Shown here: positions 1 through 25,915 of the stretch, piece by piece
Position numbering within the stretch: position 1 is the stretch's first letter
Layout of the letters: each line of letters starts with the position of its first letter
IMG/VR virus record: IMGVR_UViG_3300037137_000987
Span: 1 to 25,915 of that record
Strand: one strand, 5' to 3'
DNA length: 25,915 bases
Source of the DNA: a virus
Program-made: the position numbers and the translations under genes
The notes under the pieces: generated by a model
What the model saw: the letters and a program-made list of their open reading frames with translations, nothing else
Database searches by the model: none
What the model was told of the DNA's origin: nothing

Positions 1-32
1 ATGCCTTTGAGCTTTATTAAGGAGGTAGCGAA

Positions 33-473
33 ATGTCGAAATTAGTCATAGGAACGAATAGCTGGACGACAGTGGCCGAGGCGAACACCTACATGGAAAC
101 CAGGTTCGGCTCGTGGGAATTCTGGACTGACGAGACGAACAAGGAAGCCGCGCTCATCACGGCATATAACAAGATTGTCAATTCAGGTTTCTTCGCCGAC
201 CTTCCCGACACCGCCAATGTCGGCATGAAAGCTGCGCAGTGTGAGATGGCCCTTTTCCTTTGTATGGAAGGCGGGGACATTAACCGCCGGGCAGGGTTAC
301 AAGCCCAAGGCGTTGTTCAGGCCGGGATTGCGAAAGAGACCTACGACCCGAACGCACGCGGGAAACTGGCCTTTCCCCCCGAAGTTCTCGCTCTGCTGAA
401 AGACTATTCGCAGGAAGATAACGGAGCTTTTGGAGATGACCTAACGCGTGACGATACGGAGGATGTGGCTTAA
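33..473 (+). CDS. DnaT-like / head-tail connector-type protein
   Basis: A 146-residue protein starting at an ATG seven bases after a strong AAGGAGG. It resembles the small phage proteins called DnaT-like ssDNA-binding protein: an N-terminal 'GTNSW.TVAEANTYM' segment, a middle 'KEAALITAYNKI', then 'VGMKAAQCEMALFL' and an acidic C-terminus. In phages this family sits between the major capsid gene and the minor capsid or neck genes, as here, so a connector/adaptor role in the head-tail junction is more likely than replication. The stop codon overlaps the start of the next gene (TAATG), suggesting translational coupling. The family call is from remembered sequence pattern and position; the connector role is inference. 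Confidence 0.7.
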   Translation: MSKLVIGTNSWTTVAEANTYMETRFGSWEFWTDETNKEAALITAYNKIVNSGFFADLPDTANVGMKAAQCEMALFLCMEGGDINRRAGLQAQGVVQAGIAKETYDPNARGKLAFPPEVLALLKDYSQEDNGAFGDDLTRDDTEDVA

Positions 474-2425
474 TGGCTTTTCGTCTCACAATCAAGGGGT
501 TCGCCAAGGAGATATTCTTGGACAAACGAGTGGAGCAACTAGCATACACGTACCGAGCAGCGCAGAAGAGCCTCATAAGAAAGTTGCGCGATATCGATAT
601 TACCGACTTCCAGAAAGCCCGAGCGCAGATTTTACTGGCCCAGGTTAACCGTGAGATTGCTATGTTAGACCAGATGGCGCGAAAATGGGCGAAGGGGACG
701 ATTCCGACGGCTTACAATTTTGGGTTGGATATCTCAGAAGACAGACTCCGGCAAATGGGGATCACTAAATACGTCAATATGACCTCAGCGATTCATACTG
801 AGGCCGTGGCAGTTCTGACCGACAATGTCACTCTCGACCTTCTGACCGCGAACCAAACGATTAAAAAGAACACGACGCGATTCATTCGGGCGACACAGCA
901 GCAGGTAATCGAAGATAAGCAGATTTCAAAAGCCATCGCCGAGGGGTTGATCCAGGGAGAAACCCGGAAAGAGATTTCAAACCGGATCCTGAAAGATTTT
1001 GAGAAGCAACTTAAGGACGAGAAGTTCATCACAATCAACGGTCGAAACTACGAGCCGGAGGGATATAGTCGAATGGTAGCGCGATCCAGAGTGGCGGAGG
1101 CTTCGAACCAGGCGAACGTCAACGCGGCCCTTCAATATGGGGTTGACCTGGTGCAGGTAGATATCCACGCGGGCTCATGTGAGATGTGCGATCATTTCCA
1201 GGGAAGGATTTACTCTATCTCGGGGAACGATCCGGACTTCCCTCCGCTCGATGAACGCCCGCCCTATCATCCGAACTGCTACTCGGAAGATACCGATGTT
1301 TATACTGCGTCGGGATGGAAAAAAATTAGAGATGTCGCCGTCGGAGAGATGATCTTGTCTTTAAATCCGAAAGACTTTTCTCTTGAGAACGTTCCCGTCG
1401 ATAGAAAGGTTGCAACTAAGAGTGACACGATGATCCATTTTCAAAGCAGGGTAGCGGATATTCTCGTGACCAAGGATCATAAAATGTTCTATCAGACTGA
1501 CTGGAATAGTAAGCATAAAAAATATAAATGGCAGTTCGTTGATGCAAACTCCTTGACGAATTGCGGAAGATTCTACGCCAGTTCAGAATGGTCGAGTAAA
1601 GACCGGGTATCGAATGTGTTTGCTCGTTTTTTGGGAATTTGGTTATCAGAAGGATCAGTTTCGCCCAGAAAGATAGGGAAGAATTTGCTCATTTCAATAG
1701 CACAGAGCCGCAGAGTAAATCCCGATAAGTTTTCGGAAATATTAGAAATCATCACACAAGCTTTCCCGAATAAAAAGCTTTATGTAAATAACAACAGCAT
1801 CCGATTCTATGACTTGAATTTAGGTAAATACCTTTTGCAATTTGGGAAGGCTGCGCATAAATTCGTCCCTAATGAAGTCAAGATGTCCGGGAAGACAATA
1901 ATCCGTGACTTCCTAGACTGTTATCTCATGGGTGATGGCAGTTTAAGAAAGGGCAAACTTTGGAAAAATGGGAAGTTCAGAGATGAACGAATCTATTTCA
2001 CTTCTTCTAAGCGAATGGCTAGCGATCTGGGAGAGTTAATCCTGAAGGTAGGAAGAAGGCCATCATATCATTTGCAAAAAACAAAGGGAATCGTTGTCAA
2101 GCATAAGAACGGAAATTATATCGGCAATCACGATATTTGGCTTGTCAGGGAGTGCTATTCGCAATATATCTCTTTGCAGAACATGAAGATTGAAGAAATC
2201 CCGTATGGGAAGAATGCCTATTGTCTTTCTCTTCAAAAATTTCATACCTTGCTGGTGCGCAGGAACGGGAAAGTTGTATGGAGCGGTAATTGTCGGCATC
2301 AACTTCTTCCGATGACGAAGGAAGCGCTTGAGGATCGAGGGCAAATGGCGGGGGCGATAAAGTTCAGTAATTCGTCTCAGAAAGTTTCTTCGATAAAGCA
2401 ATACGAGGAGGGTCTCTATGTTTAG
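473..2425 (+). CDS. Phage minor capsid protein (MuF/minor capsid 2-like) interrupted by an intein
   Basis: The 650-residue precursor holds a minor capsid/head morphogenesis protein of about 312 residues and a 338-residue intein. The N-extein (1-268) is helical and charged, then carries the diagnostic Cys-x2-Cys stretch 'GSCEMCDHFQGRIYS' followed by 'PPYHPN'. The C-extein starts at Cys607 with 'CRHQLLPM'. Joining them restores the family hallmark HPNCRH, so the intein sits exactly before the conserved cysteine. Such proteins are minor virion components inside or near the portal of SPP1-, Mu- and Lactobacillus-type phages, and act in head assembly. The start is fixed by the TAATG overlap with the upstream gene. 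The intein part is visibly AT-richer than the exteins. Splicing is required to make a normal capsid protein; this is inferred, not shown. Confidence 0.85.
   Translation: MAFRLTIKGFAKEIFLDKRVEQLAYTYRAAQKSLIRKLRDIDITDFQKARAQILLAQVNREIAMLDQMARKWAKGTIPTAYNFGLDISEDRLRQMGITKYVNMTSAIHTEAVAVLTDNVTLDLLTANQTIKKNTTRFIRATQQQVIEDKQISKAIAEGLIQGETRKEISNRILKDFEKQLKDEKFITINGRNYEPEGYSRMVARSRVAEASNQANVNAALQYGVDLVQVDIHAGSCEMCDHFQGRIYSISGNDPDFPPLDERPPYHPNCYSEDTDVYTASGWKKIRDVAVGEMILSLNPKDFSLENVPVDRKVATKSDTMIHFQSRVADILVTKDHKMFYQTDWNSKHKKYKWQFVDANSLTNCGRFYASSEWSSKDRVSNVFARFLGIWLSEGSVSPRKIGKNLLISIAQSRRVNPDKFSEILEIITQAFPNKKLYVNNNSIRFYDLNLGKYLLQFGKAAHKFVPNEVKMSGKTIIRDFLDCYLMGDGSLRKGKLWKNGKFRDERIYFTSSKRMASDLGELILKVGRRPSYHLQKTKGIVVKHKNGNYIGNHDIWLVRECYSQYISLQNMKIEEIPYGKNAYCLSLQKFHTLLVRRNGKVVWSGNCRHQLLPMTKEALEDRGQMAGAIKFSNSSQKVSSIKQYEEGLYV
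1277..2290 (+). mobile_element. LAGLIDADG homing-endonuclease intein in the minor capsid gene
   Basis: Residues 269-606 of the host protein. Block A begins at Cys269 with 'CYSEDTDVYTASGWKKI'. Block B has the TxxH motif in 'LVTKDHKMF'. Two LAGLIDADG-type helices are visible, 'LGIWLSEGS' at 387-395 and 'FLDCYLMGDGS' at about 480-490, with the expected acidic residues Glu and Asp. The C-terminal block is 'NAYCLSLQKFHTLLVRR...' ending 'VWSGN', followed by Cys607 as the +1 nucleophile. The penultimate residue is Gly instead of the usual His, a variant that occurs in other inteins. It should excise itself as protein, and the endonuclease domain may spread the element to intein-free alleles. Both nucleophiles, the terminal Asn and both endonuclease acids are present, so it looks intact. 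Confidence 0.92.
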
Positions 2426-2714
2426 GGCATATATGGCAGATGATGTAATTTTGGTTCGTAAAACTGGGGTCGCTACCTGGGGGGAGAAATCAACGAACCG
2501 CAAACAGGTCAAGGCACGGGTGGAAGACAAGAATGTTTTGGTTCGGGGTGCGGCGGGAGAGAATATTTTAACCAGCGCAGTTGTTTACATAAACGACATC
2601 GACCTGATCCCCAGCGACCGCATAACGATCAATGGAGTTGAACATCCTATTCTAAGTATTAAGAAACATAAATCCTTTTCAAGGACCGGGATCATGGAGG
2701 TCGGAATTGGCTAA
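2418..2714 (+). CDS. Head-closure/neck protein (minor capsid type)
   Basis: A 98-residue protein overlapping the end of the minor capsid gene by 8 bases; GAGGAGG-like sequence precedes its ATG. It is beta-rich, with a variable N-terminus and the pattern 'VYINDIDLIPSDRITINGVEHPILSI', which is typical of small phage head-completion or stopper proteins (SPP1 gp16/minor capsid 1 group), where a loop 'D.I.ING..Y.I..I' follows a beta-barrel. Its place between the minor capsid gene and the HK97 gp10-like gene fits the usual order of neck genes. The specific role as stopper is inferred from position and shape of the sequence; no catalytic motif is seen or expected. Confidence 0.6.
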   Translation: MFRAYMADDVILVRKTGVATWGEKSTNRKQVKARVEDKNVLVRGAAGENILTSAVVYINDIDLIPSDRITINGVEHPILSIKKHKSFSRTGIMEVGIG

Positions 2715-3171
2715 ACCAGGGTTGACATTAGACTTCAGCAAAGCGCTTCCGAATCTTGCGAATGCGAGCAATTCGATTCTGAAGGCCGCCGAAAAGGGGA
2801 TAGGAAGAGCAATGCTTCAGCTTAAAACCGACATGATAACACAACGACCAACTGCGCCGATTAAAGAGGGTTTCTTGCGGGGATCAACGTCTGTTCATGT
2901 GCAAGAGGTGGAGCTTCCAGTCCCACTGGGCCCGCGTGAACGGCCAGATAAAAAAGTCCAGGGATATAAAATCCCGCTTCAAGCCGGGAGACTTTTGGGA
3001 ATGATTGGAATCAATGTCCCCTATGCAGCCAGGTGGCATGAAGTTCCGGCGCATTTCACCGATCCTGAAGCGGGCAATAAGTACCTCGAAAGCAAAATGG
3101 CGAATAATAAGGAGCTTTACAAAAAGATCATAGTGAACTCGATCAAAGAAGAAGAAGCGAGGGCGAGATGA
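2707..3171 (+). CDS. HK97 gp10-like / minor tail-completion protein
   Basis: A 154-residue protein that begins at a TTG codon: GGAGG lies six bases upstream and there is no better ATG, so the rare start is supported. The C-terminal half has the hallmark of this family, 'VPYAARWHEVPAHFTDPEAGNKYLE', followed by a lysine-rich helix. In siphoviruses these proteins sit between the stopper and the tail terminator and help to finish or join head and tail. It overlaps the upstream gene by 8 bases and the downstream gene by 4 (ATGA), so the neck genes are translated as a coupled set. Family assignment is by pattern and gene order. Confidence 0.65.
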   Translation: MAKPGLTLDFSKALPNLANASNSILKAAEKGIGRAMLQLKTDMITQRPTAPIKEGFLRGSTSVHVQEVELPVPLGPRERPDKKVQGYKIPLQAGRLLGMIGINVPYAARWHEVPAHFTDPEAGNKYLESKMANNKELYKKIIVNSIKEEEARAR

Positions 3172-3566
3172 TAAAAGAGCTTACTCAGTATATCGAAAAC
3201 AACACAGCTTTTGTAATTGATACAGATTTATTCGCGGGGTTCCGACCAGCAGACGCCCCCGACAGATGCGTTGCCGTCTTGGAGCCTACTGGAGGAGCGG
3301 TAAACTCCTACTTCCCCGACGCAGGGGAGAAGGTCGTCCAAATACTTACCCGAGCACCCGGCTACTGGGACGCTCGTTCAGACGCATACGTGGTCTTCGA
3401 TTTGCTCAAATCGTTGGCCCAGGTCACGCTTCCGACGCTTGTTTCGGACTTGACCTATAAAGCTGAGTTTATTGAGGCTCAGCACTTTCCCCAGTCGCTT
3501 CAGCAGGACGAGGAAGGTAGATGGGAATTCAGTGTTAATTTTATCATCCGTATACGGGAAATGTAA
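3168..3566 (+). CDS. Tail terminator / minor capsid 3-like protein
   Basis: A 132-residue protein whose ATG overlaps the previous stop as ATGA. It has the alternating alpha/beta look of tail terminator proteins: 'LFAGFRPADAPDRCVAVLEPTGG' early, then 'VVQILTRAPGYWDARSDAYVVFDLLKSL', and a C-terminal beta segment 'EFSVNFIIRIR'. Proteins of this type form the ring that ends tail-tube growth and docks the tail on the head. Its position directly before the major tail tube gene is the standard one. The call rests on pattern and order, not on catalytic residues. Confidence 0.65.
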   Translation: MIKELTQYIENNTAFVIDTDLFAGFRPADAPDRCVAVLEPTGGAVNSYFPDAGEKVVQILTRAPGYWDARSDAYVVFDLLKSLAQVTLPTLVSDLTYKAEFIEAQHFPQSLQQDEEGRWEFSVNFIIRIREM

Positions 3567-3581
3567 CAGAGGAGGTTTAAA

Positions 3582-4070
3582 ATGCCAGAGGCATTGATTA
3601 AAGACTTAGGGCCATGTCAAGTAACGTTCAACAGCGTGGACCTTGGCAAAACAAAAGGCGGAGTTATCTTCCGCGACAGCATGAACCAGGTCGAAGTCAT
3701 GGAAGACCAGGCCGGGAGCACTCCAGTTGACCACATCTTGACGGGGAGAAAAATCTCCGTCGAGATATTGATGTCCAGAAGTACTTTAGCGCAGTTGATC
3801 AAGGTCATTCCTGGGGCATCCAGCTTGGGTTCGTACACGATCATCAACAACAAGTCCAGCATCACAAGAGCATCAACAGCGGCATCGTTGATCCTTGCTC
3901 CGTTGGTGAACGGGGTCGCGAGCACCGAGCGGTTGACGATTTTCAAAGCGTCACCGATCACGGACATCGAACTCAGCTTCGATAACGAGAATCAAAGAGT
4001 ATATAAAGTCACGTTCAACGTCTATCCTGACGCTGACAATAGCAACCGACTTTATCAAATCGGAAACTAA
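3582..4070 (+). CDS. Major tail tube protein
   Basis: A 162-residue protein with a strong AGGAGG upstream of its ATG, as expected for a gene needed in many copies. The sequence is beta-rich with few charged helices: 'CQVTFNSVDLGKTKGGVIF' near the N-terminus, 'VDHILTGRKISVEILMSRS' in the middle, and a final 'IELSFDNENQRVYKVTFNVYPD'. This layout matches phage tail tube subunits, which stack as hexameric rings around the tape measure protein. The downstream tail chaperone and tape measure genes confirm the context. It is separated from the flanking genes by 15 and 51 bases, unlike the overlapped neck genes, consistent with independent high-level translation. Confidence 0.8.
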   Translation: MPEALIKDLGPCQVTFNSVDLGKTKGGVIFRDSMNQVEVMEDQAGSTPVDHILTGRKISVEILMSRSTLAQLIKVIPGASSLGSYTIINNKSSITRASTAASLILAPLVNGVASTERLTIFKASPITDIELSFDNENQRVYKVTFNVYPDADNSNRLYQIGN

Positions 4071-4121
4071 TGAGAATCAGTTTCTTACTGACCGCCTAGC
4101 GCGGAGAAGGAGGATTCAAAT

Positions 4122-4409
4122 ATGGCGAGGTTCAATTCGGATGAAAAGGTCTTCGAACCCATCGAAGTGGTGCTAGGCGGGAAGACCTATTCTATCACTG
4201 AAATCAAGCAGGAAATGTTCGATAAGATCAAGGCAATCGCTGCCGAAGACAAGGGCGGAACTGAAACGGTTTTTCAGCAGCTCGCTGTTCTCCTGGGGGA
4301 GGATGTTGTTGTCATGCGCGGGGTTGACCTGCGTAGGTTGAGCGCGGTGCTTAAGTTCTTGACGGACACGATCACTGCTCAAATTGAGGGTAAAGCGGGA
4401 AACGCCTGA
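4122..4409 (+). CDS. Tail assembly chaperone, short form (lambda gpG-like)
   Basis: A 95-residue protein with AAGGAGG eight bases before the ATG. It starts 'MARFNSDEKVFEPIEVVLGGKTYSI', a substrate-like N-terminus common in tail assembly chaperones, and has a helical remainder. The gene sits between the tail tube and tape measure genes, the fixed place of the G/GT chaperone pair that keeps the tape measure protein soluble and recruits tube subunits. Two codons before its stop lies the slippery heptamer GGGAAAC, and the stop is followed by a long hairpin, so a fraction of ribosomes should shift -1 into the downstream frame. The short form is the unshifted product. Confidence 0.8.
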   Translation: MARFNSDEKVFEPIEVVLGGKTYSITEIKQEMFDKIKAIAAEDKGGTETVFQQLAVLLGEDVVVMRGVDLRRLSAVLKFLTDTITAQIEGKAGNA

Positions 4410-4452
4410 CGGGAAAGCTGAGGCTATACTCGACAATAGCCTCAGTTTTCCC
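4397..4452 (+). promoter_or_regulatory. Programmed -1 ribosomal frameshift signal
   Basis: The heptamer GGGAAAC (4397-4403) is in the right register (G GGA AAC) for tandem -1 slippage in the chaperone frame. After a 7-base spacer comes a hairpin: 4411-4427 pairs with 4436-4452, 17 base pairs of which the inner ten (4418-4427 with 4436-4445) are perfect and one outer pair is G.T, with an 8-base loop. The frame-0 stop TGA is at 4407. The frame reached by the slip is open from 4394 to 4702. Heptamer, spacer length, stem, stop and open -1 frame all agree. There is no run of T after the hairpin, so it is not an intrinsic terminator. Confidence 0.9.
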
Positions 4453-4702
4453 AGGGCTTTTCAAATTCGAAGAACTTTGTGAATTGGATTACCGTGAGCT
4501 GATGACAATTTACCGGGAAGCTCAACGAAAGGAAATCGAGTTGAACCTGAATCTCCTGGTGGTATTTCGAGCCGCGCAATCTGCGAACGATTCGTACCGT
4601 TCAGCAATTGAGGAAATGAAGAGAAGGATGAACTCACTCGTCTCCGGCGAGACAGAGTCTGTCCGTCAGAACTGGGCGGAACTTAAAAAGCGAGGTAGAT
4701 AA
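4403..4702 (+). CDS. Tail assembly chaperone extension, made only by -1 frameshift (lambda gpT-like)
   Basis: This is the -1 frame portion of the long chaperone. Shifting after Asn94 of the short form gives a fusion of about 193 residues, with junction 'GKAGN' then 'RLTGKLRLY'. The extension contains 'FPGLFKFEELCELDYREL' and a helical, charged C-terminus 'SAIEEMKRRMNSL'. The only candidate independent start is a TTG at 4484 with no Shine-Dalgarno, so separate initiation is unlikely. In lambda the GT fusion binds the tape measure protein through the G part and tail tube subunits through T; the same is inferred here. Its TAA overlaps the ATG of the tape measure gene by one base. Confidence 0.82.
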   Translation, partial: RLTGKLRLYSTIASVFPGLFKFEELCELDYRELMTIYREAQRKEIELNLNLLVVFRAAQSANDSYRSAIEEMKRRMNSLVSGETESVRQNWAELKKRGR

Positions 4703-6645
4703 TGGCCTTTAATATCGGAGCGATAACTGGTGAACTGGTTCTCAATATTGGGGATTGGGAAAGCAAAATCAAGAAAGCCACGGAAAGCACCCGTAGCCTT
4801 GAGGGGGCGGTCATTAACAACAGCGCCCAAATCCTTAAGATGGGTCTTGCTCTCGCGGCTGTGGGTGGGGCGATTGTTGCGCTTGACGTTAAGATGCTGA
4901 AAATGGCCGCTGACACTCAACTTACCGGGACGCTCTTTTCAGCTTCGTTCGGGGGAATGAGCGATTCGGCAAAGGTATGGAGCGATAATCTGAGCAAGGC
5001 GTTCACGCTTAACGCTTCGGACACGATGAAGGCGTTGGCCCAACTCAACAATATGGCTAAGGGCCTGGGCGTAGCAGACGATTCAGCTTACCAGATGTCG
5101 AAATCCTTAACTGTTCTCAGTCTTCAAATGTCGAGGTTCTTCGGTATTACTCAAGGCGATGCAGCGGGGCGGCTGCAGATGGCGCTCGCGGGAATGACTC
5201 GCTCACTCCGGGAACTAGGTATCGTTATCAAAGAGCAGGAGATCAATCAGTATGCTCTGACACATGGGATCATCAAGCACGGAGAGGCCCTTTCGATGTC
5301 CCAGCGGGCCCTGGTTGTCTATAGTCTTCTGGTTCAGAAAACAAAGTTCTTGCAAGACGCTATGGGCGCGTCATCCCAGAATCTCACTAGTCTGTGGAAT
5401 ATTTTCACTGGCCAAGTCACGGAATTGGGGGAGACTCTTGGCGCGGTTTTGATTCCAGTAGCCACGGCGTTTCTTAAAGTAGCAACAAAACTGGTTCTCT
5501 GGGTGATTGACATTGCGACGAGGTTCCCGGCGGCCACAACCGCTATTGTCGCGGGTGGCGCGGCGCTTGGTCTATTGGCTTCTGGGGCAGGTGCGGCATT
5601 GCTGGTGCTTCCTGGCCTTGCTGTAGCGGCAGCGGGCCTTGGGGTTACTATGGGGACGTTGCTTGGAGGCACCGCTCTCGCAATCGGAGGAGTCACCGCC
5701 GCTGTCACTGCGTTGGTTTTCGCGATCCAGAATGTGGATTTCCTGAAAGAAGTATTCTTCCGTTTCGCCCAGGGGGTGAACCAAGCTTTCGCGGATATTC
5801 AAAATGCCCTGGCGAACTTCTTCAAGCAAGCAGCGAAAATTTCGCCTGTATTGAAAGAGCAATTCGAGACGCTGGCTTTGAGTTATCAAGCTTCCGCCGC
5901 TCAATTCACACGTGACGCGAATAAAATGAGCGGGGTCGCGGATGCGGCATATGCGACTCAGATCAAAAAAGAAGAAGACCTTGGGACTATTCGTATCATT
6001 AAGGCAGGGGAAGGAAAAAAGGCCCTCACCGATATGTGGCAAGGAGCCATTGACGCTGCTAAAAACGCTTCGGACATATTAGGTCGAGGCGATTGGCTCG
6101 ATCAACTTCAACGGCAGATAGCTTCCTTTGGCGCGTTTGGCCAGAAGATTCACGGGCTTCTTGCGGATTCGATAGGTAACACTTTTTACGATTTGACGAT
6201 GGGGCTTTCTTCTCTTCAGGAAGCAGCCGCGAGCTTTGGAAGAAATATCCTCAAGATGCTTTTTGAAATTGCGGCTCAATGGATCGCAACGAAAATCGTG
6301 ATGGGCATGGGGTTCTCGTCTGTCGCTGGTGGGGTTGCGTCGGCGGGTTCGATGACAACAACGATTCCGGCAGTAACCATGGGTTCTTCGATTCCCAGTT
6401 TTGACTCCGGAACCAGTAACGTCCCCTATGACATGATCGCTAAAATCCACAAAGGCGAGCGGGTGGTTCCCGCCGGCGAAAACTTCGGAGGGCAAGTCAT
6501 CGAGCTTACAATTCACAACGCAATCACGACTGAGGTTGTGGCGATGGCCATGCAATCACGCGAGGGGGCGGGAGTGATTGTCAATACCATCAATATTGAT
6601 TCTTTAAGGAACGGGGTTACGCGCCGGGAGGTCGTCAAAAGATGA
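4702..6645 (+). CDS. Tape measure protein
   Basis: A 647-residue protein, short for the family but typical in build. Its start overlaps the chaperone stop. Residues 1-45 resemble the usual tape measure N-terminus, 'GELVLNIGDWESKIKKATEST'. A hydrophobic segment lies near 47-65, and a long Ala/Gly-rich hydrophobic region covers roughly 275-345. A charged helical stretch follows. The C-terminus holds the common tape measure tail 'SFDSGTSNVPYDMIAKIHKGERVVPAG'. The protein fills the tail tube, sets its length and is ejected ahead of the DNA; the hydrophobic segments may enter the host inner membrane. At about 1.5 angstrom per residue the tail would be near 95-100 nm, an estimate only. No peptidase or transglycosylase motif is seen in it. 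Confidence 0.88.
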   Translation: MAFNIGAITGELVLNIGDWESKIKKATESTRSLEGAVINNSAQILKMGLALAAVGGAIVALDVKMLKMAADTQLTGTLFSASFGGMSDSAKVWSDNLSKAFTLNASDTMKALAQLNNMAKGLGVADDSAYQMSKSLTVLSLQMSRFFGITQGDAAGRLQMALAGMTRSLRELGIVIKEQEINQYALTHGIIKHGEALSMSQRALVVYSLLVQKTKFLQDAMGASSQNLTSLWNIFTGQVTELGETLGAVLIPVATAFLKVATKLVLWVIDIATRFPAATTAIVAGGAALGLLASGAGAALLVLPGLAVAAAGLGVTMGTLLGGTALAIGGVTAAVTALVFAIQNVDFLKEVFFRFAQGVNQAFADIQNALANFFKQAAKISPVLKEQFETLALSYQASAAQFTRDANKMSGVADAAYATQIKKEEDLGTIRIIKAGEGKKALTDMWQGAIDAAKNASDILGRGDWLDQLQRQIASFGAFGQKIHGLLADSIGNTFYDLTMGLSSLQEAAASFGRNILKMLFEIAAQWIATKIVMGMGFSSVAGGVASAGSMTTTIPAVTMGSSIPSFDSGTSNVPYDMIAKIHKGERVVPAGENFGGQVIELTIHNAITTEVVAMAMQSREGAGVIVNTINIDSLRNGVTRREVVKR

Positions 6646-6974
6646 GCGATTTTGCTTTAGCAATAGAGTCAGTGGAAGAGCTCCTGGACTATGAAGTCCT
6701 GGAGTCTAAGTTCGAAAACGGGGCCGAGCAACGAAGGCTCAAGCACACGAGCGCATTGATAGGGTGGCGGTGTAAATCCCCTGCGCTTGTGCTGGCGGGA
6801 ATGACTGCGTACAGGGATTTTTTTACAGGCAAATATGGTTCATTGACCTCGTTCACTTGGACAAGCCATATTGATGGGGTTGAGTATACCGTTAAATTTT
6901 CCAAGGGATCTTTCAGGGTTGTCCGAGACGAAGGGCACTTTCGGGTGACGTGGGATTTTGAAAGGGTCATCTAA
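6642..6974 (+). CDS. Minor tail protein, lambda gpM-like
   Basis: A 110-residue protein overlapping the tape measure gene by 4 bases (ATGA). It has the length of lambda gpM (about 109) and its pattern: 'ENGAEQRRLKHTSALIGWRC', then 'FFTGKYGSLTSFTWTSHIDG' and a final beta strand 'HFRVTWDFERVI'. GpM-type proteins form the distal tail ring below the tube and bind the L protein. The next genes are L-, K- and J-like in the same order as in lambda, which supports the call. Confidence 0.7.
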   Translation: MSDFALAIESVEELLDYEVLESKFENGAEQRRLKHTSALIGWRCKSPALVLAGMTAYRDFFTGKYGSLTSFTWTSHIDGVEYTVKFSKGSFRVVRDEGHFRVTWDFERVI

Positions 6975-7585
6975 TGAAAATTACCAGTGATGTCTTCAAG
7001 CAAGAAAAGAACAAACTGACCAACCAGCCGATCCATCTTTACACCGTCCATGATTACGATGGGGCGGGAACAAACCTTTTGCTTGCCGAGTACCCGGAAA
7101 ACGTCACATTTAACGGGATAGAATACGTTTCTTTTCCGATAACCTTTGACAGTATCAAAGAAAACTCCAAAGGACAAATTGATTCCACGACGCTGAAAGT
7201 CTCGAACGTCATGCGGGTATTCGGGGGTTACTTTGAGATTTACGATTTTCGCGGGAAGAAGGTAACGGTCAAAACCGTCTGGGCGAATCTTCTGGCCGAC
7301 ACGACCTCATATATCGACGACATTTATTATATCGATTCGTACAGTGCAGATCAGGTCAATGTGAGCTTCACGCTGACGACAAAGTTCAACGTCTTGGCCA
7401 TCAGTCTCCCTCTCCGTTCTTATTCGCGGAACTATTGCAGTTGGCTTTTCAAAGGAACCGAGTGCGCTTATGCCGGGGAGGAGACGACCTGCAACAAAAC
7501 AAAACAGCAGTGCAAGGAATACAGCAATTATTCCCGGTTTGGCGGGTTCCCTTCGATACAACCAAAGAGGGCGGTGCTGGCATGA
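6974..7585 (+). CDS. Minor tail protein, lambda gpL-like with Fe-S cysteines
   Basis: A 203-residue protein following the M-like gene with a one-base overlap. The N-terminal part reads as gpL: 'VTFNGIEYVSFPITFDSIKEN' and 'IDSTTLKVSNV'. The C-terminal domain carries four cysteines, C155, C164, C173 and C180, followed by 'SRFGGFPSI', matching the lambda gpL domain known to bind an iron-sulfur cluster. The protein is a tail-tip structural component linking the distal ring to the J hub. All four ligand cysteines are present, so cluster binding is likely. The stop codon overlaps the next ATG (ATGA). Confidence 0.78.
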   Translation: MKITSDVFKQEKNKLTNQPIHLYTVHDYDGAGTNLLLAEYPENVTFNGIEYVSFPITFDSIKENSKGQIDSTTLKVSNVMRVFGGYFEIYDFRGKKVTVKTVWANLLADTTSYIDDIYYIDSYSADQVNVSFTLTTKFNVLAISLPLRSYSRNYCSWLFKGTECAYAGEETTCNKTKQQCKEYSNYSRFGGFPSIQPKRAVLA

Positions 7586-7959
7586 TAACAGAACTCGAAA
7601 TCGTTAGGAAGTATCTTGGAGTGGAGTATCATCCCCAGAAAATGAACTGCTGGATGTTCGTGAAGGCGATTTACTCTGACCTGGGGCGGCCCCTGGTAGA
7701 CATTCAGGATTTTCTTGAAACCAAGAATGTGGATGAGGTTCCCCGCTTGGCCCAGGAGTATAAAGACGCTGTGGTCAGTGTAGAAAAACCAGAATTGTTC
7801 GACATGGTTATGCTGAGCATTCACGGCAAATTGCACGCGGGAATAGTTCTATCCAAGGGTCGATTCATCCACCTAATGAAAGCAGGGGCGGGCGTTTGCA
7901 AGTTGGGCGACTTGCGGTGGTGGTCAAACATAATCGGATATTATAGGCAGGTGGCTTAA
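7582..7959 (+). CDS. Tail-tip NlpC/P60 peptidase, lambda gpK-like
   Basis: A 125-residue protein starting at the ATG that overlaps the L-like stop; an upstream in-frame extension exists but runs inside the L gene and has no better start. Catalytic-type residues are visible: Cys23 in 'KMNCWMFVKAIY', His85 in 'LHAGIVL' and His97 in 'RFIHLMKAG', the Cys-His-His order of NlpC/P60 cell-wall peptidases. Lambda K also carries a JAB/Mov34 domain, which is missing here, so this is the shorter peptidase-only form. It probably cuts peptidoglycan cross-links at infection or acts in tip assembly. It ends in a TAATG overlap with the J-like gene. Confidence 0.78.
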   Translation: MITELEIVRKYLGVEYHPQKMNCWMFVKAIYSDLGRPLVDIQDFLETKNVDEVPRLAQEYKDAVVSVEKPELFDMVMLSIHGKLHAGIVLSKGRFIHLMKAGAGVCKLGDLRWWSNIIGYYRQVA

Positions 7960-10900
7960 TGCTGAATTTCACATATGTCCCAGAACGATTTTCGAAAAAG
8001 GGCTCTGTATTAAAGGCCGAAGTATACGATCCTGGCAAACCGTATATTTACTACATTCAAAGACTTAAACTTTTTCCCGAAAAATTCGATCCTGAAAAAT
8101 TCACGATCATTGACGCAGGGGCGGTCGTGACTGACCTGAATAAAATCCCCAAGCGGAAGGCCCAGGTTGTTATCACTCCCAAGATCGAATGGGGACTTTT
8201 GGTATGGGCGGCAAATGCAATATGGACTTATGCTTTGGCGCATCCATATGTCTTTTGGATGACGGTTGTCTCCACAAGTTATTCAATTTATTCGTCCCTG
8301 ACAACAAAAGCGCGTATGCCCTCCTTCGGGGGCTTCGGCGCGGGGATGGATGAGTCCTCTCCCACATACGGCTGGGACGGGATCAAGCAGACCTGCGAGG
8401 TAGGGATCCCGGTATCTATCGTTTACGGCGAGCACCGCACGGGAGGGAATGTTATTAACGAATATGTCCGGACAGACGGTAATCTCAATTATTATCACTG
8501 CCTCACATGCCTGGGAGAGGGAGAGATCGAGAGCATTGAGTCCGGCCTCGTCAATAAAAACCCCATTGAGAACTTTTCGGGAATAACCGTCACGAAACGT
8601 ATGGGCACGAATAGCCAGACGGTAATCCCGAACTTTGAAGATTTGCATAATCTCAGTAATTCAATCGATATAGAACTGCTCAAAAACGATCCATATATTT
8701 ATACGACTGTGGACGACGACGTAGAAGCGTTCGAAGTACACCTTTCTCTTCCCAATGGGCTATGGGCTCAGGTCGCAGAAACAGGGCAGATAACGGCATG
8801 GGAAGTTTCTTATCGGGTGGAATATAAATTACATTCGGCGGGGAGTTACACTGACCTTGGAATAATGACTATCAGCGAAAAGAACCGCTCGACGGTTCGT
8901 AGGGTGTTTCGGAAAGCCGGGTTAACTGCGGGGCAATATGATATCAGGATTACCAGGACGAGTGACGATAATGACGACACACACACTGGCACCCTTTACC
9001 TGCTCTATATTGACGAGATAAAGTGCGATGATCTTACTTACCCCAATTCAGCCCTGGTTGCAGTCGAGGCCCTAGCCACGAACGAGCTCAGCGGTTCGGC
9101 CCCGAACCTAACCTGGGTCGTTAAGGGAAAAAAGGTTCGGGTTCCCGACGTGCGGACTGCGGGAGACATCGCGGTCGCCTGGGATGACTATTATTATGAT
9201 CCTGACGCGGAACTTTTCAAGCTCCTTGCTGACGACACCGCGCTTGTCTGGGACGGGGTAACCTATGTCACCGCTTACAGCGCGAATCCTATCTGGTGCT
9301 GCCGTGACCTCATCCTCGCCTCACGCTACGGCCTCGGAAGGTTTATCGATTCCACCTTGATGAACGATAGTCGGCTTCTTGAAGGGGCCCTGTATTGCGA
9401 AGAGAAAGTTGCGGATGGCATAGGAGGCTGGGAAAAGCGTTATCGTCTGGATGTTGTTATCGATTCTCTGACAAGGGCGCTTGACCTTATCTCGCAGCTC
9501 ACCGCCGCATTTAATGCCTTTCCTTTTTACAGTTCGGGAATGGTCGGAATGATTGTCGATAAAGCACTTGATCTCCCCACTCAAGAATTCGGGATGGGGA
9601 ATATCATCAAAGACTCGTTCAACCAGTCATGGAAATCTATTTCAGAAATCCCGAATGTTATCGAAGTCACGTTCAACGATGCCGAGAAAGACTATGAGCA
9701 AGACACGATTCTGGTGAAGGACGAAGTCGCCCTGGCTGCTGGGGAGCCGGAGCGCCCAATCAAGCTGAGGGTGTTCTGCACGCGGACTACTCAGGCCATT
9801 CGTCTGGGAAGATATGCCCTTTATGTCGCAAAATATATCAACCGTTCAATAACCCTTCGGGCCGGGATTGATGCTATTCTTTGCCAGGTAGGGGACAGAA
9901 TTGATATTGCTCACGACGTTCCTGCGTGGGGGTTCTCAGGCCGACTTGCGGCGGGGAGCACGACGACAACAGTTTACCTTGACCGTTCGGTTGAGGTGGA
10001 GTCCGGAAAGACATATGAAGTCCAGGTCTGCTATGGCGCGAACGTGATCGAAACCCGGACAGTTACTTCGGCGGTGGGGGCGCATACCTCTCTGACTATC
10101 ACGCCCGCGCTCACGGGCACGCCCGAAGAAGATGCGGTTTATTCTTTCGGGGAAGAGAACATCGTCTGTAAACCTTTTATCGTGGTTTCTCTTGACCGTC
10201 TTAATTCAGACGAGGTTGAGATCAGCGCAGTGGAATATGATGCGCGGGTATATTCCGAAGACGCTATGATTCTTCCACAGACGAACTACTCCGCACTGGA
10301 GTTCGATACTCCCTTAGTTACTGACCTCGCGCTTACTGAGCGCCTTGTCAAACTCGGGGATGGAACGATCGAAAACTGTATTGACGTGTGGTTCGCAAAG
10401 CCATCAATAGACGACAGGCATATCTGGGCTTATGAGAAAGCGAAAATTTACCTTTCGGATAATGGCGGGGCCAGTTGGGTGTATCGGGGAGAAACCGATG
10501 GGGCGTCTTTTTCTATTATCGGCAATATTGAAGCGGGGACCGAATACACCGTTGCTGTTGTTTCCGCTTCTAAGTTTGGAAAAGATAAAGCAATTTCAGC
10601 ATGTCCCCAGGAAACTATCACAGTCCAGGGCAAGGCGCTTCCCCCGAACGATGTCGCTGGGTTTGTAGTTATCCAGAGCCGTGATCGACTTTATATGACA
10701 TGGACGAGCGTTTCAGATGCCGACCTTTCCGGGTATGAAATCCGCAAGGGAACGAGTTGGGGATCCGGCGACCTAGTGGCGACGAACATTCGTCAGAATT
10801 ATCTCATCAGCCTGAGCATTGAAGTGGGGGCAGCCCAGGATTACTGGATTAAGGCAATCGATACTTCCGGCAATTATTCAGACGCTGCGACACAAGCCAT

Positions 10901-11975
10901 TCTCACTGTCGACAATGTCCCATTCACGAACCTTATCGAAAGCTATTCAGAACAAACCGCCTGGACGGGCGACAAAGTCGGGCTGGTAAAGAGCGGGGAC
11001 AACTTGAAGTTTATTCCAGGCCCTTCCGCTTCGATAAGCCCTAGTATGTCTCCTAGCACAAGTCCCTCGCCGTCCAAGAGCCCATCAGCTAGTCCTAGCC
11101 ACTCAGCGTCGGCTAGTCCTTCTCCTTCGATTAGTCCAAGTAAATCACCGTCAGCAAGTCCTTCTTCGAGCCATTCACCGAGTCACTCTGCCTCTGCGAG
11201 TCCTTCACCAAGCGCTTCTCCTTCTTCCAGTCATTCACCTAGCCATTCAGCTTCGGCAAGTCCTTCCCCGAGTGCCTCACCAAGTCCTTCTCCTTCAGTG
11301 AGCCCTTCATCCTCTAAGAGTCCGTCGGTGTCGCCTTCGGTTAGTCCGTCGGCGAGTGTCTCTCCTTCGGTCAGCCCTTCTCCGGGAAGTTACCTGACGG
11401 GAACGTACACCACCCCGGTGCGAGACGTGGGGTTTGTCGCAACGTTCAAGATCGGAATAGACGCTGTCGCTACGGTTTCGAGCGACGATACCTGGCAGGC
11501 TTTCGGAGAGCAAACGTTCGAAGATCTCGAGGATAGCGATCGTTTCGCGGGCGCGGAACTTCCGGGGGCATTGACTTTTGAGATTATAACTTCTGAGGAT
11601 AACATCACCTGGACGGATTGGGCGGCTTGGCAGCCGGGCGATTATCGCTGCCGATACTTTCAGCTTCGTATGACAATGACACGCTCGAGCACTTCGCAAA
11701 TATTATTGTGCTCTCAGTTCGATTATTACGCTGACCTCCCGGACGTTGACGACTTCGGGACAGGAGAGGTCACAGTAGCGGCAGACGGTGCCGTGATTAC
11801 TTTCGTCAAAGAGTACCATCAAATTCCTTCCGTCAACATCGACATTTTGAGTGGTGACGGTTTCATTCATAAATTCACGGTGGCCCCGGACTTGACAGAC
11901 ACCACCATAAAACTTTACAGCCTCGCGGGAGTCACGCAGACCGGGACGTTCCGCTGGGCAAGCCATGGAGTCTGA
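7959..11975 (+). CDS. Host specificity/tip attachment protein, lambda gpJ-like, with Ser-Pro repeat
   Basis: A 1338-residue central tail-tip protein. Residues 1-75 are beta-rich, then about 78-113 is strongly hydrophobic ('WGLLVWAANAIWTYALAHPY' onward). From about 130 the J core begins ('SSPTYGWDGIKQTCEVGIPV' and 'VYGEHRTGGNVI'). The tail-tip hub domains continue to about 780. Two fibronectin III-like domains follow, roughly 790-890 and 895-985 ('LSGYEIRKG', 'DYWIKAIDTSGNYSDAA'). Residues 1022-1142 are a Ser-Pro repeat, and the last 195 residues form two globular domains, the final one ending 'GTFRWASHGV' like H-type-lectin or fibre tips. There is no separate gpI gene, so the N-terminal extension may replace it. 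The tip should bind the host receptor. The start overlaps the K-like stop. Confidence 0.85.
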   Translation: MLNFTYVPERFSKKGSVLKAEVYDPGKPYIYYIQRLKLFPEKFDPEKFTIIDAGAVVTDLNKIPKRKAQVVITPKIEWGLLVWAANAIWTYALAHPYVFWMTVVSTSYSIYSSLTTKARMPSFGGFGAGMDESSPTYGWDGIKQTCEVGIPVSIVYGEHRTGGNVINEYVRTDGNLNYYHCLTCLGEGEIESIESGLVNKNPIENFSGITVTKRMGTNSQTVIPNFEDLHNLSNSIDIELLKNDPYIYTTVDDDVEAFEVHLSLPNGLWAQVAETGQITAWEVSYRVEYKLHSAGSYTDLGIMTISEKNRSTVRRVFRKAGLTAGQYDIRITRTSDDNDDTHTGTLYLLYIDEIKCDDLTYPNSALVAVEALATNELSGSAPNLTWVVKGKKVRVPDVRTAGDIAVAWDDYYYDPDAELFKLLADDTALVWDGVTYVTAYSANPIWCCRDLILASRYGLGRFIDSTLMNDSRLLEGALYCEEKVADGIGGWEKRYRLDVVIDSLTRALDLISQLTAAFNAFPFYSSGMVGMIVDKALDLPTQEFGMGNIIKDSFNQSWKSISEIPNVIEVTFNDAEKDYEQDTILVKDEVALAAGEPERPIKLRVFCTRTTQAIRLGRYALYVAKYINRSITLRAGIDAILCQVGDRIDIAHDVPAWGFSGRLAAGSTTTTVYLDRSVEVESGKTYEVQVCYGANVIETRTVTSAVGAHTSLTITPALTGTPEEDAVYSFGEENIVCKPFIVVSLDRLNSDEVEISAVEYDARVYSEDAMILPQTNYSALEFDTPLVTDLALTERLVKLGDGTIENCIDVWFAKPSIDDRHIWAYEKAKIYLSDNGGASWVYRGETDGASFSIIGNIEAGTEYTVAVVSASKFGKDKAISACPQETITVQGKALPPNDVAGFVVIQSRDRLYMTWTSVSDADLSGYEIRKGTSWGSGDLVATNIRQNYLISLSIEVGAAQDYWIKAIDTSGNYSDAATQAILTVDNVPFTNLIESYSEQTAWTGDKVGLVKSGDNLKFIPGPSASISPSMSPSTSPSPSKSPSASPSHSASASPSPSISPSKSPSASPSSSHSPSHSASASPSPSASPSSSHSPSHSASASPSPSASPSPSPSVSPSSSKSPSVSPSVSPSASVSPSVSPSPGSYLTGTYTTPVRDVGFVATFKIGIDAVATVSSDDTWQAFGEQTFEDLEDSDRFAGAELPGALTFEIITSEDNITWTDWAAWQPGDYRCRYFQLRMTMTRSSTSQILLCSQFDYYADLPDVDDFGTGEVTVAADGAVITFVKEYHQIPSVNIDILSGDGFIHKFTVAPDLTDTTIKLYSLAGVTQTGTFRWASHGV
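11022..11384 (+). repeat. Ser-Pro repeat tract inside the J-like gene
   Basis: 363 bases encode 121 residues made almost only of Ser, Pro and Ala with a few Lys, His and Val, in units such as 'SPSASPS' and 'SPSKSPS'. A longer block containing 'SSSHSPSHSASASPSPSAS' occurs twice in a row, at about 11165-11225 and 11222-11282. Codons differ between copies (TCT, TCA, TCG, AGT, AGC all used), so the protein repeat is better kept than the DNA repeat. It probably forms an extended, flexible stalk between the FN3 domains and the receptor-binding tip. Confidence 0.9.
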
Positions 11976-11978
11976 AAA

Positions 11979-12194
11979 ATGAAAAGCATCATTCCTCACA
12001 AACTGGTGGTTTCCTTCTCTACCGACGGGTCGGTCAAGTCGGCGATTCTACAATATAAAATCAACGTTGACGGTGCCGTCAAAAATGAGTTTTTTACGAT
12101 GGCCGTTAAAGACGGCATCAGCAAGGCCGTGCTTGACGGAACTCTCGCAATGGCAAAAGCGCATGTGGAACTGGGGGAGAAAATAAATGAATAA
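11979..12194 (+). CDS. Small hypothetical phage protein
   Basis: A 71-residue protein just after the J-like gene, with GGAG upstream of the ATG. It has a beta-type first half ('KLVVSFSTDGSVKSAILQYKI') and a helical second half rich in Ala and Lys. No motif for function is recognised. Small proteins in this place are common after J and are usually structural or fibre-assembly accessories. The stop region overlaps the start of the following small membrane ORF by 8 bases. Confidence 0.6.
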   Translation: MKSIIPHKLVVSFSTDGSVKSAILQYKINVDGAVKNEFFTMAVKDGISKAVLDGTLAMAKAHVELGEKINE

Positions 12195-12339
12195 GAAAAA
12201 CCTGGTGGGGCTGGGGGCGATTCTTTCCACATTGGTTTCCTTGGGAATGTGGATTTGGTACGGATCACTTCCATCATTCGATAAAGCAGAGGCGTCGTTC
12301 AATGAAACAAACTCAACTTTCGAGGAGGTAATTAAATGA
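12187..12339 (+). CDS. Small single-span membrane protein
   Basis: A 50-residue ORF with a strong GGGGGAG Shine-Dalgarno seven bases before the ATG. It begins with 'MNKKNLVGLGAILSTLVSLG', a positive N-terminus and a hydrophobic helix to about residue 26, then an acidic tail. It overlaps the upstream gene by 8 bases and the downstream fibre gene by 4 (ATGA), and its 3' end carries the GAGGAGG of that fibre gene. The tight packing supports a real gene. Function unknown. Confidence 0.6.
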   Translation: MNKKNLVGLGAILSTLVSLGMWIWYGSLPSFDKAEASFNETNSTFEEVIK

Positions 12340-13409
12340 GAAAAATTTTTACAGTCTTAACCCTGGGTTTGTTTTTGGTTGCGTCTCCCAGTTATGCGGT
12401 CTGGAACGCGGCAAAACCCGCAAATGACGGTAAGATCAAGGAAGCCCCAGCGGAGATTCGGGCGAACTGGGCTGCTATCGCTACGGGAACGGATGCGGTT
12501 CTTTGCGTCAACAACGCGAAGATGTGCGCGGCAGCAGCGATCGGGGACGATAAGCTGGCACAGATAACAAACCCGGCTAAGGTTTCGGGTGCGGCCTTGA
12601 CCTTGTTGGGGAGCATTCCCAGTTCGGCAAACGGCCAGGTACCAATTGCCAACGGAGGGACGGGGCAGTCCACCGCGACAACAGCAGCGACGGCACTTCT
12701 TCCGACGCAGACGGGGAATTCAGGCAAGGCCCTTGTCACCAACGCCACGGTTCAATCCTGGGGATATCCCGCGAGTTTAACGATAGCTAGCGCAGCGACG
12801 GGAGACTTGCTTTACTACAATGGCACGGTATGGACGAGAATTGCTGCGGGGACAAGCGGGTATTATCTTAAAGCAGCAGGAGCAGGGGCTCCAGTGTGGA
12901 CGGATGTTTTTAATATAACGACCGGGCATGATCACGATGGAGCTGATAGCAAGAAAATTCCAGTGGGATCAATTAGTGCAACTGGGACTCCAGGGATTAC
13001 GAATTTTTTACGAGGGGACGGTACTTGGTCTGTTGCTGGAATCACTGATTATACAGCAGGGACATATGTAGAAGTAACAGCAGCGACAGAAAGAACACAA
13101 GACCCAGATGCAGCCTATGAGAAGATGAAAGAACTCACCCCGCTTATGCGGGCGGGAACCGTAACAGTCTCTTTTGACTTATTTTGTGGAGATCCTTCAG
13201 GGAGAGGGAGAGCCTATATCAATGATATCGCTGTTGGGACAGAACAAGCACCGGGGGGGACTTATACGACTTATACAGAAAATTTTACTGTTGCTGTTGG
13301 AGATGTTATTCAGGTCTGGACTAAAGGTACTAGTTTTTCTACTAAAGTTAAAAATTTAATTGTGAAGACTGGAAAACCGACAATTCCATCCGAAGTAACA
13401 AGTTATTAA
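12336..13409 (+). CDS. Tail-fibre-like protein with an N-terminal signal peptide
   Basis: A 357-residue protein with GAGGAGG before the ATG. Residues 1-21 are a classic Sec signal peptide ('MRKIFTVLTLGLFLVASPSY', then Ala21 before Val22). What follows is phage-fibre-like: 'VWNAAKPANDGKIKEAPAEI', 'IPIANGGTGQSTAT'-type repeats near 105, 'GHDHDGADSKKIPVGSIS' near 200, and 'TNFLRGDGTWS'. The C-terminal 120 residues look like a small beta-sandwich. Fibres are normally assembled in the cytoplasm, so an export signal is odd: it could be a surface-displayed protein in the lysogen, or a fibre exported by accident of gene fusion. The last third is visibly AT-richer than the first two thirds. Confidence 0.75.
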   Translation: MRKIFTVLTLGLFLVASPSYAVWNAAKPANDGKIKEAPAEIRANWAAIATGTDAVLCVNNAKMCAAAAIGDDKLAQITNPAKVSGAALTLLGSIPSSANGQVPIANGGTGQSTATTAATALLPTQTGNSGKALVTNATVQSWGYPASLTIASAATGDLLYYNGTVWTRIAAGTSGYYLKAAGAGAPVWTDVFNITTGHDHDGADSKKIPVGSISATGTPGITNFLRGDGTWSVAGITDYTAGTYVEVTAATERTQDPDAAYEKMKELTPLMRAGTVTVSFDLFCGDPSGRGRAYINDIAVGTEQAPGGTYTTYTENFTVAVGDVIQVWTKGTSFSTKVKNLIVKTGKPTIPSEVTSY

Positions 13410-13420
13410 AGGAAGTCCTT

Positions 13421-13516
13421 ATGGGCCAACAAGACAACGGTTTCACACACAAAGATGGAGCTAATAACAAGGAGCCGACCAATGGAACCAGAGCATTTAG
13501 CAACTTTTTCTCTTGA
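13421..13516 (+). CDS. Possible 31-residue peptide
   Basis: A short ORF between the fibre gene and the next membrane protein, preceded by AAAGGAAG. It encodes a hydrophilic peptide ('MGQQDNGFTHKDGANNKEP' onward). It overlaps the next gene by 35 bases in another frame. No family is recognised; it may be only a leader that carries ribosomes to the AAGGAG of the following gene. Confidence 0.25.
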   Translation: MGQQDNGFTHKDGANNKEPTNGTRAFSNFFS

Positions 13517-13889
13517 ATGGATTCGGATGCTGGTTTATACGGCCATTTCTATATTCACTGGAGCCGGGGCCATAATCACCGTTACGTGGAAATTGGCTCA
13601 ACACGAGAAAAAACTACGGGATGATTTTACGGATAAAATAGAATCAGCGATCAAAAACGGGGATACAAAACGAGCGAGGATTTACGAAAGGTTGGATGAA
13701 TATAAAAACTTTTCTGAGGCGTCTTTTATTCGTAAAGATATGTGCGGAATCATGCACACAGGAACCGCTCAGGAAATCAGTAAAGTTTATGGGCGGTTAG
13801 ATGGATTCGATCGGAAATTGACGGAAGTTGATGTGAAGCTTGACGATCTTAAAACACTAATTATCCAGGGGGTGAGTCATCATGACTGA
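13482..13889 (+). CDS. Membrane-anchored coiled-coil protein (possible lysis protein)
   Basis: A 135-residue protein. The start at 13482 is chosen because AAGGAG lies seven bases upstream, whereas the earlier in-frame ATG at 13455 has no such site. Residues about 14-36 form one membrane helix ('MLVYTAISIFTGAGAIITV'), followed by about 95 residues of charged, heptad-like helix with 'LAQHEKKLRDDFTDKIESA' and 'VYGRLDGFDRKLTEVDVKLD'. One anchor plus a coiled coil is the architecture of inner-membrane spanins and of some holin accessory proteins. It lies at the head of a run of small membrane proteins, which fits a lysis cassette. The exact role is inferred. Its end overlaps the next gene by 8 bases. 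Confidence 0.6.
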   Translation: MEPEHLATFSLEWIRMLVYTAISIFTGAGAIITVTWKLAQHEKKLRDDFTDKIESAIKNGDTKRARIYERLDEYKNFSEASFIRKDMCGIMHTGTAQEISKVYGRLDGFDRKLTEVDVKLDDLKTLIIQGVSHHD

Positions 13890-14355
13890 GACCCTTCAAC
13901 AACTTATTTTTTCTCTCCAGATCGTTTGGCTCGCGGCGTTCACGTGGTTCTACGGACGTGGCGGGATTCATGACAGCTGGATCCGGCGTTACCTGGGCAC
14001 TGCCTGGATGACCTTGGGGGTTGTGGTATTCAGCCTTTGGCAGGGGACGTTCCACTGGGCTTATTTGAGCTTCTATCCTATCGCTATCGCAGGGTGCGTT
14101 ATTGGGTACGGTAAGGGTACCCTTGGGGTGAGATTGGGCCGGAGAGCCCTACAGGGGCTAGTTTTTGGCCTATCCCCCAGTGCGATGGCAATCTACCAGC
14201 ACGCCTGGGGGGCTTGGGCGTTTAATATAGGCTTGGCAATTGCGTCTTGCGTTGTGATTGGCGGATTGAACGTATTCGCCAACGCCCGCAAGAACGAGAC
14301 GTTAATTGCTACGCTAAGCTTCGCACTGGTTTTATTTTTAGTGTCTAAACCATAG
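13882..14355 (+). CDS. Multi-pass membrane protein, unknown function
   Basis: A 157-residue, Trp-rich hydrophobic protein with a GGGGGTGAG Shine-Dalgarno. About four to five membrane segments can be seen ('IVWLAAFTWFY', 'AWMTLGVVVFSLW', 'YLSFYPIAIAGCVIGY', 'AWAFNIGLAIASCVVIGGL', 'TLIATLSFALVLFLV'). It has a Gly-rich, Arg-containing loop in the middle. I do not recognise a family with certainty; it could be a holin-like or superinfection-related protein of the phage. Position among small membrane genes suggests lysis or envelope work. It overlaps the previous gene by 8 bases. Confidence 0.6.
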   Translation: MTETLQQLIFSLQIVWLAAFTWFYGRGGIHDSWIRRYLGTAWMTLGVVVFSLWQGTFHWAYLSFYPIAIAGCVIGYGKGTLGVRLGRRALQGLVFGLSPSAMAIYQHAWGAWAFNIGLAIASCVVIGGLNVFANARKNETLIATLSFALVLFLVSKP

Positions 14356-14365
14356 GAGGTTAATC

Positions 14366-14560
14366 ATGGGATTTATTATTTGGTTTCAAACTCATTGGCA
14401 AGAAATTGTCCAGATTTACCTGGCTGTAGTTGGGGCGGCATCGCTCATCGTTAAACTTACTCCAACGCTTAAGGACGACACGATCCTTCTGAACATAATT
14501 AGGTTCATCGCGAAATATCTGGCTTTGAACGTCAACGCACCAACTGAAAGACCGAGTTAA
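14366..14560 (+). CDS. Small holin-like membrane protein
   Basis: A 64-residue protein with TAGGAGG before the ATG. It has one hydrophobic helix ('EIVQIYLAVVGAASLIVKL') followed by 'TPTLKDDTILLNIIRFIAKY'. The pattern of a Trp-containing N-terminus, one helix and 'KLTPT.KDD' is common in small phage membrane proteins placed in lysis regions and often called holin-like. Whether it forms holes is not shown. Its TAA overlaps the next ATG by one base. Confidence 0.55.
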   Translation: MGFIIWFQTHWQEIVQIYLAVVGAASLIVKLTPTLKDDTILLNIIRFIAKYLALNVNAPTERPS

Positions 14561-14739
14561 TGTGGGAAGTCATCGGGAATATTCTTAAGATCATCTTCTT
14601 TCTTCTGACTTGGCGGAGGGAGGCCACAGAGGAAAACAAGAAGGAGCAGGAGGCCCTAGCAAAGGAGGCGAGCGATGCTATTAAAAGCGGTTCTATTAGC
14701 CGGATCAATGCTGTGGTTGTTGGGTTGCGCAACCAGTAA
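14560..14739 (+). CDS. Small membrane protein, host frame of the nested lipoprotein
   Basis: A 59-residue ORF that starts inside the stop of the holin-like gene (TAATG). It has a short hydrophobic segment ('VIGNILKIIFFLLTW') then a highly charged helix with 'REATEENKKEQEALAKEASD'. A single N-terminal anchor plus charged helix recalls an inner-membrane spanin but is much shorter than Rz. The 3' third contains, in another frame, the start of a lipoprotein gene, as Rz1 is nested in Rz. Confidence 0.5.
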   Translation: MWEVIGNILKIIFFLLTWRREATEENKKEQEALAKEASDAIKSGSISRINAVVVGLRNQ

Positions 14740-14851
14740 GACGATTCTGTACCCCATCACGAACGAAGACATTTTTTTTGAAGGGGACAAAATTTGCATG
14801 AGCCAGTTTTACTTTAACGAGGTATTGCAGGCTAAGATAAAAAAGAAATAA
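14675..14851 (+). CDS. Small lipoprotein, Rz1/o-spanin-like
   Basis: A 58-residue ORF beginning at an ATG six bases after AAAGGAGG. The N-terminus is a lipoprotein signal: 'MLLKAVLLAGSMLWLLGC' with lipobox Leu-Leu-Gly-Cys and Cys18 as the lipidated residue, leaving a mature peptide of 41 residues. It overlaps the preceding membrane-protein gene by 65 bases in a different frame. Length, signal and nesting match outer-membrane spanins of the Rz1 type, which disrupt the outer membrane at lysis together with an inner-membrane partner. The mature part is not proline-rich as in lambda Rz1. It points to a diderm host. Confidence 0.65.
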   Translation: MLLKAVLLAGSMLWLLGCATSKTILYPITNEDIFFEGDKICMSQFYFNEVLQAKIKKK

Positions 14852-15730
14852 TTGCGAAATCTTCAGATCATAAAATCGTTTATGAAGGTTTCGGCAATTA
14901 AGGACTGGTCCTTCCCCCGGCTTTAAACCGAGCTTTCGGACCTCTCCGTGGATGGGAATAACCCGATCATCATCGGTTTTCGTGTCCCGGATCGTGATTG
15001 CATTATTCTCCAGATCAATATCTTTCCACTGCAATTTCATCAATTCAGACGGCCTCATTCCGGTATATAGGGCAAAGACCACATATTCGCGCATGTCATA
15101 GGCCGAACTATGCTCAAGGATCACCCCCGCCTCTTCTGCGGAAAGAAAGCGGTGGACAGGCCGTTTTTTAAGTCTATAACGCTTCAGGCTGGATAGAGGG
15201 TTAACTCGGAGGTATTTGCGCCGTAGCGCGTAGTTTATGAAGGTTATTAGGTACCTGTGTATGTGGTCGGCAGTGCTTTTAGTAATTCCCGTGGCGAATT
15301 TAGAATCTACATACTTCTCGACTTTTTCCACGTTAATTGAAGAAAGCTTACTGATCCCGGAATGATCGAGGAATTCAGTGATAAAAAATTTATACCCTGC
15401 TACGGTTTTCGGAGTCACCCGGTTTTTACAGTGTTCGAGGAATTCTTCCATTGCCTGGCGTGCGCCAGGATCCCGGCTGGGTGCCGGGTTATCGCCAATT
15501 CGCAAGGAAGTCTCAATCTCTCGTTTTTTATCTTTAGCGGTCTGTTCATCCCGTGTGCGGAGACTATAAGACTTGAGAACCCCAGCGTCATAATAAGAGA
15601 CGGCCCAGACTCGCCATTTACAGCGATCGCAAAGTTGAGAATTCGGGAGTTTTTTGTGGGATTCTTTAAATCGTTTTTTTTTAGTAGCGCAAGAAGGACA
15701 TAATCGCCCGCGCTGGAAAATTGATGCCAT
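14705..15730 (-). CDS. int: Tyrosine recombinase (integrase) lacking its catalytic C-terminus
   Basis: Reading leftward, a 341-residue ORF. Residues 1-60 are an arm-binding-type N-terminus containing Cys11/Cys14 and Cys34/Cys37, a zinc-ribbon-like insertion. About 88-180 is the core-binding SAM-like domain ('AMEEFLEHCKNRVTPKTVAG'). The catalytic domain starts with 'FLSAEEAGVIL', has the first active-site Arg in 'YTGMRPSELMKLQW' and the Lys in 'IRDTKTDDDRVIPIH'. The expected His-x-x-Arg box, the second His/Trp and the nucleophilic Tyr are absent: similarity stops near residue 293, where the frame runs antisense into the lipoprotein gene. It is therefore probably an inactive remnant, or completed only by rearrangement. 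Its ATG overlaps the stop of the upstream regulator by one base. Confidence 0.75.
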   Translation of the reverse strand: MASIFQRGRLCPSCATKKKRFKESHKKLPNSQLCDRCKWRVWAVSYYDAGVLKSYSLRTRDEQTAKDKKREIETSLRIGDNPAPSRDPGARQAMEEFLEHCKNRVTPKTVAGYKFFITEFLDHSGISKLSSINVEKVEKYVDSKFATGITKSTADHIHRYLITFINYALRRKYLRVNPLSSLKRYRLKKRPVHRFLSAEEAGVILEHSSAYDMREYVVFALYTGMRPSELMKLQWKDIDLENNAITIRDTKTDDDRVIPIHGEVRKLGLKPGEGPVLNCRNLHKRFYDLKISQLFLFYLSLQYLVKVKLAHANFVPFKKNVFVRDGVQNRLTGCATQQPQH

Positions 15731-15993
15731 TAGAATCTCTTTTTAGGAGTTTCTTCAGGGGAAAGACGTTCTTCGATAGCGGCATCAATCAGTGATTGCG
15801 TTTCGGCAGGGGAGAGGGATATGGCTGTGGCTATTTGCCGACAGCGGTCGACAGTCGGGGCAGTCGTTAATCCCTTGCAAAGATTCATTACATACTGAGG
15901 CGACACGTTTATCGCAATGGCGACCTCGGTCTTATTCATCTTTGACGACGAGATAAAGTTGTCCAGCATGGCGGCAAATTTCATCGCAAGCAT
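15730..15993 (-). CDS. XRE/CI-type HTH regulator, leftward
   Basis: A leftward 87-residue protein directly before the integrase, starting at ATG 15993 (a TTG at 16020 or an ATG at 15984 are alternatives). It contains a helix-turn-helix of XRE type: 'NKTEVAIAINVSPQYVMNLCKG' followed by 'TVDRCRQIATAISLSPAE', then a charged tail. It lies divergent from another XRE gene across a 108-base gap, the usual arrangement of a phage immunity switch. Co-transcription with the integrase suggests that it may be a repressor or an integration-linked regulator. A leftward -10-like TATCAT lies on the minus strand at 16025-16030, without a clear -35. Confidence 0.65.
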   Translation of the reverse strand: MLAMKFAAMLDNFISSSKMNKTEVAIAINVSPQYVMNLCKGLTTAPTVDRCRQIATAISLSPAETQSLIDAAIEERLSPEETPKKRF

Positions 15994-16039
15994 GATAACC
16001 CCGGCTGAAACAGATTGCAAAAAAATGATAAAATATTTC

Positions 16040-16068
16040 TTGACAACACAAAAGCACGTTGGTAGACT
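16040..16068 (+). promoter_or_regulatory. Rightward sigma70 promoter in the immunity region
   Basis: TTGACA at 16040-16045 (perfect -35), a 17-base spacer, and TAGACT at 16063-16068 (-10, four of six consensus bases). It lies in the gap between the two divergent XRE regulators and points at the gene starting at 16102. I could not find a convincing operator palindrome in the gap. Confidence 0.65.
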
Positions 16069-16101
16069 TTGGATGTTCCTAAAAAGAGAGGTGATGCAAA
16101 A

Positions 16102-16371
16102 ATGAAATTTATCGGCGACAACATAAGAAAATTCCGTAGCGAATTAAACATGACCAGGGAAGACCTGGCAAGAAAAATCAAAAAAAGCAATGGGGGCAGA
16201 ATCGTTCCGCGCACGATCATGAATTGGGAATGCGGCCCGCAAAAACCGGATGCAGATTCCCTGGCCCAAATGAGTGAACTTTTTCAGAAAGATCTGATCC
16301 TTTTTTTTATCCCCGTAACCTACAAAAACACTATGCTAGGGGAATCTGGCCGTTCCAGGGCCGTTCGTTGA
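16102..16371 (+). CDS. XRE-type HTH regulator, rightward
   Basis: An 89-residue protein with start at 16102, preceded by GAGAGGTGA at a good distance; an earlier in-frame ATG at 16069 lies on the promoter itself and is unlikely. The sequence has a standard XRE helix-turn-helix: 'IGDNIRKFRSELNMTREDLA' then 'IVPRTIMNWECGPQKPDADS', which includes the recognition helix. The C-terminus 'FQKDLILFFIPVTYKN' is hydrophobic. It is driven by the TTGACA promoter and divergent from the other XRE gene, so the two probably form the lysogeny switch. Which one is the maintenance repressor cannot be decided from sequence. Confidence 0.7.
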   Translation: MKFIGDNIRKFRSELNMTREDLARKIKKSNGGRIVPRTIMNWECGPQKPDADSLAQMSELFQKDLILFFIPVTYKNTMLGESGRSRAVR

Positions 16372-16457
16372 AATTTACAGGGCAAAACTGCCCAAAGAAT
16401 TGATTGTAGCGGCGTTTCCCGGATGCAAAACCGCTATTTAGAAGCAAAAAGGCATTT
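16372..16457. other. Short non-coding gap with two small hairpins
   Basis: No gene is seen here. GGGCA (16380-16384) can pair with TGCCC (16389-16393) over a 4-base loop, and TAGCGG (16407-16412) can pair with CCGCTA (16431-16436) over 18 bases. Neither is followed by a T-run, so termination is not supported. They may shape the leader of the ribbon-helix-helix gene. Confidence 0.3.
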
Positions 16458-16643
16458 ATGATCTCTCGCAAGATACAGACAGCCAAGAAAACCGAAACCC
16501 TTCATTTAAAAATCCCTGAACGCACACATTATCTTTTGAAAGAATTTTGCCGCAAACAAGATAGGTCATTGCAGAGTTCGGTTCTTTACCTAATCAAGCG
16601 CGGGTTACATTTAGAAAATTATGACCCAAGTCACTACGAATGA
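16458..16643 (+). CDS. Small ribbon-helix-helix (Arc-like) DNA-binding protein
   Basis: A 61-residue protein. The middle follows the ribbon-helix-helix pattern: a short beta strand 'TLHLKIPERTH', a first helix 'YLLKEFCRKQDRS' and a second helix 'LQSSVLYLIKRGL'. Such proteins work as dimers binding DNA with the beta strands and serve as phage repressors or antitoxins. No toxin gene is next to it, so a regulatory role in the early region is more likely. The Shine-Dalgarno (AAGG) is modest. Confidence 0.55.
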   Translation: MISRKIQTAKKTETLHLKIPERTHYLLKEFCRKQDRSLQSSVLYLIKRGLHLENYDPSHYE

Positions 16644-16651
16644 CAAGGGGC

Positions 16652-16701
16652 AAAAAGTGACAGAAAGTGGAATTAAGTTCAAAAAGTAGAAAGTGGGAAT
16701 T
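16652..16701 (+). repeat. Two imperfect direct repeats upstream of the HTH-transglycosylase gene
   Basis: A unit of about 21-23 bases occurs at 16652-16674 and again at 16681-16701. Both read AAAAAGT, then AGAAAGTGG and GAATT; the first has three extra bases (GAC) and the second an extra G. The second copy ends just before the ATG at 16705 and may overlap its ribosome-binding region, so the pair could be binding sites for a regulator, perhaps the neighbouring ribbon-helix-helix protein. Confidence 0.5.
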
Positions 16702-16704
16702 TTA

Positions 16705-17364
16705 ATGGTCCTCCAGGAATATTTCAACCTCAAAGAGTCCGCCGTTTATCTTGGCATGAGCTATCGCTCAATCAAAAATGAATATCGATCCTGGGAAATG
16801 TTCGGGATCGTTCCCTCCAGGAGGCCAGGAAAAAGAGAAGTCTTTTATAAGAAATCCGACCTTGACCTTCTTCACGAAAAAACCAAAATCGTCCAGCCCA
16901 ATATTTCCCGTTTGCAACCGCGGAGTTTTGTTGCAGCCGCCATCTTAATCCTGCTGCTCTTGGGATCCCCGGACTGCCGCGCACAAATTATTCAACCTGC
17001 CAAAATCGATCTTAAGAAAATCGCCATGATTGAATCTTCCGGAAACCCACGCGCATGGCGCAGGGAAGATGATAGTCGCGGGCTTTTTCAAGTCACCCCA
17101 ATTTGTTTGAAAGATTATAACAACTTTCATCCGGGCGCCGCTTATAGCATGGACGATCTTTGGGATGTTTCAGTAAGCACTTTGATCGCCGATTGGTACC
17201 TTAATAAGCGGATCCCCCAGATGCTGCGGCATTTTGGGATCCCGGACACAATCAAAAACCGTCTGTGGGCGTATAACGCGGGAATCGGGAATGTCGTTAA
17301 GGGAAGAATGCCGAAAATAACCCAGGACTATTTAAGGAAATATTTCCATGAGCGAGAAGATTAA
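16705..17364 (+). CDS. HTH (excisionase/MerR-like) - export signal - SLT lytic transglycosylase fusion
   Basis: A 219-residue protein from ATG 16705 (a GTG at 16693 is possible). Residues 1-60 look like an excisionase-type winged HTH: 'FNLKESAVYLGMSYRSIKN', then 'RRPGKREVFYKKSDLDLL'. Residues 74-93 are a hydrophobic export segment, 'SFVAAAILILLLLGSPDC', ending in Arg-Ala before Gln94. Residues 100-215 are an SLT-type lytic transglycosylase: catalytic Glu110 in 'MIESSGNP', 'RGLFQVTP' and 'LWAYNAGIGNV'. The enzyme half should cut peptidoglycan glycan strands in the periplasm, while the HTH would be cytoplasmic. Either it is a membrane-tethered regulator, or an internal start such as the TTG (Leu70) just before the signal gives a separate exported enzyme, although no good Shine-Dalgarno is seen there. 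Confidence 0.75.
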   Translation: MVLQEYFNLKESAVYLGMSYRSIKNEYRSWEMFGIVPSRRPGKREVFYKKSDLDLLHEKTKIVQPNISRLQPRSFVAAAILILLLLGSPDCRAQIIQPAKIDLKKIAMIESSGNPRAWRREDDSRGLFQVTPICLKDYNNFHPGAAYSMDDLWDVSVSTLIADWYLNKRIPQMLRHFGIPDTIKNRLWAYNAGIGNVVKGRMPKITQDYLRKYFHERED

Positions 17365-17491
17365 TAAAAAATTCCGCAAGGTATTGCGGGCTAGGGCGCA
17401 TCAGTTATTCAATGATTTCATGGACGAGGTTAAAGTCATGTCTTTACGCGAGAGAGTTCATCTCGCCTGGAGAATTTTATGCCGGGGATAA
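17348..17491 (+). CDS. Small phage protein, unknown
   Basis: A 47-residue basic ORF overlapping the end of the transglycosylase gene by 17 bases and the next start by one base (TAATG). It ends with 'LRERVHLAWRILCRG', a basic amphipathic ending resembling that of short uncharacterised proteins in other phages. No function is known to me. Tight packing on both sides supports a real gene. Confidence 0.45.
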   Translation: MSEKINKKFRKVLRARAHQLFNDFMDEVKVMSLRERVHLAWRILCRG

Positions 17492-17697
17492 TGGCGCATT
17501 GGATATGTTCGGAATGTGGGGAAACAGCCGTCGGGCATACGACAGTACCAGGAAAACACTTTTTTTTCTGTAAAGCACACTGGTTAATTTATGTAGGCAT
17601 AAAGAAAGGAGTTTTGACGTGTTTGAACAACCCAAAATCAGCATCTTTGCAGCCAGCGTCCGTCCGCACCTCTGGAAAGCGTTCTTCGGTTCACTGA
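17491..17697 (+). CDS. Small zinc-ribbon-like protein
   Basis: A 68-residue ORF from ATG 17491 (alternative ATG 17479). The first half has Cys-x2-Cys in 'WICSECGETAVGH' and a Cys-x2-His in 'FFCKAHW', a likely single zinc site. The last 26 codons overlap the next gene in another frame and look like uninformative sequence, so the protein may have been extended by loss of an earlier stop. It could be a small nucleic-acid-binding or adapter protein; function is not known. Confidence 0.45.
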   Translation: MAHWICSECGETAVGHTTVPGKHFFFCKAHWLIYVGIKKGVLTCLNNPKSASLQPASVRTSGKRSSVH

Positions 17698-18425
17698 AAT
17701 CAAACGACCTGCAATTCGAAGTCGTTTTCGCGGGGAATCTCGCCTATGACATCATCAATTTATTCTCTCCGAAATTCGAAAAGCCAAACCAGTTTTTTCA
17801 TTATATCCAGACCGGGAATATCAAGCCCGCCCAAGCCGCGGAAATTGCTCGACGGCATTGTGAAGGCGAACTCCTGCACTGGTCAGCAGACGATGCGGAA
17901 TATTCTCTTCGCCTAATTGATCGCATCTGGGAATCTTGGAAGAAGTTTAATGATTATAGAACTATTGTCTCCTGCCAGACAATCGAGGACGGGAGTTTCG
18001 TGCTCCTCGAGCGCCACCGTTTGTTCTGGAAAGCGCACAATACCCCGCAAATGGCGCCACTAGGATTTATAAGTTCGATCCTCTGGGACAAACTTGGGGG
18101 AATTGATCGCCGTTTTGTTTCTGGGCAATGGGACAACGACATATTGATGCGGGCGCTGAATGTTGGGGCAGAAGTAGTGTTGTTTACCGAAGGTGGAGAG
18201 ATTTCACTTGATCATCGCGGTAAACATGGCGGCAACCAGGGCACATTTCGCTCAGGTTACCCGAAGGATCGGGAAGTGCTGGAGGGCGCCTGGGCGCCAC
18301 AAGGAAAAGACACTGACCTTCGAACCCCACCTTTTCAGCGTTATGACGGAGGGTTCGAGCCGTTCGATCATGCCGCACCGGATTTTTTAACCGTAAGCCA
18401 AAGTAATAAGGGGATGTGGGAATGA
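17619..18425 (+). CDS. GT-A-type glycosyltransferase (first of three related copies)
   Basis: A 268-residue protein starting at GTG 17619, with AAGGAG seven bases upstream. It begins 'KISIFAASVRPHLWKAFFGS', matching the two later glycosyltransferases ('VAGIRPWNWKALYDS'). Acidic metal/nucleotide-binding residues Asp91-Asp92 lie in 'LLHWSADDAEYS', the place of the DXD-type motif. The middle 'PLGFISSILWDKLGGIDRRF' and 'QWDNDILMRAL' are the acceptor-side pattern of family 2-like enzymes. It should transfer a sugar from a nucleotide-sugar donor; donor and acceptor are unknown. It has no membrane segment. It overlaps the dehydratase-like gene downstream by four bases and opens the cargo operon. Confidence 0.7.
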   Translation: MFEQPKISIFAASVRPHLWKAFFGSLKSNDLQFEVVFAGNLAYDIINLFSPKFEKPNQFFHYIQTGNIKPAQAAEIARRHCEGELLHWSADDAEYSLRLIDRIWESWKKFNDYRTIVSCQTIEDGSFVLLERHRLFWKAHNTPQMAPLGFISSILWDKLGGIDRRFVSGQWDNDILMRALNVGAEVVLFTEGGEISLDHRGKHGGNQGTFRSGYPKDREVLEGAWAPQGKDTDLRTPPFQRYDGGFEPFDHAAPDFLTVSQSNKGMWE

Positions 18426-19387
18426 ACCGCGAGAACGTTCTTGTTACTGGGATCACCGGATCGGGGGGATCGTATATCGCAGAATATATTCTGGCGCATC
18501 ATCCTGAATATCAAGTGGTGGGGATTTGCCGCTGGCACTCGACGAGTTCCTACGCAAATATCGACAATATTAAAGATAAAATAATTTTACGTGAATGTGA
18601 CCTGATGGACCTTTCCTCAATTATTAGGGTTCTCAAAGATTGCCAGCCGAAGAGGATATTCAATTTAGCCGCTTATGCAAATGTACGGAAATGTTTTGAC
18701 ACCCCACTCTCGGTGATTAACAACAACATTATGGGGACCGCGAATTTACTGGAAGCTATCCGGATCGCGTCTCCGGACTCGCTTCTTCAGATGTGCTCGA
18801 CAAGCGAAGTCTATGGCAACCCCAAGGTTTTCCCCATGACCGAGGAGCATCCGCTTTGTCCGGTGAACCCCTATTCCGTCAGTAAACTTGCCCAGGAGCG
18901 GCTGGCGTACGCTTATTTTAAGTCTTGGGGGATCCGGGTGATCATTACTCGGATGTTTACCTACCTTAACCCGCGCAGAGGAGATGTCTTCGCCACGGCC
19001 TTTGCGCGGCAGGTTGTCCGGATTGAGAATGGGTTGCAGAAGGTTCTGAAGCACGGGAACCTCGATTCACTCCGCACGATCATAGACGTACGCGACGCGA
19101 TGCGGGCGTACTGGCTGGCCTGTGATCGCTGCGAACTCGGGGAAGCTTATAACATAGGCGGGGGGACCGTGAAAACTGTAGGCCAATTTCTGGATGTTCT
19201 TAAATCTCTGGCGAAAGTACCCATCGAATCCGAAGTCGATCCCGCATTGTTGAGACCTATTGACGTAACTTGCCAGATTCCCGACACGAGTAAGTTCGAT
19301 ACGGCAACCGGGTTTAAGCCGCAGTATTCATTTGAGGAAAGTGTTCAGTTTCTTCTGGATCACTGCCGAAAGGAGAAGGAAAGATGA
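18422..19387 (+). CDS. NAD(P)-dependent sugar-nucleotide SDR enzyme, GDP-mannose 4,6-dehydratase/reductase-like
   Basis: A 321-residue extended short-chain dehydrogenase. The start at ATG 18422 is chosen because AAGGGGA lies seven bases upstream; a GTG at 18416 is too close to it. The nucleotide-binding loop is 'VTGITGSGGSYIAEY' (G10, G13, G16). The active site has Ser126-Thr127-Ser128 followed by Glu129 ('CSTSEVYG') and Tyr151-x3-Lys155 ('NPYSVSKLAQE'). 'NPRRGDVFATAFARQVVRIE' and 'LRPIDVTCQIPDTSKF' are the substrate-side segments typical of GDP-mannose dehydratase and the related GDP-6-deoxy-4-keto-mannose reductase. It probably makes a deoxy-sugar nucleotide for the glycosyltransferases next to it. 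Dehydratase and reductase cannot be told apart with confidence. Confidence 0.8.
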   Translation: MNRENVLVTGITGSGGSYIAEYILAHHPEYQVVGICRWHSTSSYANIDNIKDKIILRECDLMDLSSIIRVLKDCQPKRIFNLAAYANVRKCFDTPLSVINNNIMGTANLLEAIRIASPDSLLQMCSTSEVYGNPKVFPMTEEHPLCPVNPYSVSKLAQERLAYAYFKSWGIRVIITRMFTYLNPRRGDVFATAFARQVVRIENGLQKVLKHGNLDSLRTIIDVRDAMRAYWLACDRCELGEAYNIGGGTVKTVGQFLDVLKSLAKVPIESEVDPALLRPIDVTCQIPDTSKFDTATGFKPQYSFEESVQFLLDHCRKEKER

Positions 19388-19557
19388 TTAATTATAGTCT
19401 GGCCATTGGGGTATTGATAGGGTTCTTTTTTAGCCTAATTATTAGACTCATAGCGGCATGGATCAAGGACGTGAACTACCGACTTGAAGTTATGAGATGT
19501 GATCGCAAGAATATATACGACAGGTTATGCGAATTAGAAAAGGAAAAGCAAAAATGA
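19384..19557 (+). CDS. Small membrane/coiled-coil protein inside the sugar operon
   Basis: A 57-residue ORF with ATGA overlaps at both ends (with the SDR gene and the flavoprotein gene), so it is part of the coupled operon. Residues 4-28 are hydrophobic ('YSLAIGVLIGFFFSLIIRL'), and the rest is a charged helix ending 'LCELEKEKQK'. It may anchor one of the soluble enzymes at the membrane. No family recognised. Confidence 0.5.
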   Translation: MINYSLAIGVLIGFFFSLIIRLIAAWIKDVNYRLEVMRCDRKNIYDRLCELEKEKQK

Positions 19558-20837
19558 AAACCGCTATTCTTGGCGCAGGTTTAACGGGGCTTGAACTGGG
19601 CCGAAGGCTCCACCTCATGGGGAAAGACTTCACCATCTTCGAGAAAGAATCCCAGCTCGGCGGACTCGCCAGGACATTCAGAACGGGGATATATTCTTGG
19701 GACCTTGGGGTTCACGCGATGTACAGCAAAGACAAAATAATAACCGGGTACTATGACTCGCTTCCAATCCACATACAACGGCATACACGTAACGTAAAAA
19801 TCCGCCACGGAGACAGTTTGATTTCATACCCCTTCGAAAACGCTATCAGCGAACTTCCCCTCAGGGACCGATGGGAGTGTGTACGCGGGTATTTGACTTC
19901 ACACAGAAAGGAAAAGTACTCCAGCCTCGAAGATTGGATCGTTAATCGGCTGGGGTACGGGATCAGCAAGCATTTTATGACGCCGTACAATAAGAAAATC
20001 TGGGACTGTCCACTATACCTAATCTCCGCCGGACTGGTGTCCGGGAAAATCGATCCGATGAGCGTGCACTTGTTCATCCTCTCCGCGTTGGGGTATCGGA
20101 CCATTGGCCGGGCGTATCAATCCAAGTTCGTTTATCCTTTAAACGGCATTCAGGAATTCATCGAGCATACCGCCGCAGATATCCGGGACAGAATTCAGAT
20201 AAATAAAGAAGTCACTGAAATGAAATATAAAAACGGACGCTGGCTGGTTCATGAGGAAGAATTCGACCGGGTTGTTTCCACAATCCCCTTACCCGAACTA
20301 TTGAAAATCCTGGGGATTAACGAAGCCCTCAACCTCAAATGGAATAATACACGCTTTATTATGATCGGACTCAAGCCGGGATGCACTTTCGGGAAATACC
20401 ATGATTGCCACTGGGCGTTTTTTAAAGGTGCTGAGATATTTTACCGCCTCACTTTCATGCACAATTTTAGCAATAAGTTTCCCGCCGCCGTCGTGGCCGA
20501 AGTCACTGATAAATACAATGTAGAACTAAGAAAGTATGTCGTATCTGATTTATTGCGGGCGGGGATTATCCTGGGTCGGGACTGTATTGCTGAAATAGCC
20601 GAGAAACGAGTCGAGTATACATACCCAATTCCGACGATTGGGACAAGTTCGCTTGTCGAGGTAATCGAGAATGAATTGCGAGAACTAAACCTCCATCTTC
20701 TGGGCCGAAACGGACGGTGGAGATATATCAACATGGACGGGGTAATCAAGGAGGTCGATGAGTATGTCACCACAGTTATCAGTAATAATCGCGGGGATCC
20801 AAGTCGAAAGATGGGCGAATTGCTGGGAGTCAATTAA
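19554..20837 (+). CDS. FAD-dependent oxidoreductase, UDP-galactopyranose mutase/amine-oxidase-like
   Basis: A 427-residue flavoprotein starting at ATG 19554 (AAGGAAAAG upstream). The N-terminal dinucleotide fold is clear: 'AILGAGLTGLELGRRL' with G7-G9-G12, Glu30 at the end of the second strand for the ribose, and 'SQLGGLARTF'. The middle has 'SLEDWIVNRLGYGISKHFM' and 'PYNKKIWDCP', a pattern seen in UDP-galactopyranose mutases and in the protoporphyrinogen/amine-oxidase-like proteins found in polysaccharide gene clusters. 'YPLNGIQEFIEHTA' is the substrate-domain signature of the same group. It could interconvert pyranose and furanose sugar nucleotides or oxidise one. The 3' end overlaps the next gene by 74 bases. 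Confidence 0.72.
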   Translation: MKTAILGAGLTGLELGRRLHLMGKDFTIFEKESQLGGLARTFRTGIYSWDLGVHAMYSKDKIITGYYDSLPIHIQRHTRNVKIRHGDSLISYPFENAISELPLRDRWECVRGYLTSHRKEKYSSLEDWIVNRLGYGISKHFMTPYNKKIWDCPLYLISAGLVSGKIDPMSVHLFILSALGYRTIGRAYQSKFVYPLNGIQEFIEHTAADIRDRIQINKEVTEMKYKNGRWLVHEEEFDRVVSTIPLPELLKILGINEALNLKWNNTRFIMIGLKPGCTFGKYHDCHWAFFKGAEIFYRLTFMHNFSNKFPAAVVAEVTDKYNVELRKYVVSDLLRAGIILGRDCIAEIAEKRVEYTYPIPTIGTSSLVEVIENELRELNLHLLGRNGRWRYINMDGVIKEVDEYVTTVISNNRGDPSRKMGELLGVN

Positions 20838-21624
20838 TAAGGCTTTCGCGGGAGAGTGGGAACTCATTTTCGTGGGGCCGTATGAATGCCCACAAGCGGT
20901 TCTAGACAAGGGAAACGTTCTTTACATTCAGGACTTCGGGGCCCCAGCGCGGTGTATGCAGCGCGGGTTACTTGCCGCAACCGGGGACTGGGTTATGTTC
21001 ACCTGGGACAATGGAGAACTGGTCAAGAATAGCATCGATGAAATTTTCGCCATGCTTGAGGAGCATGAGATGGATAAAAATGTCGCGATCGCTGGGAAGT
21101 ATATCGAGGGCATACTTCCGGTTTCACAAGTCTACATGGCCAGTGAAATTTATTATCACATCACCCACCACGCCGGGGCCTGGTCGCCATTCATCCCGGA
21201 CAGTTATTTGCTTTTTAACCAAGGCGTTGTTGCTCGAGAAACTATCCTGCGGTTCGGAGGCTTGGACTGTGCCTTTGAAGCTCCTTCGATGGCCCTGGTT
21301 GACCTTGCTATTCGTATGCAAAAAGGCGGGGTCAACATGATCCTTAAGCCCGAAGTAATGCTTCACGAGGACTGGACTCCAGCAACCGAAGGAGCTCACG
21401 GCCCCATTCATTTCGCCATGATCGAGCATGACCTTCCGCTGTACGCGACCATTTACCAAAACAATAAACTCGAAAAGGGGACTATCGACATTGCCGCCAT
21501 AACCTATAAGGCCCAATTCGATGAGTACCGAAGTAAGGGATGCGCAGATCGTTTACTCATCCCTCTGGATAACTGGACGAACTCACCAGAAAAATGGGAA
21601 AGGAGATTCGGAAAAAATGGATAA
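20764..21624 (+). CDS. Glycosyltransferase-like protein (second copy, altered acidic motif)
   Basis: A 286-residue protein from ATG 20764, nine bases after AAGGAGG; ATG 20758 is three bases from it and less likely. It lies 74 bases into the end of the flavoprotein gene. The start 'LSVIIAGIQVERWANCWESI' and 'EWELIFVGPYECP' match the third copy closely, and both end with 'IPLDNW.N.PE.WERRFG'. Where the sibling has Ala-Asp-Asp, this copy has Trp-Asp82-Asn83 ('FTWDNGELVKN'), so one acidic ligand is changed. It may use a different donor, have lost activity, or act as a partner subunit. Tandem duplication with its neighbour is the simplest origin. Confidence 0.65.
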   Translation: MSPQLSVIIAGIQVERWANCWESINKAFAGEWELIFVGPYECPQAVLDKGNVLYIQDFGAPARCMQRGLLAATGDWVMFTWDNGELVKNSIDEIFAMLEEHEMDKNVAIAGKYIEGILPVSQVYMASEIYYHITHHAGAWSPFIPDSYLLFNQGVVARETILRFGGLDCAFEAPSMALVDLAIRMQKGGVNMILKPEVMLHEDWTPATEGAHGPIHFAMIEHDLPLYATIYQNNKLEKGTIDIAAITYKAQFDEYRSKGCADRLLIPLDNWTNSPEKWERRFGKNG

Positions 21625-22405
21625 AATTAAACTCTCAGTTTTAGTCGCGGGTATTCGTCCCTGGAATTGGAAGGCTTTGTATGATTCTGTCGCGTCCTCA
21701 TTCAGCGGGACGTGGGAGATCGTCTTCGTCGGACCATACCCCCCGCTTGAGGATCTCAAAGACGCACCAAATCTGGTGTTCAAAGAAGACTGGGGATCGC
21801 CTATGCGGGCCCAGCAAATCGCTTTGACAATGGCGAGGGGCGAATTCTGCACCTGGGTAGCCGACGACGGGGTATTTCTTCCCGGCGCACTGGACGAAGC
21901 CTTCAAGTTTTATGCCGAAGAAGATTGGATATCGAACCCTATGCGTGGGGTTATCGGCAGGTACTGGGAAGGAAGCGGGGATCACGCAATCATGAACAAT
22001 CCAGAATATTACCGCCTTAATTTTCACGATGGGGCGCGGAGCCGATGGATTCCAGACGATTGCTTGCTCCTCAACCTCACTATCGCCCCGACAGAAACAA
22101 TACGCTCTTTCGGGGGTTGGGACTGTATCTTCGAAGCAATCCCTATGGCTCTCTGCGACCTGGGAGTCAGGGTTCATATTGCGGGAATGAGATTCAAACT
22201 TTGTCCAGGGGTGCTTTACACCTGCACGCATACCCCCGGAAGAGAGGGAGATCATGGCCCGATTCACGACGCCCAGACCTATTTTGACATGCCCTTGTTT
22301 AAGTCAATCTGGGACGGACCGAACAGGCCGGATCGGATCACTATACCCTTGGACAACTGGAAGAATGCCCCGGAACGTTGGGAACGGAGGTTCGGGCCGA
22401 AATGA
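21617..22405 (+). CDS. Glycosyltransferase-like protein (third copy)
   Basis: A 262-residue protein from ATG 21617; AAAGGAG is about 11 bases upstream, and the in-frame region before it overlaps the previous gene. It is the sibling of the second copy: 'LSVLVAGIRPWNWKALYDSV', 'TWEIVFVGPYPP' and an intact Asp83-Asp84 in 'WVADDGVFLPGALDEAF', like GT-A family 2 enzymes. 'RWIPDDCLLLNLTIAP' and 'FGGWDCIFEAIPMALCDLGV' are shared with the second copy. It likely transfers a sugar, perhaps the one made by the SDR and flavoprotein. It overlaps its neighbours by 8 and 4 bases. Confidence 0.7.
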   Translation: MDKIKLSVLVAGIRPWNWKALYDSVASSFSGTWEIVFVGPYPPLEDLKDAPNLVFKEDWGSPMRAQQIALTMARGEFCTWVADDGVFLPGALDEAFKFYAEEDWISNPMRGVIGRYWEGSGDHAIMNNPEYYRLNFHDGARSRWIPDDCLLLNLTIAPTETIRSFGGWDCIFEAIPMALCDLGVRVHIAGMRFKLCPGVLYTCTHTPGREGDHGPIHDAQTYFDMPLFKSIWDGPNRPDRITIPLDNWKNAPERWERRFGPK

Positions 22406-23628
22406 AGACCAGGTACGCCTTAATTAAACCGAATACGAAGAAGGGGCAGTATGGCGCTCTTGCCGAATTGTCCGCTATTGAGATGCCGCTGTGGTTGCTC
22501 CTTCTTTCCAATCTATACGAAGACTCGCTTATAATCGACGCTGAAGCACAAGGGCTTAATCGGTTAGGAATCCTTATGACATGTCAGAACAATGGGATCA
22601 CTAATGCGATCATCCTTAATACTGGCTCCCAACCGTCGGCAATATATCAGCAAAGCGATGAGTCTTCAAGAGTCAGGCTGCTTTTACAGATGAATGGAGT
22701 TCCGACCGTGGTTTACGACCACCTTCCGTTCAACCCAATGAATATCGGAAGCCCTAAATATTCCCGCCTTCCACTTCAGAAGTATCGCGCCCACAACTGG
22801 CATTCTTGGGGATATCCTGAACGCTCACCTTATGGATCGATTTATACATCCATCAGCTGTCCATTTCACTGTGACTTTTGTTGCATTCATTCATTTTATA
22901 ACCATCCTTACCAGGTGCGGGAAGTGATGGACGTGCTTGAGGACGCGGTACAACTGCGTCGCCTCGGGATCACTCACGTGAAAATAATGGATGAACTTTT
23001 CGCAATAAAAGGAGCACACTTGAAGGAATTAAGCAGGGAACTGAATTTATTAAATCTCGGTCTTAATATGTGGGGATATGCCCGAATTGATACCGTAGAC
23101 GAAGAATCGCTCCGGGCATGCAAGGCCATGGGCGTGAATTGGCTGGCGTACGGAATTGAAAGCGCTGACCGGGAAACCCGGCAAAAATCAGGGAAAGGTA
23201 AATTCACGAATGAAGATATCCGTCAAGTGGTTGATATGACAAAAGACTGCGGGATAAACGTCGTCGGTAATTTCATTTTTGGATTCGCTGATGATGACTG
23301 GGGATCGATGCAAAGGACACTCGACTTCGCGCAAGAACTCAACTGCGAATATTCGAATTTTTATTGCATGACGCCATACCCCACATCCAAAATTTCCGAA
23401 GGGACCCCGACGCAATCCCCTGCATCTTATGCCCAATATTCAAAAGATTTCAAACCGATGGCAACCCGGTTCCGCAGTGGGGAAGATGTTCGAGAGTTTC
23501 GGGATCGAGCATTCAAAACATATTATCAGAACTTTGGATATCTGCATTCGATTCAAGAAAAATTTGGGAAAAATGTAGTCGAGCAGATTAATGCCATGAC
23601 TGCTATCGATATTGTGAGGGACAAATGA
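22402..23628 (+). CDS. Radical SAM protein with B12-binding-like N-terminal region
   Basis: A 408-residue protein from ATG 22402 (GGAGG upstream, ATGA overlap with the previous stop). Residues 1-130 resemble a degenerate B12-binding fold ('LWLLLLSNLYEDSLIIDAEA'), without the usual cobalamin-ligating Asp-x-His-x2-Gly. The radical SAM cluster motif is Cys153-x3-Cys157-x2-Cys160 ('SCPFHCDFCCIHSF'). Downstream are 'KIMDELFAIK', 'RIDTVDEESLRACKAMGVNW' and the glycine motif 'YGIESADRETRQKSGKG', then 'VVGNFIFGFADDDW'. This is the layout of the large B12-binding radical SAM group (BchE-like). It could methylate or rearrange a sugar or lipid in the same pathway; the true substrate is unknown. Confidence 0.8.
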   Translation: MKTRYALIKPNTKKGQYGALAELSAIEMPLWLLLLSNLYEDSLIIDAEAQGLNRLGILMTCQNNGITNAIILNTGSQPSAIYQQSDESSRVRLLLQMNGVPTVVYDHLPFNPMNIGSPKYSRLPLQKYRAHNWHSWGYPERSPYGSIYTSISCPFHCDFCCIHSFYNHPYQVREVMDVLEDAVQLRRLGITHVKIMDELFAIKGAHLKELSRELNLLNLGLNMWGYARIDTVDEESLRACKAMGVNWLAYGIESADRETRQKSGKGKFTNEDIRQVVDMTKDCGINVVGNFIFGFADDDWGSMQRTLDFAQELNCEYSNFYCMTPYPTSKISEGTPTQSPASYAQYSKDFKPMATRFRSGEDVREFRDRAFKTYYQNFGYLHSIQEKFGKNVVEQINAMTAIDIVRDK

Positions 23629-25151
23629 ACATTCTTCTAAACGAATTCCAGCTCGAAATGCCGGGGGGGGCGACATATCTTCCGTATGCAAGCGGACTGC
23701 TCGCGGCTTATGCGCAAAAGAACAGCGCAATCCGAGACTTAAGATTTTATTTCAATGAACAAGATTCATGCCGAAAGCATATGGACGCCAGGGGATATTC
23801 AGTTAGCCAATGGAACCTTAATCGTTCTCTTCAAGATGCGGAGCAATATCCAAATTCAAGAATAGTTTTCGGTGGCCCATCTTCAAGTGAGGTCAAAGAC
23901 TATCCTGCCATCATCGGCGAGGGGGAATATGCCTTCGCGAAGTGGCTGGACACCGGGTCCCTTCTCTCCCTCCCCTACGCCTTGCCAAATATTGACGATA
24001 TCCCATCCCCCTACACAACGGGCCTGTTTGAGGGCCTAGTAGGCCCACAGAGCCAAGCCATCGTCGAAACCGTTCGAGGCTGCCCCTTTGGCTGCGCATA
24101 TTGCGCCTGGGGCAAGGGCGGCAAGGCCGGGAAAAATGTGAGAATGCACTCACTGGCCTATGTCCAGGAAGAGGCCGAATGGATGGGGATAAATAAAATT
24201 AAATATGTTTTCTGTGCTGACGGGAATTTTGGGATGTTTACCCGTGATGTTCAAGTCGCAAAAATATACGCGGACGTCAAACGAAAATATGGTTATCCCG
24301 AACGGTTCCGCGTATGTTTCGGCAAGAACGCAGAAGAGAGTATTTTCGAGACTGCGAGTATTTTGGCAGAAGCCGGACTCATTAAGGCCGTAACGCTCTC
24401 ACGTCAATCCACTAATCCTATCGCGCTCGCATCAGTAGGCCGCGGGAACGTTTCACAGCAGACATTCGACCGTCTGCAAGATCGATATGCCGAAACAGGG
24501 ATCCCAACTTACTCCGAACTAATCCTTGGCCTACCTGGAGAAACATATGAGTCATGGAAGCAAAGCATCATTGATTCTATGCGGCGGGAAACGCAGCTTT
24601 TCCTTTATCCCCTTTCAGCGCTTCCGGGATCACGGCTTAATGAGATTGACTACCGTATGGCTTACGGCATCCGCACCAGGCGAGTGTTGTTGACCCCCGC
24701 GCATTGCATCCCGCCCGCTGTCGCTGAATATGAGGATATCGTAGTCGAGACAAATACACTCGACCCAGAAGAATGGCGAAAGGCGATGGTATTGGGATGG
24801 TTGGTACAGTTGTTTTATTCATTCAAGTTAATGTCCGAAACTCCCGAAAGCATAGTGGTTGCTTGTGAGGCCGTAGCCGACCCTTCTAATCTAGCCGACG
24901 ATCCTCAACTTCAAGCGATCGTCACGAGATTTTACGAAATAGCCGATGGAATGTTAGCGGGTAAAGGACGATGTATTCAGGACGACTTTTGGGGGCCATG
25001 TTATTGGGAGCCGGAGGAATGGGCATATTTAGAGCTTTGCCGTTCGAATAATCCAGAAGTGGCAGCAGATGATCCAGAAAAATTCGCAACGATGGCGTTA
25101 CTTTATGCAAGAAAATCAAACATGAAACGTAATTTAACGACGGTGGAATAG
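23625..25151 (+). CDS. Second radical SAM protein (B12-binding-type family)
   Basis: A 508-residue protein overlapping the previous gene by four bases. The N-terminal part keeps the last piece of a B12-binding domain ('IVFGGPSSSEVKDYPAIIGE'), preceded by a degenerate region. The cluster motif is Cys153-x3-Cys157-x2-Cys160 in 'RGCPFGCAYCAWGKGGKAG'. Then come 'YVFCADGNFGMFTRDVQVAK', 'RVCFGKNAEESIFETA' and 'SELILGLPGETYESWKQSI', all typical of a radical SAM family seen next to glycosyltransferases in bacteria. The C-terminal 170 residues ('LLTPAHCIPPAVAEYEDIVV' onward) are an extra domain. It probably acts on the same product as its neighbour. A weak Shine-Dalgarno and the overlap suggest coupling. 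Confidence 0.8.
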   Translation: MNILLNEFQLEMPGGATYLPYASGLLAAYAQKNSAIRDLRFYFNEQDSCRKHMDARGYSVSQWNLNRSLQDAEQYPNSRIVFGGPSSSEVKDYPAIIGEGEYAFAKWLDTGSLLSLPYALPNIDDIPSPYTTGLFEGLVGPQSQAIVETVRGCPFGCAYCAWGKGGKAGKNVRMHSLAYVQEEAEWMGINKIKYVFCADGNFGMFTRDVQVAKIYADVKRKYGYPERFRVCFGKNAEESIFETASILAEAGLIKAVTLSRQSTNPIALASVGRGNVSQQTFDRLQDRYAETGIPTYSELILGLPGETYESWKQSIIDSMRRETQLFLYPLSALPGSRLNEIDYRMAYGIRTRRVLLTPAHCIPPAVAEYEDIVVETNTLDPEEWRKAMVLGWLVQLFYSFKLMSETPESIVVACEAVADPSNLADDPQLQAIVTRFYEIADGMLAGKGRCIQDDFWGPCYWEPEEWAYLELCRSNNPEVAADDPEKFATMALLYARKSNMKRNLTTVE

Positions 25152-25165
25152 AGAAAGGAGCAAAA

Positions 25166-25618
25166 ATGAGAAGCGTTATTAAAAATCCAGAAATCATTTC
25201 AGAACTCAAAGGGCTTTACATCAAGAAGGGAATATTGAGCCCCGCAGATGTTGTCAGCATGGCAAGGAACCCAAAATCCGCGCTACATGATTCTTTCGAA
25301 TGGGATGATTCAAGGGCGGCAGAAGCATATCGAATTGATCAAGCGCGTGGAATTCTTCAAATTGTTGTCGAGTATTTGCCAAGTGCGCCAGATATTATGA
25401 GCCGGGTATTTATATCCATCTCAGATGATGCAAATAACGGCGGCGGATATCGAGCAATGGTTGATGTCCTCAACGATAAAGATATGCGGAAAACGTTAGT
25501 TATGGACGCGCTTAATGAACTTCAAAAATTTGAGCATCAATATAAAGCAATCAAAGAACTCGTATTGATATTCTCAGCCATAAAAAAAACACGTCGCAGG
25601 CTGGGAGTGGCACGGTAA
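25166..25618 (+). CDS. Conserved phage protein of unknown function
   Basis: A 150-residue protein with AAAGGAGC before the ATG, the first gene after the sugar operon. It has a pattern I recognise from many phages: 'ILSPADVVSMARNPKSALHD', 'SFEWDDSRAAEAYRIDQARG', a beta middle ending 'GGGYRAMVDVLNDKDMR', and a helical end with 'LNELQKFEHQYKAIKELVL'. It is usually in the early/replication side of the genome and is all-soluble. No catalytic motif can be named. The stop is followed directly by the GGCNN array. Confidence 0.65.
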   Translation: MRSVIKNPEIISELKGLYIKKGILSPADVVSMARNPKSALHDSFEWDDSRAAEAYRIDQARGILQIVVEYLPSAPDIMSRVFISISDDANNGGGYRAMVDVLNDKDMRKTLVMDALNELQKFEHQYKAIKELVLIFSAIKKTRRRLGVAR

Positions 25619-25810
25619 GGCCTGGCCCGGCGGGGCGAGGCGGGGCAGGCGAGGCTGGGCTAGGCGAGGCTGGGCTAGGCAAGGCAGGCTGGGCTAGGCA
25701 AGGCGTGGCGTGGCAGGGCAAGGCAAGGCAGGCAAGGCAAGGCTCGGCGAGGCAGGCAAGGCAAGGCAGGGCAAGGCATGGCAGGGCAAGGCATGGCAAG
25801 GCAGGCAAGG
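25619..25810 (+). repeat. GGCNN pentamer array (192 bp, G/C-rich)
   Basis: Starting right after the stop of the preceding gene, about 38 units of GGC plus two variable bases follow each other, with GGCA four-base units interspersed. Early units carry CT, CC, GG, GA; middle units TG, TA, GA; late units are mostly AA, AG or AT. Blocks of three units recur: GGCGAGGCTGGGCTA twice near 25649-25680, and GGCAGGGCAAGGCAT twice near 25767-25796. A five-base period cannot be in frame for protein, and stops occur, so this is not coding. Every unit has GG on the plus strand. Confidence 0.93.
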
Positions 25811-25843
25811 AAAAAAAACAACAAACAAAAAAGGAGAATCACA
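25811..25843 (+). promoter_or_regulatory. A-rich leader with ribosome-binding site of the last gene
   Basis: Immediately after the pentamer array the sequence changes to almost pure A with a few C (25811-25830), then AAAAGGAG at about 25828-25835 and the ATG at 25844. The Shine-Dalgarno is strong and open. The sharp switch from G-rich to A-rich sequence is notable. Confidence 0.7.
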
Positions 25844-25915
25844 ATGGAAACCAAAACAGTTCAAATCAAACCACCGAACATTAAGACAATTGTTTTTGAA
25901 ATCAAAGGTACTGCA
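25844..25915 (+). CDS. Start of a phage protein cut by the window end
   Basis: Only the first 24 codons are present, 'METKTVQIKPPNIKTIVFEI' and then Lys-Gly-Thr-Ala. The start is well supported by AAAAGGAG eight to nine bases upstream. 'KPPN....F.I.GTA' resembles the start of a phage protein family of unknown function from early regions. The rest lies outside the window. Confidence 0.6.
   Translation, partial: METKTVQIKPPNIKTIVFEIKGTA

Follow-up and report, generated by a model that had tools for sequence, protein, structure and literature searches.

What does a small, lambda-like siphovirus do with a run of genes for sugar chemistry, and on what would their product be placed? Positions 17619-25151 of the window (the whole stretch of DNA analysed, 25.9 kb, which is also the entire virus record) code on the + strand, in overlapping frames, for three GT-A glycosyltransferases (GT1-GT3), an SDR, a UGM-like flavoprotein and two radical SAM enzymes (rSAM1 and rSAM2). 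An earlier sequence-only reading had placed these seven genes and named their families, and Pfam and PDB matches together with the open reading frames confirm it. The same reading took them for a phage-borne operon that makes and attaches an unusual sugar, a view which the enzyme families support. We consider, with a probability of roughly 0.45, that the operon is the phage's own, that it builds such a sugar and that it attaches it preferentially to a glycan of the host envelope.

Phage record and organization of the operon

The record is that of a lambda-like siphovirus bearing an integrase (Table 1), and it also carries XRE genes. Terminase, portal, major capsid and most replication genes were not seen within its 25.9 kb, and the record ends close behind the operon. 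The operon lies downstream of a second XRE gene and of the SLT gene, runs in the same direction as the latter and has closely packed frames. Its strand is opposite to that of the integrase and the XRE gene adjacent to it, and the integrase module separates it from tail gene J. Two small open reading frames were added to those of the sequence-only reading. The product of the first matches in Pfam only Zn_ribbon_recom, below cut-off (15.2 bits); the second, the only TM gene of the operon, has a GTG start that overlaps the SDR stop and a stop that overlaps the ATG of the UGM-like gene. The phrog_15946 gene that follows is probably co-transcribed with rSAM2.

Promoter-like and terminator-like sites in the region are about as frequent as in shuffled sequences (21 versus 16.4 and 16 versus 14.0, respectively), and we therefore claim no promoter. 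A search of the region against Rfam gave no match. PADLOC matches were weak and partial (rSAM2 to PDC-M51A, 42.8 bits; GT1 to PtuB, 20.1 bits), for which reason no defence system is claimed.

Table 1. Features of the window. Starts of the seven enzyme genes are revised ones, chosen from overlapping stop and start codons.
Feature	Positions	Strand	Length (aa)	Basis or remark
Central tail tip protein J	7959..11975	+		cassette a few genes behind J in L166 and L167
Integrase	14705..15730	-		phrog_1, 1.4e-40
SLT lytic transglycosylase-like protein	16693..17364	+		upstream neighbour of operon
Zinc-ribbon small protein	17479..17697	+	72	overlaps GT1 start
GT1, GT-A type glycosyltransferase	17619..18425	+	268	homology to L166 protein
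SDR, GDP-mannose/GDP-heptose 4,6-dehydratase-like	18422..19387	+	321	Pfam, PDB matches
Single-TM protein	19384..19557	+	57	ORF list, sequence
UGM-like FAD protein	19554..20837	+	427	Pfam, PDB matches
GT2, GT-A type glycosyltransferase	20758..21624	+	288	paralogy with GT3, family alignment
GT3, GT-A type glycosyltransferase	21617..22405	+	262	model, PDB fold matches
rSAM1, AprD4-like radical SAM enzyme, shortened cobalamin-type N-terminal domain	22402..23628	+	408	
rSAM2, TokK/CysS-like radical SAM enzyme	23625..25151	+	508	sequence matches
Phage protein phrog_15946	25166..25618	+		phage family match; starts 14 nt past rSAM2

Glycosyltransferases and sugar-nucleotide enzymes

All three transferases of the window score below the cut-off of the Pfam GT2 family. 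Their assignment to the GT-A type is based on the GT3 model, on the paralogy of GT2 and GT3 (40% identity) and, for GT1, on a relative in the siphovirus contig L166 (40-43% identity) that passes the Pfam Glycos_transf_2 cut-off (26.9 versus 23.3 bits). The predicted structure of GT3 (mean pLDDT 94.7) has a GT-A fold, and the PDB matches listed for it are GT-A enzymes, with heparosan synthase 2 (Z 19.3, rmsd 3.2, 222 aligned) tied with WrtF (Z 18.6, rmsd 3.0, 209 aligned).

The SDR matches Pfam GDP_Man_Dehyd (1.5e-69), and its top PDB match is a GDP-D-glycero-D-manno-heptose 4,6-dehydratase (1.7e-55); GDP-mannose 4,6-dehydratase (1db3) is matched at 2.4e-39. The active-site motifs TSE and YSVSK (YxxxK) are present and aligned with those of 7us5 and 1db3. 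Against the gmd family TIGR01472 the protein scores 148.2 bits, under the cut-off of 415.

The UGM-like protein, with matches to Pfam NAD_binding_8/Amino_oxidase and to the UGM structure 4dsg of the PDB (1.5e-27), is possibly a sugar-nucleotide mutase or oxidoreductase. Its score against TIGR00031 (UDP-galactopyranose mutase) is 35.5 bits, under the cut-off of 303.75, and a Lys is aligned to the Arg of the 4dsg segment EERVAPVD, which we take to be a catalytic residue of that mutase. The earlier suggestion of a furanose sugar is thus weak. A search of 18 related viral records for a UGM-like gene, made without positive control, had no success, and the retrieved loci likewise showed none; matches to the protein came from 24 phage records, each of them under 60% identity and never reaching 80% cover.

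Radical SAM enzymes

Both radical SAM proteins match Pfam Radical_SAM at about 1e-14. Structure prediction covered GT3 and rSAM1, and rSAM2 was assessed from its sequence, which makes a cobalamin-dependent C-methylase probable. The protein matches TokK (1.4e-46) and CysS (9.1e-38), and its CxxxCxxC motif, CPFGCAYC, is aligned with theirs. W63, invariant in the family alignment, is aligned to TokK Trp76, the Trp that lies below the cobalt, in the loop following strand 3, according to PMC13331322. Against the NCBIfam KedN5 model the score is 136.6 bits, under the cut-off of 700. rSAM2 is shorter than the C-methylases TokK, CysS and KedN5 and has a sugar context rather than a carbapenem or aromatic one. 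Its nearest plasmid homologue, in Azospirillum (31% over 90%), is flanked by GMD, SDR and glycosyltransferase genes in an annotated surface-sugar neighbourhood, and together with the TokK/CysS relatives it makes the C-methylation that had been proposed likely for rSAM2.

In the case of rSAM1, the claim that both enzymes are of the B12-binding type stands only in part. The fold of its model is closest to AprD4 (6fd2; Z 25.9, rmsd 3.2, 348 aligned), a diol dehydratase acting on sugars, yet at 18% identity; 9ccb comes second (Z 21.2, rmsd 3.6, 317 aligned), and the score against the curated AprD4 family is 73.5 bits, under the cut-off of 500. The cobalamin-type domain is shorter than in the relative of locus L005, and residues 81-117 of the 416-aa frame used for the model fall under pLDDT 50. 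Cobalamin binding may have been lost.

Recurrence in phages and in bacterial sugar loci

By tblastn, rSAM1, rSAM2, GT1 and GT3 had no match in 50,697 phage records, nor had the rSAM2 relative from L039; with the rSAM1 relative from L005 as query, only Streptomyces phage SF3 was matched (24%, 2 records). Viral scans with rSAM1, rSAM2 or GT3 as single proteins gave no match, and viral relatives were detected by alignment-based scans instead. These yielded rSAM2 loci of which at least 79 are from genomes and at least 80 are viral; the counts below are samples among the matches listed.

In two other siphovirus contigs, L166 and L167, the zinc-ribbon gene (tblastn 2e-14 and 4e-13) lies directly upstream of rSAM2 behind tail gene J. 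A few genes at most separate J from the cassette, which there belongs to the tail operon, and GT1 accompanies the pair in the contig that is not cut off at its end. In a tree of 43 selected rows, the rSAM2 proteins of the window, L166, L167 and L039 group together in a clade made up of viral sequences only (support 99/96). That the window is a chimera of phage and host sequence had been named among the findings that would overturn the sequence-only reading. Such a chimera is exceedingly improbable: nothing was found in its favour, the cassette recurs with phage genes, the rSAM2 clade is all-viral, GC3 is similar in cargo and virion genes (0.536 versus 0.545) and a phage gene, that of phrog_15946, lies directly downstream.

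In bacteria, rSAM1 is present in 12 of the 79 rSAM2 loci among the matches listed, and the pair usually has GDP-heptose genes (HddA/HddC) and genes of TPP enzymes as neighbours; the names HddA and HddC were assigned in locus L088. Among these matches HddA occurs in 10 of 12 loci with both rSAM genes versus 25 of 67 without rSAM1 (Fisher one-sided p 0.004), HddC in 9 of 12 versus 18 of 67 (p 0.002) and TPP alpha in 8 of 12 versus 11 of 67 (p 0.0008), in tests picked after the counts were seen and on related loci (L088 and L089 seem near copies), some of them cut at contig ends. An SDR at E<=1e-20 is found in only 5 of the 12. Among the viral matches listed, 76 loci have rSAM1 without rSAM2, and 67 of them contain a TPP alpha gene; of the 13 loci that have both rSAM genes, 12 contain one. 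The 13 represent 9 distinct records by contig name, since L168, L169, L171 and L175 repeat contigs of L039, L040, L041 and L042, and L039-L041 have identical match values. HddA, HddC and the TPP pair are absent from the window, so that host support or a different pathway would be needed.

These neighbourhoods bear on two further explanations. The rSAM pair could make a small molecule or peptide-like product apart from the transferases, as the TokK/CysS relatives serve antibiotic pathways, another plasmid relative of rSAM2 sits among adenylation-domain genes, and GT1 has a relative without rSAM2 in L250 (where no relative of the 57-aa TM gene was found). This is very unlikely given that the rSAM frames overlap those of the transferase and SDR genes and that relatives of rSAM1, rSAM2 and GT2/GT3 recur together in L012, L039-L041 and L177. 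Alternatively, the sugar could be attached to nucleic acid, as DNA glycosylation is a known ability of phages. The bacterial relatives, however, lie in sugar-nucleotide neighbourhoods, and a base-hydroxymethylating or hypermodifying gene was not recognised in this incomplete record; we regard the idea as highly improbable. DNA glycosylation by phages is mentioned in PMC7029224.

Proposed pathway and acceptor

In the pathway that we propose, the SDR would act on a host GDP-sugar, probably GDP-D-glycero-D-manno-heptose and otherwise GDP-mannose, and dehydrate it to a 4-keto-6-deoxy sugar. A hydroxyl would be removed or rearranged by rSAM1 through radical chemistry like that of AprD4, and rSAM2 would methylate an unactivated carbon. 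The UGM-like flavoprotein would alter ring form or oxidation state. The product would be a deoxy, probably C-methylated sugar. The last step, addition of a short glycan, would fall to GT1-GT3 in the cytoplasm, and the 57-aa TM protein may hold these at the inner membrane. The preferred acceptor is an envelope glycan on the cytoplasmic side, i.e., a lipid-linked or LOS intermediate, and the change of the envelope during the lytic cycle would weaken adsorption of rival or sister phages.

Lysogenic conversion of the Gtr type, in which a prophage alters the O-antigen and superinfection is excluded, had also been suggested. The integrase, XRE genes and transferases would suit it. Nevertheless, the operon has neither a GtrA-like multi-TM flippase nor a membrane transferase, and among its products none was recognised as Wzx, Wzy or Gtr. 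It is encoded on the other strand from the integrase and the XRE gene beside it, with the second XRE gene and the SLT gene upstream, and the related cassettes of L166 and L167 lie behind tail genes. Because the flippase is absent, seroconversion in this sense is without support, and we consider it improbable.

The same sugar could instead be placed by GT1-GT3 on tail or head proteins during virion assembly. The position of the cassette within a few genes of J in L166 and L167 fits this equally well. In the window the SLT gene and, behind it, the operon share one direction, the frames are tightly packed, and terminator-like sites are no more frequent than in shuffles; TM segments are absent from the seven enzymes (none has 19 residues in a row with a mean hydropathy above 1.6) and a flippase is lacking. 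In addition, pelagimyophage cassettes occupy a tail-fibre region (PMC7029224), and the window's J includes a stretch of 116 residues, 61 of them Ser and 28 Pro, that could plausibly accept O-glycans. As a general acceptor such a stretch was rejected, J of L166 and L167 reaching at most 32 and 29 S+T+P per 100 residues versus 78 in the window. Moreover, the genes that surround the bacterial relatives are those for GDP-heptose and other sugars. Virion glycosylation is less likely, and we prefer a host envelope glycan over a virion protein as the acceptor. A narrower proposal is that a family of small siphoviruses (at least one member with an integrase) uses radical SAM enzymes to tailor a C-methylated deoxy-heptose of its own making and decorates its tail proteins with it, by means of a zinc-ribbon-led cassette behind the tail genes. 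This is unlikely; if true, the sugar would be virus-made and not supplied ready by the host.

Relation to known systems

It had been stated that no phage system of this composition is described. Within the searches made this holds for the exact set; the radical SAM/transferase cassette is not new in kind, since glycosyltransferase and radical SAM cassettes beside the tail fibres form the host-recognition cluster of pelagimyophages, from which modification of the host O-chain was inferred (PMC7029224). Like those phages, as they are portrayed there, the window phage combines transferase and radical SAM genes, and in L166 and L167 these are likewise adjacent to tail genes, whereas the window has the integrase module between. 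Pelagimyophages are large and T4-like, with regions of about 45 kb, in contrast to the compact operon of this small integrase-bearing phage, which has SDR, UGM-like, zinc-ribbon and TM genes besides. The bacterial sugar loci L088 and L096 (HddA, HddC, GMD-type SDR, TPP pair) share clustered homologues of rSAM1, rSAM2 and the SDR; the window differs from them in having neither HddA and HddC nor the TPP pair, and in carrying transferases of its own and a UGM-like protein. Campylobacter phages CP220 and CPt10 also carry radical SAM genes of unknown use, for 11-12 proteins (PMC2853527). In the phage collection searched, rSAM1 and rSAM2 had no match at 1e-5.

Phage radical SAM enzymes mostly figure as auxiliary genes with no known use. 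The association of rSAM1, rSAM2 and the SDR in bacteria and phages provides a concrete, testable pathway, from GDP-heptose or GDP-mannose to a methylated deoxy sugar, and the compact siphovirus cassette is a far smaller test object than the T4-like regions. If the pathway is true, phages would carry cobalamin-dependent sugar chemistry that relies on the B12 of the host.

Gene organization and proposed acceptor

The left part of the window is that of a lambda-like siphovirus, with a head-tail adaptor, a MuF-type minor head protein, connectors, a tape measure and the central tail tip protein J. The window spans the entire 25,915-base virus record; packaging genes were not seen in it, and it is therefore probably a fragment of the virus. 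Behind J, the minus strand carries the integrase gene together with one small XRE gene; the plus strand then continues with a second XRE gene, an SLT lysozyme-like gene and the operon. The seven genes claimed by the sequence-only reading are present behind the SLT gene, but that reading had overlooked two small ones, and successive genes overlap throughout, from the zinc-ribbon frame to the radical SAM gene rSAM2.

Features of the window and of related phage records
Feature	Record	Position	Remarks
MuF-type minor head protein	window	473-2425	
Intein in MuF-type protein	window	about 1277-2290	338 residues, Hint/LAGLIDADG-like, at HPN|C motif
Ser/Pro stretch of J	window	11037-11384	116 residues, 61 Ser and 28 Pro; no counterpart in L166/L167 J proteins
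SLT gene	window	16693-17364	N-terminal part, in the same frame, resembles helix-turn-helix; perhaps two genes or wrong start
Zinc-ribbon small gene	window	17479-17697	absent from earlier reading
Single-TM small gene	window	19384-19557	absent from earlier reading
phrog_15946 gene	window		14 nt behind last operon gene (rSAM2)
GT1 relative (41%)	L250	7989-8762	phage record without rSAM2
Reverse-transcriptase-like protein adjoining gene with Asn-rich end	L248 (L166 phage record)	~1319-2834	minus strand

Our first choice of acceptor, at a probability of roughly 0.45, is a host envelope glycan. Three points speak for it: outside phages, the relatives are found with genes for sugar nucleotides and transferases, the presence of three transferases points to a short chain, and the operon includes a small TM protein of its own. 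Seroconversion, proposed earlier, is weak in its Gtr form, since both flippase and membrane transferase are missing from the operon; modification of DNA by the operon sugar finds no supporting gene in this fragment.

Recurrence in other phages

Relatives of rSAM2 occur in two further siphovirus contigs, L166 (47%) and L167 (52%), in the order J, second gene, transferase-like gene, zinc-ribbon and rSAM2. The transferase-like gene was called by eye, its L166 copy lacking a Pfam match. In L166 the zinc-ribbon stretch shares one open frame with rSAM2, which is followed by GT1, another Pfam GT2 protein and, at the contig end, an HNH-like gene; L167 stops within rSAM2. This position behind tail genes speaks for glycosylation of the virion, a tentative close second to the host envelope. 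In a tree of 43 hand-chosen sequences, the window, L166, L167 and L039 form an all-viral rSAM2 clade (support 99/96). GC3 is 0.536 in the cargo versus 0.545 in the virion genes, with a codon-frequency correlation of only 0.763. The recurrence, the viral clade and the similar GC3 make a chimeric assembly, which the sequence-only reading had named as part of a possible refutation, unlikely.

Predicted enzymes

The SDR belongs to the GDP-mannose-dehydratase family, its closest solved structure being GDP-D-glycero-D-manno-heptose 4,6-dehydratase. The flavoprotein resembles UDP-galactopyranose mutase (UGM; closest solved structure 4dsg), but has Lys where that structure has an aligned Arg, and scores far under the TIGR00031 cut-off. 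GT3 is predicted with high confidence, from its model, to adopt a GT-A fold; GT2 is its paralogue (40%), and GT1 is assigned to the GT-A type through its L166 relative. The earlier view of two B12-type radical SAM proteins probably holds for rSAM2, akin to TokK and CysS across the radical SAM core with the TokK Trp76 position retained, and is less secure for rSAM1. Of the fold matches to the rSAM1 model, the best (Z 25.9; second row 21.2) is AprD4 bound to its sugar substrate. Cobalamin use by rSAM1 is uncertain, since segments of the cobalamin-type domain present in the L005 relative are missing and pLDDT falls below 50 at residues 81-117 of the model.

The sugar precursor

Among the 79 bacterial loci listed with rSAM2 relatives, 12 also carry rSAM1 (E<=1e-20). 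These 12 include an HddA-like kinase in 10, an HddC-like guanylyltransferase in nine, both parts of a TPP enzyme in eight and SDR in five; the matches listed for the other 67 give 25 HddA, 18 HddC, 11 TPP alpha and 14 SDR. Fisher p values for these associations come from tests picked after the counts were known. In the bacterial locus L088, the HddA (409.5 bits; cut-off 600) and HddC (255.7; cut-off 300) matches are the best by far, yet under curated limits. These loci and the closest solved SDR relative make GDP-heptose a likely precursor, with GDP-mannose as an alternative. For C. jejuni, PMC10680097 describes a heptose pathway in which HddC and a 4,6-dehydratase step take part. As HddA, HddC and TPP genes are absent from the window, the phage would rely on a host-supplied precursor rather than copy the whole bacterial pathway.

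Related viral loci

A scan of viral contigs with the rSAM1 alignment gave 109 relatives, of which 80 were retained and compared together with L005 and L006. Matches to window proteins at E<=1e-4 among these 82 loci numbered 82 for rSAM1, 26 for SDR, 17 each for GT2, GT3 and rSAM2, 15 for GT1 and none for UGM; nor was a UGM-like gene found in 18 related viral records, in a search run without positive control. At least 13 loci, nine distinct records by contig name, hold both radical SAM genes at E<=1e-20, with SDR in 11 and GT2/GT3 relatives in eight of the 13 (matches listed). SDR, GT2/GT3, rSAM1 and rSAM2 co-occur in L177 and in the mutually similar L039-L041. Of the 76 viral loci listed that lack rSAM2, 67 hold the TPP alpha part along with rSAM1. 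Long sugar islands in L005, L012, L013, L039 and L057 contain several GT3-like transferases, a split TPP enzyme, a DegT aminotransferase and heptose kinase-like genes. Because one GT1 relative occurs in a record without rSAM2 (L250), GT1 need not use the sugar of the rSAM2 pathway. Thymidylate-synthase-like genes were recognized by eye in L250. The reverse-transcriptase-like gene and its neighbor in L248 resemble a diversity-generating retroelement.

Relation to known systems

Pelagimyophage host-recognition clusters reportedly combine transferases with inserted radical SAM cassettes (PMC7029224), and Campylobacter phages CP220/CPt10 reportedly encode 11-12 radical SAM proteins (PMC2853527). 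Among the papers listed on phage radical SAM proteins with transferases, or on prophage radical SAM proteins with seroconversion, no title or abstract opening named the exact set, and no match in the library searched combined cobalamin radical SAM enzymes with O-antigen. The operon is thus a variation on the transferase/radical SAM theme already reported in pelagimyophages, with a testable pathway. If proved, this pathway would bring something new, a small phage that makes a GDP-linked, radical SAM-tailored sugar.

What the first reader, a model, noticed from the sequence alone, without database searches (positions are those of the whole stretch)
25619..25810. 192-bp array of GGCNN pentamers between two early phage genes
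The sequence is a near-continuous run of GGC plus two free bases, with all G doublets on one strand. It is non-coding and lies in the leader of a well-formed gene. Selection appears to hold GGC at a five-base spacing while the other two bases vary, which is unlike a simple microsatellite. Possible roles: a protein- or helicase-loading site, an R-loop-prone origin of replication, a recombination (Chi-like) or packaging signal, or a structured leader RNA.
Basis: partly seen in the sequence, partly recalled or inferred. Interest (0 to 1): 0.78.

Follow-up and report, generated by a model that had tools for sequence, protein, structure and literature searches.

The report
Phage VIPR guide-RNA repeat array
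The GGC-plus-two-free-bases repeat is almost certainly the guide-RNA array of a VIPR system, a recently described phage weapon in which a CRISPR-like protein uses the variable base pairs between fixed GGC triplets to find the DNA of rival phages; this window is a new member of that known kind.

Summary
From 25619 to 25808 there are 39 uninterrupted GGC triplets, spaced 5 bases (33 times) or 4 bases (5 times, always GGCA). Composition-matched shuffles never exceed 6. A GGN ladder runs on from 25599 to 25813.

It is not an origin, Chi-like site, packaging site or simple leader. The array sits immediately before the start of a vipr gene; only 24 codons of that gene are in the window. A second contig overlaps the end: 105/105 flanking bases are identical, the only 3 differences lie in the free bases of the array, and it carries the complete gene. 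The family profile hits PDB "SUSP1 Vipr protein" (E=7e-40). An AlphaFold model of a close relative matches Csm3/Cas7 RAMPs. In 80 related loci fetched by the gene alone, GGY arrays of 8 or more units occur in 39 on the gene's strand and in 0 on the other. Degenerate GGCNN arrays found without using the gene carry it in 81 of 106 loci.

VIPR was published in 2026 (PMC13142463): GGY/NN repeats whose NN bases read DNA. This is a new member. One feature stands out, a GGCAGGC mark locked at 5n+4 spacing. No target of this array was found.

The parts
25619..25808 (+). vrRNA array core: 39 GGC units (33 spacings of 5, 5 of 4)
25599..25813 (+). whole GGN ladder, 44 steps; the first four units (GGCTG GGAGT GGCAC GGTAA) overlap the end of the upstream gene
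25644..25650 (+). GGCAGGC punctuation mark 1 (4-nt unit GGCA)
   Evidence: most enriched 7-mer next to vipr genes
25683..25689 (+). GGCAGGC mark 2 (39 nt after mark 1)
25727..25733 (+). GGCAGGC mark 3 (44 nt after mark 2)
25751..25757 (+). GGCAGGC mark 4 (24 nt after mark 3)
25800..25806 (+). GGCAGGC mark 5 (49 nt after mark 4), last complete unit of the array
25844..25915 (+). first 24 codons of the vipr (RAMP) gene, cut by the contig end (METKTVQIKPPNIKTIVFEIKGTA...)
   Evidence: the complete gene is on the overlapping contig L299 2432-1797 (-)
25832..25836 (+). ribosome-binding site (AGGAG) of vipr
   Evidence: sequence
25166..25618 (+). 150-aa gene of phrog_15946, recurrent neighbour of vipr and of the arrays; probable VIPR accessory protein (vap)

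Best explanation
The array is the guide-RNA (vrRNA) array of a VIPR system. Inferred steps: the + strand is transcribed; Vipr protein, encoded just downstream, coats the RNA with one subunit per GGCNN unit; the fixed GGC is gripped by the protein and not read; the two free bases of each unit pair with target DNA with one skipped base between dinucleotides; bound target DNA of a rival phage, satellite or prophage is silenced. Shown here: the array, its conservation pattern, its strand and its link to vipr. Shown by others for SUSP1 and P. fulva VIPR (PMC13142463): vrRNA expression, binding by Vipr, and, for SUSP1, the 1-nt skip rule and repression. In this clade the long array is divided by GGCAGGC marks into stretches of 4 to 9 full units, which I read as several guides laid head to tail or overlapping.
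For: Overlapping contig L299 matches 138/141 bases. All three differences are the second free base of array units, and the 105 bases after the array are identical and run into a complete 211-aa vipr gene. The family profile hits PDB 36pp_D 'SUSP1 Vipr protein' at E=7e-40. The model of clade member L106 (pLDDT 93) has Csm3/Cas7 RAMPs as its top PDB fold hits. vipr-only search: GGY chains of 8 or more units in 39/80 loci on the vipr strand and 0/80 on the other; relaxed GGH chains in 50/66 non-redundant loci against 0. Array-only search: 81/106 degenerate-array loci carry vipr. Arrays beside vipr lie on its strand in 99 of 101 cases. In cellular genomes the same pattern gives mostly pure microsatellites, and only 3/80 of those loci carry vipr. 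The published consensus GGY/NN matches exactly.
Against: Only 24 codons of vipr are in the window, and the full gene comes from another record that differs within the array. Compared alone, its 211-aa protein hits 36pp_D only at E=0.019; the strong link goes through the family profile. No structured 3' tail, which the published vrRNAs have, was recognised. Exact target searches with two stretches of this array gave no better than chance. The free bases here are AA-rich (11 of 33 five-base units), which lowers guide information. Transcription is untested.
Confidence: 0.95

Rival explanations
1. The array is an RNA leader that regulates the vipr gene itself, working like the TRAP protein, which wraps RNA carrying triplets separated by two free bases.
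For: It lies just upstream of the vipr start, on its strand, with triplet + NN geometry. Vipr is an RNA-binding RAMP, so self-binding is plausible.
Against: Arrays also lie downstream of vipr or beyond the accessory gene. A leader would not need hypervariable free bases. The published VIPR work shows guide function. Autoregulation could still be an extra effect.
Confidence: 0.03
2. Structural DNA/RNA element: two-layer G-quadruplex, R-loop-prone origin, or folded leader.
For: GG doublets all on one strand; the RNA folds better than shuffles (z = -4.8).
Against: A G-quadruplex needs only GG, yet the C is fixed in 39/39 units. The centroid fold is almost empty. No GC-skew turn and no Rfam match. 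It does not explain the link to a RAMP gene.
Confidence: 0.01
3. Microsatellite slippage or an assembly artefact.
For: Pure GGCNN microsatellites exist in bacterial genomes. Parts of this array look locally duplicated (TG TA units). Both overlapping contigs end in or near the array.
Against: Unit entropy is high (3.2 bits). The same architecture appears in many independent contigs and in cultured phages. Contig breaks are what a hypervariable repeat would cause.
Confidence: 0.01

Closest known systems
VIPR system of Escherichia phage SUSP1 (vrRNA + Vipr; PMC13142463; PDB 36pp)
   Same: GGY/NN repeats with fixed GGY and variable NN, beside a RAMP-fold vipr gene on the same strand, in a phage, with an accessory gene.
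   Different: Published vrRNAs have 9-16 repeats each plus a structured tail. Here 39-44 units run without a break, the triplet is GGC throughout the core, GGCAGGC marks divide the array, and no tail was recognised.
VIPR types with 'staggered arrays with overlapping vrRNAs' (mentioned in PMC13142463, its fig. S18 not readable here)
   Same: Likely the same kind of long continuous array.
   Different: Cannot be compared in detail: the supplement is not available.
Type III CRISPR Csm3/Cas7 RAMP backbone proteins
   Same: RAMP fold with RRM core and glycine-rich loop (fold hits); from general knowledge, periodic contact with guide RNA.
   Different: Shorter single-RRM phage protein; no CRISPR repeats or cas genes; five-base rather than six-base period; non-contiguous reading.
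TRAP attenuation sites (from general knowledge)
   Same: RNA triplets separated by two free bases.
   Different: Different triplet, 11 sites, no vipr-like protein; only an analogy.

Membership tests
VIPR | Vipr protein of RAMP fold encoded beside the array | tested here: met
   24 codons in the window; complete gene on an overlapping contig with 105/105 identical flank; profile to 36pp_D E=7e-40; RAMP fold hits
VIPR | RNA of alternating GGY and NN | tested here: met
   39/39 units GGC, period 5 with five 4-nt GGCA units
VIPR | NN hypervariable while GGY is conserved | tested here: met
   3 of 3 differences to the overlapping contig are in NN; unit entropy at least 2.2 bits in 164/184 viral arrays
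VIPR | Array intergenic and on the strand of vipr | tested here: met
   window; set: 99/101 and 39 vs 0 of 80 loci
VIPR | vipr accessory protein (vap) gene | tested here: inconclusive
   phrog_15946 gene present in 68/80 vipr loci of this clade, 67 downstream on the same strand; upstream in the window. Its fold has no significant match and the published vap families could not be compared
VIPR | 9-16 repeats per vrRNA and an invariable 3' tail | tested here: inconclusive
   continuous array divided by GGCAGGC marks; no Rfam match or conserved tail recognised
VIPR | Target DNA matched with a 1-nt skip | tested here: inconclusive
   two stretches (8 and 9 units) scanned; 37 and 82 stretches matched, none extended beyond chance
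VIPR | vrRNA expressed and bound by Vipr | not testable with these tools
   needs sRNA-seq or pull-down
CRISPR array | long identical repeats separated by unique spacers | tested here: not met
   units of 4-5 nt only
Simple microsatellite | near-identical units | tested here: not met
   unit entropy 3.2 bits against 0-1.5 bits for most genomic GGCNN hits

The most novel reading that the evidence does not exclude
In this VIPR clade GGCAGGC is a true punctuation code: a 4-nt unit, locked at 5n+4 spacing, that delimits or registers successive guides inside one unbroken array. One transcript would then carry several guides without separate tails or promoters, and guides could be swapped mark to mark.
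Probability: 0.4. Interest if true: 0.6.

Novelty: new member of a known kind. Interest (0 to 1): 0.5.

Why it matters
It shows, from raw sequence and without the published list, that a reader can find VIPR loci by their array. It adds an independent test of the published model on many environmental phages: the same strand bias, conserved GGY and variable NN. It also exposes a regular GGCAGGC mark that may define guide boundaries, which anyone decoding VIPR targets in long arrays needs to know.

Tried and rejected
Cumulative GC skew: no turn. Rfam: nothing. Promoters and terminators: at chance level. blastn of the array in phages: no match. Local target search with skips 0-4 over about 2.5 Mb: no skip stood out. 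Two collection scans for targets of this array: chance level. Search for another contig sharing the 5' side of the array: none. First vipr profile too diverse for the locus search, replaced by a clade alignment. Fold of the accessory protein: no significant match; weak winged-helix resemblances only. mis-numbered some loci in its array-side counts; one search replaces those.

Full report
OBSERVATION. At 25619-25808 there are 39 consecutive GGC triplets, spaced 5 (33 times) or 4 (5 times; the unit is then always GGCA), with no break. Shuffling the array's own bases 20,000 times gives at most 6 in a row, and the rest of the window at most 2. The register begins inside the last codons of the upstream gene (25599) and ends at 25813, giving 44 GG steps. 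The window is a whole IMG/VR record that ends about 100 bases after the array, so the downstream gene is cut after 24 codons.

IT IS A PHAGE FEATURE, NOT A MICROSATELLITE. Scans for GGCNN runs in viral contigs and bacterial genomes give different things. In viral loci, 164 of 184 arrays of 12 or more units have varied units (entropy at least 2.2 bits). In genomes only 4 of 83 do, and most of the rest are near-pure repeats. Over all varied arrays the 4-nt unit is GGCA in 184 of 198 cases.

THE PARTNER GENE. Genes next to varied arrays fall mainly into two families. Family A (about 200 aa, phrog_4652, no known function) adjoins arrays in 69 loci. Family B (phrog_15946) does so in 30 loci and includes the window's 150-aa gene. 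Arrays lie on the strand of A in 99 of 101 cases. Of 106 loci with varied arrays in the unbiased pattern scan, 81 encode A; in some of the others the array lies close to the end of the fetched sequence. A profile of 51 A proteins hits one solved structure clearly, PDB 36pp chain D, 'SUSP1 Vipr protein', E = 7e-40. AlphaFold of a clade member (L106) gives pLDDT 93, and Foldseek against structures released up to April 2026 finds Csm3/Cas7-type RAMP proteins as the top hits.

THE WINDOW'S OWN VIPR GENE. A 26-base probe from the window's end finds one other contig, IMGVR_UViG_3300037137_000877 (L299). It overlaps the window by 141 bases with 138 identities. The 105 bases outside the array are all identical. 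The three differences are each the second free base of a unit. This contig continues into a complete 211-aa Vipr protein ending ...GICEGRPDSKNSVGMGWGTF.... Compared as a single sequence it hits 36pp_D only weakly (E = 0.019); the family profile makes the link.

TEST IN THE OTHER DIRECTION. A search with five close Vipr proteins, using no array information, returned at least 567 relatives, of which 80 loci were kept. GGY chains of 8 or more units occur in 39 of 80 on the vipr strand and in none on the other. With a relaxed GGH motif, 50 of 66 non-redundant loci have them, against none on the other strand. Shuffled controls never reach 6. Family B lies within 3 kb in 68 of 80 loci, 67 times downstream on the same strand; in the window it lies upstream of the array. 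Cultured or named phages also carry the set: Mycobacterium phage Saal, Gordonia phage UmaThurman and cyanophage Cy-LDV1.

PUBLISHED SYSTEM. One paper describes this (PMC13142463). VIPR systems combine a Vipr RAMP protein with vrRNAs of alternating GGY and NN. NN bases read double-stranded DNA with one skipped base between dinucleotides. Natural targets are competing phages and satellites, and the complex represses transcription. The window's array meets the sequence features of a vrRNA array. Expression and targets were not shown here.

A FEATURE OF THIS CLADE. GGCAGGC is the most strand-biased 7-mer around these vipr genes (289 against 12; present in 59 of 66 loci). The distance between successive copies is 5n+4 in 132 of 183 cases, mostly 34 to 64 nt. 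It persists in relatives whose other triplets have relaxed. In the window the marks start at 25644, 25683, 25727, 25751 and 25800. The simplest reading is that they delimit or register guides of about 7 to 12 units in one long array. The paper mentions 'staggered arrays with overlapping vrRNAs' in its supplement, which could not be read, so this may already be known.

TARGETS. [quoted passage not shown] The 37 and 82 matching stretches did not extend beyond chance into neighbouring units. Absence of a target in this collection is not evidence against the model.

VERDICT. Observation confirmed; proposed roles replaced by vrRNA guide array. New member of a known kind, with a possibly undescribed punctuation mark.

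Noticed in passing
window 473-2425: Minor capsid protein (Phage_min_cap2 / Mu F-like) interrupted by a region that looks like an intein (CYSEDTDVYTASGWKKIRDVAVGE ... VVWSGNCRHQ); NCBIfam finds a weak match in that region to a replicative DNA helicase model.
   Followed up: no
window 17619-25151: Cargo-like block between lysis genes and vipr: GDP-mannose dehydratase-like epimerase, a UDP-galactopyranose-mutase-like flavoprotein, glycan-related genes and two radical SAM proteins, one close to B12-dependent methyltransferases; unusual for a phage.
   Followed up: no
window 11161-11352: Ser-Pro-rich repeat tract (SPSPSPSAS) inside the tail attachment protein.
   Followed up: no
L297 5612-5778 (Mycobacterium phage Saal): A cultured group of Mycobacterium smegmatis phages carries Vipr, family B and, in Saal, a 34-unit array with GGCA every 12 units: a tractable laboratory system.
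   Followed up: partly
L087, L093, L128, L135, L143, L181: A ParB-like protein family lies next to varied arrays in six loci; possible other accessory gene.
   Followed up: no
L299, L303, L017, L076, L103, L136 ends: Several contigs end inside a GGCNN array, as expected if variable repeats break metagenome assembly.
   Followed up: partly
L309 3620-4120: Closest other relative (Vipr 77% identical) has a relaxed GGN array between vipr and family B, with gene order opposite to the window.
   Followed up: partly
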